DNA of 64,000 bases from Gossypium raimondii (taxonomy: Eukaryota > Streptophyta > Magnoliopsida > Malvales > Malvaceae): contig NC_068571.1 of assembly GCF_025698545.1 (NCBI RefSeq), positions 42,255,733 to 42,319,732 on the forward strand, in the 5' to 3' direction. The notes under the pieces are model-generated. The model made no database searches. It saw nothing but the letters and a program-made list of their open reading frames with translations, and had not been told where the DNA came from. Both the position numbers and the translations under genes were made by a program. Below, in pieces: positions 1-64,000 of the stretch (the stretch's first letter is position 1; each line of letters begins with the position of its first letter).

Positions 1-714
1 ACCAGAAAAAGCATGGATTAAGTTGAAAAAATTTGCCAAGTTCAGGGACTAAATGACTAAATATTAAGTTATTGGCCCGAATGAATGTGGCTACTACCGG
101 CTAGGCTTGGTTAAAGCCGAATCCACCAAATCCCAATGCCCGATTTACCCGTAGGCCTACACAGGCTTTCATCTTCCTCCTCAAAACACGAACCACCGTG
201 AGGATTGCAAATCAATAGCCAAGCCCCGTTACCAAAATGCTTCCTACAGCAGCGATTCCTCCGATAACGACTTAAAACATCGGGAGAAAAGAAAATTACC
301 AAATAAAATTCGAAGGAAAATCTCAAAAAAATCTCTAAGAAATGAAAATGGGAAGAAAAGTTGGAGTTGTTAAGTCTGGAGTTAGAAATTCAATACCCTC
401 TTCAAACCCCTCGACTGTCTCCCTTCCTCTCCGTTGTCAGGTACCTTTCTCTTTTCCCCCTTTTTTTTTTCTTGCTCTCTGTTTGTTTCTCGGGAAATCA
501 TTCTTTTTTATTTCTTCTACATTTTGTTCTTTCTCGAGAACCCGCAACTTAAAGGTGAAATCATTCGTAGACTTAATAATATAAAACTTTTTTTTATTTT
601 TTATTTCAAAATAAAAATATAAAATAATAAGTTAATGTAACAAAAAATATACCAATACCAAATTTTATATAAAATCATAAAAAAAAAGTACTTTTAAAAT
701 TTGCTTTTACAAAA
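1..714. other. 5' flank, no firm gene
   Basis: I see no supported gene here. There is one exon-like stretch: an ATG at 342 opens 33 codons that run exactly to a possible donor (CAG followed by GTACCT) at 440/441, and polypyrimidine-rich sequence follows. It could be the first exon of a lost gene, but no downstream partner exon is evident and I recognise no domain. From about 560 to 715 the sequence is AT-rich and contains nothing recognisable. Confidence 0.3.
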
Positions 715-804
715 GAAAAAAAAACCCAGTACCCACTCTCGTCTCTCTTCTCAAACACGCCTCGTCTTTCTCTGCTTTGTATTCGATCCCTCTATCTTCT
801 TCCA

Positions 805-3410
805 ATGCGTGATACAAGTGCTCTCTTGCCTTCGAGTTCCCGACATACCATGAAATCAAATAAGGTAAAATTTTGAAACCCTAAAAATTAACTTGGATGC
901 TTTCTATTTGAGTCGAGATTTTTTTTGTTAACACACTTACACTGCTCTTTGTGGCATTGATGTGAAATTTGTTAACATTTGCTATTGAGGTCTTTAGTTG
1001 TGGCGGATGGTGCTGTCACTGCTATTTCAAACCGTCAAATAATCATAAAATAGTGGAATAGAACTTTCGGTTGTTTATAGAGAAAGTTGAAAATTTATGG
1101 AAATTGCTTTGAGACTTTCTTAAGAGATTGAAGCCTTTTATATGTTTTGTCATACTGTAAGAAGTGAAACTAATGTTTTAGTCAAGCTAATATGACTTGT
1201 TTTTGATGATTCGTTATAATAAACTTTTGGCATAGCATGAAGGTGATGAGGATCGCCATGTAGATGGTAAGAATCATGGAGCATATGAGGATACTGGTTC
1301 TGGTCAAGATAAGGATAATAATAGCAGTGGTGATGCTAATGCTGATGCTGATGGAATGGGTAATTGCAATGTAAATGGTGATGCCCTTGTTAATGTTGAT
1401 GACAAGGTGAATGATCGTGATGAAGAGAAGGGGGATGATGATGTAGCTAGATGTGTTAGAGGAAAGCATGCAGACTGCATTGTTGTTGATTGGTTAAATG
1501 GAGAGTATTGTTTTGAATGCAACAGCGGAAGCGGCCAGGTTTTGGTCTGCAGTGAAAATGGTTGCCCAGTTGCTTTACACGAGGCATGCATGACTTGGAG
1601 ACCCATATTTGATGATATGGGTAAATTCTATTGCCCTTATTGTTTGTACAAGAAAGAAGTGGCCAGGTTCAAAGACTTGACGACAGAAGCTATGTTGGCA
1701 AGGAAGGAATTGTCCAACTTTATATGTTTGAGAAGGGATAGTAGGAACAAAGAGCGGGAAGGGGAAACAGTAAGCATGAAGGGAGCAAGTGTTTCAACAA
1801 TGGCAAGGGAAGTGGGTTGTGGTGATTGTAGAAATGGGCTGAATGATGATGGTAAAGAGACTAGACATCGTAGTCAGGATGAAACACGGGGTGTTGATGT
1901 CATAAGGAAAGAACAATCCAATGAGCAAAACATCTCTAGAGCTCATGGGTTTGAAAATGTTGGGAACGGAGAAATGATGGAGGAAGTTGAAGAAGATTCT
2001 TCTGATAGTGGAGGTGATGACATTGGTGAGGGCCGACAGCAAAAGCAACCGTCCAGTTCAAGTGGTGTAGGAACTGTAGAAGAAACACAGGGTGTTGATG
2101 TCATAAGGAAAGAACAATCCAATGAGCAAAACATCTCTAGAGGTCATGGGTTTGAAAATGTTGGGAACAGAGAAATGATGGAGGAAGATATAGAAATTTC
2201 TTCTGATAGTGGAAATGCTGAAATTGGTGACGACCGACGGGAATTACGACCATCTAGTTCAAAAGTGCCTGTAATTGAAAGCTTTGAATTTGTATCACGC
2301 AATTTAGATGCCGAGACACTCGTCACACATCAAAAGCGTGACAAACAAAGAGCAAACAAGGCACAACCTCTGAAAGTTGTTTCACCAGAAAAGTCATCAC
2401 TTCAACCAAGTACCAGTGCAAAGAATATGAATGTGAACCAAGAGAGAAAAACTGTAGCAGTAAAAATATCTGAGGAACGCGCAAAATCAACTAAGCGGTC
2501 GTAAGTTGCTCTGGTTTTATATTTCATTCAAGGAAAGAAACATTCTAAAAGATTCATATTGCACGTGGCTAGTATCATACTTTGGATTTCGGTTTTCGTT
2601 AACTTCTTTTGCTCTGAAATTACCTTACTTTTTCATCTAAATTGCAGCTTGCTCCCAGTACTGGGTACTGAGAAACGTAGGAGACTACACTGGACAGCTG
2701 AAGAGGAAGATATGTTGAAGGTATGAATTTAGGGACACTTCATTTCTACCTTTCCCAAATTCTGTATTTGCTAACATGTATTAACTTCAATTGGTTAGCA
2801 TGCATTCATGTTTCCTTTCTATAGATGTGTAAGTTATTTTCTAAAAGTTTTCCTGCATCCTTTGCCAACTTATTAAAAGGATGCCTTTCCTCAGTTCCTG
2901 ATCTGACAAAGATCCCCTTAAGTTAAGAATATTTAAGTTCTCAGCTTCAGACATACACATGCACACCTGTATATTTTCCTCAGTAGTGGTTTTATGCTAA
3001 CAAAAAGATTTTTACTTGCTCTCTCCTATTCTTTATTTGAGCAATTGAAACAGACTTGGTGCAATATATCTTGAAGAGGTGAGGCATGCCTTTCTTGTGC
3101 CTTTTGCCTTTACCGGCACATGCCCGGGAAAAGGTGCCTTGCCTCCTGAAGTGGCCCGATTCATAGTTACTTATGCTAGATTGCAGGCCTCACACTAGTG
3201 TTTAGGCATGCGTGTTTCTTACAGGATTTCAAGAATTGATTTTCTTGACTTCAGGAGTTGGTCCATAAGTTCTCATCGCAAGTAAACAAAAACATCCCCT
3301 GGAGGAAAATTTTGGAACATGGTCGTCCTGTTTTCCACTCAACCCGTATTCCAGTTGACCTTAAGGACAAATGGAAGAATATCGTGGCCAAAGAGATCTC
3401 GAAAGGGTAA
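805..3410 (+). CDS. PHD-finger and telobox Myb-domain nuclear protein
   Basis: Four coding exons: 805-864, 1236-2500, 2648-2720 and 3255-3410, all GT-AG and in phase, giving about 517 aa. Exon 1 codes 20 residues and joins exon 2 at a codon boundary. A C4HC3 PHD finger lies at about residues 108-156 (CFEC, then CSENGC, H-x2-C, and CPYC). A long acidic, Ser-rich low-complexity middle follows. Exons 3-4 encode a Myb/SANT-like domain (RRRLHWTAEEEDMLK to the C-terminus) ending in VDLKDKWKN, the telobox hallmark of plant telomere-repeat-binding Myb proteins. Inference: a chromatin or DNA-binding nuclear protein that reads histone tails and binds DNA; the exact target is unknown. The stop lies within GGG TAA; a donor-like GTAATA overlaps it, so a further exon is possible but not needed. 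The middle carries a 67-codon in-frame tandem duplication. Confidence 0.85.
1881..2282 (+). repeat. In-frame 201-bp tandem duplication inside the PHD-Myb gene
   Basis: The segment starting at 1881 (GAAACACGGGGTGTTGATG) recurs at 2082 with a 201-bp offset, exactly 67 codons. The first part, coding GVDVIRKEQSNEQNISR, is nearly identical between copies; the second part (EMMEE, then a Ser-Asp-rich stretch) is more diverged. The offset keeps the reading frame. This looks like a fairly recent tandem duplication in the acidic linker between the PHD and Myb domains. Confidence 0.9.
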
Positions 3411-5100
3411 TAGGGGTACTAATTACAACGGAACAAGCAAGGTGATGTCTTTTTGTTGTGAATATGTCTGTCTTTGCCGTGATTATCTTTTACAGAGCAG
3501 ATAGGTGGCTCAATGTCTGATATGTGTAACAAGTAGAAGTTAAAGGTTTTGTGACACATTTAGATGTGCTTAAGTAGTTCTACGAGGTTATGCAGCATCG
3601 TTGACATGCAGGTAAATCTCCGGATTCCCCAACAGGAAATTGAAAGTATAAACAGTATTTTGGAATAGGTTAGCAGTTAGGATCTGTTCCATGTTATCAG
3701 CTATTGTAATACAGAACCATCTAAAATTATCATGCCCTTTGCCTTGTAAGAGTTTTGTTCATGTTCAGGGTCAGTTTTATGAAGTGTTTCATGTTAGCAT
3801 CTTGTATATGGATTTGGTAACTTTACAGAAGGAAAATCAAAGTCCGCGATAGTTCAACTACTTTAGGATCCCATAAACAATTATCGAGAAACCGGTTCTC
3901 GGTTCCCAGTTTTTATCCGGTTCTTGCCAATTCTTCAGATTTCTAGCTTTATATGGTATATACCATGTTGAACTGTTAGACCAATTGGTTCCTGGTTGAA
4001 CTGGTTTCAAGCGGTCTGGTTGAACCATTAGACCAATCGGTTCCTGGTTGAACCGGCTAGTCTGGTCTGGTTTCAACAACATGGTTCAGTTTCAACTGGT
4101 TTGGTCCGGTTTTATGTACCCCATTGAACCATGAGACCAACCAGTTCCCTGTTGAATCAGCTGGGCCAGTTCGGTTCAGATATCAGTTATTTGAGAATTT
4201 TAGCCTTGCAGGGTTTGAAGTATTTGTATGAGGCTGTATTATGCTGATGAGCTAAGCTCACGATGACGTAAACATGTCTAAAATGGTGCAAGTTTTGCCG
4301 TTGTCACAACCTTCACACCAAAGCAACCAAAAACAGAAAGTCAGCAAACCTGACTGACTAATTCAAGTCGAGTTTCTAATAAAAGATCGAAGACCAGACG
4401 TTAATTACATGAAATGCATGTATAGGTCTTAATTTGGTTTAATTGGCACAAACTTTTAATGTTTATCATATTTTGTAAACCTTTGTGCACCATGTTTTGG
4501 TTTAAATGTGTGGTCTTATTTAGAGTTATTTTGGTATAAGTAAGTAGTGTTAGATTGTTAGGTAATGATTAATTTTGTTGGTACCGTTTCAGATATAATA
4601 TATTCGTCATTGTTCTTGCACCCATAGTTTCATATTAGTAAGTTAGTGGGAAATTTAAAATAAAAATAAAAACCATTTTAGATCATCTTAATTTGAAATT
4701 AAGTAAATTAGTCTCTTTTTTTTTATTTTAAGTAATAATAACAAAATTAGTTCTTGATATTTATATATTTTGTTAATTTGATCTTGATTCTAAAAATTTA
4801 ACAATTTTAACTTCAACATTATTATGTTTATAAAAATATTACATGTTAAATTTGTTAAATCATGATCAAATTAATAGAATGTGTAAATATGATAACTAAA
4901 TTTGTTATTATACTAATCAAATTTATGTAAAATTGTTGAAAAACAATGACGGTATAATCAATTATCTTTAATTGCTCGCTTTCAAAATTGATAATCCTTT
5001 TACCTAAAAGAGAAATTGTACTGTATTCAGAATAGAAGTTACAGGGAAAATTAAAAGAAGGAAAACCGAGTTTTGTATTAATGGATGAAGTTGTTTTACC
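3411..5100. other. Intergenic; 3' flank and degenerate repeats
   Basis: This holds the 3' flank of the PHD-Myb gene, then from about 3858 to 4180 a run of degenerate units rich in GGTTGAACCGG and GACCAATTGGTTCC. The clearest pair starts at about 3967 and 4019, a spacing of 52 bp. AT-rich sequence with no gene follows to 5100. The GGTTCAACC-type repeat is a familiar kind of plant dispersed repeat; I cannot assign it to a family. Confidence 0.6.
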
Positions 5101-5181
5101 ATTTGAAGTTGACATCAAACACAGAGGGAAAAAGTAAAATGATATTGCTTATCTATAAATGGTATCTTTTTTAAGTTAGAA

Positions 5182-5313
5182 ATGAAAAAGAGGAAATTAA
5201 GGGAAAGAGGAGTGGCTGCTGCATATATGCTTTCTGATTACTTATTTTAATGTCTTGGTGCTTTTATCTATCAGTTCCATATGAAGAAATCCCTCCGTTT
5301 TCAGCTTTCCAAG
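5182..5313 (+). pseudogene. Unit 1 of small secreted-peptide array: broken signal-peptide exon
   Basis: This aligns with the signal-peptide exon of the intact unit at 8905-9019. It shares the upstream TATAAAT (5154-5160), the AAGAGGAG stretch, the TTGGTGCTTTTATCTATCAG segment and the exon end CAGCTTTCCAAG before GTTC. In the frame matching the intact unit it reads KRSGCC, is soon interrupted by a TGA, and ends with PPFSAFQ. The start codon is not in that frame. Homology with the intact unit continues into the intron (about 5440-5490). No second exon follows before unit 2, so this is a 5' remnant of a duplicated gene. Confidence 0.7.
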
Positions 5314-6109
5314 GTTCAATTCTTTTCCCTTTCTAATAATTTTGGTTTTTCTTTTTTTTCTCCATCTAAATTTTAAATTTATCTATAAATATTAAGATTG
5401 AATTTTGAAAGTCTCACTATCGTATTAAATGTCAATTTAAATATGACAGGGTATATTTAAAATAAATGGATCAAACCGTAAATGTATAAACAAGGGTGAA
5501 CTAGAAATTCAATTTTGAGGGCTAAAATAAAATTTTAAAAATTTAAAGGTTGAAAGTAAAAGTAAAAATTTTATACACATAAGGTTTAAATTGAATATTT
5601 TATAATTGGAAGGGACTAAAGTTGTGTTGTCCATTTAAAAAGGTGGCCAAGGCCCTATCCCTTAGCTACGGCCATGCGCCAATACTTGCTATGTAGATAA
5701 TATGAATTAAAGGTGTTTATCAATGCTTTTCTTAAATCAGATCGGTCGTCGAATCGATGAGGTCATCGGTTCGTTAGTGGTAGGTTAGCCCATTGAATTG
5801 AGTGGAGTCATGGTCTTGGTTCGTCACTATCGTTATTGGATTCTCTCTTTTTAAAGAGAATTCAAATGTTGATGATGTTACCATTGAAATATTAATGTTG
5901 CAAATAAATCAAAAAAAAATTAGACTAATTGTAAAGAGATCCTAACTTTAGTTAAAAGTAAAAAAATGTCACGTGTTAACCACACAATAGGCAAATGTGT
6001 CATGTCAACAATTTATTAGTGGATTAATAGAATTTTCAATGACAATTACTGATTGGAATAATTTTCATAATTAGAGCAATTGTATTGACAAAAGAAATTA
6101 AAATTACTA

Positions 6110-7233
6110 TTTTAGGATAATTTATTTCACGTTTTGGTGCTTTTATCTACCGACTTTTAGCTTTTCAAGGTTGAAATCTTTTTAACTTTCTTTTTAATTT
6201 TAGGATTAATTGTATGATTGTATTCAACTTTCTTTGAGATTCTAAATTATTCTCAACTTGAACTGATGAATTCAAATCTTGGCAAGTTCGAGTTTGATTC
6301 AAAATTTAGAGCTCGAAATTTAGTTTAAACTGGATTGAATATTTATTTTTAAGCTTGAATTTAGCTTAATATATAATTAATCTTGGGAAACTCAATTAAG
6401 TTTTTACGTATTCAAGTTTGAGATTAACTCGATAATTAAGCTTAAGGTTAATAATATATATTAATGACAATAACATAATTTAATAATATAAAATTTTTCA
6501 ATATTGAAGATGAAAAGCTTAATAAGGTTTGGGAGCAATTCAAACCAAGTATTACTAAGCTCAAATTTGATTCGAGTAGCTCAAACTCAGCTTCATATTT
6601 CCCAAGTCTAATTTGAGCTTTTTCAATTTGAACAGTTGAACTCAAGTAACTTGCGAGCATTTATATCTCATTTACACCCCTAATTTGTATTGTATCAATC
6701 GAGCTTTTTTTCTTCTTTGTTAAATATAAATATTAATAATCTAGAGATTAAATGTCAATTTGGATTTAACATAAATGTTTAAAACTCAGGATCAATTTAT
6801 AATCAAATGCATACTTACCACAAGAGCATTTTAAATTCGACATATTAGAAAAAAAAAATACAGTGATATTAAAATTTATGAGGGTCTTTTTATAATATAA
6901 ACATATTCCAAACTGTCGGTTTAGTAAATACACGTATATTAATAATTTGATCCATATGTTTTAATTATATTTTTTAAAATAATATTAAAATTTAAATAAG
7001 AATTTAAAATCCGGACTTTTGTCTGAAAATGTTTGATGTAATTAACTCAAATTCAAATTTGCATATAATACTAATTTGATTTCAAACGCCACTTTACGAC
7101 AGATAATTTGGTTGCTCAAAGCTCGGTCTGTCGTAGCCTGCAGCAGAAGAAGGATCCGGTACCTGGTACACCGCCACCACAACAAAATACACCAGTGCAT
7201 ATGAGGCTTCGGTCCCCTCCAAAACCAACCTAA
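6110..7233 (+). pseudogene. Unit 2 of small secreted-peptide array: truncated exon 1, open exon 2
   Basis: Exon 1 (about 6110-6169) keeps only its 3' part (FWCFYL, then TTTTCAAG before GTTG) and lacks about 20 bp found in unit 3, so the signal peptide is lost. Exon 2 (7103-7233) is open: after the acceptor CGACAG it reads DNLVAQSSVCRSL, then QQKKDPVPGTPPPQQ, and ends RLRSPPKPT and TAA at 7231-7233. Differences from exon 2 of unit 3 are often synonymous and indels keep the frame, so it was under coding constraint before or after the duplication. A foldback element (6234-6682) sits in the intron. It could still be expressed from another upstream exon; none is visible. Confidence 0.7.
6234..6682. 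mobile_element. Nonautonomous foldback element, GGGTGTAAATGAGC-ended family (copy A)
   Basis: A copy of a repeat rich in GAGCTCGA and AAGCTTAA motifs. Its right end reads CTCATTTACACCCCTA and it contains the AACATAATTTAATAATATA core shared with the copies at 12.2 and 14.0 kb. The left end is degraded. It lies in the intron of peptide-array unit 2. Ends of the AGGGGTGTAAATGAG type are common on plant MITE-like elements; superfamily not determined. Confidence 0.6.
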
Positions 7234-8850
7234 ACCACCGTAGCCGGCAGAAATATAACTTGAAATTTGAAAAAAAAAAAAAAAAAGATTATGAGGAGCT
7301 ACTTACTTTATGCATCAAAATAAAAACTCCCCATTACAAGCATTTTTCATTGTTATTTCTTCCCTCTGTTTGTCATTAATTATCAGTTTTATATGTTTAA
7401 TGGAGTAGTAAGACCAAATATTTACCATCTGTCTTTTTTAATAATTACTTAAGTTTAACTATTATATTTTTAATTACAATAATTAACGTAAAATATTATT
7501 TTTATTTTAATTATTTAATATAATTAAAATATATCAATTTGTCAATTTAAATACTATAATAGAAAATTTTCAAATAATAATTAAAATTTAATATATTTAA
7601 CATACAATATAATTTTACTTTCAGTAATTAATGTGCAATAATATTTAGAAATCGGTTCTCGGTTGTGAATGAAGCTTTGGCACAATCGACAAAAGTTGAG
7701 CTTCCAAATTTTTAATATTTGGGTTTGAGTTTATTTTGCGTAAATCATGCGTGGGTTTTGTCTATAGTTATTAAGTAGGTAATGTCTGATTTATGTTTTG
7801 AAATGATTTAGTTCGTATACTTAATTTGATTATTTTTATAATTTATTGTCCTTTTCAAATGTTAAAATTTCAGTATTCATTAAGCAATAATTGTAAAATC
7901 TATTAAGTTGTGTTATTTCTAAAATTTGATATAGCAAGCACATTATCATATGAGTAATATTGTATCAACTTATTATTTCCATATATTACTCACTAAAAAT
8001 CAATATCAATTATGCGTTGAGATTGAAATTTTAAATTTGAAAAGTATAAACACTTAAAATGATCCAATTGAATAATATAGACTAAATCTATAATTGTATG
8101 TAGGCCTTATAAGCAAGTAAAACCTAAAATCGATCCGAACTAAGGTGTTTGAACGGTTTATGGAATGCAAGTTTAAAAATTGAAGTTACCTGAAACTGAA
8201 CCAAATTTTATTTTTTATTTAATATATTATTATTTTAAAATTTTTATTATATAGAAATAAAGATTTTATATTTAAAATATTGAAAGTAATTTATAAGTTC
8301 TTGAAAAGAATTTTAGAAATATTTTATGAAAAAGTTTTGAAATTTAGTCAAATAATATTTAAAAGCATAAAACAAAGCACATTTGATCAAAATAAGTCTA
8401 AATAATATTGAAAAATTGAGAATTGAACCAGCGGAATTGAGAATCATGATGAATAATTCATAAAATCTAAAAACCCAACTAAACCGAATTGATATCTCCC
8501 CTAATTGTATGCATAATGCATGCCGTATAACTAGTAATTGAATTTACCCAAATGAATTTAACTATTATCATTTGGGTCAAGATCAAAATTAATCATTTTG
8601 AAAAGTATAGGGACTAAGATTGATCAAATTAAAGTATAGTGGTTGAATTCAAGACTTTCACAAAACACAAGAACTAAAAGCAAAATTTAACCTAATCAAA
8701 ATAGAAGTCCCTGGGAAATAAAGCCTTGCAAGTTGAAGTTCTAGGCTAAGACTTTTCGATATTCATAAAAAAAGAAAGAAAAGCTGAAAATTCGAATGGC
8801 TTACTATTTCAAGTTCACATTAAGAGAGGAAAAGTAAATTGTTTTTGTCG
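7234..8850. other. Spacer between peptide-array units
   Basis: About 7234-7390 is still homologous to the sequence downstream of exon 2 in unit 3: both read on to AAGCATTTTTCATT and TTCCCTCTGT, then TGTCATTAATTAT. This is probably the old 3' UTR. The rest is AT-rich with no coding potential that I can support. A cluster of GGAACCGG-like short repeats appears near 8140-8480. Confidence 0.5.
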
Positions 8851-8851
8851 C

Positions 8852-8858
8852 TATAAAA
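8852..8858 (+). promoter_or_regulatory. TATA box of the intact secreted-peptide unit
   Basis: TATAAAA lies 47 bp before the ATG at 8905. The same position in the sister units holds TATAAAT (5154-5160 and 11959-11965), so the box is conserved across the array. Transcription would be expected to start near 8880-8890, which leaves a very short leader and excludes the out-of-frame ATG at 8876. Confidence 0.55.
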
Positions 8859-8904
8859 TGGTTTTTAGATTTGTTAATGAAAAAAGAAAGCCAAAGAAAA
8901 ACTG

Positions 8905-10043
8905 ATGAGAAAAAGGAGCAATTGCACCATTTTTGCTTTCTTATTTCTTTATTTATCATTTTGGTGCCTTTATCTCTCAGTGGTAGCTGCAACAATCCCT
9001 CTCTTTTCAGCTTTCCAAGGTTTTCTTTTTCGAATTAATTGCATCCATCGCGTCTTTTCATCGGTTTAGCCATTAGTTTGGGTGTTAAATGTTGGTATAA
9101 ATTTGATATACAGCTATTTAAAATACATGGATCAAAATTGTAAATACGTGTGTACTTACTATACCGGCAATTTGAATAAAAAAAAAGCATAATGACTTAT
9201 TTGGCCCTCAGACTTTGCAAAAAAGTCATTTTAGCTCTCTATTTATTCACATCTTTTTGCCCTTAAACTTGCATTGTTTATCAAATCACCCTAAAATAGA
9301 TAGAAAAGTTAACGTCGGTTAATTTTGTTGATGTGGCATACATGTGGATTGCTACATCAGCAATTAATTAATTTTTAAATGTTAAAAAATTCAAAATTTA
9401 TTAAATTTATTAAATTATTTAAACTTAATTAAAAAAATTAATTTTAAAAAAAAATTAATTGCTAACATGGATACATATGAATGTTACATCAACAAAGTTA
9501 ACAAACATTAACTTTTCCATCCATTTTGAGGTGATTTGACAAACAATATAAGTTTAAAAGCTAAAATAGGCGAAAAATCGATAAAGTTGGAGAGTTAAAT
9601 AAGTCATTATGTCATAAAATTTATTATTCTTCTATCACATCAAATATATTTAAATTGCATGGGCATTTTGAATATAACGTGTTAAAAATCATCATTATTT
9701 TTTATTTCATCAAATATATTTATGCAATTTGTAAGCGTCTATTTACTATTTGATCTATATGGTTTATATCATATTTAAATTAACATTTAACTCCTAAATT
9801 AATAGTTAGGCCAATAGAATGATTTAATTAATATAATATTCTATTTTGAATTTAAATTTTCAATGATAGTTTGGTGTGGTAATTTGATTTAATAAATACT
9901 CCACACCCACGGCAGAAAATCCGGTTCATCAAAGTTCGGTCCTTCGGAGTTTGCTGCAGAAGAAAGATCCGCAGCCCATTAAGTCGCCGCTACCAAATAA
10001 GCCACCGCAGCAAAGGTATCCATCCCCTCCGAAGCCAAACTAA
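8905..10043 (+). CDS. Small secreted proline-rich peptide precursor (array unit 3, intact)
   Basis: Two coding exons, 8905-9019 and 9916-10043 (115 + 128 nt, phase 1, GT-AG), encode 80 aa. Exon 1 is a complete signal peptide: MRKR start, a hydrophobic core (IFAFLFLYLSFWCLYL), and a likely cleavage after SVVAA. Exon 2 encodes a charged and proline-rich tail: ENPVHQSSVLRSLLQKKDP, then PIKSPLPNKPPQQ, ending RYPSPPKPN. There is no Cys after the signal peptide. The layout (signal peptide, variable region, short conserved Pro-rich C-terminus with basic residues ahead) resembles plant signalling-peptide precursors such as CLE, CIF or IDA, but the C-terminus fits none of them fully. Support: exon 2 of unit 2 shows many synonymous differences and in-frame indels. 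The intron carries a foldback element (9188-9611). Function unknown. Confidence 0.65.
9188..9611. mobile_element. Foldback MITE in the intron of the secreted-peptide gene
   Basis: Two arms of about 185 bp are inverted copies. Both outer ends read CATAATGACTTATTT, and inner matches include AAATCACC, GAAAAGTTAA, TTTGTTGATGT and GCAATTAATT. No clear target duplication flanks it. A related copy with a decayed left end lies at about 62935-63290. It has no coding capacity. Confidence 0.75.
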
Positions 10044-11123
10044 ACCACCGCAGATGAGAGCTACTTTCTGCATCAAAAGAAAATCTGAGTTTACAAGCAT
10101 TTTTCATTATTATTTCTTCCCTCTGTCTGTCATTAATTATTAATTTATTAATTTGCCATTGGTCTTTTTTGAAAAAATAATAAAATTCTTGAGTGGCATG
10201 TAATTTATTTTAGTATTATCATTAAAATATAGGATAATATAATTTTTTCTATCTATACTTTTTTTTTTTTTGCTTACTTTGGTGTTTGAACTTGACAACT
10301 AGATTCATTGGTTCCTAAAATTAGATTGTTTCAAAAGTTGATGATGTGAACAGAGTTTTTGAAACATTACTGGATTGGTTGGTTGAACTGATTGGATCGA
10401 GAATTAATCGGTATGCTAATCCAAATAAAAGGGTTAAATTGAAGAAATTATTCAAAACCGGTGAAAATCAAAAATTGGTATAAAAAATAGTAGTTGGACC
10501 GGTTTAATTTTTTTTAATTATGAGTTTTTAATCATTTATATAATTTTCGTTGCTTTAGCAATAGAATCGATCAAACCAATTGAATTGAGAATCAATAGTC
10601 TGATCGGTTCAACCACCGATCCAATTATTAGAACACTATACGTGACACTCTAAGATTGTATCAAGTCATCACCTAAAAATTTATATATATTTTTTTATTT
10701 TTCAAATGATGATGTGGGACACGGTCTTCACATCGTCAAACTTTTATATTTTTCATGTTCAGTGATTAAAATGAATCTAGTTGTCAAGTTTAGGTACCAA
10801 ATTGAATAAAAAATAAAGGTACTAAAGTGAACGTAATTGCTAAGTTTAAGGATAAAAAATTATATTATACCTTAAAATAAATATACAAGTATATTATAAT
10901 GAGAGGTTAACTTGAACCATAAATGATTTATGTTATTTGGAACTTTTTAATAGTTTTTTTTTATAACATTAATATCATTATAAATTGTTATTATATGATC
11001 TGCTCTTTTTGATACAATGCCTAAAACTATACATAACCTCTCCCAACAACCCTTAAATAGGAGGATAATACGTTTCAACGCACTCAAACCCACGTCCTCC
11101 TGTATTGACAACAATGCCAATAT
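10044..11123. other. Array spacer with a decayed foldback element
   Basis: About 10044-10150 is 3' flank homologous to that of unit 2. From about 10260 to 10860 lie inverted arms reading TTGAACTTGACAACTAGATTCATT on the left (with a gap) and AATGAATCTAGTTGTCAAGTTTAGG on the right. The same arms occur in the element at 34720-35115. GGTTGAACTGATTGG-type degenerate repeats interrupt the middle. No gene seen. Confidence 0.55.
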
Positions 11124-11550
11124 TAGAGGTGCTCATGGGCCAGGCGGCCCGCCCGAAATATGGAAGGGTTTGGGTAAAAATATAGGCCCGAAATATGGGC
11201 TTGGGCAAAAAAATGAGGCCCGATTAAAAAATGGGCCGGGCCTCGGGCACCACTTTTTTGGCACGGGCCCGGCCCGGCCCGAAATAATAAATATTTTTAT
11301 TTTTTATTTTTTTATTTTAAAATACTTTTAAAATACTTTTTTTAATTTTTTTAAAATACTTTTTTAATTTTTTTAAATTTTAAAATATTTTTAAAATACT
11401 TGTTTTAATTTTTAAAATAAATTTTTGGTATTTATTTAAAAAACGGGCCGGGCTTATGAATTTTTTCCTGGGCCGAGCCTAGGTAAAATTCTAGGCCCAT
11501 ATTTCGGGCCGGGCCAAAATTTTTTCCGGCCCAGCCCATGAGCACCTCTA
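11124..11550. mobile_element. hAT-type MITE with perfect 8-bp target duplication
   Basis: A 427-bp element begins TAGAGGTGCTCATGGGCC and ends GGCCCATGAGCACCTCTA once read through the decay. Its arms are GGCCCGG-rich. It is flanked by perfect 8-bp direct repeats GCCAATAT at 11116-11123 and 11551-11558. An 8-bp duplication with short inverted ends is typical of hAT elements. The AT-rich centre has no coding capacity. Confidence 0.9.
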
Positions 11551-11958
11551 GCCAATATCAATCAAACTAAAACTTAATGGACACCTTTTTAATAGTTTAA
11601 ATCATGTATTTGTGTTGAAAATAATCTAAGTACAAAAGCATGATTTATACTCACATGTTTTAAAATTAAACCTTTAACAAAAATTATAAACGTGTATTCC
11701 TCAAGTAAAGGAAGACCGTCATCCTGATCAAAAGTTTCGAGATTAATTTCGCCATCGAAAATGTCCAGCAGATTCTGATGGATTCAAGGGTGCAGAGGAA
11801 GGTGTCTTTGAGAAAGATTCTTAAATAACCCCAATAATTTCTTGGCGGTCTGTTTTAATAACTACTCCCATCGTACTTTGATAATGTTGATTGTATTTCA
11901 AGTTCACGTTAGAAACAATGCAAAATAATTATTGAAAGGTAAAATATGATTGCTTTTC
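11551..11958. other. Spacer before array unit 4
   Basis: AT-rich sequence with no supported gene. From about 11890 it becomes homologous to the upstream region of unit 3 (shared TTTCAAGTTCAC), that is, to the promoter side of the secreted-peptide units. Confidence 0.5.
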
Positions 11959-11982
11959 TATAAATGGGGTTTGAAGTTTCAA

Positions 11983-12079
11983 ATGGAAAAGAGGAGCATT
12001 ATTTGCTTTGTTTTTGGTGCCTTTATGTACCAGTCGTAGATGCAACTTGCAAGAATCCTCCAGTTTTCAGCTTTTCAAG
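11983..12079 (+). pseudogene. Unit 4 of small secreted-peptide array: broken signal-peptide exon
   Basis: This is homologous to exon 1 of unit 3 and has its own TATAAAT at 11959-11965. The ATG at 11983 opens MEKRSIICFVFGAFMYQS and then meets a TAG. A small net insertion relative to unit 3 shifts the frame before the shared exon end CAGCTTTTCAAG and GTTC. No exon 2 was found downstream; the intron-derived sequence is split by several transposons and the homology stops near 16650. It is a 5' remnant. Confidence 0.65.
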
Positions 12080-12166
12080 GTTCAATTCTTTAACATTTTT
12101 TTTCTTTAGCATTAATTGGACTGAGTTTTCTTCAATTACGATCGGGATTTTAAATTACTCTTTCAA

Positions 12167-14038
12167 TTTTATTAAGGGTGTAATTGAGCTAAAAATAATT
12201 TAAATATTGGTAAATTTGAGTTTAAGTTTGATTCAAAATTCGGAGCTCGAGACTCAGTTTAAGTTCAATCGAATGTATATTTTTAAGTTTTAGCTCGAGC
12301 TCGATTAAGTTCATACCTTTTTAAGTTCGATAGCTAAACTTAGGTTAATAATATATATTAAAAGTAATAACATAATTTAATAATAGAAAATTATTTAAAA
12401 TATATATTAAAATGAAAAGTTCAATGAAACTCACAAGTTGTTTAAGTCAAGTATATTATCAAGCTCAAATTTGACTCAAGTAAACGACTTCAAATCGATT
12501 TGAAAATTTGTATATTATTTCTTGGAACTTTAGTACATTGAAAACATATTTCCCACGAAAAATATCACAATTCAAAATAAATAAATAATAAAATAATAAT
12601 ACATAATAAATACAATATTAAACTGACCCTAAGACTCTAAGAAGCCAAAGAAAAACTCCAAAAGAAGTGGAAATGAGAGACAACTCTTTTGTACCTATTA
12701 ACACAAGAAATAAAAATGTGTTAGAATGCATAATAGAATAACAAAACTAAAAGTAAAAGAAAATCTAATGTTAGAATCAAAGAAAATAAACTACCTAGTT
12801 AAAAAAACCTTGAAAAATAGAAAATAACTTTAATTTTTGTTTAAGGTGTTCCTAATGTGTTAAAATCATGGTAAATAAAATTTTATTTAGAAATTTTCAA
12901 CACAAAATTTCACCCACAAATTATTTTTCAAATTTTCACTTGCTCAAATTTTATGATACAGGAGGGGTAGAAGAAGATGATCGCATTCAAGTTGTTTGAC
13001 TCAAGAAAAAAATATTTGGATCTAACCCGAAAAGAAAAAACCAAACAAATTTAGGAAAACAAGAAAAACAAAGAAAATAAAAAATTTAAGAATAAATAAT
13101 AAATATTCAAAATAATAACTAAATAAAGAAAAGATAAAATAAAGAGTGGAGATGGATCGAATAAACCAATTGATATGATAGATAGATAAATGTCCAATTA
13201 AACCTTTTGAGGTATAATCCCAACAAACTCAATTAATGCTAATCAACTCTCCAAGAAATAATCCTTAACAAATAGAAGGATAAAGTATGAATTCTTACGA
13301 CTCCTTGAAGAAATTCAAGAATAAAATTGCTTCTAAAAATCACAAGAAAATAATTTTGCACAAAAGAAACTAACTCTCGAAGTTGAAAATTTCATTAATG
13401 AAAAACAATTGTGTCTCTAAACAGTGAAGATGCCTCTATATAAGCTAACTAGGTACATTCAAATTAAACTTTCAAGTATATTTAAACTCTAATTAATCTA
13501 AATAAGAAGTAATTTTAAACTAAAAATATCTAAAATTCGGAATAAATAAATGATAAAAAAACATAATAAATACGATATTTGATCATATATAGTAAAAATT
13601 AAGCCTAAAAATTGAACTCAATATGATTTAAACTCGAATTAAAAGCCTGGAACTCGTAATTTTCATAATAATCCAATCCAGAAATTTTGCTTGCGCAATC
13701 TTCACTAAAATAGTTATAACTTGAGCTCCCGAACTCGAAATTAAGTGATTCAAAGTGTGTTTTGAAGTTAAAAGATAGATCTTTGAATGCTATGGATACA
13801 TCTCAATATATAAATACCCGGATACCATCCAAAAAGTCATCGCAAGTCAATTGATTTTTCAAACTTGAAAATTGGCAGTTTCGGTAAATGAAATTGAATA
13901 AATTTCACCGCATCTGTGCATGTATCAACTCAAGTTGCTTGAGCTCGGCTCAGTTCGATAGTTACATAATTGACTTCAACTTTTTTTGAGTCAAACTCAA
14001 TTAATTTGCAAATACCGGTGTCTCATTTACACTCCTAG
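12167..14038. mobile_element. GGGTGTAATTGAGC-ended foldback element (copy B), itself interrupted
   Basis: The left end reads GGGTGTAATTGAGCTA at about 12174 and the right end TCTCATTTACACTCCTAG at about 14021-14038. It shares its interior with copies A (6234) and C (14035). About 1.4 kb of unrelated sequence (about 12482-13927) sits inside, flanked by ACTCAAGT at 12474-12481 and 13928-13935. That may be an 8-bp target duplication, or chance, because the host repeat is itself rich in ACTCAAG. I did not recognise the inserted segment and it has no open frame. Confidence 0.55.
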
Positions 14039-14220
14039 TGTAATTGAGCCGAGCCTAAATACTGGTAAGCTCAAGCTCGAAACAAATTTTGGAGCTTTAT
14101 ATTCAACTCAAACTCAATTAAACATCTAATTTTAAGCTCATATGTATTCAAGCTTAAACTTAACTTGATAACTAAGCTTAGGGTTAATAATATATATTAA
14201 GAGCAATAACATGATTTAAT

Positions 14221-16239
14221 TGTCATCACTGAATTTTGCCCGGTTACGGTTTTGGGCCGGGTTGGTCTCGTATGGGCCCTATGATTGGGCCCATTAGGAT
14301 TTAATTTTGGACTTGTTTTAGCCTATTTTTAATTTTTGTTTTAAATATTAATAAAATAGTAATAATAAAATTTTGAAAAAAAACAAAAATATAAATTACA
14401 TTTTAGCCCCTAAACTTTTCAAAAATTACATTTTGACCCCTATTTTTTCTAAATTTACATATTAACCCATAATAATTTGTAAATTACATTTGGGCCCTAA
14501 ACTTTCTAGAAATTACATTTTGGCCCTATATTTTCCTAAAATTGCACTTTTACCCTAGAAATTTCGCATCTTCTGCAGTTTGGTCCTTCTCGACTTGTCA
14601 AATCGCCGCAATCAGCAGCCGAGCGTGCTCCTCCTACCTCCAGCTACTCCAGCAGCCTCCCTAGGCCATGATTGCTCCACTGCCACCTGAAAACAAAGAA
14701 GAAGAAGACAAAATTGAAGGATTTAAAAGAAGAAAATGAGAGGCCCAATAACAACAGCCCAACAGCCAAAAAAAGAAATAATAATAAAAGAAAGGCCCAA
14801 ACAGCCCATAACTTTAGGTTTTGGTAAATTCTTGAACTTTTAATTTTGTCTAAATATTTAAATGTTGTCTCGTTTTTAATAATATTGCATATTTTTAAGT
14901 ATTTTTTATTTTGTATTTATGTTTTTTAATTTTATTTTATTTTATTCGTTAAATTCGAACAATTTTGATGCATGAGGCCACGAACCGATTTAGCATTAAG
15001 TCATTGATTTCATCGCTATGTTGGGTGAATATCGATGGCTCGTATTAAATACGGGACGCCCTTTTAAAAAAAAACGAAGATATTCAAAAATTCTCGTGTT
15101 TTAAAAGAATCATGATAAAATATTAAGTTGAATCGATTTAACACTAATTCGATGATTTCATCGCCATGTAGGGGTGAATATCATTGATTCGTGTCAAATA
15201 CGGTACCTTTAAAAAAAAAACTAATCGTGTTTCAAAAATTTTCATGTTTTCAAAATTTCTCGTGTTTCAAAAATAATAATAAAATTTCCCGTGTTTTATA
15301 TTCATTTTTTAAAAAAAATATCGTGTTTCGTAATTTATCAAAATTTTTGTGTTTTTAAAACAAAATTTTGTGTTTCAAAAATTTTCGTATTTTCAAAAAA
15401 ATTTCCCATGTTTTCAAAAATTCCCGTATTTCAAAAATTTTCTTGTTTTCAGAAAAAAAAATCCGTGTTTTCAAAAATTCCGGTATTTCAAAAAATTTCG
15501 TGTTTTCAAAAAAATTTCATGTTTCAAAAATCCTCGTTTTTTCAAAAATTCCGGTATTTCAAAAATTTTCATGTTTTCAAAATTTCTGGTGATAAAAAAA
15601 TTCGTGTTTTCAAAGAAAATTTTGTGTTTCAAAAATCCTCTTGTTTTCAAAAATTCCGGTGTTTTAAAAATTTTCGTGTTTTCAAAAAAATTTTGTATTT
15701 AAAAAATTTTCATGTTTTCAAAAAATTCTCGTGTTTTAAAAATTTCCGTGTTTTCAAAAATTTTCATGTTTTTAAGAATTATCGTGTCTCTAAAATTCTC
15801 GTGTTTTAAAAATTTTTCGTGTTTTCAAAGAAAATAATTGTTTCAAAAATCTTCGTGGTTTAAAACAAAATTCTCGTATTTTGATCGGATCACGATTAAC
15901 TATTAAATTGAACTTGTATGTTTGAAAATTAAGACAACGCGCGTTTAACGAGATACCAATTTTGGGCGTCGCGAGGGTGCTAATACCTTCCTCGCGCGTA
16001 ACCGACTCCCGAACTCTAATTTTCTCTGGATTTTCACGTAGACCTAAAATTACTTTTTTTTTTAGAAAAAAATTTAAAAAATAAAATTTTCTTCTAAAAA
16101 GAGAATTTATTAGGTGTCCGATCACACCTAGAAAAAGGATCGGTGACGACTCCTTTTTCAAATAAAATCGAGACACTGTTTTTAAATTTTCAATAATTAC
16201 TTCGACCAGCGCCCGTGCTAAAATTTTTAGGTCGCTACA
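14221..16239. mobile_element. Solo LTR of an LTR retrotransposon (probably Ty3/gypsy)
   Basis: A 2,019-bp element starts TGTCATCACTG and ends GTCGCTACA, with a 5-bp target duplication TTAAT at 14216-14220 and 16240-16244. No internal retroviral domains lie between or beside the ends, so this is one LTR left by recombination. It contains a phrase near 15965-16010 (GGTGCTAATACCTTCC, then CGACTCCCGAACTC) that I associate with plant Ty3/gypsy LTRs of the Tekay/del kind; lineage is inference. A 0.8-kb stretch of short CGTGTTTTCAAAAATT-like repeats lies inside. The clean ends and intact duplication suggest moderate age. Confidence 0.85.
15040..15880. repeat. Short-unit degenerate tandem repeat inside the solo LTR
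   Basis: Dozens of variants of a roughly 17-20-bp unit, CGTGTTTTCAAAAATT with small changes, are repeated head to tail. The repeat produces spurious open frames rich in Phe, Lys, Ser and Val; these are not a gene. It lies wholly inside the LTR. Confidence 0.85.
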
Positions 16240-16459
16240 TTAATAATATAAAAATACGTAAAATATATATTAAAAATAAAAAGCTTGATAAGGCTTGGGA
16301 GCCTTTTGAGTCAAGTATTATTAAGCTTGAATTTGATTTGATCAATAGCTCGAGATACTTGAGCCCAGTTCAATAATTACCAAATTGAATTCAATTTTTT
16401 TCGAGTCAAATTCAAGTAATTTACGAGCTTCAATTGCTTATTTACACCCCTAATTTGTA

Positions 16460-18529
16460 TGATATAAATTAGGGTTTTTTTGTAACATAACATAAAAAAT
16501 GTTTAAAACATGTGGATAAAATTACAATCAAATTTGTATTAAATTGGACATGTTAGGAAAAAAAAACCTTGTCAATAAAAATTATGAGAGTTTTTTTTAA
16601 TATAAGAATATTCAGATTATTCGATTAGTAAATACACATATTAGCATGTTTTTTAGTTTTGCTTATGCATGTAATTTAGTTTTACAAGTGATTTTTGGGA
16701 TGATTTTGTTATTGTCCTCTTTAGTTTGGTGAATGCTCGATTCTTTTGTCGATTTTTGCTCACTGCTTTGGACCATTCGGGGTTGATTTTCTTATTGTAT
16801 TAAGTGCTTGCAATCACTCTAGGAATGCCGTGTTTGAGTTGTGATAAAGCCAATTGTCAATGTGTCATAATATTCTATTGATGCTGAGGTTAAAGCTTTT
16901 GCTATATTAATGGAGTTTGTCCTTCATCGTCTATGATGGATATTTGTTATTTTTTTCATGAATTGTATGATTCCATTCATTGAATGAATTAATGAATTTA
17001 TCTTTACAAAAACAAAATACAGTAAAATTTAAATTTTAATATCTGCAACTTTTATTTCACCCTCAAATTATGATTTCCATTATTAAAAGAAATTGGCCCC
17101 TAACAATGTGGTCAAGGGTTTGATCTCAATTAATGAGAATAGAATGTATTTTCGTGACTAGCCATTTATCTTTTCGAAAAACTCTTACGACGAAGAGATT
17201 AATCACTATTACGAATGGTATAAAAAAGATTCTTGGGTTACTTAATATTTTTACGGGAACACCTTGGTATAATGGATTGAAGTGAAATTCACACCGTACA
17301 TTAATTTAAAAACTCTCTCATTTAATTCACGTCCCACGTTGAAAAAATTGAAAATTAAGTTTAATCGAAGTATTTAATTCGATTTATACATTATTTATTT
17401 AATTTGTTTTGATTTTCGATTTTCGATTTTCGATTTTACAAACTAAAATTGACAATTATATTGACTGTCATAAAATAATTTATATTTGGTTGTTGAAGTG
17501 TCTAAATCATTATTGTATGTAAGTTTTAAAACACCAAGGACCACCTCATTCATATTTATTGAGCCCTTGGCATGTGTATTTTCAGGAAACTGAAAATGTT
17601 TTGGATTAGAGTATCATTCATGGGGTTATTATTTCTATTTTTTTTATGTTTGTTTATGAAGATTAATTATTTTAATATTTGTGATCGATCATTTTTAATT
17701 ATCGTCTTCAAAGTTTAAATTTGAGTTATTATTTTAAAATATAACAGTTTTCAATGCTTGTTACAAGAATTCTTTTAAGAGTAGAGATTATTTATATAGT
17801 GAAATTTAAACTTAAAATTTATTGATAATTATAAATCAAAGTATATAATTTTAATGGTATGTTTTGAATAATTATTATAACGAGCAAAATAATTTTGTAA
17901 AAGTCAAAACTTTTATTTGACAACTAAGGGGAGGAGAAAAATCTTGGTTTTATCGTTGTTGTGCTACCAAGAAACATGTTATTATGACTTTTGATCATTA
18001 ATACGATTTCGTGTAAATACAAGATTGGATTGGATATCATGAATGTTTCTTTTAAACTACAAACCCGAAACACCTATGATAATTATTTCTATCATTTTGT
18101 TGTGTTAAAATAAACAAAATCGATTAAATTAATCCAATCGATTTAGTTAATTTTGGTTTGAACGGTTTTTTAATTATGATTTTAGTTTTGTTGATTATTT
18201 CAATTAATGATCAATTTTGAATTTTCAAATTCACTCGATTGAAATAGAAAGAATTAGTTTAATGTTTTAATTTTTAAAAGATGAACTTATATTTTTCAAG
18301 CTCAATTAACTAAAGTCTGTTAACCAACCGATTTAGAATTGGTTTAGTTATGTCGATTTTTGAGCTTTAATTCAATTAGGTCAATTTTTATATATTATGG
18401 TTAGTTAAGTCGACTTGATTAAAGAAAAAATAAATACTTGAAAAGCCGAATGCTCTCCCCTACTATCACAAACTATATTACCATTTCTAAAAATAAACTA
18501 AAATAAAAATTAGAACAGTTAGATGGTGT
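16460..18529. other. Intergenic, decayed repeats
   Basis: About 16460-16650 continues the intron homology of the peptide array (compare 6680-6950). About 16660-17000 looks like the 3' part of a decayed retroelement, perhaps a LINE: it has protein-like but broken frames and ends with a short A-rich tail. The remainder is AT-rich with nothing I can name. Confidence 0.4.
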
Positions 18530-18790
18530 CCATCATGATTGCCGATGATCCCCAAGGATGGCCCAAGTTTCAACTCAAGAATGTCAAGACATAACTTGTT
18601 GTCGGATTCCAAAATAATCCGTTGTCATTGATTATCGTATAATAACTTTAAAGCAAGCCGTAAAGCATAGGCTTCAGTCGCCAATGCCAAAGAGGAAGCG
18701 CATTGGTTCCAACAATTACTCGCAATTAATCTTTAGTATGCCTTCGGAAGGAAAGACCCAAACCGAGTCTCGAGAGGATCCAACCGGAGT
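18530..18790 (-). pseudogene. RNase H-like fragment of a LINE-type element
   Basis: On the minus strand the sequence reads ALATEAYALRLALKLLYDNQ, then after a stop QRIILESDNKLCLDIL. This is the AEAxAL and ILESD pattern of the RNase H domain found at the 3' end of many plant LINEs and in related host proteins. It is short, interrupted and has no flanking reverse-transcriptase domain. A fragment of a host RNase H-like gene is the alternative. Confidence 0.6.
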
Positions 18791-19470
18791 CAAAGGTTAG
18801 ATTTACCTAGAAAAATGATGAATAATTTGACTAAAAGGGAAGAAATAAAGGTTTCTTTTGAACTTTTATTTTCATGTTTCAGCTTTTTGGTTGTTGGCTG
18901 TTGGTTAGGTGTAAAACCAGCAATTTAATCAACATTTCACTATTTAGTACTTACCCATAAAAAGTGCAAGACTTATTATTAATTAATTATGTGGGAATAT
19001 TAATAGGTTAAATTGTGGTTTAGTCCTTCTACTATGTTCAAAATTTAAATTTAGTCTTTATCTTTTAATTTTACCCAATTTGATCATCCAATTTTATAAT
19101 TTCATTATCTAATTGAAATAGTTAACACTGCCGAATTATTCCCGTTAAAATACTAAGATGGATTTTTTCTTTCTTTAAAATACTCCTTCCAACTCATCCT
19201 GTCGGGTTTCTTTTTTGGGAAGAAAAAATCATATTGATATTTGGTTTTTACTAGGGGCGGCAGCGGTAGACAGGTTTGGACCCAAAAATGGATAATTCTT
19301 ACTTTAGCCTCTTTAAAAATTACAAAATTTTAAATTAATCTAATGGTAAAACAACATTTTAGCCTATCCTAAAATTTAAAGTTTAATTCTTGTCCCTTCA
19401 AAAATAGAAGTGTATAGTTCAATCCCGCGAGAAATTGTGAAACTTTACATTAATACAATGGGAAAATTAT
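18791..19470. other. Intergenic, no gene seen
   Basis: AT-rich sequence containing phrases typical of decayed plant foldback elements (TTTAGTCCTTCTACTATG at about 19020, ACATTTTAGCCTATCC at about 19352). No gene is supported. Confidence 0.5.
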
Positions 19471-20388
19471 GGCTTTTTATAAAAATGACTCAAAACTTTT
19501 GATTATTTATAAAAATGACTCACTTTGAAAATTATGTACATAAATGACCCCTTTAAAAAAATAATTTTTTTGTGCCGCCGTTACCATTGGAGGTACTAGA
19601 CTGAAGTATAATTATATAAAACGTTTAGAGACCTGATGAAGCAATTATCTTTTTTAGATTAGATGAAAAAGCGACGACACCATTCCACCTAGCCACACCA
19701 ATTTATGCTAGTAAACTTTTGGTCTATTTACATGTTAGAATTGACCCCTTTTGAAATTAAATTTAAATAGCCCTTAAAAAATATAAGAATAACAAAAATA
19801 AACCATTTTCAAAATATTATTATTATTTTAAAAACAATAAACTTAAAAAACTATATAAATTATTATTCAAATTACCCAAATATATCCCAAAAATTTTCCT
19901 CAAGTGTTAAATAAGAATTTTTGACTTGAAAAAAAATTCTCGAGGGATATATTTAGGTAATTTAAATAAGAATTATATATATATATATTTAAGTTTATTG
20001 TTTTTAAAATAATAATAATAATTGAAAATGGTTTATTTTTATATTTTTAAAGGTTATTTAAATTTAATTTTAGAAGGGACAGACCTAATATGCAAATAGA
20101 CCAGGAGTATAAAAGCATTTAATTGGTGTGACCAAGGAGATGACGCCACCCCTTTTCATCCGATTTAAAAGGGTAATTGCTTCATTAGGTCCCTGAATAT
20201 TTTATATAATTATACTTCAGTCTGATGCTGCCAATAGCAATAAGACACCCGAGCAATTATTGTTTTAAAAAAATTGGAGGTGGTGACGCCATTTACTATT
20301 CAAAATAGGTTATTTTCATACATAATTATTAAAATGAGTTGTTTTTATAAATAATCAAAATTTTTAGATCATTTTATAAAAAAAAGCC
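19471..20388. mobile_element. Long-TIR Mutator-like nonautonomous foldback element
   Basis: A 918-bp element whose arms, each over 400 bp, are inverted copies of one another. Both ends read GGCTTTTT inward; the arms share TTTTGATTATTTATAAAAA, AGACTGAAGTATAATTATAT and TGAAGCAATTA. It is flanked by GAAAATTAT (19462-19470) and GAAAATTAC (20389-20397), a 9-bp duplication with one mismatch. A 9-bp duplication with very long inverted repeats fits the Mutator (MULE) type. It has no transposase, so it is nonautonomous. Confidence 0.85.
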
Positions 20389-21104
20389 GAAAATTACAAT
20401 TAAAGTCTCTCCAGAATTTTATAATTCAAATCCAGGAGGAAAAAATGTATGGTTTGTGGCTGTATCACATATATTTACTTAAATTTTAGTTACAGTGAAG
20501 GTGGTTCAAAGTTAAAAGAATTTGTTGAATTAAAGGTTTGATTTAAGTATTAAAATTATTTAAATGTTAGGTAAAATATGTACAATCTCATCCACCCCTT
20601 GCTATATTTTAAAGCCAAAACCTTTCTCCACCTCAACTCAAAGTAGCATAAGAATAGTATATTAATAATTATTATTATTATTATTAACATATCTTTGCCT
20701 TCACCTTTTAGTTTCCTTTATCAAAATTAGATATGGGGTAGTTGCATGAAGTTTTTTTTTTTTGTTTAAGGTTTAGATTTTTATACAAATTAAGCAAATA
20801 AAATTAAATAAAATTACAAACATCATTTTCACACCCGCAACACATACAACGAGGGACCAACAAAAAGAATGGACCTATTTTATTTGTTTCCCATTTTGCC
20901 CTTCTTGTTTGTATTTATTTATTGTGTATTTTAATTTGCTTTCTTTTTTTTAAAGTTTATAAGGAATTATCTTTCAATACGATTATATTTGTAATTTCTT
21001 TTAGTACTTTCCAAATTTATTTTAATGTTTATGTTTGGAGTTTGTGGTTGTCACTTTTAATAATGTCATTTTCAAAGTTAGAATCTCATTTTTTTCAGAG
21101 TGTA
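20389..21104. other. Intergenic up to the plastid insert
   Basis: AT-rich, with an ATT microsatellite at about 20668-20690. No gene is supported. Confidence 0.5.
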
Positions 21105-21222
21105 ATTCTTTGTTGAGTAATAGTTTGAGTAAGTCTTGAATGAGCCCCTCGAAAGCTTGATGCAAATGAACTAATTTTTTTCGACGTCTACGAGCTATAG
21201 ATTCTCGTTTAATTCTGGTCAT
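21105..21222 (-). pseudogene. rpl20: Plastid rpl20 5' fragment
   Basis: Minus strand, ATG at 21222: MTRIKRESIARRRRKKL followed by HQAFEGLIQDLLKLL. This corresponds to the ribosomal protein L20 start MTRIKRGYIARRRRTK and the first 35-40 residues. Homology stops near 21105, the left edge of the plastid insert. Several residues are changed (Gly to Glu at residue 7, for example). Confidence 0.85.
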
Positions 21223-21980
21223 TGAATAAAAGAAATTTTAATGAATAACTAATTCTTTCTTTTAGTTATTCTTTTCTAGTCTATTAATAACAAAATGAAT
21301 TCTTCCAATGTATAAAATAAAAATTCCAATGGCTTTTGCTACTCTAACCGTTCCGACCACGATTTTTCTTTTTTCTAGGCATTTCATTTCGCCTTGAAAT
21401 AAGAACTTGTATTGATACTAGGTATCAAAAAAAGCATATTAACTAAAATAAATGAGTAAATAGAAATGGATAAATAAATAGTGGGTTCCATCATTTCTAT
21501 GGTTACCTCTTAAATAGTGAGGTCCTTTCTAGACACCGAAGCTCATTCCTTCATTTAATTGGTAACTTGTACAGTTCACACTCTTCGACTCTACTCATAA
21601 ATTTTCCAGTAATAGATCTTTCACAACAAGATCTATCTTATACAGTAACAGTATGTAAGGATGAGGATTAATTGGGCAGCTAACCCTGTTAGTCCATTCT
21701 TTGCAAGAGTCGAAGCATAATCTTTTTGCTTTTTAAATAGGATTTTCCCCGCTTAATGGATAAGCATTTGCTACCAATGGGAAATTTTTTTCTCATCTTA
21801 AATTCCAAGATTGGATTTGCGCCAATGGGAACCATAAATTTCATACACAATAGAAGGATATGGTAGATCTATTTTTTTTAGATAGTGAACGGAAGAACCC
21901 CATTCTATTCACTGGTACGGATTGTTGATACTGAAAAAGTTGTTTCTTTTTTCTCAACCCATGATCTGAACAAGTCGCAC

Positions 21981-22094
21981 ATACACCCTAGTACATGTTC
22001 CTCGGTGATAAGAACATCCCTCAAGAGTAGGGGATTTCGTGACATTTCTAATTGGCTGTCTTACATTTCTAATAAGTTGTTTAATAGTTGGCAT
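21981..22094 (-). pseudogene. rps12: Plastid rps12 exon 1 (trans-spliced 5' exon)
   Basis: Minus strand: [17 protein letters not shown], then KSPTLEGC and RGTCTRVY, matching the 114-nt 5' exon of ribosomal protein S12. The start of the trans-splicing group II intron (GTGCGACTTG on the minus strand) follows directly. Substitutions include Arg to Glu and Pro to Ser. In plastids this exon is trans-spliced to exons elsewhere; the nuclear copy cannot work. Confidence 0.9.
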
Positions 22095-22296
22095 ACTGAA
22101 TCATATACATAATAGACTGGTTTAGATCGATCCTAACCAGATGATTCTGAATTACTTCTTTTTTTATTTAATAGATTAATAAAATATTAACCCCTTAGGC
22201 TTAAGTTAAGAAAGAAAGGAAGAAGATGGATTAAATCAATCTTAATTAAATTGTGGATTGGTGTTAAATCATTGCTATTGCTATTTGTTTTTTAAC

Positions 22297-23522
22297 TTAT
22301 TTAACCGCTACAAGATCCACAATTCCATGAGCTTGGGCTTCTGTTGCTAACATAAAAACATCTCTTTCCATGTCTTCAGATACAACCCATAAGGGCTTGC
22401 CCGTTCTTTGTACATAAACCCTTGTGAGGCTTTTGCGAAGTTTCAATAGTTCTTCCACTTCCAGGATAAGTTCTCTTGTTTGTGCCTCATAAAAAGAACT
22501 AGCAGGTTGACGGATCATTACCCTGATGATATAACATAATAAAAGGTTCTTCTAACTCACACAATAAGGCGAGAAGAATAGCTAAAAATAGCTAAAGAAT
22601 AATAAGAAAAAAAAAGATAGAATTGAACAACTGTACAGACATTTTTTGTGCATTGCATACGGCTTTACAATGGAATTCTCTTTTTTCTTTCATCGAAAAA
22701 AGAAAAAGAGAAAATATAGAGAGCGTCTATTAGACCCAGATTACTAAATAATCCAATTACCACCCTTATTTTTTTATTCCTTTTTTTCAAAAAAGTTCAA
22801 AAATACTATGATGGCTCTGTTGCTTTATATATTTATTTCGTTTGTAATTCAGCAATCTCAAAGTTTTTTTTTCAAAAAAAAAAAGAAAAGAAAAAAATAG
22901 TCTTTTTTTCATACTATTTTATTTTATAACATAAATATCGTTATAAATATTGTTAATAGCCTCAGGTGTGAAAAGAAAAAAGTTTGTGACGCTGAGATGG
23001 GCCCACGAAAGCTAATATAAAATTGGAAATGCCCTTTCTCTCATAGTACTACACTTTCGATTTCTCTCATACTACACTTTCGATACATAATCTAATGTTT
23101 TAAAAAAAAGAAATAAAAAAAATTCATATCTTCGAAGTGCCATGCTATTATTACTTACTAATTCCTATTTCATATGGCGAAGGCATAGTCTTCTTTTTTC
23201 TTTCCATCAAATAAAAAAACTCATTGGCGTCGAGCGTGAGGGAATGCTAGACGTTTGGGAATTTCTCCTCCGGCCAGGAGAAAAGATCCCATTGAAGCAG
23301 CCAATCCTATGCATATTGTATGCACATCTGGTTGCGCGATTTGCATAGTATTATAAATAGCTACTCCGGATATTACCCATCTGCCAGGAGAGTTTATAAA
23401 CAAATACAGATCTTTGGTATCATTCTCTATATTGAGATACCATGAGACCAATAAGTTGATTCGAGATCTCACTATCAACCTCTTAGCCTAAAAAGAGTAA
23501 TCTTTCTCTATAAAGTCGGTTG
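22297..23522 (-). pseudogene. clpP: Plastid clpP remnant (exons 2 and 3, exon 1 missing)
   Basis: Minus strand. Exon 3 is about 22297-22524 ([16 protein letters not shown] to GIVDLVAVK). Exon 2 is about 23231-23522 (NRLYRERL, then [32 protein letters not shown] and KRLAFPHAR). The catalytic Ser region GLAASMGS and the HQP/RQP histidine region are recognisable, but the catalytic His of exon 3 reads Arg (IRQP for IHQP). Exon 2 carries a CAA-to-TAA stop and a 2-bp loss near VSLNIE. Upstream, the group II intron 5' end (GTGCGACTTG, minus strand) is at 24421-24430, but only TATACG of exon 1 precedes it. Confidence 0.9.
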
Positions 23523-24761
23523 ATTAGGATAAAATTGTATCCCTTAGTAGTCGTACATGCACCTTTTGATGCATACGGTTCAACAAAAATTGCAAAAAAA
23601 ATCAATGTGTAGATTCCAGCCATCATTCGTTTTTTTTCTAGTGTGCCTTTTCTAACTTCTAATTTCTAACGAAAAGATTCTTTCTTACATTTTTTAAATA
23701 AAATGAAATTCAAAATGAAATTAAAGAAAGATAAGTTTTGTCCCGTTTTCCTATAATCTATAATATAGAAAAAAATCGCTAAACTTGTCGCACAAACTTT
23801 TTATTGATCTATATTTTTTTCATTGGGATTCAATCCAAATCACGATGTCATTTTCTTGTTCCTGAATGGGTTTCATCAATTTTTTATTCAATTTTTTTAG
23901 GTTTATGCTCTACTCCAAGTAAAGATCCTCCCAATTTTGATTTGCGCATATAGGACAAATGCCCTAATACCACATCTTTTTGCTATGATTTCATTTCCTT
24001 TTTTAATTTAATTTAATTCTATTTTCTTTCATGTTTTCCACCAAATATTCAACGTATTTTTCATATTATTCGATTGATTAATAGCTTGAAATCATTCTTA
24101 TTTCTATTTCAAATTTGTAAATAAAAAATATTTATGATTATGATATAGGTGGCAATCATAAATGTATTACCAATTGAGTTTTTTTCTAAACGGAGCCTGG
24201 ATGCTTCATTTTTTAGGTCCAACCAAGCCAACCATAAATCATTCTAAGTGAAAATATTAATATGGATACCCCCCCCAAAATGAAATGGATCCCTAATTGC
24301 ACTTCATTACACTTCATGCTACAAATTTTTGATAATTCAATCAGTCTTTTTTGGGAGAAACAGGGGATATCTCGATCTGACGAGAGAACGAGGGAATTTC
24401 ATATGACCCAATATATTTGACAAGTCGCACTATACGGCCTCATATTTTATACATAGATAAAATAAGGACATAAAATAAAGAAAGACAAAATGAATGAATG
24501 AGAATTCTTACCAATAGGTTCTTTGAATGATGAACAAATAGGGATGTGTTCATTCATAAAAAATAGGACCAACCCCCATTGTGTATTGATACTTATCGAG
24601 TTAGAACAGATCTGCTTCTTTTTTTTTTCTTTTGAGACGAATTCTTCCCTTAATTACTATTAGAATAGAACAAATATTAATCATTTATCCGAAAGAATCC
24701 ACTGAAAAGGGGAGGTATTCCAATGCAATAAAGTTACATAATGTCTTTTTTTTGTTCATAA

Positions 24762-25702
<941 letters not shown>

Positions 25703-26399
25703 GTGTCTTACCACTACTACACCTAGCTGTTGTTAGATCACATTCTTTATCAAATCTATTGTTTATAGATATTAATTACTTGAGCTTTAATAAAAATGGT
25801 TAGGCATTAGACTAAAATTAATTAATAATATATTAATATTGGCAATTTCGTACTATATTGTTTTTACCAAGGGTAAAAAGTTGGATAATTTTTAGTATTA
25901 GAGTATAAGACATTTGGACCAAAAAAAAGAAAAGAATAGCTTTCCCTATTAGAGATCTAATTTGGGAATTACAAATTTAGATATTTGTAAATATTTGATT
26001 TATTTTTATGGTATATTTTAATTTTAAATTTCATTTATGTTTATTTAAAAAGGAATATTTGAATCTATTGGTTACAAAATGCATATAATTTAGATATATT
26101 AAAATTTTAGTGGAATTGAATTTAGATTCTTTTTATGAATTGTGGTATCTAAAAGCAATTAAAATTTTAAAATTAAGCTCGGATATTAGATAAATAATAA
26201 TATTTAATTTAAATTCGAGTAATAAATACTTAAATAAATGGGGAGTTCAGATATTTAGGTAAATATAGAATATTGGAAGGTAATAGTTAGATATTTAAAT
26301 ATTAGACAAACCTATCCAATAAGCCCAAGTAATACTAATATCATTGCACTTTTTTAATATTTTATTATTTAATTTTCTCTCTCTTTGCACTTTTTTATC
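25703..26399. other. Intergenic, promoter side of the CONSTANS-like gene
   Basis: AT-rich sequence with no coding potential. It presumably includes the distal promoter of the CONSTANS-like gene, but I could not single out a TATA box with confidence. Confidence 0.4.
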
Positions 26400-27673
26400 A
26401 GCTTATGTCATCGCATTTCCTTTGTACACCCACCGATTTCTATCTCTTCACTTGCATAAACTCTGAGGAAAAAGAAGAAAAATAGAGCAAGAGGAAGATT
26501 TTTTTTTCAAGAAATTTTCTATTTCAATATTAAAGCTTTCCAACGATCTTGCCGTCTTTTTATTTTATTACGGTAAATTTCTTATTCTTCTGTTATTTTA
26601 ATTCTTAATTTGATTTCCCTTTCTGGGTTTTTCTTTCTTCTTCTTTGACTTAATTTTATTTTGGGTTTTGGTTTTACTTTCGTTTTAGTATTTCTGGGTT
26701 TAGGGTTTGTTTACTGATCCTCTGTTTTTTTATTTGGCTTTCTGATTTTGTTTGATTAAAAAGTTTAATTCTTTGGATTAAAGTTTGATTTATGGTAAAA
26801 TTTTGTACTTTTTTTGTATTTGATTCATTTATTTTATCTGTTCTTAAATGGAATTGATTTTGCTTATAATTCTATTCATGGAATGCTTAAATCCATGCCT
26901 TTTGCTTTCTATTAAAAGAAAAAAGAACGTTTTTTCTTCTTCCAATTTTTTCCTTTATTTTATTTTGACTGTTTTAGTCTTTACCCTAAAGTTATATGAG
27001 CTATTTTTTGAGAGTACGCGTGCTTTTGCAGATTTACTTTACATTAATTTCATGTTTTTTGTGTTGCTAAAAACTTTTTACCTTGTGGCTGTTTATATTA
27101 AGAAATTGAAACTTTACCCTTTAAAAGTGCTAATCATATGAATTCTTTCATCATTGTTGAATTTGACTCTGTGCTTATCATTGTCGTATGATCAAGTTTG
27201 AAGTAAATTAAATTTCCCCATATTGTCAATTTAGTCCAATTTTCTTAATGATTAGCTTGGTAAAAGTACCATACAGGCCCCTAGTTGGATTGGATTTTGC
27301 CTCTCTACTAAAAAAAAAGGGTAAATTAGTCCCTGTAGGTTAGATCAAAGAGCAAATAGATGGAGTTTTTAACAGAAAGAATCGGTTTGCTCTTTGATTC
27401 AACCTACAATGACTAATTTGTTAATTTTTTGAGTAGAGGGGGCACAATGCAATCTAACTCCTAGTGTAAAAGCTTCCATGGTGCTTTTACCACATCAAAG
27501 ATGAACTTAATCCCTTTTTGTCCTCTCTGTGTAACAGCTGTCAAAGTAGTGGAGTGGGGGGATCATCGAAGAAGCTACTTGTTTCAGTTTGTATATAGTT
27601 TGCTTATAAGATTGTAACCTTGGAGAAAAGCTTTAGCCTTTAGGATTTGGTTAGTAGTAGTGTGATTGAAAAC
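26400..27673 (+). promoter_or_regulatory. Leader region of the CONSTANS-like gene with a 5' UTR intron
   Basis: A leader exon probably ends at 26572 (ATTACG before GTAAAT), and the leader intron runs to the acceptor GTGTAACAG at 27537. The second leader exon then continues from 27538 to the ATG at 27674. The intron carries a foldback MITE (27259-27491). A leader intron of this size is common in plant regulatory genes. Boundaries are inferred from splice signals only. Confidence 0.55.
27259..27491. mobile_element. Foldback MITE in the CONSTANS-like 5' UTR intron
   Basis: The ends are GGTAAAAGTACCAT and ATGGTGCTTTTACC, inverted. Inner matches include CAAAGAGCAAAT against TTTGCTCTTTGAT. It is 233 bp with no coding capacity. 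The related element at about 59536-59864 in the SAM gene intron has the same GGTAAAAGTACCATA start. Confidence 0.8.
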
Positions 27674-30038
27674 ATGGGTTATAATTGTGATTTCTGCGGA
27701 GATCAAAGGCCGGTAGTATATTGCCGGTCTGATGCTGCCTGTTTATGTTTATCATGCGATAGAAATGTCCATTCTGCTAATGCACTATCGAAACGCCATT
27801 CGAGAACATTGTTATGTGAAAGATGCAATTCGCAACCTGCTTTTGTTAGATGTGTTGAGGAAAGGGTTTCCCTCTGTCAGAACTGTGATTGGATGGGACA
27901 TGGTACTTCTACCTCGAACTCAAGACATAAGAGGCAAGCGATCAATTGTTACTCCGGTTGTCCATCATCCGCGGAACTTTCTTCCATATGGCCATTTTTT
28001 CAACAACCTCCTTCAGCTGGTGAATCTAGCTGTGAGCGGGAATTAGGTCTAATGAGCATCAACGAGAACATTGCGAGTACTTCATGGGGCCCTATGGAGA
28101 ACAACATTAGCCAAGATAATACTGGTATAGCTATAACTAATGATACTTGCAATTCGGATAAGGAAAGTAGCATGGGCAAGTCTTCTGCACGACTTTTGGA
28201 TCAGCCATCTGGATCAAAAGACACATCATTGCCCAAGGTAAATGAAGAATTTGGAATATTTATCTCTAAATAATTTGGATAAACTGTTCTTGAGGGGTGA
28301 ATGTACATAAGAGGTCCCTCTATGATAGGGATCTGATCAAATTAGTCCCCTTACTATTAAAAAGAATCAAATAAGGCCAAACTGGATTAGAATTAACATT
28401 TACTGTTTAAAAACTATCATTTACGGTTTAACAAAGTTAATATCTTGAAAGCTTTTAGGGTTTTGTTAATAAAATCTTCTGTTTGGAGTTGAACTGCAAT
28501 TCAGAAAAATAATTTTCAAGACATTTTTTAATAGTAAATGTTAATTCTAGTACAATTTGGACTTATTTGATTCTTTTTAATAGTATAGGGGCTAAATTGA
28601 TCCATTTAATAATAGGACTAATTTGATCTGGTGCCTATAATACAGAGACCTCCCAAGTACTTCAACCATTCTTGAGGTACTTTCAGGCCCGTGTTAACCT
28701 GAGACAGTGGATATGTATTTGCAAATATACTCTGCAATATTCCCTTAATGCTTGATGCTTCAAAGCATATCAACCTCAAGTGTTCAGTGATACTGCTCTT
28801 TCTGGCTGGAAAACCAACTTATAGTTAAAGTAACAACATTCTTTTTGGTTTAGTTCCTTCTGCAGAATAACAACTATATACCAATTTATGCCCCTTATTT
28901 TTCTTTATTACATTTTACGATAGTTTTCTGTTCCGAAACATCTTTTTACTTGAACTTTATTTGGTTTTTGCTTAAAAGTAGAAGTTGGTTGAGATTATTG
29001 ATGAAAGATAGCGATATTTTACTTTAATTATAAGAATAATGATTAAAATAACCTTCTGTTATCAGTAGCTTTAGCTTTGGGTGGTTTTAACTAAGTTCAC
29101 TTATTGAAATTTCTTCATGTTTCCATAAATTATTAGCGGAGGTAATATGTTCCTTTTTTGTGAACCTTCGCTAATTTTTACTTTATTAATGTGCAGTTAT
29201 GTTGCCCTCAAACAAAGTATCCTGGACTTTCTGAGGATGATCTCTACGATGACTTCAACATGGATGAAGTTGATTTGAATCTCGAAAAGTATGAAGAACT
29301 CTTTGGGATGACACTCAATCATTCGGAAGAACTTCTTGAGAATGGTGGAATTGCTAGCTTATTTGGGACAAAAGACATGCCTGCTGCTGATTCAGACTGT
29401 CAAGTAGCAGCAGCTGCTGAGGTTCGGTTTTTCGTTTTTGTTGCACTTCAATAGTGTTCATAACCTTAATTTGCATGTGCCGGGTCTTCATTTTGTATGT
29501 TGACTTGCAAATTTTCTTACGGTTGAATCTAAATATTGTCGTACAGGGCTCATCTGTTGGACTGGTCAATGCAATCCAGCCAGCATGCAGCAATGCGGCA
29601 TCTGCCGATTCCATGATGAGCAATAAAACCGATTCAATCCTATATTTTACTGCCAGGCAGCCCCATCCCGGAGAGAGTAGTGCAGGAGATTACCAAGATT
29701 GCGGGGCATCGTCAATGCTTCTCATGGGAGAACCTCCTTGGTGTCCTCCATGTACCGAGACCTCCTTCACGTCAGCAACTAGAACTGATGCTGTCATGCG
29801 ATACAAGGAAAAGAAGAAGACACGAATGTAAGTATATCCATTAATTCGCAATCTTAGTGTTTCTTGCGATACAAGGAAAATATATGTATTCATACAAGGA
29901 ATTTGTAGGTTTGAGAAGCGAGTGAGATACGCTTCTCGCAAAGCAAGGGCTGATGTGAGGAAGCGCGTGAAAGGACGGTTTGTCAAAGCCGGTGATGCCT
30001 ATGATTATGATCCATTGAGTCCAACCAGAAGCTTTTGA
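27674..30038 (+). CDS. CONSTANS-like zinc-finger transcription regulator, COL9/COL10 type
   Basis: Four coding exons: 27674-28237, 29197-29421, 29547-29827 and 29909-30038, all in phase, giving 399 aa. B-box 1 is at residues about 5-47 (CDFCGDQRP, then [15 protein letters not shown]) and B-box 2 follows at about 48-90 ([13 protein letters not shown], then CQNCDWMGH). The CCT domain sits at the C-terminus ([36 protein letters not shown]) and is split by the last intron. This fits group III CONSTANS-like proteins (Arabidopsis COL9-COL15), nuclear regulators; COL9 delays flowering by repressing CO. The exon 2 donor is GTTCGG, which is weak, but the phase is right. The start is the ATG of MGYNCDFCG; the frame upstream has no other ATG. 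Confidence 0.92.
28310..28660. mobile_element. Foldback MITE in intron 1 of the CONSTANS-like gene
   Basis: Inverted arms: AGGTCCCTCTATGATA, then GATCAAATTAGTCCCC, TATTAAAAAGAATCAAATAAG, against TTGATTCTTTTTAATAGTA, GACTAATTTGATCTGG and AGACCTCCC. It measures about 350 bp. A sister copy sits at about 56715-56920. No coding capacity. Confidence 0.8.
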
Positions 30039-30322
30039 GAGTACAAATCTTTTTAAACCTTGGTTATTATTACCTAAAAACCAAGGCCTGGTTTACGATA
30101 AAACATTGATGGAGCCCCGACATTAGCTGGCAAGATCTGGCTGAACCACGTTGGCTGCCATGTTACCTTTTGAGCAAGTTCCCCCTGCTTAAATTCTTAT
30201 TGTACTATGAAAAGGAGAATGCCTATGGATCCTCCAAAAAGCCATATTTATGCTCAATGTTCGTTATGTCTACACTTATATGCTCTTCTATAGAAGCTGC
30301 TACTGTCATAACATGCTAGAAA

Positions 30323-30368
30323 GCTCGACTTATGATGTCGATAAGTCGAGCCGCATGCAAAAGCATGC
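30323..30368. repeat. Twin hairpin downstream of the CONSTANS-like gene
   Basis: GCTCGACTTAT (30323-30333), a 7-nt spacer, then its exact inverse ATAAGTCGAGC (30341-30351). Two bases further lies GCATGC-AAAA-GCATGC (30353-30368), a second self-complementary motif. It probably lies in the 3' UTR or just beyond. It could form adjacent stem-loops in RNA; the function is unknown. Confidence 0.6.
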
Positions 30369-30665
30369 AGCTCTAATTTTGTTCTTCCTTTTCTGTCCAT
30401 TGACATACATACACATATATATAGCATAGTTGTCTGTATGTGCAGTTTTAGAGGATTTTAATGGCTACCCTTTAAGTAAACAGTTGGCTAGTTCAGACAA
30501 GAAACATGCAGTTGTAATATTCTTATCTTATGGTGTACGTGTATAGCACAGGGTTATATTCATATATATGCATGTGGGATGAAATTTATGTGTAATTTAA
30601 TACAACTTACACACACAAAAATACACATTATCTGCTATTCTTTTATCCCATGTTTATCTCTTTGA

Positions 30666-30750
30666 GGTGTTGCAGTTGAAAAGATAAGTTTCACGTGTCA
30701 AATTTGTGGTGTTGCAGTTGAAAAGATAAGTTTCACGTGTCGAAATTTGT
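30666..30750. repeat. 42-bp tandem duplication carrying two G-box/ABRE motifs
   Basis: GGTGTTGCAGTTGAAAAGAT and the following bases occur at 30666 and again at 30708. Each copy carries TTTCACGTGTC, so CACGTG is present at 30692-30697 and 30734-30739. CACGTG/ACGTGTC is the core bound by bZIP and bHLH factors, including ABA-responsive bZIPs. It lies 0.7 kb past the CONSTANS-like stop and 2.1 kb before the XERICO-like TATA box. Confidence 0.8.
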
Positions 30751-32813
30751 GGTTTGGGACAATATTACAAAATAAGGACATTGCAAATAAATAATTATGT
30801 ATTTTAGGGTCCTCTCCTTTCACTTTTTGTATTAATTTTCGGTAAAAGTATTATGGAGGTGTTGTATTAGAATTGTATTTTATCATTTTTACTTAAAAAT
30901 AGATAAATTATTTTCTGTATGTTAGTTTAAAAACATATTAGTCTTTTGTTAAAGGTTTTATCTATTTGTATTATTAAAAGAGGTTCTTTTAATATGTTTT
31001 AAATGTAAAAATAAATGAAATTTTTAATAAAAATATTAATTTATTTTTTGTTTTAACATATAATAATTATTTACCTATCTTTTAATAGGAAAAAGAAAAC
31101 GCAATTTAATTTAAGTGAAAATTATCTTAGTGAAAATTCATGAAATTAGTAGAAACTGAGACATATTAGGCAGTGTTCTAGAAAAAGACGATGAAAAAAC
31201 AAAGACAAGTCACTGTTTTGTCTTGAAACGGAGAGGATTTTAATCGGAGAATGAACGCCACTTCTCAATGGTGTGTGCAGGTAAGATATGATGAAGGGCC
31301 AAAACTGGAGCTCCATTAAATTAAAAGCTTTCAAATGTCCATGGGTTAAAATTGGTCTCACTAATGGTGTTTTTCTCGAAACAAGACAATTTTGGACAAG
31401 TTAGGGTTAAAAGCCTCCAACTTGCCAATTTGTTTAGGGTTTTAAAGATGGGGTAACCATGGAAGAAAAACTGGTACAAATATGACATAAAAATATGGAG
31501 CGATGTAATACGAAAAAATAGGTTAAGGGTATAATAAAAAATGGAAAAGAATTGATTGAGTCTTTAAAAAATGTACTTATTAAGTTGTTGATGTCATATT
31601 TTTTTGTTAACGAAAATCGTTAATTGATTAATTTGACCGTTAATAGAATTAACGTGGTCAATAACAATCGAGAAGATGACACATGTAAATATGTTGATAT
31701 GGTTGTCTATATTAGTAAAATTAAAAGAAAATATTTCTTTATAGCATGTCACATGTCATCTCTTGATAATTATTATTAATCACATTATTGCAATTAATGA
31801 TCAAGACGGTTCATTAAACGCATGTTAATCAAAGGCCTAATTAATTGTTTTGTTTTAGTCATTAAAAGCCGATTTTTGAGCCTTAATATATATAAGTTAA
31901 TATTTGATACACGACAATGTATTTTTTTATTTTACAAACAATTTTAAAATATTTATCATGTGTTTTTATTTTAATATTTAATATTTTACTATACCCTTAT
32001 AAGTCACTTATCATCTTATTGATCTTGCTTATAGAGTCTAAAACTTCTACTAATATGTATTAAATATTTTCCCCATATATATATATATATATACATGAGT
32101 AAAACACGATTATATGTAGTAAAACATAACAATATAATATCGAAATATTGATGTGAACTTATTGATTTTGCTTTTCTCTTTTAAGCAATGTATTTAATTA
32201 TATTTATTTTTTCATTTTGGTATTTAAATTTTTTATTTAACTTTTATACTTTAACTATTATTTTAGTTCCAGTTTACCCCAAAATTTTAAAAATCCAATA
32301 AAAACATAATTGATGACACATATTTAAATAAAACAAGATAAATTTGCTAGTTTATGTATTAAAATGAAACCCAAAAAGTTAAGTATGAAAATGAAAAAAT
32401 TATAATTGAAGGACCAGTGACTTAAGATTTTTTTTTTTTTTTTTTGTTATCAATAAACTCTACTGTCATCTACGGTCACTGGGTTGTACAAAGCAATTGG
32501 GATTCTGACAATTAATGTGAAATTTAAATCCTTTCACTCCACTTGCCTCATCCTAAACATAAGGTACTAAAAAATATGTATTTGTATCATAAAAAAAAAT
32601 CAAAATTGGAAACATTTATAGGTCTGCAACTGCAACAGCTGAAAGAAAGAGGATCTAATGTAAAAAAAATTAAAGCTTTTTTATTAAGCTTAAAGACATA
32701 AAAAGGACTAAACTGAAGTAAAAGACAAATTTGCTGATATAAAGTAACCCATGATAAAGAGCCGCAAAACCTGGAACACTTAACCACAGTTTGATTTTTA
32801 GAGTTAGGGTTGC
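30751..32813. other. Intergenic between CONSTANS-like and XERICO-like genes
   Basis: AT-rich with no gene. It contains an AT microsatellite at about 32075-32092 and dispersed repeat phrases. The last several hundred bases are presumably the XERICO-like promoter. Confidence 0.5.
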
Positions 32814-32823
32814 TATATAAATA
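32814..32823 (+). promoter_or_regulatory. TATA box of the XERICO-like gene
   Basis: TATATAAATA stands in a GC-poor promoter and is followed about 30 bp later by pyrimidine- and A-rich leader sequence. A leader intron donor (GTAAGT) is at 32950. It is the only strong TATA motif at a suitable distance. Confidence 0.6.
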
Positions 32824-32844
32824 GTGAAAGGATCTTGTGGCAAC

Positions 32845-33671
32845 TATTGCCAGACCTTGAAAAAGCTTACAATTTTTTTTATATAATTTCTGTTAGAAAA
32901 AAACCCAGTTCCCTTTTCAGTTCTTGGTACCTTGGCTGACCATTTTTGTGTAAGTTTATTAGTTTCTTTCCATAAACAAAGCTCAAATCTTTCTGCTGTT
33001 TTGGAGGGTCTTTAAAGGGGGGAAAGATGGTCTTTTTTTTTTCCCTTTTTTCCAATAATGAAAGTTATTAACTTTATGGGGTTTATTTTTTTATGTTATG
33101 GATGATGAATATGTTTAGATCTCATTCACCATGTTCTAGATCTTGGTTGTTTAGCATTTTGATTAGACAGTTTTGAATGTTGTTCAATTTCATCCCTATT
33201 GGGGTTCTTTTTTGCTTGCTTTTGTAAATGTTTCATCTTTCTAGTCCTTTTGAGCTTTTTTTACTTTATGGAATATAAGTGGTGTATAACTCTTTTTCTT
33301 TTTTTAAGAAGCCTATCTTATTTCTTGGCCATAAACTATTAACAAGATGCCATTTAAAAAAGAAAAAAAACCATCTTTATCAATGTTCCACTGATATCAC
33401 ATCCACCAGTTGAATTGCAGGTTACCAGGGTTTAGCCATTGTTTTTCATTTGAAGCTCTCCTCCCCATTGTTTTTAAGGTAATATTATATTATTTGTGTC
33501 TTGTTCTATGATTTGTTGTTCTCTGAGGTTATTTTCAAGTATGTTCTGGAATTAAAGATTTGATTATAGCTTTTGCATTGATTTATTTATGTTTGTATGG
33601 TGTTCTAATGTATGTTTTATGTTTCTTCAGGTCATATATTTATTATATATTATCAGCACAAAAAGAAAAAA
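32845..33671 (+). promoter_or_regulatory. Intron-containing 5' leader of the XERICO-like gene
   Basis: Likely leader exon to 32949 (before GTAAGT), and a final acceptor TTTCTTCAG at 33630 just ahead of the coding ATG. A small optional exon may lie at about 33421-33478, between GAATTGCAG and GTAATATT. These boundaries rest on splice signals only. Confidence 0.5.
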
Positions 33672-34124
33672 ATGGGTCTCTCAAGTCTTCCATCTCCATC
33701 AGAAGGAGTGTTATGTATACTCTTGGTAAACACAGCTTTATCTATATCTATAGTTAAAGGCATAATCCGATCGATCCTTCACGTTGTCGGTGTCCATCTC
33801 CCACCACCATCATCGGATTACACTGAAAATCTCTCGGAATCATTCGATTTCCACCTTAATACTCCTGAAAGTTACATCGAGGAATTCCGGAGTAGGACCC
33901 CAACAATTCATTTCGGTGCTGTTTTATGTAGCTGCAAACGGCCTCAGCACGACTGTCAGGTTTGTCTGACTCAGTTTGAGCCAAAATCCGAGATTAACCA
34001 CTTGTCGTGTGGCCATCTCTTTCACAAGGTGTGTTTGGAAAAATGGTTGGATTATTGGAATATTACATGCCCTCTTTGCAGGACTCCCTTGTTGCCTGAA
34101 GAAGAAGCTTCTTGCTTTTGGTAA
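33672..34124 (+). CDS. XERICO-like RING-H2 E3 ubiquitin ligase
   Basis: A single coding exon of 150 aa. It begins MGLSSLPSPSEGVLCILLVN, very like Arabidopsis XERICO, with an N-terminal hydrophobic segment (about residues 13-42) that anchors the protein in membrane. The RING-H2 finger spans residues 95-136: C95, C98, C113, H115, H118, C121, C133 and C136 are all present, with the WITCPLCRTPL-type end (NITCPLCRTPL). Family knowledge: XERICO promotes ABA accumulation and drought tolerance and is induced by salt and osmotic stress. An upstream in-frame extension lacks a better ATG, so the ATG at 33672 is chosen. Its 5' leader is split by one or more introns. Confidence 0.93.
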   Translation: MGLSSLPSPSEGVLCILLVNTALSISIVKGIIRSILHVVGVHLPPPSSDYTENLSESFDFHLNTPESYIEEFRSRTPTIHFGAVLCSCKRPQHDCQVCLTQFEPKSEINHLSCGHLFHKVCLEKWLDYWNITCPLCRTPLLPEEEASCFW

Positions 34125-34719
34125 GAAGATTATTACCAAGTATATTATTATGCAGAGTTGAGGAATTCCCGTGTACAGCGCGGTATATAAAAATATACTG
34201 TTATCTTTATCGAGTGTTGTCGTTACCCGCAAGTTTGTACCTTGCTGTGGTGATTTGTGTTATTTGAATCAATGCACATATTGTTGTCTGGGTTAATGAT
34301 ATGTTATTATATGCAGTCTCACACTTGTTTCCTGATCATCCATATATATATATAGTTCATGGAGATTTTGTTTAATTTTTTGCCTTTTTATGCAATGTGA
34401 AAGAGTGAAAATTGAGTTAGTAAGTTGCCGGGACTAAAATATGTTTGACAGGATCTGCCTTGTGATGAACTTAGCTGTTCTATATATTAGGTTTTTTGAT
34501 GTTTTTAAGGTATATTTGTCTGGCCTTTCATCTTAGAGCATGTTTTAAGTTTGTATTATGTACTCTATGACTGTACAGATATATATATTCTTTTTGTACA
34601 AAGAAGTATAGGGGTAAAGGTTTCAGATGATGAGACTTGAATCTCAATGTCATTGTTAAAAGTGATCATATGAACGAACTGTGTTCAACCTTGGTTCGAT
34701 ACTAAAATCAAGGGTTCAT
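34125..34719. other. 3' flank of the XERICO-like gene
   Basis: Probable 3' UTR and downstream sequence, with short AT microsatellites near 34348 and 34580. No other gene. Confidence 0.5.
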
Positions 34720-35115
34720 ATAACTTTTAGTCCTTGAATTTGATAATCAAGTCCATTTTGGTATTTGTACTCTTTATCCATTTTGATGCTTGATCTTGAC
34801 AATTAGATCCATTTTGGTCTTTATACCTGCTGGAATTTATCAAGATTTGATGATGCGGCACAATCTTGGAGTGTCACGTCATCAAACTTTTACTTTTCTT
34901 TTCAAGTTCAGGATTAAAATGAATCTAATTGTCAAGTTTGAGTACCAAAGTAAAAATACAAATACAAGTGTCAATGCCAAGTTCATTGACCAAAATGGAT
35001 CTAGTTGCCAAATTCGGGTACTAAAGTGAAAAAAAGTACTGATACCAAAATGAATGCAGGGACTAAAATAGATTTAGTTGCCAAGTTCAGGTACCAAAAT
35101 AAAAAAAAGGGTACA
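34720..35115. mobile_element. Foldback MITE downstream of the XERICO-like gene
   Basis: Arms are related in inverse: TTGACAATTAGATCCATTTTGG (about 34796) against AAAATGAATCTAATTGTCAAG (about 34917), with repeated AAATGGATCTAGTTGCCAA phrases to the right. Several overlapping repeat phrases suggest partial internal duplication. It is related to the decayed element at 10260-10860. Confidence 0.65.
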
Positions 35116-36575
35116 GGTACAAAAATAGAATTAATTGCCAGCTACTGAAAGTAAATATTAACCCTAAAAGTAACCAGATTGAAAAGGTTACCCAAGATAA
35201 TATATACAACAGTAACAGCCATACAAATACAACATACCAACTCTCTGCTTTTATTACAGAACATGAACCTGTGATTTTGTCCCTATATTCATTCAACAAA
35301 TGGCTTTATGAAACGTCTGTTTCTAACTTAAATGGGCACCACCTGCAGTTTTGGCATTAACTCATGTTTTAATTTTAATGGAAAAAAACATTTAAGACTG
35401 GTTCAAACTTCAAATCATGTTAACATCAAAGTGGTGTCTAGACATTGGACTCATGACAGAAAAGCAAATCTCCATTGGATCTAGCTCTGACCATTGCACC
35501 TGAGTTTTTATTGCATGCACCCATAATAAACTAAACCAAGAGGTTGAAGAAGAAGAATACAATATTGATTGGTTAACTTGAAAGACACCATTAAAATGAA
35601 TGCTTTTCTTTATGTGGTCCCTGTTCTGTGATCATCATTCATGCATTTTCCTTGCGGGATTAAAAATAGTCAATGGAATCTCAACAAGATTTTTTTTTTT
35701 ATTTTTGTTGAGATAATTGCGGGATTGACTAAGATTCTGATTCATCATCAAGTTTAATTAATGGACAAGTTACATTTATGCATAAATACATTGTATCTTA
35801 GTTAGAATTATGAGAAGGTTTAAATCATTTTTAGGCCTATACTTGACAGCTTTTTTCACATTGGGGCTTGAATTTTTTTTTTGTCTAAGTAAATTGTTGA
35901 AAACCATCAAGTTCGCCTCAATATGAGAACAATTATCAAGTTCAAGAACTAACTTGGACTAAAAAGAAGTTCAAGCCCCAATTCGAACCTTAATGTGAGA
36001 ATAATTGTCAAGTTCAGGGTCTAATTTAAATAAAAAAATGTTTAGGCTCTAATATGAGAAACTTTGCTAAGTTTAGACCCCAAATAGTGATTTAACCTTT
36101 ATGAAAAAGATAAAACTTGTCTCACAAACGTTAACCCTTGTGTTGCATATGTTGGAAACTAGTATGCTGATTACGTAGGACCATAAAATTGGTAAGGCGC
36201 GTCATAGGGGAAACTCGGGCTTAAATCTTATAGATAATATTGTTGAGAGGCGCAATCACAAATCTTAAAATAATGAATTTTTATGAACCACAAAACGGAC
36301 ATGAAAAATACCTTAGTTTCACCAAAAAGAAACTTCGGTCTTTGGTTAATTGCATCACAAGGCAAGACAATAATACAAGACAACATATCAAAACAGTTGA
36401 TAAGTTAGTGTTAGAGCCTCAAAATGATGTTAATCAAACATTGATGGTCATTATTCTAATACCAGTCCAGAGTTGAAAAAATGCCATTCAATGACAAAAA
36501 CCACCAGGCAAGACTATGGCTAAAAGATAAGCGTAGATGGACATACCTAAATGTCGGACATCGTATATTGGGGGA
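35116..36575. other. Intergenic between convergent XERICO-like and fucosyltransferase-like genes
   Basis: No gene is supported. About 35820-36080 is another decayed foldback element (TTTTTAGGCCTATACTTGACAG against inverted TCAAGTTCAGGGTCTAATTTA phrases). A 78-codon open frame at 36240-36476 has no recognisable domain and I do not call it. Confidence 0.5.
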
Positions 36576-38264
36576 TTAACTGGTTGCAGTATTGCAGGTG
36601 TTAACACCTTCTTTACAATCATCAGTTAGATCATTGAAAGTTTCAATCTGTTTCTTCCCTCTAAAGAAAACTTCTGTATCAACAGAGGCCCTCATGTAAC
36701 CATCGAAATCAACTGGAATTCCGTAATTAAGTTCTTTTGTCAGTGAATACCACTCACTATTTTCGTCCCAAAGATCCTTATAGTCTTCGAGGAAATGAGT
36801 GGAATATTTGTCTTTCAAAGGATCAAAGAAAGACATGTTGGGTTCATTTGTTGCAACGTACACGTTTCTCCCGTCTTCGATCTTGCCCTGCAAGGTTGAG
36901 ATAAGGGTATTTGGTGAGGTATCTTGTGCAAGATTAGGCCATAAGTCCGAGTTCCTTGCCTTATCCCCTCTCACGATGTGAACAGAGTCATAATCCCAGT
37001 TCAACCTTGATGCAATCGCTGACACTATATCCATTAACCTTCTTGATTTCCATACCAGATGCCACGACCTTCGAATGACAGATTCTGTTTCTCCTTCGCA
37101 AACACGGTACCAGTAATTATCTGGCTCCACGGAACCGAACTTTCTCATAATCAAAGAGTCCTTCACCTCGGAAAGTTGCATTGGTGTCACCCTAGAATCC
37201 TCGACAAGATACAGAGTCAAGCCGTCTTGTCTTTGCCATTCGTTCCAATCTTCCCAAAACTGTTGTTGATCCAACACTGATGCTGTCTCCTTTAGATGCT
37301 CAAAATCGAAGTAAAACCTAAAGTCCTTGCCTTCCTCGTCCTCATTTGACAAAGTGTAAATCGAAGACAAACAAAGCGTCAAATCCATAACCAAAGTGCG
37401 ATTCAAATACTGCGCTTCACCCAACGCACACAAGTAACTCCACAAATAATGGTTCATGTTCTTGCACCTATCTCCACCACCCGCATAAATCAAGTACTTC
37501 CCACGGCTAAATGCAATTTCAGACTCTACCACCGGAAGTGAATCATTTATTGGTTCCCCAACAACAGGCAACGGCACACCACCTTGCTCAAACCCGGGCT
37601 TTTGATTCTTACGCTTCTTCTTCCTTGCATTCACGCCTGAATGATAATCCCCGATGCTCACCACTCTAAGTTCACATTTCTTTGATCTTTTAATAACAAA
37701 GCGTCTATAGTCCTTAAAAAAAGCAACTGTCTTCCCTTCCTTAGGCCTAAACCGCCACGCCATATCACAAGTATTCTCCTTAGGGCCAGGAGCCGGTTTC
37801 CCAAACTGATAAAAGTGTATATCCTCGAAACGCTCAATTACCACCTTCATCATCAAATGGAACACTTCCGGATCCTTACAATCAATCGGTTCTTTCCAAT
37901 CACCCTCACATCGTGACAAGCTAATTTCATCTGTACTCCCCTCCTTGGTTTCTACTACATCTTTCGCATTGATAAAAGTGGCAAATGCAGTCTGGTTGGA
38001 AACCATAAAATCCTCTCCGGTTCTAACAACAGTGTTATCCGATCGAAAAGTGGCATTCGACGAGGAAGTGAGGAAAGTTTCGATCTTTGTTGAAGGGTGA
38101 AAAATAGGGTTCTTTGGCTCATAAGTAGCAGTAATAATAGTGAAAACTAGTACACCTATTACGAATAGAGTGAAACAAAGATGGCCAATCATATGTAAAG
38201 CATTTTGCCCTAAATTCTCTGGCCTAAAGCTTCCAGTCCTAGATAACCCAGAACGACCCAACAT
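36576..38264 (-). CDS. O-fucosyltransferase-like type II membrane protein
   Basis: A single coding exon of 562 aa; the start is the ATG of MLGRSGLSRTGSF at 38264. A transmembrane segment lies at about residues 25-46 (HLCFTLFVIGVLVFTIIT), followed by a long lumenal domain. The region reading FSRGKYLIYAGGGDRCKNMN and LWSYLCALGEAQYLNRTLV resembles the donor-binding part of plant GDP-fucose O-fucosyltransferase-like proteins, and the VHIVRGDKA stretch supports a glycosyltransferase fold. Arabidopsis relatives (At2g04280 and At4g12700, from memory) were labelled calcium-binding, so the catalytic role is inferred, not shown. It is probably Golgi-located. It is convergent with the XERICO-like gene. 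A leader intron probably lies between about 38291 and 38436 (minus-strand donor AAGGTAAGT). Confidence 0.85.
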   Translation of the reverse strand: MLGRSGLSRTGSFRPENLGQNALHMIGHLCFTLFVIGVLVFTIITATYEPKNPIFHPSTKIETFLTSSSNATFRSDNTVVRTGEDFMVSNQTAFATFINAKDVVETKEGSTDEISLSRCEGDWKEPIDCKDPEVFHLMMKVVIERFEDIHFYQFGKPAPGPKENTCDMAWRFRPKEGKTVAFFKDYRRFVIKRSKKCELRVVSIGDYHSGVNARKKKRKNQKPGFEQGGVPLPVVGEPINDSLPVVESEIAFSRGKYLIYAGGGDRCKNMNHYLWSYLCALGEAQYLNRTLVMDLTLCLSSIYTLSNEDEEGKDFRFYFDFEHLKETASVLDQQQFWEDWNEWQRQDGLTLYLVEDSRVTPMQLSEVKDSLIMRKFGSVEPDNYWYRVCEGETESVIRRSWHLVWKSRRLMDIVSAIASRLNWDYDSVHIVRGDKARNSDLWPNLAQDTSPNTLISTLQGKIEDGRNVYVATNEPNMSFFDPLKDKYSTHFLEDYKDLWDENSEWYSLTKELNYGIPVDFDGYMRASVDTEVFFRGKKQIETFNDLTDDCKEGVNTCNTATS

Positions 38265-39389
38265 CCTTCTATGAATTAAAAGCCCTTGCAATGAATCAAA
38301 TCAACTAAGTAAGATCAAAACAGAAATACCCAGATCGTTAAAGTGCAAGAATTCAGTTAAAAGCTAACGCTTTACAAATCTGGGTTCATAGTTTTCATCA
38401 AACTTAAAATGCAGCAATTTGTGAACTTTACTTACCTTAGAGAAAAAACAGTGAAGAAATTGAAAACCAAAAAGAGTATGAGCTGTGGGGTTTGTTGAGA
38501 TTCTTTATCATCAATTTCAGTGATCATAACGGTGTGTCATAGTATGAAAGTGGTGGGAAATGTCCATGTTGATTTTGATGAGTACACGTGGATTTATAGG
38601 GTTACGTGACGAGTAAGATTTGTGGGCAGGTTATGTGGTTTGTTAGTTTGTATTCTTTCTTTGCAATTTTATTTTAAAAATTATTATTTCAAAATTAAAC
38701 ATTGGAATACAAAATGTTTTTAACTAATTATACAAATTGCTTGAGTTTTAAAGAATTAAAAAAGAAAAACTAATTAACTATTGGGTTTCTGTTGATTCAT
38801 GTAAAACACATTGCCATGCGTATTATGTAATATTTACAAATTTTAATTTTAATTTTACCATTTAAATTTCAAATTTCAAATTTGATAGAGTTTGATATTT
38901 TAAATTAAAAATATTCGATAACAATGTAACTAAAAAATTAGTATTGTAATGAACCTATATTTAACAAAATAATTTTTATAGTGTTATTAGATAAACCAAA
39001 ATTTTAAAATCTAAAAAGTAGTGAAATAAAATTCCTAAAAATAAAAATATAAAGATTAAATTCTAAATTTACAAAGAATGCAGGGACTTATTGCATTTTT
39101 TTACCTTTAAGTTTAACATGAAATTGGAGCATTCTCATTGCATACAACAAAGCCACGTAAAAAAGCTCATCCATAAGAAATGAATGTTACCATATACTCA
39201 GTTAAATAGCTAAAATAGTAGGGGCGGGGGGGTGTTAAAAATCAGATTTACAACTATTAATTACTTTTACAGGATAATAAGTTAACTGACATTAATTAAA
39301 GGTTCATGGCTATAATGAAGTAGCAAATCATACACTAAACCAACAATGCAACAGGTTTTCAATAAATAACTTACCATCCAGAACTCTTT
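38265..39389. other. Leader and promoter of the fucosyltransferase-like gene; 3' side of OBERON gene
   Basis: About 38265-38540 is probable leader of the minus-strand fucosyltransferase-like gene, with an intron. A CACGTG motif lies at about 38585-38590 in its promoter. From 38640 to 39389 the sequence is AT-rich with no gene, and includes the 3' flank of the OBERON-like gene. Confidence 0.5.
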
Positions 39390-41311
39390 TTAAGGATTTG
39401 TTCTAAATTTGTGGCGCTCATTTGGGTGAGAATCTGTCTTAGAGGGGATATTGTATCCATGGAGAAGATCACGGATTTTGGCATATGTCAGAATCTGCGA
39501 AGGGTCGCCACCGTTACTGCTCTGTGAAGTGTGTGAACTCTCTTGCAGCTTTATCTTTTCAAACAAATACTTCTTCTCAGCCTCGGCTTCACTCAAGCGG
39601 AGTTTGAGATAACTGCTAGTATACTCTTCCTCTGATTTGTCGGATTTGGCGTGAGCAATTCTTTGAAGCCTCTCGGCTTCTTGTTTTGCTTCGTTGGCTT
39701 TGAGTTGGAACATATCCGCTTCTGCATGTTTAAGCCTAACTATTTTCTCTAGTTCTTCTATCTGTAGCTTCTTTTTCTGTCTCTCCAGCTTCAGTTCTGC
39801 TACTTCTTTGGCCTTGTCTTCGAGCTCTCGTTCACAAGCATCGAGAGCTAAGCGAGCTTTTTTGAACATCCTCATTTTCTCATCGGCCACCATTTCCATC
39901 TTCTTTATGGCCTCCTGCACTACATCTGCTATTCTATTGCATGCTTCTTGTGGTGCTATCAACCCACCACCTTCCCCATTTTCCAGGCTTGTTGAAGAAT
40001 CTGTATCAAGCTCTATAGAGAGGAGTAACGATGATTTAAAACGCGCAAAAAAATGATATCATGCAACATAAAGTTACTGGTTAAGAAAACAAAAAAGGTT
40101 TAAAAGATCAAATGTCATAAAACTTTCATAGATAATTTGCAAGATAAATAATTACCACATTCTGTACCTTGGAAAAACATTAATATCGATCTGCCAGCCA
40201 TGGACTCGGCTAGTCCACCCCTCAATTTTTCTAAAAGATCCTCACACTTCAAAAAGAGTTTCTTCCCTCTGGGATCATCACTTCCACGGAAAATCCTACT
40301 AACAAAATCAAGTTCTCTCATGAGAGCCTCTCTATCCCAGGCTGGAACACAATGTTGAAAGACATCTTTAACCCAACCCAACAGCTCAGATGTTCGATTG
40401 CAAGCTCGGCAGTGGAAAAGCATTTCAGTAGGACCTGTTCCACTTTTAGCAGAAGGACCCATACAAATTTGACCATCACGAATAGCACAATCCGTATGAG
40501 TCCAATGGGAACAGAAATCACAACCAATCCAACGGCAGGAATTTACTTCAAAATCGAACTTGTTGCAGATAACACACATACAAAGATTGCAAAATCCATT
40601 CCTATTGGCACATATTTCACAGCTGCAATCATCTGCAGGTAGTTGGCTTTGGCATGCAATATTTCTGCATCTTTTGTACACAAAAACCTCGATGAGAGAA
40701 GTTTGTGATAGACTGATGTTAGGATGCAGGAAGGCCTGGATTCCCATATTTATTGCAACGAGTATTTCGAGTTGTGCCCGGTGAGCTCTAATCAAAGTCT
40801 TTGCTGTTAAATCAGATCTGCTTTGAACAAGCTTCTGAAGAATTAAAAACTCCTCTCGGTTTTGCGAACCACCATTGCCTTCCAGAATAGTCTTGAGTTG
40901 ATTCTTTAGCTCATCTAGAAACTCATCAGGTAGGTGATGCATCTTTTCAGATATAACATCAACTCTTTCTCTAGCAATGTCTCGAAGAGTTATCTTATCA
41001 GCATTAGAGACACGACGAATGACAGACTGCTCAGTGCAATCATTTTCAGTTTTCCCATTTACCATTTTCTTTGCTGTGATAGCATCAGCAGTAGGCCAAG
41101 TCTCTCGTGAGCTAGCACTCTCAGTAGGAGACTCATGAATGTTATCCAAGTTAAATCTGGGCTCTTGGGCATTAGGCAACGTGTGAGGATCTAAGGAGAT
41201 TAAGGACAACGAAGTTTGTAAGCTCCCTGGTTGTTGTTGTTGTTGTTGGCGTGGGGGTAGCATCTTCGACATATGCTGGTGGTTAATATTAGAACCAGAT
41301 GAAGTCCCCAT
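39390..41311 (-). CDS. OBERON-type PHD-finger protein
   Basis: Two coding exons, 40168-41311 and 39390-40012, phase 1, encoding 588 aa. The start is MGTSSGSN, as in Arabidopsis OBE1. A glutamine run (CAA repeat) lies near residues 22-27. The noncanonical Cys/His-rich PHD domain spans about 215-305 (CRNIACQSQL, CEICANRNGFCNLC, CVICNKFDF, HWTHTDCAIRDG). The second exon encodes a long coiled coil (about 400-530; heptads in EELEKIVRLKHAEAD), then a conserved HGYNIPS end. Family knowledge: OBE1 and OBE2 are nuclear proteins, redundantly needed for shoot and root meristem establishment, acting with the TITANIA proteins. At 588 aa it is slightly longer than OBE1 (566). Whether it corresponds to OBE1 or OBE2 cannot be decided here. 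Confidence 0.94.
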
Positions 41312-42060
41312 AAATAAAATCTCGATCACTCTGAAAATAAAAGCAACTCTGGTGTATCATCACTCATCATCTAGCACAACTTAGAATACATTATGATATA
41401 AACTCTGGCTTCTTTCTATTCAAGTTCCTCGTTGATTTTTGTTCGATATAAAGACTTCATTAACAATTATTGTTCCACATAAAACTATGGTCATAAATTT
41501 CAACACGAAAAAAGCTATCCTAAAACATTCCGTGCTACAGATAATCGATTCTCTAGTCTCAGTCCTAGTGCAACCACCCCCCCCCACCCAAAAAAAAGGA
41601 CCAATTTTACGAAGGTTTTATCCATATTGACTTCACGATCAGAATTTAATTAACCAAAAATTTGATCCAAAATTCCAAATCCATATCAACATTTCAAAAC
41701 CAACCCAAAATTCGTTCCTTCCAAAACAAAAATTCTTCAGATCTCGTACAGTCAAGTTACACGAAATAAATGGTCAAAGCCCTAATCTGACGGAGTCAAA
41801 ACCCAGCTAGAAATCAACAATTCGAAATTCAATCAACTAAGAAAGCCTTAAATAATCAAAAACCCTAAAATTAAAACCGTGACCCATCTCACTTCGCTAA
41901 TCAAATGAGGCCAAAAAAACAAAAATTAAATTAAACCCGTGAAACAAAACCCTGAAAAATTAAAAGAGTGCAAATGAAGGAAAGAAAATACCTTTAACAC
42001 AGACCGGTCGAAAGGTCCGATCGGCAAAGAACGGAGACGAGGTAGACCAGGGTCAAAGTG
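41312..42060 (-). promoter_or_regulatory. Intron-containing 5' leader of the OBERON gene
   Basis: On the minus strand a leader exon ends at about 41992 (TGTGTTAAAG before GTATTTTC). The leader intron continues to just before the ATG, with an acceptor near 41330. The upstream part around 42000-42060 is GC-richer (GACCGGTCGAAAGG), typical of a leader exon. Confidence 0.55.
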
Positions 42061-45000
42061 TCGTTCGAGGAAATGGATTTTTTTTTTTTTTTGAATCAAA
42101 GGGTTATATGATTGTTTTCATTATTATGTAACGCTGCTCTCGCGTTGTTTCGCGGAAGCCTTATTTCTAATAACAAAATAAAAGAAAGTCAATTTGAAAA
42201 TAAAATAAAAATGTAGTACAAGACGTGTACATGGCCGGTAGCTCAATTTAATTTAAATAATAACATTATTTTAAATTTATTTAAAAATATAAAAAAAGTA
42301 TTTTTAATCATTTATCAATTTTTGCACAAGGAAACGATTTTTTGGGCAAACTAGGCCGGCCATAAATAGCCCTAAGCTTGAATTTGTTTTGAAATCGAGA
42401 CGTGACTCAGTTTCACTCGTGGACAGCTATAAGACAAGGATTGTGGTTTTGAAAATCGACTAATGCTCAAATAATAGACTATTAGACGGTGTGAAAATGA
42501 GAGGATATAGATAAAAATATAAGCTTAAAAAATAAATTTAGATAAAAAATTAAGATCCATATAAAAAAAAGGTTAAAGTTCGGGTAAGTTTTTTCGGCCA
42601 GCCTGAATGTGAAAAAAAACAGCAGTTTTTTTTTTTTTTTTTAACTTTTTTTTGCTATTTTCTTGTTATTTATTCACTATTTTACTGTTATTGTTTAGAT
42701 ATTGTATAACTCTTATTTTATTATTAGTATTTTAGAAGTATTTGCTTGTTAAGTTGCACATATTTTAATGTTATTTAATTAATGTTAGTTAAGTATACAT
42801 ATATATTTTTAATTTATTTTTAATTTGTTCGAAAATATTTATTTTAATATTTTAATATTTTTGATGTATTATTATTTTTTAAAATTATATAAAATAATAT
42901 AAAATTTAATATAGACAAACCGGGCTCGAGTTTTAGAAATTTTATCCGGACCAAATTTGAACAAAATATTAGGATCATTTTTCGAGCCGAATCCAAGCCT
43001 AGCAAATAAGTCTAAAATTTTAGTTAGGCCCAGACAAGCCCATAGACACCTCCACAAATAAGTTAGGTCACCAATTTTTTATTTAATCAATCTAACCGAT
43101 TTAATTGTTGATCTAATTTCAATTAAATAATTTTTTATTTCATAAAAATTAAAAATATTAAAAATATAAAACTTGGTCCAATTGAATTTTTATTCTAGTT
43201 GATACCGATTTATAGGTTAATCGATTATCTATCTTATTTTAGACTTGTGTACCAACTAATTACCAATTTGATTTCAACAACTATTATGGAGAATGTAGTC
43301 GAAATTATATTATTAAGTAAAATACAATTAATTCAATATTAAATTGATAAAAAGTTTATATTTTAATACATTATTATTATTTAATATATTGTCAATGAAA
43401 CAAATAAAAAAATTACAAGCTGCAATTAGTTGATGATATGCTCTCCTTAAATTAGAGGATAAATTATATTTGATAGTCACCTAAATATTAGTAATATTTT
43501 TATCATTCAACTGTAAAAAGTTATAAAATAGTCATTTAAATTATTTGATTTTTTTCAATCACTGCTATTAAATAGTTAAATGAAAAATGATGCGAAAACT
43601 TTTAAATATTAGCATAATAACAAATTTAACTCTTAACATTTACACGTTGTGTCAATTTAGTATTAATTTTAAAAAAAATAGTCCTCAATGTTTACACATT
43701 ACTTAATTTATCCTATTTTGTCTTCTAATTAACCGTGCTCGATGCCCTTCAATTTTGCCCAGTTACCGTCACGAACTTCCCACTACCCCTGGCACGCAAA
43801 CCTCCTTTTTATTTGAAACTAGTACGGTCTAGTCACACTTTGACTGGGATTGATTATTAAAAAACTGAAAATTAAAATATATTCTAAGTAAGGTTTTCAA
43901 AGCTGGGTTAGTGGTCAAACTGGATAGGTCATTGGTTATCACGGTTCGGTTAAATAAATCATTAGAAAAATATAAAAAAATAAAAAATCAGTTCAACTGG
44001 CAAGTACTAGTTCACGAGTCAACCGGTTTGATGTATCTTTCTGGATCGATACATTGATCGGTCTAATTCAAACAACCATGAATCTAAGTCTCTACACTTC
44101 ATACATTTGGAATTTAGTCATACTTTTACTTTTAAGAATTTAATCCTTTTAATTTTTTTATTTAAAAAATCTTCTTTCAAATTATATATAACCACGTAAC
44201 ATTTTAGTTGAAAAATTAACGATATTAACTATTTGAACTAATTAATAACATTATAAAATATAGAGATCAAATTATGTTATTAGAAGGACCAAAATTGAAA
44301 AATAATCATTTTTATAAAATGAAAATTTAAATTTAATCATTTTTATGAAATTAGGAAAAGAAAAAAGAAAAAATGTATTATGCCACATGTCAACATGATG
44401 ACATTCATTTTATACCTAAGTATATAGATTCAAAAAAAATATAACTACGAGGTATAGTGTGATAATTGCTTATTTTATCTTTTAATTATATGATAAGATA
44501 TTTGATTCTTGATAGAAAAATCATTATTTTGGTCATTTTCAATTTCACAAAGTATTAAAATAATAATTTTATTTTATAAATTTCACATATTTTTATTTTT
44601 TAAAAATAATTTTATTTTTAGAATTAGATTTAAATTGATAAATTTTATAGATATTAACAGCTAAATTAATTAAATTTTAAAATTAAAATCAAATGTATAA
44701 ATATTAAAAATTAAATTTATTATTACACTAAAATAAACAGCCTAGACTTTCGTTAATAATTTGCAACTTAGTCACCCAAAAAAATCCAACTTAGTCACCA
44801 AAATTTCAAATATCAAAATGTTAATCGCCAAATAAAAATTTAATATCAAAATGTTAGTGATAAATAAAAACTTTTATATAGTTGAATGCTAACCCAAACT
44901 AATGAATGCGATTTTTTTTTTCACCATATTCGATCTAATGGATATTTGAGAAAAAAAAATATTTTATCTTTACCTAGAATTTATAAAACCCTATACAACT

Positions 45001-45507
45001 CCTTTCCCCTTGTTTGCTTTTCAAAACCACGGGAATGCCTTTGGAGTTAAATTTTACAAAATTTTCAATCTGATTTTCTGCAAATTTAATCTTCAAGTGG
45101 TTGTGGTTGGTGGCTTTTGAAGTGAAATTTTGCAATTTCAGTCTTCTTCTTTGTGTGTTATTCGACTGGTATGTTCTCTTTTTCTTTTTACTTGTTCTGC
45201 TTCTCTTTTGTTATTTTCCATAGATTCTTTGTTTCACAAAATGGGTTTAGATTGATTTTGTTTCAATCTCTTTGCTGTTTTTTTCCCATAGACTCTTAGT
45301 TTCACAATTATTTTATTGTGAATACAGCGAAAAACAGTGTGTTAGAATTCATTTCAGCTAAGATTTTGCTTTCAGTTTTGCATATTCTTACTCCTTGTTT
45401 ATATAACCGATTATATTAAAACAAAAACTTAATCTGAGGTTCGAATACTTGAGATTTAGTTTCTATCGACCTTTTTTTTTATCAAACATATAAATGATTC
45501 TTTGGAG
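42061..45507. other. Intergenic, decayed repeats
   Basis: This is AT-rich. About 42340-43060 has GGCCCGG-related phrases (AGGCCGGCCATAAATAG on the left, TAGGCCCAGACAAGCCC on the right) and may be an old relative of the hAT-type MITE at 11124, but its ends are unclear. About 43450-43600 is one arm of a foldback element of the type at 55680. About 45000-45180 resembles a leader exon with donor GTATGTTC (about 45168), with no coding exon attached that I can name. Confidence 0.4.
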
Positions 45508-46252
45508 TTATTTTATACGTAATTTTTGTGTTAAAATACATCCATGATGGCAACTATAAGTAAAGGCTCAAAATTACCAATCTCAGAGAAAGAGGAAAGA
45601 ACTAATTCGTTACTCGGACTCGGCAGTTTCGACGGATTCCGACACGGGATACGGATCAGATCCGGCAAAAAACGGTGGACACGGTGGTGGGTGATAACTG
45701 AAGAGAAAAAGAAAAAGAAAAAGAAAACGAGCTTTGATTCGCAGAGATGAAAGAGAAGAGATAGATATGGTCGAAGAAAGATAGAGAGAAAGAAAGCGTT
45801 TGAAACAAATGAATAACAAAATAGGATACAATAAATGCCATACACTATATTCTCTTCTCTTTTGAAGGGAGAATAATATATAAAAATAATGTCAGGCACA
45901 ATTTTCGGGAAAGGTCAGCAGTGTGGGAGAAAAAAAAAAGAAAAAAAAATGTCTCTAAAATTTTCATATATAAATTGATTCTAGATAATTATAAATACAA
46001 TTAATTATTTTAATTTATAAATAAATTAAAAATATTTTAAATATCATAAAAAAATTCTAATAAAATATTAAACCAAACTGCCGGGTAACGAAGTGTATGA
46101 TTACTTCTTTCTTCTTTCTCTTTAAGATAGCTTGGAACTACAAGATTGGTAGTTTTTAGCCTTTACTTATAGATTATAATGCCATCATGGTTGCTAATTT
46201 GAACAGATGGTGGATGTATTTTAACACAAAAATTACTTATAAAATAACCTGC
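45508..46252. repeat. 745-bp inverted-repeat structure with about 90-bp arms
   Basis: The outer arms are inverted copies: GTTATTTTATACGTAATTTT on the left and the same sequence inverted on the right. Matching continues through TGTGTTAAAATACATCCA, then CATGATGGCA, CTATAAGTAAAGGCT and TACCAATCT, with small indels. No matching target duplication was seen. The interior (45590-46130) is not palindromic and contains a purine-rich tract (45705-45795) that makes low-complexity frames. It is either an old MITE-like element or an inverted duplication of a leader region. Confidence 0.6.
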
Positions 46253-47091
46253 ACTTTACCAGGATAAAAATGGCTAAAGAGCATTTCTGGTCTCAAGAGA
46301 ATGTTCAAAAGAGTGATTTTTATCCTTTTCCTTTCATTCTTCTGTTGGTCCTCATTTAATTTCATCACTTTTTTACTTACGACTAGATAAAAGCTGGCTC
46401 CTAAGATATGAGAAAGTTCCTTTCATTGAATAAGATTAATCATACATGAGAAGCTAAAGCTCATTATATGTACCTCAAGTTCACCCTTTGATGACCCTAG
46501 TCCTACCAGTAATCAAAAGAACATATATAGTTGGGGTCTAGAGAAGAAGAGAAAGAAGTATACCTTTCTAGTAATGGATTAAAGTTAGATGATGCACTTG
46601 CACTGGAACAAAGTTATTTTCTGGGATCATTCAGACTTTGGTACTTATATTTGCTTTTATTGTCTACTTAGATTTATATATTGCTTACTTATGTCTTTGA
46701 ATTTATATGGTTATTGAATTTTTTGCAAAGAAAGCTAACAGAGTTAAGCCGTCATGTGCAGAGGTTTATGTTCCAAATCGAACATGTAAAGATGGGAGTG
46801 TTGTGAATGAGAAGACGGCTGAAGTTGTGTTATTCGATTTTTTTTCTATCTTTTTCATTTATAAATTTAATCCGTTAAAATGAAACTAGCTTAACAGTTG
46901 AAGCAGGCAAAAAACTGCCCTGCCCTGCTCTGTTGTTATCTCTACTATTTATTATAGTAAATAATTTAATTTAGAACCCATAGTATTTTGGTAAATTTTT
47001 ATTATATTTATATTATCTAACTGAAAAAAAAACCCACAAAACCCTTGAAAAAAGCTGCCTTCCATTTGATATTAACCAAAAGAAAGAAAAA
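46253..47091. other. Promoter and leader side of the AMP1-like gene
   Basis: No gene is supported. The last 100 bases or so are probably the leader of the AMP1-like gene, A-rich immediately before the ATG (GAAAGAAAAAATG). Confidence 0.45.
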
Positions 47092-50000
47092 ATGCCTCCA
47101 AACCTTACTAAACCCAACAGTGGCTTCACTTCAAAGCCATCGCCTCTCTGTACTTTTGTATCCCTCATAATCCTCCTTATTATAGGTTTCTACACTCTCC
47201 ATTATCCACCTGGAAATCCCAAAAAAGTCCTTCTTTTCCAGCAAATATTCCTCTCTTCTGCCTCCAACTCCACCATCGCCTCCTACCTGCGTTCCCTCAC
47301 TTCCCACCCTCATCTCGCTGGCACAAAGCCTTCCCTTGAAACCATACACTATGTCAAAACCCACTTTCAAAACCTTGGCTTGGAAACGCATACGGTGCCG
47401 TTTCAGACCCTTTTGTCTTACCCCGTTCATGCTTCAGTTTCAATGCATTTCGGCAACAGCACCGTGTTAAACTTGCCTTTAAACGAAATGGGTATTCCTA
47501 GTTATCCATCTTCAGGCTTGATACAACCCTACCATGCATTTTCTCCGTCGGGAACGGTGCATGGTAAGGTTGTTTTTGCGAACCACGGGAGGGAAGATGA
47601 CTATCGCACGCTTGGGCTGATGGGGGTTAATGTTAATGGCTGCATAGTGATAATTAGAAAAGGTGGTAGTTTGAGTAGAGGGGCCGTAGTGAAAATAGCT
47701 GAAAAAAAAGGCGCTTTGGGGGTGCTAATGTATGCTGAAGGGGATGTTTCAAAGGGTAGCTTTGGGTCTGGAGTTGAAAGAGGGACAGTTATGGAGGGAG
47801 TTGGTGACCCCTTAACTCCTGGATGGGGTGCGGATGAAGATGGGGAGAGGTTGAAGTTGGAGGACAAGAAGGTTTTGGAGAGGTTTCCTGGAATTCCATC
47901 TCTGCCCTTACCTTTTGAGTCTGCTCAACTTATTTTAGATTCTCTTGAGGGACCTTTGGCACCTCAGGAATGGAGGGATTCCGGACGATCTAATTTATCT
48001 CATGTTGGATCGGGTCTGGTTATGGTGAATTTTACTTACCAGGTTGGTTTGGCTGGCTGGTAGATTGTTGATGCTAATTTTTTTTGCTTTATTTGTTGTT
48101 ACTGCATACTTTTGTTTGTTTTATTTCTGTACATAACTTTTGTGCTTGATGTTAGTGTTAAAAGTTGGTCATATTGGATTTGCAAAGATTGACAATTGAA
48201 TTTGGTTTGATTTCAATGTTAAATCTGTCTGTAAAAAGAGTTTCTTTTGCTGGATACTATTATCTTGACCTGCATTTTTTAGTCAAAAAGCTAGTTTGGT
48301 AAATTAGAGTGGTTATTGGCGCTTTTTTTTTAAGAAACCGGAATGATCTAACTTTGACAAGTGAATAGCCCTTTATGATCTAATTTTGGGGGTTCCCGCA
48401 TCTTTTTCTTTCACTTCCCATGTTGGGTTGTAATGATTGACTGGAAAATAAAGTTTTTATGTGTTATATGCAATGAATTTAGATCAATCAGCTCAAATTT
48501 GAACCCTTAATCTACTTCATAATGCTCTTCAGCATTAAGGATTTTCATTCATTTCTAGAACGGAAAATGCTTGGGGTGATATCAACTTTACTTTATCAAT
48601 GCCTGACCTTGGACTTCACACTATTGGAACTGGTTTGATCTATTTTGGCCTAAGAGAACTCCCCTCTCAACTGCAACTGATACATTTTTGCTATGTTTGA
48701 ATGGAACCCATGGAGGTGACGTAATTAAAAAAAACTTTTTTGTTTTTACCTAGTAGTTTCCTAGTAAATTTGCATGGTATTTGCTATCTTTGTTATATGC
48801 TTTTCCTTAGCTATACATCTGAAGATGTTGGGGTTAAGCTTACTTTTCTTTCTGCTCTGTTTTTTTTAGACAGCGGTGTTAATGCATGACTGGACGGAAA
48901 TTATATTTCATGATAGGATATCCATGCTGATGAAAGCTAGTTTTTACTTATTTCATTTCTTTCTAGAAACGAAGTCTATTTATTATTATTCTTTGTGGAA
49001 AGTGGAAAAGCAGTTACCTTTTATATCCTATTCTCTAAAAAGCTCTTTTACATCTATATCTATCCTGGTTCTACCTTTTAGTTTATTTTTCTAGGGGGAG
49101 AAAAAGTTGGCTACAATTTATAATGTAGTCGCTGTCATAAGAGGATTGGAGGAGCCAGATCGTTATGTTTTGATGGGGAATCATAGAGATGCTTGGACAT
49201 ATGGTGCTGTTGACCCCAATAGTGGGACTGCAACACTCCTTGATATTGCTCGAAGATATGCCCTTTTGATGCGAAAGGGTTGGAATCCTCGGAGGACAAT
49301 CATTTTTTGCAGTTGGGATGCTGAAGAATTTGGAATGGTAGGTAATGTTCCATCCTTTGTTTAAAAATGCCATGCATGTGGAGCAAAACACCGAAATCTA
49401 GATCAAATGAAATTCATTCTAATCACCAGCATTGAAGTTTTAAACTCCAAAAGCTGGGTTAGAGGGCTGACAATGACATAGTCCCATTACGGTATATTTA
49501 TGGAAATTCATGAATAAATATTTGTTAAACGAATATATAGCAACAACCATTTAACCTCACTTGTGGAGTTTAAAATTTTCACTGTGCTTGTATAGAATGA
49601 TAATCCATCTAACAAATTATCTGTTTTATGCTGACATGAGTTAAGGGAAAATCATTTGGTTAAATGTAGATGTAATGAATATAGTGTTCTGGTTTCAAGA
49701 GTAGGCATTTTGCAACAGCGATGAACAAGTTTCGAAAATCATCAAGTTGATAAAGCTTATGTTTTATAATAATTTTGCCCCTTTGATTCACCAAAGTTAT
49801 TTTTATCTGTTGCTATTGTGTTTTTAGATCGGTTCCACGGAGTGGGTTGAGCAGAACCTTGTAAATCTTGGTGCTAAAGCTGTGGCATATCTTAACGTAG
49901 ATTGTGCGGTGCAAGGGCCTGGGTTTTTTGCTGGCGCAACTCCTCAGCTAGATAATCTTATTTTTGAGGTCACAAAGAAGGTAGACAGAAGAAATATGCA

Positions 50001-52637
50001 AAAAGACTTAATTACTTGTAAGGACTTGTTTTATGATATCTTTCAACTGATTTTTATAGTAATTTCAGGTCCAGGATCAGGATTCAGAGGTTGTAGCTAC
50101 AATATATGAAAAATGGAAAACCATGAACGGAAACAATGTATGGCCACACAATCTTTATTTCTCTATGAGTTCATTTATTTAGCTTGTAGGTGCAACATGA
50201 TATACATCGAATCTGTACATGTAGGTTGTCCTTTACCATTCACACGAGTTTAATTGTTTGATTATGTATTTTCTTGGGATTTCATGTATACTCTGATAAG
50301 GTTGCTTGGGCCTTATCATGTGGCAAGCTTCTGTTATTTCATGTTTTTGTTTAGTTCATTTGGGGACGTCAGATACAAATATTAGGCTTGTTGGACATTT
50401 ATTTCCAGACAAAGCCTGCTAGCCTGTAGTTACGTCTGGCCTATTTAATGGTCCTTAAAATTGTTCCTATATAAATTTAAAATGACATAAAAGAGACCTA
50501 CTATAAAGGAAAATGCTGCTATTTGTTCCCTTGAAGACCCATCAGTTTTTCAATATGATTGTACTTCGTTTTTTTGTTCTCTGATATAAAATTAAAGGTG
50601 TTCCGATAGAGCTTGATTGAGACTGACTTGGTTGTTTTGCAGATTCAAAGACTCAGTGGCGTAGATTCTGATTTTGCACCATTCTTGCAACATGCCGGGG
50701 TTCCTTCTGTCGACATATATTATGGAAGAGGTATGTCGTTATCCCTATATTAATAGTCTTTTGTTGAAAGTTTGAACATGATGCATCTGTAGCAGTTCAT
50801 AAATCTTTAGTGCTACAATTTATGCTATATGAATCTTCTTTTCCTTTTATCCAGATTTCCCTGTATATCATACTGCATTCGATTCTTTCAACTGGATGAT
50901 AAACAACGCAGATCCATTCTTTTGGCGTCATGTGGCTGGTTAGCTTTCTTTTCCTCTAATATAACCTTGATGAGTTTCGAACTCTCACCCAATAATGAAA
51001 GTCTATTTTAAACATTTTAATCAACTTGTCAAGATAACACTGCTTTGTTGTTTGACATGTTAGTGGCTGGAGTTTGGGGTCTTCTAGGCCTTCACCTTGC
51101 TGATGATCCAGTTCTACCTCTTGATTACCTCTCCTATGCTAAACAGTTGCAGGTATGGGGTTATTCTCTCCTTGTGTTTGTGGATATTGTCAAGTGTTCC
51201 CAACCATTTCCACTATTACTGTTCTTCTACAAGGTTTTGGTGGGCTGTTGATTGTTAACCCTTGGTTACAATAATGTTGTCAAGGCTATCGGGGGTTCTA
51301 TTGAGTTGAATGTTAGCTTTTGGTCTAGAATAACTCAAAATTGTTAATCCTTCTGCTTTCACTCGAAAATATTCTCTCTATTTTTTCAAGATTAGGTGAC
51401 TTAATTTCTTTTCCTAGCCGGCCCTTGAACTTTGTCAATATTAATGTTTCTAAGCAGCTAACTATCAAGGTCAAGTTAGATCATGAAACTATTTTCTGAC
51501 CATCTCATGTAGGAGTATAAAGACGCCTTCAGCAGAGTTTTGGATGGTAACATATCCCTCACCCCCCTAGCCGCATCGATTCAAGAATTTACATCTGCAG
51601 CAAAACAAGCTAGCGAAGAAACAAAGGTAAAATGGCAAGAAAGTTAATTGGAATTCTATGAATTTTAAGGGGGAAAGATATTTCAAGTAGTCATTCCTTA
51701 TAGACTAATGCAGTGACATCTTCCATTGTGGATTGCAGAAACTAATGGAGCAAGAATTTACCAATGATCTTTTAGCTTTGAAGATCCGAGCATTGAATGA
51801 TAGGTTGATGCTTGCCGAAAGAGGCTTCCTAGATACAGATGGAATTAAAGGAAGGGAGTGGTTCAAGCATCTTGTAAGTGTTTTCTTTTCGAAAATTGCT
51901 GTTAGGACAGAGGTTTTACATACCGGTATGGCGATGTGATTTGCTTCTTTGACATCTGGCATGCTTATTTAACTTCTGTTGCAAGTTGGTACTGTGCGGA
52001 TTCATGCTTATACCAGTATGGTAATGTGATTTGCTTCTTTGACATATGGTGTACTTGTGTAACTCGGGTTGCATGTTGGTATAGTGCTGATTCATATCAC
52101 TCAAATGTTTCCAACTCATATTTCACCTCGAAACATTATCATCATCAGGGAGTCGCATATTTCAGTTTGCTATTAGTACGGAGGCTTTAGCATATCGGTA
52201 TGGTAATATGATTTGCTTCCTTGGTGTATGGCGTACTTACATAACTTGTTTTGCAAGTTGATATGGTGCTGATTCATATCACACGAAGTTTCTAACTCAT
52301 ATTTATGACCTTGGAACATCGTCGTCATCATTATCATCATCATGCATCAGAGTTTACTGGAATGGAGTCGTGTATTTCAGTTTTGCTTGTGAATTAATCT
52401 CATATTTCATCTCATTCTTCTTTTTTTTTTTTTTTTTTTTGTATTCGTTTTCAGATTTATGGACCTCGCAGCAACTACGAGAGTGGATTGGAGTTCTTCC
52501 CTGGAATATCTGATGCCATGGCTGAATCGAAGAACATGACCCAAAAGGACGGGCATGCAGCAATTAAACACGAAATCTGGAGAGTTGCTAGAGCCATCCA
52601 AAGAGCCGCAGCTGCACTCAAAGGAGAACTTGTCTGA
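47092..52637 (+). CDS. AMP1-type M28 glutamate carboxypeptidase-like protein
   Basis: Ten coding exons, all in phase: 47092-48042, 49095-49337, 49828-49980, 50069-50137, 50643-50730, 50855-50938, 51064-51152, 51513-51626, 51739-51873 and 52455-52637, giving 702 aa (Arabidopsis AMP1 has about 705). A transmembrane segment at about residues 23-40 makes it type II; a PA domain lies at about 150-240; the peptidase region carries the binuclear zinc set H347, D357, E395, D423 and H507 and the general base E394 ([35 protein letters not shown]). The C-terminal dimerisation domain ends RVSLAR-like in AMP1 and here [11 protein letters not shown]. Family knowledge: AMP1 loss enlarges the shoot meristem and raises cytokinin; it acts at the ER in microRNA-mediated translational repression. 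The AMP1 clade is clear; LAMP1 is less similar. Confidence 0.94.
51900..52320 (+). repeat. Three-copy tandem repeat in intron 9 of the AMP1-like gene
   Basis: A block beginning GTATGGCGATGTGATTTGC at about 51925 recurs as GTATGGTAATGTGATTTGC (about 52016) and GTATGGTAATATGATTTGC (about 52198). Each continues with TTC(T/C)TTG, a TGG-GTACTT phrase, GCAAGTTGGTA and GCTGATTCATATCAC. The last two share a longer tail (CTCATATTT, GAACAT, ATCATCATCA). Unit spacings differ (about 90 and 180 bp), so duplication was unequal. Confidence 0.75.
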
Positions 52638-54973
52638 AAAAAAACTGATAGCTGCAAGAGTGGAAGTTGAAAACTAGACAGAGAGAGAGAGAGAGAGGCA
52701 TAAACTTGTACATATATATGTTTTCTGTTACATTTATCTATGTCGGTAGCCATTACCGAGCGTTTGCAAATTGTACTCAGTGGCGTTGATCATGAATGTA
52801 GAAACTCTTCATTATAATTGATGGTTGTTGAAATCATATAGGAATGGTTGGTTGGACCGGTTGGATCAAAAATTGATGGTTAGACCAGTTTTGAGCAAGG
52901 GGAAGAATTAGGGGTGAGCGTTAAAACCAATTTGACTATTTACCTGACCAATTTTGGTTAAGTCGCGTAAAGGATATTATTAATTATTTTAAATATATAT
53001 TTATATTCTCATTATTTTTAAATATATTTATTTTAAAATCTATATTATAATTTGAGTTTGAGTCAATTAAATAATAATTCAGTTAGGAAAATCATAAAAT
53101 ATCATTTTGGTATTTAAAATAAATTATATTAAATGAGAGTATTTTAGTCTTTTAAATTGGTTATAGTAGAATTTAAACTCACACCTTGTGTATCGTTCAA
53201 TTAAAGTTCTATTTTAATCTTTTTATATATTTTAATTTTATTATTTTCATGAATTGTATATATTAATAATGTTGTATGTTAAAAAAGAGAATAAATTATA
53301 TTAGGATGATCTTAAAATATATAATTTTTAGGCACTAATACATCATCCATTTTAAAAATGTAAAAGTCTTATTATACACATCAATATTTAATATCTTCTC
53401 TAACTTAATGTAACTTTAATTAAATTACTTAACAAATTTAAAAAATAAATAAATAAACAAACATATTTTCTTCTTTTATAATCTTTAAAACATTTTATTT
53501 TTGTAAATTTAATCATCTTTTATTTCTTTGCTCTCAAATCATTTTTATTCTTATGAGCTCCATCCTTTTATTATTATTAATTTCCAAAGGAATTTTTCTT
53601 TTCTTTTTAATTTTCTATTTCTGGAGTTTTAATCAAATTTTAGAAATTGATAAAACCACCAATGGTGGTTATAGTTTTCAGATTTCGATTTTTTACTAGT
53701 TTTATCTAGATTTTTAATGGTTGATTTTAGTTTTTTTTATAAATTTGTGCTTATAATTTTATCAAATTTTTAATTTTAATTATTGATTTAAGCATTTTAA
53801 AATTTTATTTATTATTATAGCACATAGTTTCAAGTTTCTTCTCCTAAAATTTTAATGTGATTAAGTGTAAAATAATATTTATAGATGTTTAAAATTGATA
53901 ATGTGGTATTATTTTATTAGTAACCATTTGAGCCCGTCTACTTACCCATAGTGCTTGAATTATATTAATCTGTAGGGAATTTTATATTCGAATTCTCAAC
54001 ATGGTATGGATCAAAAATTAAGAAGATGCATTCACTCCCACTCATTATCTGGAGGTACTGATAATGACAAAAGAGGAATCATTTTCAGATGAATTCCTTA
54101 TGTATTTCAACTGCTTCCATTTCTATTTGGTAGAGTACACTTTCTCTCAACATCATTTGGTCCTCACGTAAGCATCGGTACAAACTTGGAGCAAAGCAAA
54201 ACCCTAGTTAATTCACGACTCAGATTAGAAACCAGGTTTTATAAATTTTTATATTCAAATTTATATGAATTTAAAATCAAAATGATTAATTCCACCAGCA
54301 AAAACATTGGTTTCAGCTACCAACAAAACATGTTTTATTTTCTATACCACCAAACTACCCATCAAGCAGTCACATTATTGGTTCTAATGTAAAACAAAAA
54401 CAGTAAACAACATAAAAAGGTCTCCGGCCGTCTATGTTTTCATTCATGTTTTTATATCGAATTTGTTAAACTATCGTTTCATAAAAAAATTATTAAAAAT
54501 TAAAAAAAAAAGATTTAACTCAATCAATTTATATTGATTCTTGATCTAATCGATACTCTGATCGGTTCTCGATTCTTGATCGATCAACTAATCCGATCCG
54601 ATTCATATATTTTGTATATTGTGATACATAAGAAGCAAGCTTACAAGCAGAGAGACAAAATCTCAAGTGACACCCACAAAAACAATGTCACTGAACTACA
54701 ATATATAGCACTCTTGCTTGTCTCAAAAGGAACCCACTATGGGTTCTTGTAGAATGAATTATTGGCTTTCATTTTTATCACCAAAAACTATAACGTTGAA
54801 GTGAATTAGTGATTTTGATATAATTCTATTAATTTTAGATTCTTAATTACAACCCCCCCCCAAAAAAAAAAAAAAAAGAGAAAATGGAACTTAATTAGTT
54901 GATGTAGGAAATAACATCGAATTTGGGTTCGAAAAATGAAACCCAGTATTGACAACCTCTTTTCTTTACCCTA
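52638..54973. other. Intergenic
   Basis: The first 150 bases hold the AMP1-like 3' UTR with a GA microsatellite at about 52680-52697. The remainder is AT-rich with no supported gene and contains GATCGGTTCTCGATTCTTGATCG-type short inverted sequence near 54560. Confidence 0.45.
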
Positions 54974-55330
54974 CTAGAGATGAAGTGAAGTATCAACATG
55001 ATCATAAATCTCAAACGTTTTTGATGGTCTTGAAGTGTCATTAGCCCTAGTTGTTGTTGTTGATGATGATGTTGGGATTGCCATGGTTCGCCTACCGTAC
55101 AAGCTCAATCCAAGAGAAAGCAATGAGGATTCCTGACGGGTTTGTTGTTGCCTATACAACAACCCGTTAGGTTGGTATCGCGTGCTTGCAGATTCGGATT
55201 CGGATAACAGTTTCATAAGCTCTTTCTCCTCTCTTTTTTCTCTATCTTTTTGTAGCTGCTTAAACCTTTGTTGCAAAAGAGCAATTGAGGAACTAACCAT
55301 AATAGAATCACCACCACCTTGCCTACCCAT
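54974..55330 (-). CDS. Plant-specific small protein of unknown function
   Basis: A single exon of 118 aa; start MGRQGGGDSIMVSSS at 55330. The N-terminal half forms a basic coiled coil (SIALLQQRFKQLQKDREKR, EEKELMKLL), then a Ser-rich linker, and a conserved SLLSLGLSLYGRR-type patch. No signal peptide or membrane segment. A TATA box (TATAAATA on the minus strand, 55383-55390) lies 53 bp upstream. I recognise the SIALLQxRFxQLQ pattern from uncharacterised plant proteins but know of no assigned function. Confidence 0.8.
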   Translation of the reverse strand: MGRQGGGDSIMVSSSIALLQQRFKQLQKDREKREEKELMKLLSESESASTRYQPNGLLYRQQQTRQESSLLSLGLSLYGRRTMAIPTSSSTTTTRANDTSRPSKTFEIYDHVDTSLHL

Positions 55331-55382
55331 TCTCAAAGAACCCTTTTTTTTTTAAATGGAAATTTGATTGTTATGTTGTATG

Positions 55383-55390
55383 TATTTATA
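55383..55390 (-). promoter_or_regulatory. TATA box of the 118-aa protein gene
   Basis: TATAAATA on the minus strand, 53 bp before the start codon, implying a short leader. Confidence 0.6.
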
Positions 55391-55679
55391 GGTGATCATC
55401 ATTTTGCCTATTGAACACATCAATCATGTATATATATTGAAATGATTTTGGGGGTTGATTTGGAAATTATATTAAAAAGAGAATAAGCTGTTGAGCAGCT
55501 AAATACAAGAAGAATGAGCTAATAAAGGGTATAGTTTAAATAATAGCTTCTTCAATGGAAGATAAGTGTGAGGGGTAAAGTCCAAAATGCCATTGGGAAG
55601 TAGTATTTGGAAGGAAGCTTGGGGGGGAATAAATGGTTAGGTCATGCATTGTTTGATATTTTTTTAAAAAAATTGGGTA

Positions 55680-56200
55680 AATTACAACTAAGGAGTTTAT
55701 GTTTTGATTATTCAATTTTAAAAAAATTATAAAATAGTCTTGAACTATTTGAAAGTTTTCATTTAAGTCATTTGGTTGTTAAAATCGCTGCTATATGACA
55801 TTCTCCGTTCACGCAAACTCTCATTCCCTTCTCTTCTATCGTTTAGTTTCTGTTTATGAAACAACTTTGAAGGTAATAAATCTACGCACCAAAATACAAA
55901 CAGTTTTCTTCTCTGATCTCTGACATTGATTGCCAGATCGACTTTCTTTTACTTGTCAATAGATACTGATCCACCGTACCTATCGTCGAATCGTTGCTTG
56001 GAGCCCACTAGCTAGACTTTTTTTTTAAAAAAAAAACTTAGAAGCCCAGTGACTTAAATAAAAAATATTCGAATAGTTTAGTAGGTTAAATGAAAACTTT
56101 TGAATAATTTTGTGACCATTTAGTAACTTTTTTGAAGTTTGGTGATCAAAATGTAAACTTACTAATTAGTTTAGTGACATTGAGAGTAGTTACCTAAGAA
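55680..56200. mobile_element. Foldback element
   Basis: The left arm contains GTTTATGTTTTGATTATTCAA, GTCTTGAACTATTTGAAAG and TTTAAGTCATTTGG. The right arm carries the inverse of these (TTTTGATCACCAAAC, AAAGTTTTCATTTAA, TTTAAGTCACTGGGC when inverted). A non-palindromic centre at about 55800-56020 separates them. Single arms of the same kind lie at 43450 and 57660. Confidence 0.65.
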
Positions 56201-56217
56201 AGTTTAATTATAATTAT

Positions 56218-56661
56218 TGGTTAATTATGCTATTAGTTCCTATCTATATGTAAGTTTTGGATTTAGTCCTATACTTTAATTTAGTCAAATTTAGTGACCT
56301 TACTTTTTCATTTTGAAATTTTAGTAACGACTCAAACAATAGAAGTTAAATCCATTTGTGGTTAAATTTTGCTATTAGTTTTGTAGATATAGTCTATGTT
56401 TTCCAATTTAAATCTATTAAGTGATTTTGTTTTAAAGAATATGTGAAAATTGCAAGTTGGCATGGTATTACACATGCAATAATATGTTTCATGTATAAGA
56501 CTTGAAAATAATAGAACTTAATGAATTTAACAACTACTGATTTGATTAATATTGAGATTTCAATGATTGAAAAGTGTGGTGACTAAAATAACCAAATTAA
56601 AATTTAAGGACCAAATCCATAACTTAAGCATGATATAGGACTAATAACAAAATTTAACCAT
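56218..56661. mobile_element. Foldback element
   Basis: The outer arms GGTTAATTATGCTATTAGTTCCTA-type and TAGGACTAATAACAAAATTTAACC are inverted. TATGTAAGTTTTGGATTTAGTCC pairs with GGACCAAATCCATAACTTAAGC. About 440 bp, no coding capacity. Confidence 0.7.
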
Positions 56662-56709
56662 AATTATATATCTTCCTAGAAGATGCAATCACCGCCACGT
56701 TCACTAGCA

Positions 56710-56925
56710 AGTATACTTGATGGTTCCCTCTACTATTAATTAGATCAATTTAATTCTTATACTATTAAAAAAATCAAATAAGGCCAAATTTCAACAGCGA
56801 ATGTTAACTATATTCTAAATTGACCTCATTTGATTCTTTTCAATAGCACATGGATTAAATTGATCCGGTTAATAATAAAGGGACTAATTTGATCCAGTCC
56901 GTATACAAGAGGGACTTCCTAAGCA
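56710..56925. mobile_element. Foldback MITE, sister of the one in the CONSTANS-like intron
   Basis: Arms GGTTCCCTCTACTATTAA and TCAATTTAATTCTTATACTA pair with AGAGGGACTTCC and ATGGATTAAATTGATCC. It shares AAATCAAATAAGGCCAAA and TTTGATTCTTTTCAATAG with the copy at 28310-28660. Confidence 0.7.
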
Positions 56926-58528
56926 CATTCACCGATATGCATGTACGTATACTATTTCTTGACCCTGTTTACATGTGAATAGCTTTGATTATTTTATGGC
57001 CTTGGCTTTGGGAGTATTGAAAAGGACAAGAGTATCATAAGGAATAATTTCAGAGTTAAATGATGTTTGTGAAGAAAAAAACCCCTTACATATACCCTAC
57101 CATGCAATGAATTTTTAATAGCTGTGGGCTATAGATGTGATAGCAAATGAACCTTGGGTTTTTATAGTTCAGGTGATAACGATGTATTTGCTACACATTA
57201 TAAAGTTGAAGCCACAAATGCAGTCAACAAATGATTCAAACGGGCTCAACCATCGCCATCCAAAATTTACCCAATGGTTAAATATATCATATGTTGTTGT
57301 ATTCTTTACAAATTTAAAATTTAATATTTGTATTTTTATTTTTAAAAATTAGTCCTTATACTTCTCAACTTTTAAATTTTTTATTCAATTGTTAACATTG
57401 TTAAATTTGTCGATTTGAGATTCTGAAATAAAAAATAAAAAAAATCGCTTGATAGTAATGTAACTAAAGAAATGACGTTATAATAAACTTGAATTTAACA
57501 AAATAATTTTAATGAATTAATAATTGGACTTGAATTTTAAAATTTAAAAAGTAAAAGAACTAAATTTCTTGTAATAAGGACAATTTCAAATTTACGATGA
57601 GAGAAACTTATGAGATATTTTAACTTTACTCAAGAGGTGGTAGTGTTTTTTATGGAGTCTTTAATTAATAGATAAACTACACTCAAAGTCATTAAACTAT
57701 TAAAAATTTTATATTTTGGCCACTGAATTTAAAAAAGTTTCAAAATGGTCATTGAATTATTTGGAAGTTTTATTTGTGCCATTAAACTATTAGAAAGTTT
57801 TTATGTAAGTCACTAGATTGTTAATTTTTTCTTTAAATCTAGCTAATGAACTCCAAATGACGATTCAACAATCGATACGATAGATTGACAAGTAGAACAT
57901 GCCTTAAATTCAAGTTGTTCTGGATCCTTTTAGAATTACCTTATCATTGCTTAAAAGTTAAAATATACAGTAAATCCCTATCCAAAAATTTAATCCTTTT
58001 ACTTTCCAAATTTCAAAATTTAAGTCAAATGGTTAATATTATGCAATTTGTTGTGACATTTAAAAAAATACTTTTAGTAACAATGTAACTAAAAAGATAC
58101 ATAATGAACCTAAATTTAACAAAATAATTTTAACAATGTTAAAAATTAAACTTAAATTTTAAAATATAAAAAATAAAATGACTAAATTTTAAATTCTGAA
58201 GAAAACAAAAACTTATATCATATTTTAACCTTAAAGGTATGGGACCATCTTTAATTAATTTCACTTCAGTGAAACTATTGCTTTCAAACACACACATACA
58301 TGTATATATACACGTATACATACTCTGCTTCACAAAACGAGAGTGGTGATACAATTATAAAATCAAACATATAACAAATATATATTTAGGGAAAGCTTTG
58401 TATGCTTAACAGAGTTCTTGAAGGAAGAACTATCAACAACTTAAAAAAAACAGTTCGGCATTTTTCCCCTGAATTTTTGCTCCCTGAACAATAGGAAAAA
58501 AAAAAAGCTACATTATACATACATAGCA
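56926..58528. other. Intergenic
   Basis: No gene is supported. About 57660-57840 is a single arm of the 55680-type foldback element. Two similar AT-rich blocks at about 57360-57590 and 57960-58190 share the phrase AACAAAATAATTTTAA and its surroundings, suggesting old duplicated repeats. The last 150 bases are the probable 3' UTR of the SAM gene. Confidence 0.45.
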
Positions 58529-60568
58529 TCACGGTTCGAGCTTCAAGGAAACAACGCGCGATTGTCTGTTCCGTTTTGCCACCTTGAGAAAGACTAACGA
58601 AAGGCATGAAGGTGCCCACCACGGCCTGCGAACTTTTTGCTCTCCCTTTAGACAAGCCACTGAAGAATACAATTCATAAATATGTATATCAATAAAGGAC
58701 AATAGCTACGAGGTGTCGAAGAATACAGGCAAGAAAAAATGTTTTCTTGATCGGAAAGCAATTGAATATCGTTAAACCAACTGGACATGATATACAAAAT
58801 ATCTAAACCAATCACTCAGTGTATTCCTATTTTATCAATTCATATGCAAAAGGCAAAGCTGCTATGACATAAGTTGGGTACGGGAAGTGATTTACGAGAG
58901 TGGGTAAAATATTCACGCTTTATAGGTACATATGATGCACAATGAAATGACCCGAAGCTAGACAACTACTGCGTGCGGCAAGAAAAGCTATATATATACC
59001 TTTTATTCGTCTAAGTTCCTTGCATAGAGTGATGAAGTCTCCCCATTTCATATGGCATCGTCTTATAAACCGAAGAATCTGTTCAGTTGTAAACATAGAC
59101 ATGCCTTCTAGGTATTCCCCATTGACACCGTTTTCTTTGAAAATCAGACGATAGCTACCGAGATTTATCTCTTCCAACCACATCCCGACATCCTGCCAGA
59201 AGTGAAAGATCACAACACAAGAGCATGTTATTGAATCAAATGTACTTACCGAATGTTTTTCTGTCAAACATCAAAAGAACATGTTACAAAATGTTCCCCA
59301 ACGGCTTCAAGAACTTTTTGCTTAGACAACATCGTAATTTGGTTACACACTTGCAGCATAATTACGTATATTGGCTGAATTATACAACGACAAAGTGCAT
59401 TTGTGGCTTAGTTGATTCATCGAAAACATATAGTTGTAGAATTCCTAATCATTTAACAAGCACATAGAAGTCTTCTAAGGAGAATGAATATACATGTATA
59501 TACATAGCTAATCCACCTCAAAAACAGTTAATTATGGGTAAAAGTACCATAAAGGCCTCTGTACTAGGCCCCTATTAAAAATTGGCACTTGTACCATAAA
59601 GGCCCTCGATTAAAAAAATGGGCAAACTGGTCTTCGTACATTTAATCAAAGAGCAAATTAGTTTTTTATGTTAAAATTTTCATCTATTTTTATTGTTAAA
59701 AACTTGCGTCTCTAACAGAATAACTAGACAATGGCACGTGACGTGCCATGTGTACGTCATGTTAACATATAAATACCAGTTTTTAACAGTAGAAATGGTT
59801 GGAAATTTTAACCTTGGGACCAGTTTGCTCTTTTATCTAACGTATAAGGACTAATTTTCCCATTTTCCTAATCATTTGATGGGCACATACAAGTCTTCCA
59901 AGGAGAATGAATATATATTGACATAGCTAGTCCATCTCTAAAACAGTTAATTATGGCATCTCACGCAAGTCAATAGTATGTCTCATAACTTGAAAATAAA
60001 CAGCTCATCATCAATGATGAATACCCATCTTCTGCACCTGCTGGTATTTACTGTCATCTTCTTGAAAAAGTCTACCTGAATTGGAATTTAGTAAAGAGGC
60101 AAATCCAAGATCCCAACCTTACTCAGAAATCCACAGGTGGGAAAAGAACTTTCCTTTTTCTTTCTCTTTTTCATTTCTTCTCTACACTCATTAAATTGAC
60201 AACTTGTATGAAACCAGGGGGTACTTTATCAGAAATGTTGAAACAACAGATGCTGAGTTAAGGAGAAATTAAGAAATTTGTCATACAATTTCTGCAGATT
60301 GCAGGTATCTAAACCATATAGACAGTATGGACTTGTAGTTATGGTTGGACAGCCACAGATCTACGAAATTTCAACTTATCCACTCAACCGGCCTCATCAT
60401 TACCTACATGAACAACTTTTTAATAATGATGTTCATTGTTGCAAATGCAAGCTTTGTGACACAGACTAAAAACAATTGTAGAGAAGATTCATTACGAGTT
60501 ACAATAATGTTACAAAACCACAATCTAGTAATCAAGTAACATACCTGCGGGGCAGGTGGAATAACCAT
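58529..60568 (-). CDS. Small SAM-domain protein
   Basis: Three coding exons on the minus strand: 60545-60568 (24 nt), 59000-59192 and 58529-58659, all GT-AG and in phase, giving 115 aa. Exon 1 gives MVIPPAPQ; exon 2 gives the sterile alpha motif (DVGMWLEEINLGSY, FKENGVNGEYLEGMSMFT, then ILRFIRRCH); exon 3 gives a basic tail (VACLKGEQKVRRPWWAPSC, ending RQSRVVSLKLEP). The SAM domain mediates protein-protein contacts. I recall Arabidopsis At3g07760 as a short SAM protein near OBE1, but cannot confirm the match. A leader exon probably ends at about 61256 (minus-strand TGTTGAG before GTAATA). Confidence 0.85.
59442..59956. repeat. Duplicated block and foldback element in intron 1 of the SAM gene
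   Basis: About 95 bp at 59442-59537 (TTCCTAATCATTT, AAGTCTTC, AAGGAGAATGAATAT, AAAACAGTTAATTATGG) recurs directly at 59865-59956. Between the copies lies a foldback element starting GGTAAAAGTACCATA and centred on ATGGCACGTGACGTGCCAT, related to the MITE at 27259. The large direct repeats are far longer than any target duplication. Confidence 0.75.
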
Positions 60569-61720
60569 GAAAGAGGCAAAAATGACAACCTTGAACAAGC
60601 ATTGTTAGAAGAAATACGCCTTAGCAATGAACAACAAAAGCACCTCAGAGACTCTTTCGGGCGAGGCATATTTGATTAGGCTGACACCTAGTTTGCCGAG
60701 GAACATGTTTTTTTTATTATAACTACAGGTGGTCTAAGACTACTCATGTTCGGGCAGGTTGGCATTCAAATAAAACCCTCTCAATAGTAATGACTCGAGG
60801 ATTCGAACTTGGTCCAAATGTTTACCAGCACTTGGTTCTGCTTTTCTTGTGCCTTATAGCTGAAGCAATATAAGGATTCTAGCACCTAATGCATGCCTTA
60901 TGCCCCAAACTAAACAAGAGTGAAGAATCAAAATCAACTAAATCAAGGCAAAAAAAACTCAATCAAGGCCTATTTTTGATTTGATCATAAGGGTCAATTC
61001 AGTTCACTTTAACAGTTCCCTACAATCAAAACATGGAAAAGAACAGTACAATTTGAGCTATGTTCAGTGAAGAAATGTCAGAGTCAAAATTCCCAACTGA
61101 AAATTTTACTAAGCATAATTAGCAAAAAATCCGCCATTTTACAAAAATATCACATGAAGAAAAAAAAACACTCGAGATCTGAACTTTACAGCAAAAAAAA
61201 AAAAATTCCAAATATAATAAGAAGTAAATATAAATACAAAAAGATAAAATATTACCTCAACAGTCCAAATGAAGAAATCGAGTGGCTCAGGCGCTTGTTC
61301 TTTGCTCATCTTTTTCTATTAGCTCGACCCAGTTTACCTGTTATATTTATCACCAATTTCCCATCAAAATTTACCGCCAAATTAAATTGAAAATAAAATT
61401 AATCCCAGAAAAACAAAAAAAAAATGTCTATTTGATCCCTGGAAATCGGATAAGAAAAAAAAGAAGAAAACTGGAGAACAACAGGTTTTAGGGTCAGACT
61501 GACAGTTGTTGAGATCTCAGTTCTCCTTCTCCTTTCTCTTTCCTTTTATTTTCTTTATTATTTTATTTTCTCGGGAAGCAAACAACATAGAAAAAGAAAG
61601 AAAAAAAAAACGTACCTTTGCGAGAAAATGAAAGAGTAAGAGAGAGAGAAAAAGAGAACTTTTAGGGTTTGGATTTCTTTTTGCTACATTTGAGAAATAT
61701 TGAGATTGAAATTATTTGAG
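60569..61720 (-). promoter_or_regulatory. Leader intron, leader exon and promoter of the SAM gene
   Basis: A noncoding first exon probably spans about 61256 to 61600 and beyond; a leader intron follows down to an acceptor (TTCAAG) at about 60590. Polypyrimidine-rich leader sequence (minus strand) is seen at 61500-61640. A short Pro/Cys-poor frame on the plus strand at 61067-61390 is a shadow. Confidence 0.45.
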
Positions 61721-64000
61721 AGAGAAAGATGAGAAGAAATGAAAACTAAAATATATATATTTATAATACAATATTAAATAATTGTTATTTGATATAGAGT
61801 CCTTTAATTTTATATGTCAATCAACATTTGTCTTTAATTATTATTAATAATTTTTTAAAATAAAATAATTTTAATTCATCTATAAAAAAGTTAGAATTAT
61901 ATAAAAATCTTAAAATCAATCCTTATTTATTATTTCTTGTCTCATGCATTCAATTTTCAATCTAAAATTAAATTATATTTTGTTATCTTTTCTTAAAAAA
62001 TGAATAAATTAGTTCATATGTACTAGTTCAAAGAACAAACAAAATCTATCTATTAAAAATTCATCTGTATGCCTCACGGGGAACGCCACGTTTAATTATC
62101 TGGATATTTTCTCCACCATGTCATTTTTTTATCAGTGAAAATGGATGAAAAGAATCTATTTATAATATATATAAAAAAATAGTTTATAAATGTATATATA
62201 TTTTTAAAAAATAGTAACCAAAGTGAATCAAAAATGAATGGGACCATCCTATCCATGTCTAGATTATGAAAGTACAAGGAGGAGATTACCATGTAATAAG
62301 TGGGGCCCAGTAGAGACCCATGATCTAAAATAAAAAAGTGGATGGTGATGATGCGATAGATTCCAAGAGCTGCGTATTATTTTGAATTTTTATTAAATTA
62401 TTTAATATCCAATTAAAATTAAAGTAATTCTTAGGACTACCAATTGATTTGGCTCCTTCTTCCTGAGTAAAATCCCACCCTATAAATTTATGTTAATGCA
62501 TGGAGTGATATTAAAATCGATAAAAAGTAAAATTAATTTGATTAAAAGTATTCATGAATCAGATTAAATTTGAGATAGAGGAGTAATTGGAGGTTGTTTA
62601 CTGATAATTGGTACACTCCACTAACAACAAACAAACCAAACACCATTTAACCGTTTTTGCATCGTAGGTCCCTAATATTTTATGCACCAAGAGTTTCATT
62701 ATAACAGTGGTTTTTTTCATGGATTGATATTGGTGCGATTCCTAAAATTAATAAACAATTAGCTCTATTTAGTCTATAGATTGCCCATCAACCATCAAAG
62801 GTAATTTTGGTTTATGGAGTAAATAAGGGTCAAAATAAAATTTTAAAGTTTGGAAAATATTTATTTAAAAATGGTTAAATTGAATACTTTGCAATTAGGG
62901 GACTATAATTTTTGGGCTATGGCCCAACCTGTCCCAAACTATGCTCATATTTATCAAATCATCCTAAAATGGATGAAAAATAATTAAAGTTTGCTAACTT
63001 TATTGACATGACATACATGTGGATTGCCAAGTAAATGTCATGTAAGCAATTAATTAATTTTTAAAAATTAAAAAATTATTTTTTAGAAAAAAATAAAAAT
63101 TAAAAAAATTAAGTAATTGCTGATGTGGCACACACGTGGATTGCAAAATTAACAAACGTTAACTTTTTCATCCATTTTTTAGTAATTTGACAAAATGTAA
63201 ATTCGAGGGTTAAAAGAGACGAAAAATTAGATGAAAAGATAAAATGATTCTTTTGTAAGGTTAACGAGTCAAAAAGTCATTATACCTTTTATTTATGTTG
63301 AATTCTTGCATTCAAAAAGTCAATTTTATTTTTATTTCATCAACATGACCACATTTGCATTCAGATGTATATTTAATTATTGATTTTAATTTTACTACTA
63401 AAGTAACCGATCACATTATTGTCATCATTTTTTATCTTACCAAAATTAATCTATACTATTTTTTAATCTCTTGGTTAAGTTGATGTCGACCTCAACTGAG
63501 TCACCAACTCGGTTAGAAACATTATGAATATGCCCTTTCGTAATTAAGATAAGTTATATTATTTAAGGATATTTTAATTTTTTAATTCAAAAACCAATAA
63601 AAACATGCATAAAGTGGGGTTTAAAGCTAAACTGATTGTATTAAGTAAAACTTTAATTTACCACTCAACTAATGTTTATTTTGTTAGTTTTACATTTTAA
63701 TTTTATTATGCACACTTCATTACTTTCATCATTTGTGTATATGTTAATAATATATTTGATTGAGTTGGTATCACAAGTTAACTCGACACAAGCTTAAGAT
63801 TGATGACAACACAATGATAAACAATTTAATCTGTTTTTTAATTTTAATATCGTTTACATTTCATGTGTTATTATTAATTAATTTTAAATCATACGTTTTA
63901 TTATTTATTAGATATTATTTTTAAACCCCAAATTATATTCTATATTTATAATTTTCATAGATAAAATTTTTAAAATTATGTATGGAGTCAAAATTTTAAG
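61721..64000. other. Intergenic to window end
   Basis: AT-rich with no supported gene. About 62935-63290 is a foldback element related to 9188-9611: it shares TTTATCAAATCA(C/T)CCTAAAAT, GACATACATGTGGATTGC, GCAATTAATTAATTTTTAAA and the end AAAAAGTCATTATA; its left end is decayed. Confidence 0.5.

Follow-up and report, generated by a model that had tools for sequence, protein, structure and literature searches.

Tandemly arranged two-exon peptide genes overlooked by annotation are on record from Arabidopsis and Medicago (PMC6382344, PMC3924332), and it is with these that the locus considered here is most closely compared. According to the available portion of the source, the PROSCOOP genes of Arabidopsis contain two or three exons and encode precursors of 72-117 residues with a signal peptide and no cysteine; they are clustered in tandem among the remains of transposons, and annotation had failed to record two of their members (PMC6382344). 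SCOOP peptides bear a C-terminal SxS motif and, in the portion of text available, are reported from Brassicaceae only (PMC8448819). In the one- and two-exon plant peptide genes treated by SPADA, exon 1 corresponds to the signal peptide and exon 2 to the mature peptide, with introns of up to 1500 bp, and pseudogene members are also discussed (PMC3924332). The initial annotation of the 64-kb stretch of plant DNA, probably of the cotton family, analysed in this work (the window) held that gene callers would miss a small array of this type, which agrees, in the text available, with what is reported of one- and two-exon plant peptide genes generally (PMC3924332).

The locus is of a kind already known, and its pattern, in which one copy of a small gene (C) stands intact beside three wrecked ones (A, B, and D), is ordinary for plant peptide genes. 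From the sequence, it may with moderate confidence be read as a plant gene encoding the precursor of a secreted, proline-rich peptide, repeated in a small tandem cluster in which C (8905-10043) is still intact. The best reading of the C product would be a small secreted precursor built like PROSCOOP, with the SCOOP motif absent, in a small birth-and-death cluster. The likeness to PROSCOOP, as far as the available text describes that family, lies in the two predicted exons of C, its length of 80 residues, which falls within the range of 72-117, and the tandem cluster with its repeats; PROSCOOP precursors are free of cysteine, whereas C has none in residues 31-80 but two in its leader. In the same portion of the literature the SCOOP tail is serine-rich and that of C is proline-rich, and no S-x-S occurs in the C precursor or in exon 2 of B. 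Because the SxS motif is absent, the C product is not a SCOOP. Perception by the receptor MIK2 is a further mark of SCOOPs. Being predicted to carry its leader in exon 1 and its tail in exon 2, with an intron of 896 nt between them, C also resembles the SPADA-type genes, although these, in the text available, encode chiefly cysteine-rich peptides and the predicted tail of C is cysteine-free.

A self-comparison of positions 4600-17000 against the whole window (AT-rich, 31% GC), the check that had been proposed in the form of a dot-plot, bore out, with corrections, the tandem array described in the initial annotation, with E values down to 7e-26. Four first exons related to one another, with donors following 5313, 6169, 9019, and 12079, occupy about 7 kb in a single orientation, which is also that of a pair of related second exons starting at 7103 and 9916 (Table 1). 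The promoter and exon 1 of A were aligned with those of C (5096-5326 versus 8801-9029, 70% identity in an alignment of 239 columns, scoring 96.9 bits with E 5e-21), while D matches C in exon 1 (12012-12091 versus 8959-9028, E 1.7e-8) and A around the TATA box (11935-11995 versus 5130-5194, E 7e-7). The second exons, rightly noted earlier as having homologous 3' flanks, match at 7096-7240 versus 9909-10050 (70%, 62.6 bits, E 1e-10), and the flanks themselves are 86% identical (E 1.6e-21). As dinucleotide shuffling of the plus strand of 4600-13000, repeated 100 times, gave maxima of 35.6 bits against the observed 96.9 for the exon-1 block and 26.5 bits against the observed 62.6 for the exon-2 block, the exon-1 and exon-2 similarities across the array exceed chance.

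Table 1. Features of the peptide-gene array, in positions of the window
Feature	Positions	Strand	Remarks
Copy A, promoter and exon-1 relic	5096..5326	+	TATAAA 5154; donor after 5313; 70% to 8801-9029
Copy B, truncated exon-1 relic	6116..6169	+	6116-6149 versus copy A 83%, E 9e-4; contiguous with B/D match
Intron, B exon-1 relic to exon 2	6170..7102	+	Repeat common with D intron; acceptor ACGACAG before 7103
Exon 2 of copy B (or A)	7103..7233	+	43 open codons and stop; tblastn 57% to C exon 2, E 9e-9
3' flank homologous to copy C flank	7304..7389	+	74/85 aligned positions identical
TATAAA of copy C	8852..8857	+	53 nt upstream of ATG
First exon of copy C, from ATG up to donor	8905..9019	+	38 codons and one base; hydrophobic leader
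Copy C intron	9020..9915	+	896 nt, GT-AG
Palindromic transposon-like element in C intron	9238..9581	+	Self-inverted match 73%, E 3e-50
Copy C exon 2, proline-rich tail, final PSPPKPN then TAA	9916..10043	+	42 codons; stop 10041-10043
Flank 3' of copy C, probably its 3' UTR	10062..10146	+	Homology to 7304-7389
Copy D, exon-1 relic	11983..12079	+	TATAAA 11959; frame broken, ATG 11983 to TAG 12037
Start of copy D intron, homologous to B intron	12080..12482	+	Match 6155-6578 versus 12065-12482

The similarity is concentrated in two blocks, the one comprising promoter and exon 1 and the other beginning 7 nt upstream of the acceptor, covering exon 2, and taken up again in the 3' flank. An intron start common to the copies, as had been claimed, extends over just 10-13 nt beyond the donor for A and C, where their match stops, and over about 400 bp for B and D; because the latter two share both the end of exon 1 and this stretch of intron (65%, E 7e-26), they are suggested to be sister copies. 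To describe all four positions as carrying the same cassette goes too far because, among the four related first exons, that of B is without a TATA box and without a start codon; the TATA box attributed to all four was found in A, C, and D. When the C product was compared with the window by tblastn, no further place at E <0.02 emerged outside the pieces of A-D, D itself scoring just E 0.003 and exon 1 of B E 0.017.

C is the sole intact copy of the four and, to judge from the sequence, probably the one functional gene beside three relics. Stops in frame lie 5' of its ATG at 8875 and 8878, and the splice predicted at 9019/9916, the junction that the initial annotation had singled out, is indeed GT-AG and maintains the reading frame, the exons joining in phase to give a precursor of 80 residues (81 codons with the stop). 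The other copies are broken by start loss, stops, or truncation, so that the earlier verdict of a mostly decayed array stands. In A, the position aligned with the ATG of C (5199) reads AAG and an in-frame TGA follows at 5235, and the start formerly placed at 5182 is an ATG out of the family frame. No TATA box was found for B within 250 nt upstream of its donor, nor any in-frame ATG within the roughly 160 nt examined, and it reads TAGCTTTTCAAG rather than CAGCTTTYCAAG as had been stated. Either A or B could be the owner of the second exon at 7103, B being the nearer, and no exon 2 was found for D in the window by tblastn of the C product. A birth-and-death family of small secreted peptides, as first proposed, fits the array and its decay, tempered by the fact that just one copy is intact. 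The array arose by local duplication, and it decayed as repeats were inserted, starts were lost, and stops and indels appeared.

The comparison of B with C supports exon 2 as a present or former coding sequence. The two versions have phase 1 in common, number 43 and 42 codons, respectively, and also share the stop, and MAFFT introduces one gap only, of 3 nt. Among the 42 aligned codons are 9 silent and 18 residue-changing differences (NG86 dN 0.33, dS 0.85), with no strong third-position excess (10, 15, and 16 differences at the first, second, and third positions, respectively). In a neutral simulation with these two copies only, either exon 2 being mutated randomly without indels to the observed divergence, the frame stayed open in 22-33% of runs over eight gap placements, and an open frame alone is therefore weak evidence. 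Among the open runs, so few amino-acid changes arose with a chance of 0.002-0.018 (eight gap placements, both parents), or 0.3-0.5% in a variant with a slightly different criterion, all chances from these simulations coming from small samples uncorrected for multiple looks. On the same footing, the opening 21 codons of exon 2, which align without a gap, gave a chance of 0.005-0.007, and the chance was 1.7-2.3% for 35 codons of exon 1 in A versus C, the TGA codon of A having been dropped. The last 16 codons of exon 2, including the SPPKP end, gave 0.23-0.25, which is no significant constraint alone and leaves constraint on that end unsupported. Because the sole gap is of 3 nt and the amino-acid changes are fewer than neutral, exon 2 is a once constrained coding sequence, although such constraint may by now have lapsed, predating a loss of C function. 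The relics serve here as paralogues for locating constraint, which appears on those opening 21 codons and is unsupported for the SPPKP end.

It should also be considered that all four copies could be pseudogenes of a once functional family, C being the most recently dead and open by chance. Three of the four are broken and a neutral, indel-free exon 2 stays open as often as given above, yet C retains its ATG, splice sites, frame, and stop over all 81 codons, and the exon-2 constraint between B and C also speaks against such an end, even if it possibly acted before C died; this alternative is thus deemed unlikely, albeit one to be taken seriously. Distinctly less probable, and indeed very unlikely, is that the exons lie at either end of a larger gene, belong to a non-coding transcript, or are read in another frame, such that the 80-residue peptide would not be the real product. 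In its favour, frame 1 of exon 2 in C is also stop-free, and an ATG at 8879 opens a second frame (phase 2) through exon 1 of C and a further 21 codons of exon 2. The reading from 8879 was set aside, since, open as it is in C, it meets an immediate stop after the splice in B (frame 2) and stops in A, and it may still apply to C alone; as both alternative frames of exon 2 in B contain stops, the main frame is preferred. The 3' flank is, moreover, better conserved between B and C than exon 2 (11/85 versus 41/126 differing sites, Fisher p 0.001), a comparison biased in favour of the flank because BLAST selected that block as the stretch of best match; either some of exon 2 has changed fast, or the flank is functional, or the flank has been converted. 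Against any other product stand the joining of the C exons in phase as one open frame and the B/C changes, which spare more residues in the main frame than neutral change would.

Returning to the intact peptide gene as the preferred reading, a secreted product from C is plausible on the strength of its predicted precursor. The hydrophobic leader reaches a best 15-residue mean hydropathy of 2.1 near the start and is presumably cut near SVVAA, following the -3/-1 rule; because 1.9 is reached near the start in 28 of 271 comparable stretches that begin with ATG and stay open for 38 codons or more (both strands of the window, C's own and nested ATGs kept in), the leader alone proves nothing. Residues 31-80 contain 12 prolines and no cysteine, with a pI of 10.3. 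The 80-residue product matched no Pfam family and no solved structure at E up to 1. Related loci were sought in viral contigs, a collection without plant genomes, where 12 stretches matched the pattern and none was confirmed, and in bacterial and archaeal genomes, likewise without plants, where 79 matched and one was confirmed; given these collections, the negatives carry little weight. The one confirmed, a stretch from Pelagibius aligned at 45% with residues 14-51, mostly leader (E 6e-6, reckoned against the candidate stretches alone), was judged from 141 of its bases to be a chance match.

Short secreted precursors with a core motif are typical of CLE, CEP, IDA, PIP, PSK, tyrosine-sulfated (DY), CAPE, and systemin peptides. 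Regular expressions for these core motifs gave no match in the C and B products. No description of the C peptide was met among the titles and abstract starts of the literature matches listed, in which subscription journals are thinly covered, and four short strings of the product had no match in paper text. The available part of a review of plant peptide hormones likewise holds nothing resembling the C product (PMC11756074).

The gene may, on the other hand, be real yet encode an antimicrobial peptide or a small, proline-rich protein of the cell wall instead of a receptor ligand, an account that overlaps with the preferred explanation up to secretion. The basic tail, with its pI of 10.3 and 12 prolines in 50 residues, would suit such a role, as would the one SPP motif common to B and C, at residue 75 of C and residue 38 of exon 2 in B. 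Extensin-type cell-wall proteins are characterised by SPPP repeats. SPPP is absent from the C and B products, and with no cysteine in the tail and no Pfam family at the threshold given above, a cell-wall or antimicrobial role is regarded as improbable.

In the preferred explanation, that of a secreted peptide precursor, exon 1 would encode the export signal and exon 2 the basic, proline-rich, cysteine-free tail. Once transcribed and spliced, the precursor would enter the secretory pathway and be trimmed, and possibly proline-hydroxylated, to a short apoplastic peptide, which might then act on a cell-surface receptor as SCOOPs do. A bolder proposal, offered tentatively and considered unlikely as a whole, is that a family of signalling peptides of the apoplast, restricted to this lineage, has left C as its one survivor at the locus. 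Such a family would be the Malvaceae equivalent of SCOOP, its core proline-rich and ending in SPPKP where SCOOPs have SxS, with its own receptor and a rapid turnover of copies. Should C be expressed, it would add a secreted-peptide precursor without a family match, probably in cotton or a relative, as well as a worked case of the growth and decay of a cluster.

Repeats do lie within the introns, as had been noted earlier; the palindromic element in that of C, for instance, has a relative at 62950-63296 (68%). Part of the B/D intron match is a dispersed repeat, of which more pieces occur at 14057-14220 and 16243-16641. A target-site duplication had been suspected from overlapping alignments for an insertion between 14220 and 16243, and the flanking letters show none. 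The introns of B and C share an inverted match (6904-6995 versus 9178-9085, E 7e-10) and also retain a direct one (6933-6989 versus 9736-9790, E 5e-6), and because of the latter the similarity is not restricted to the exons. Elsewhere in the window, five matches were obtained with Rfam at gathering scores. Two are to a MIR7502 precursor at 59669-59813, one on each strand, which, together with the existence of papers on miR7502 in Gossypium, is consistent with DNA from Malvaceae; the other three are plastid elements, located from 21.7 to 24.8 kb.

The insertion of the minus-strand clpP and rps12 features (see table) is of plastid origin, and a 186-codon open frame at 25045-25605 within it resembles psbB. 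The tandem repeats with nested periods, most likely a satellite rather than a gene, include an open frame of 194 codons in which F, K, S and V are abundant. A 422-codon open frame encompasses the 201-nt duplication and carries a PHD-finger match, albeit below threshold. The occurrence of MIR7502 precursor matches on both strands is as expected of a long inverted repeat.

Repeat-built, plastid-derived and Rfam-matched features in the window
Feature	Position	Strand	Details
201-nt unit duplication	1881-2262		67 codons per unit, 1.9 copies
Tandem repeats	14982-15882		nested periods of ~18, 35, 53 and 71 nt
Plastid-derived insertion	21737-25605	minus (feature matches)	rps12 3' UTR, clpP intron, clpP 5' UTR
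MIR7502 precursor match	59669-59813	both	115.8 and 85.5 bits

In a pairwise comparison of two copies of the tandem secreted-peptide gene, the 3' flank downstream of the proline-rich second exon (7304-7389 versus 10062-10146) was found to be closer than the coding exon itself, with 74 of 85 positions alike as opposed to 85 of 126. One possibility is that the flank contains a 3' UTR element with a function; another is that it was subject to gene conversion. The transposon-like palindromic element at 9238-9581, enclosed by the intron of the intact copy, has a relative at 62950-63296 in the same window.
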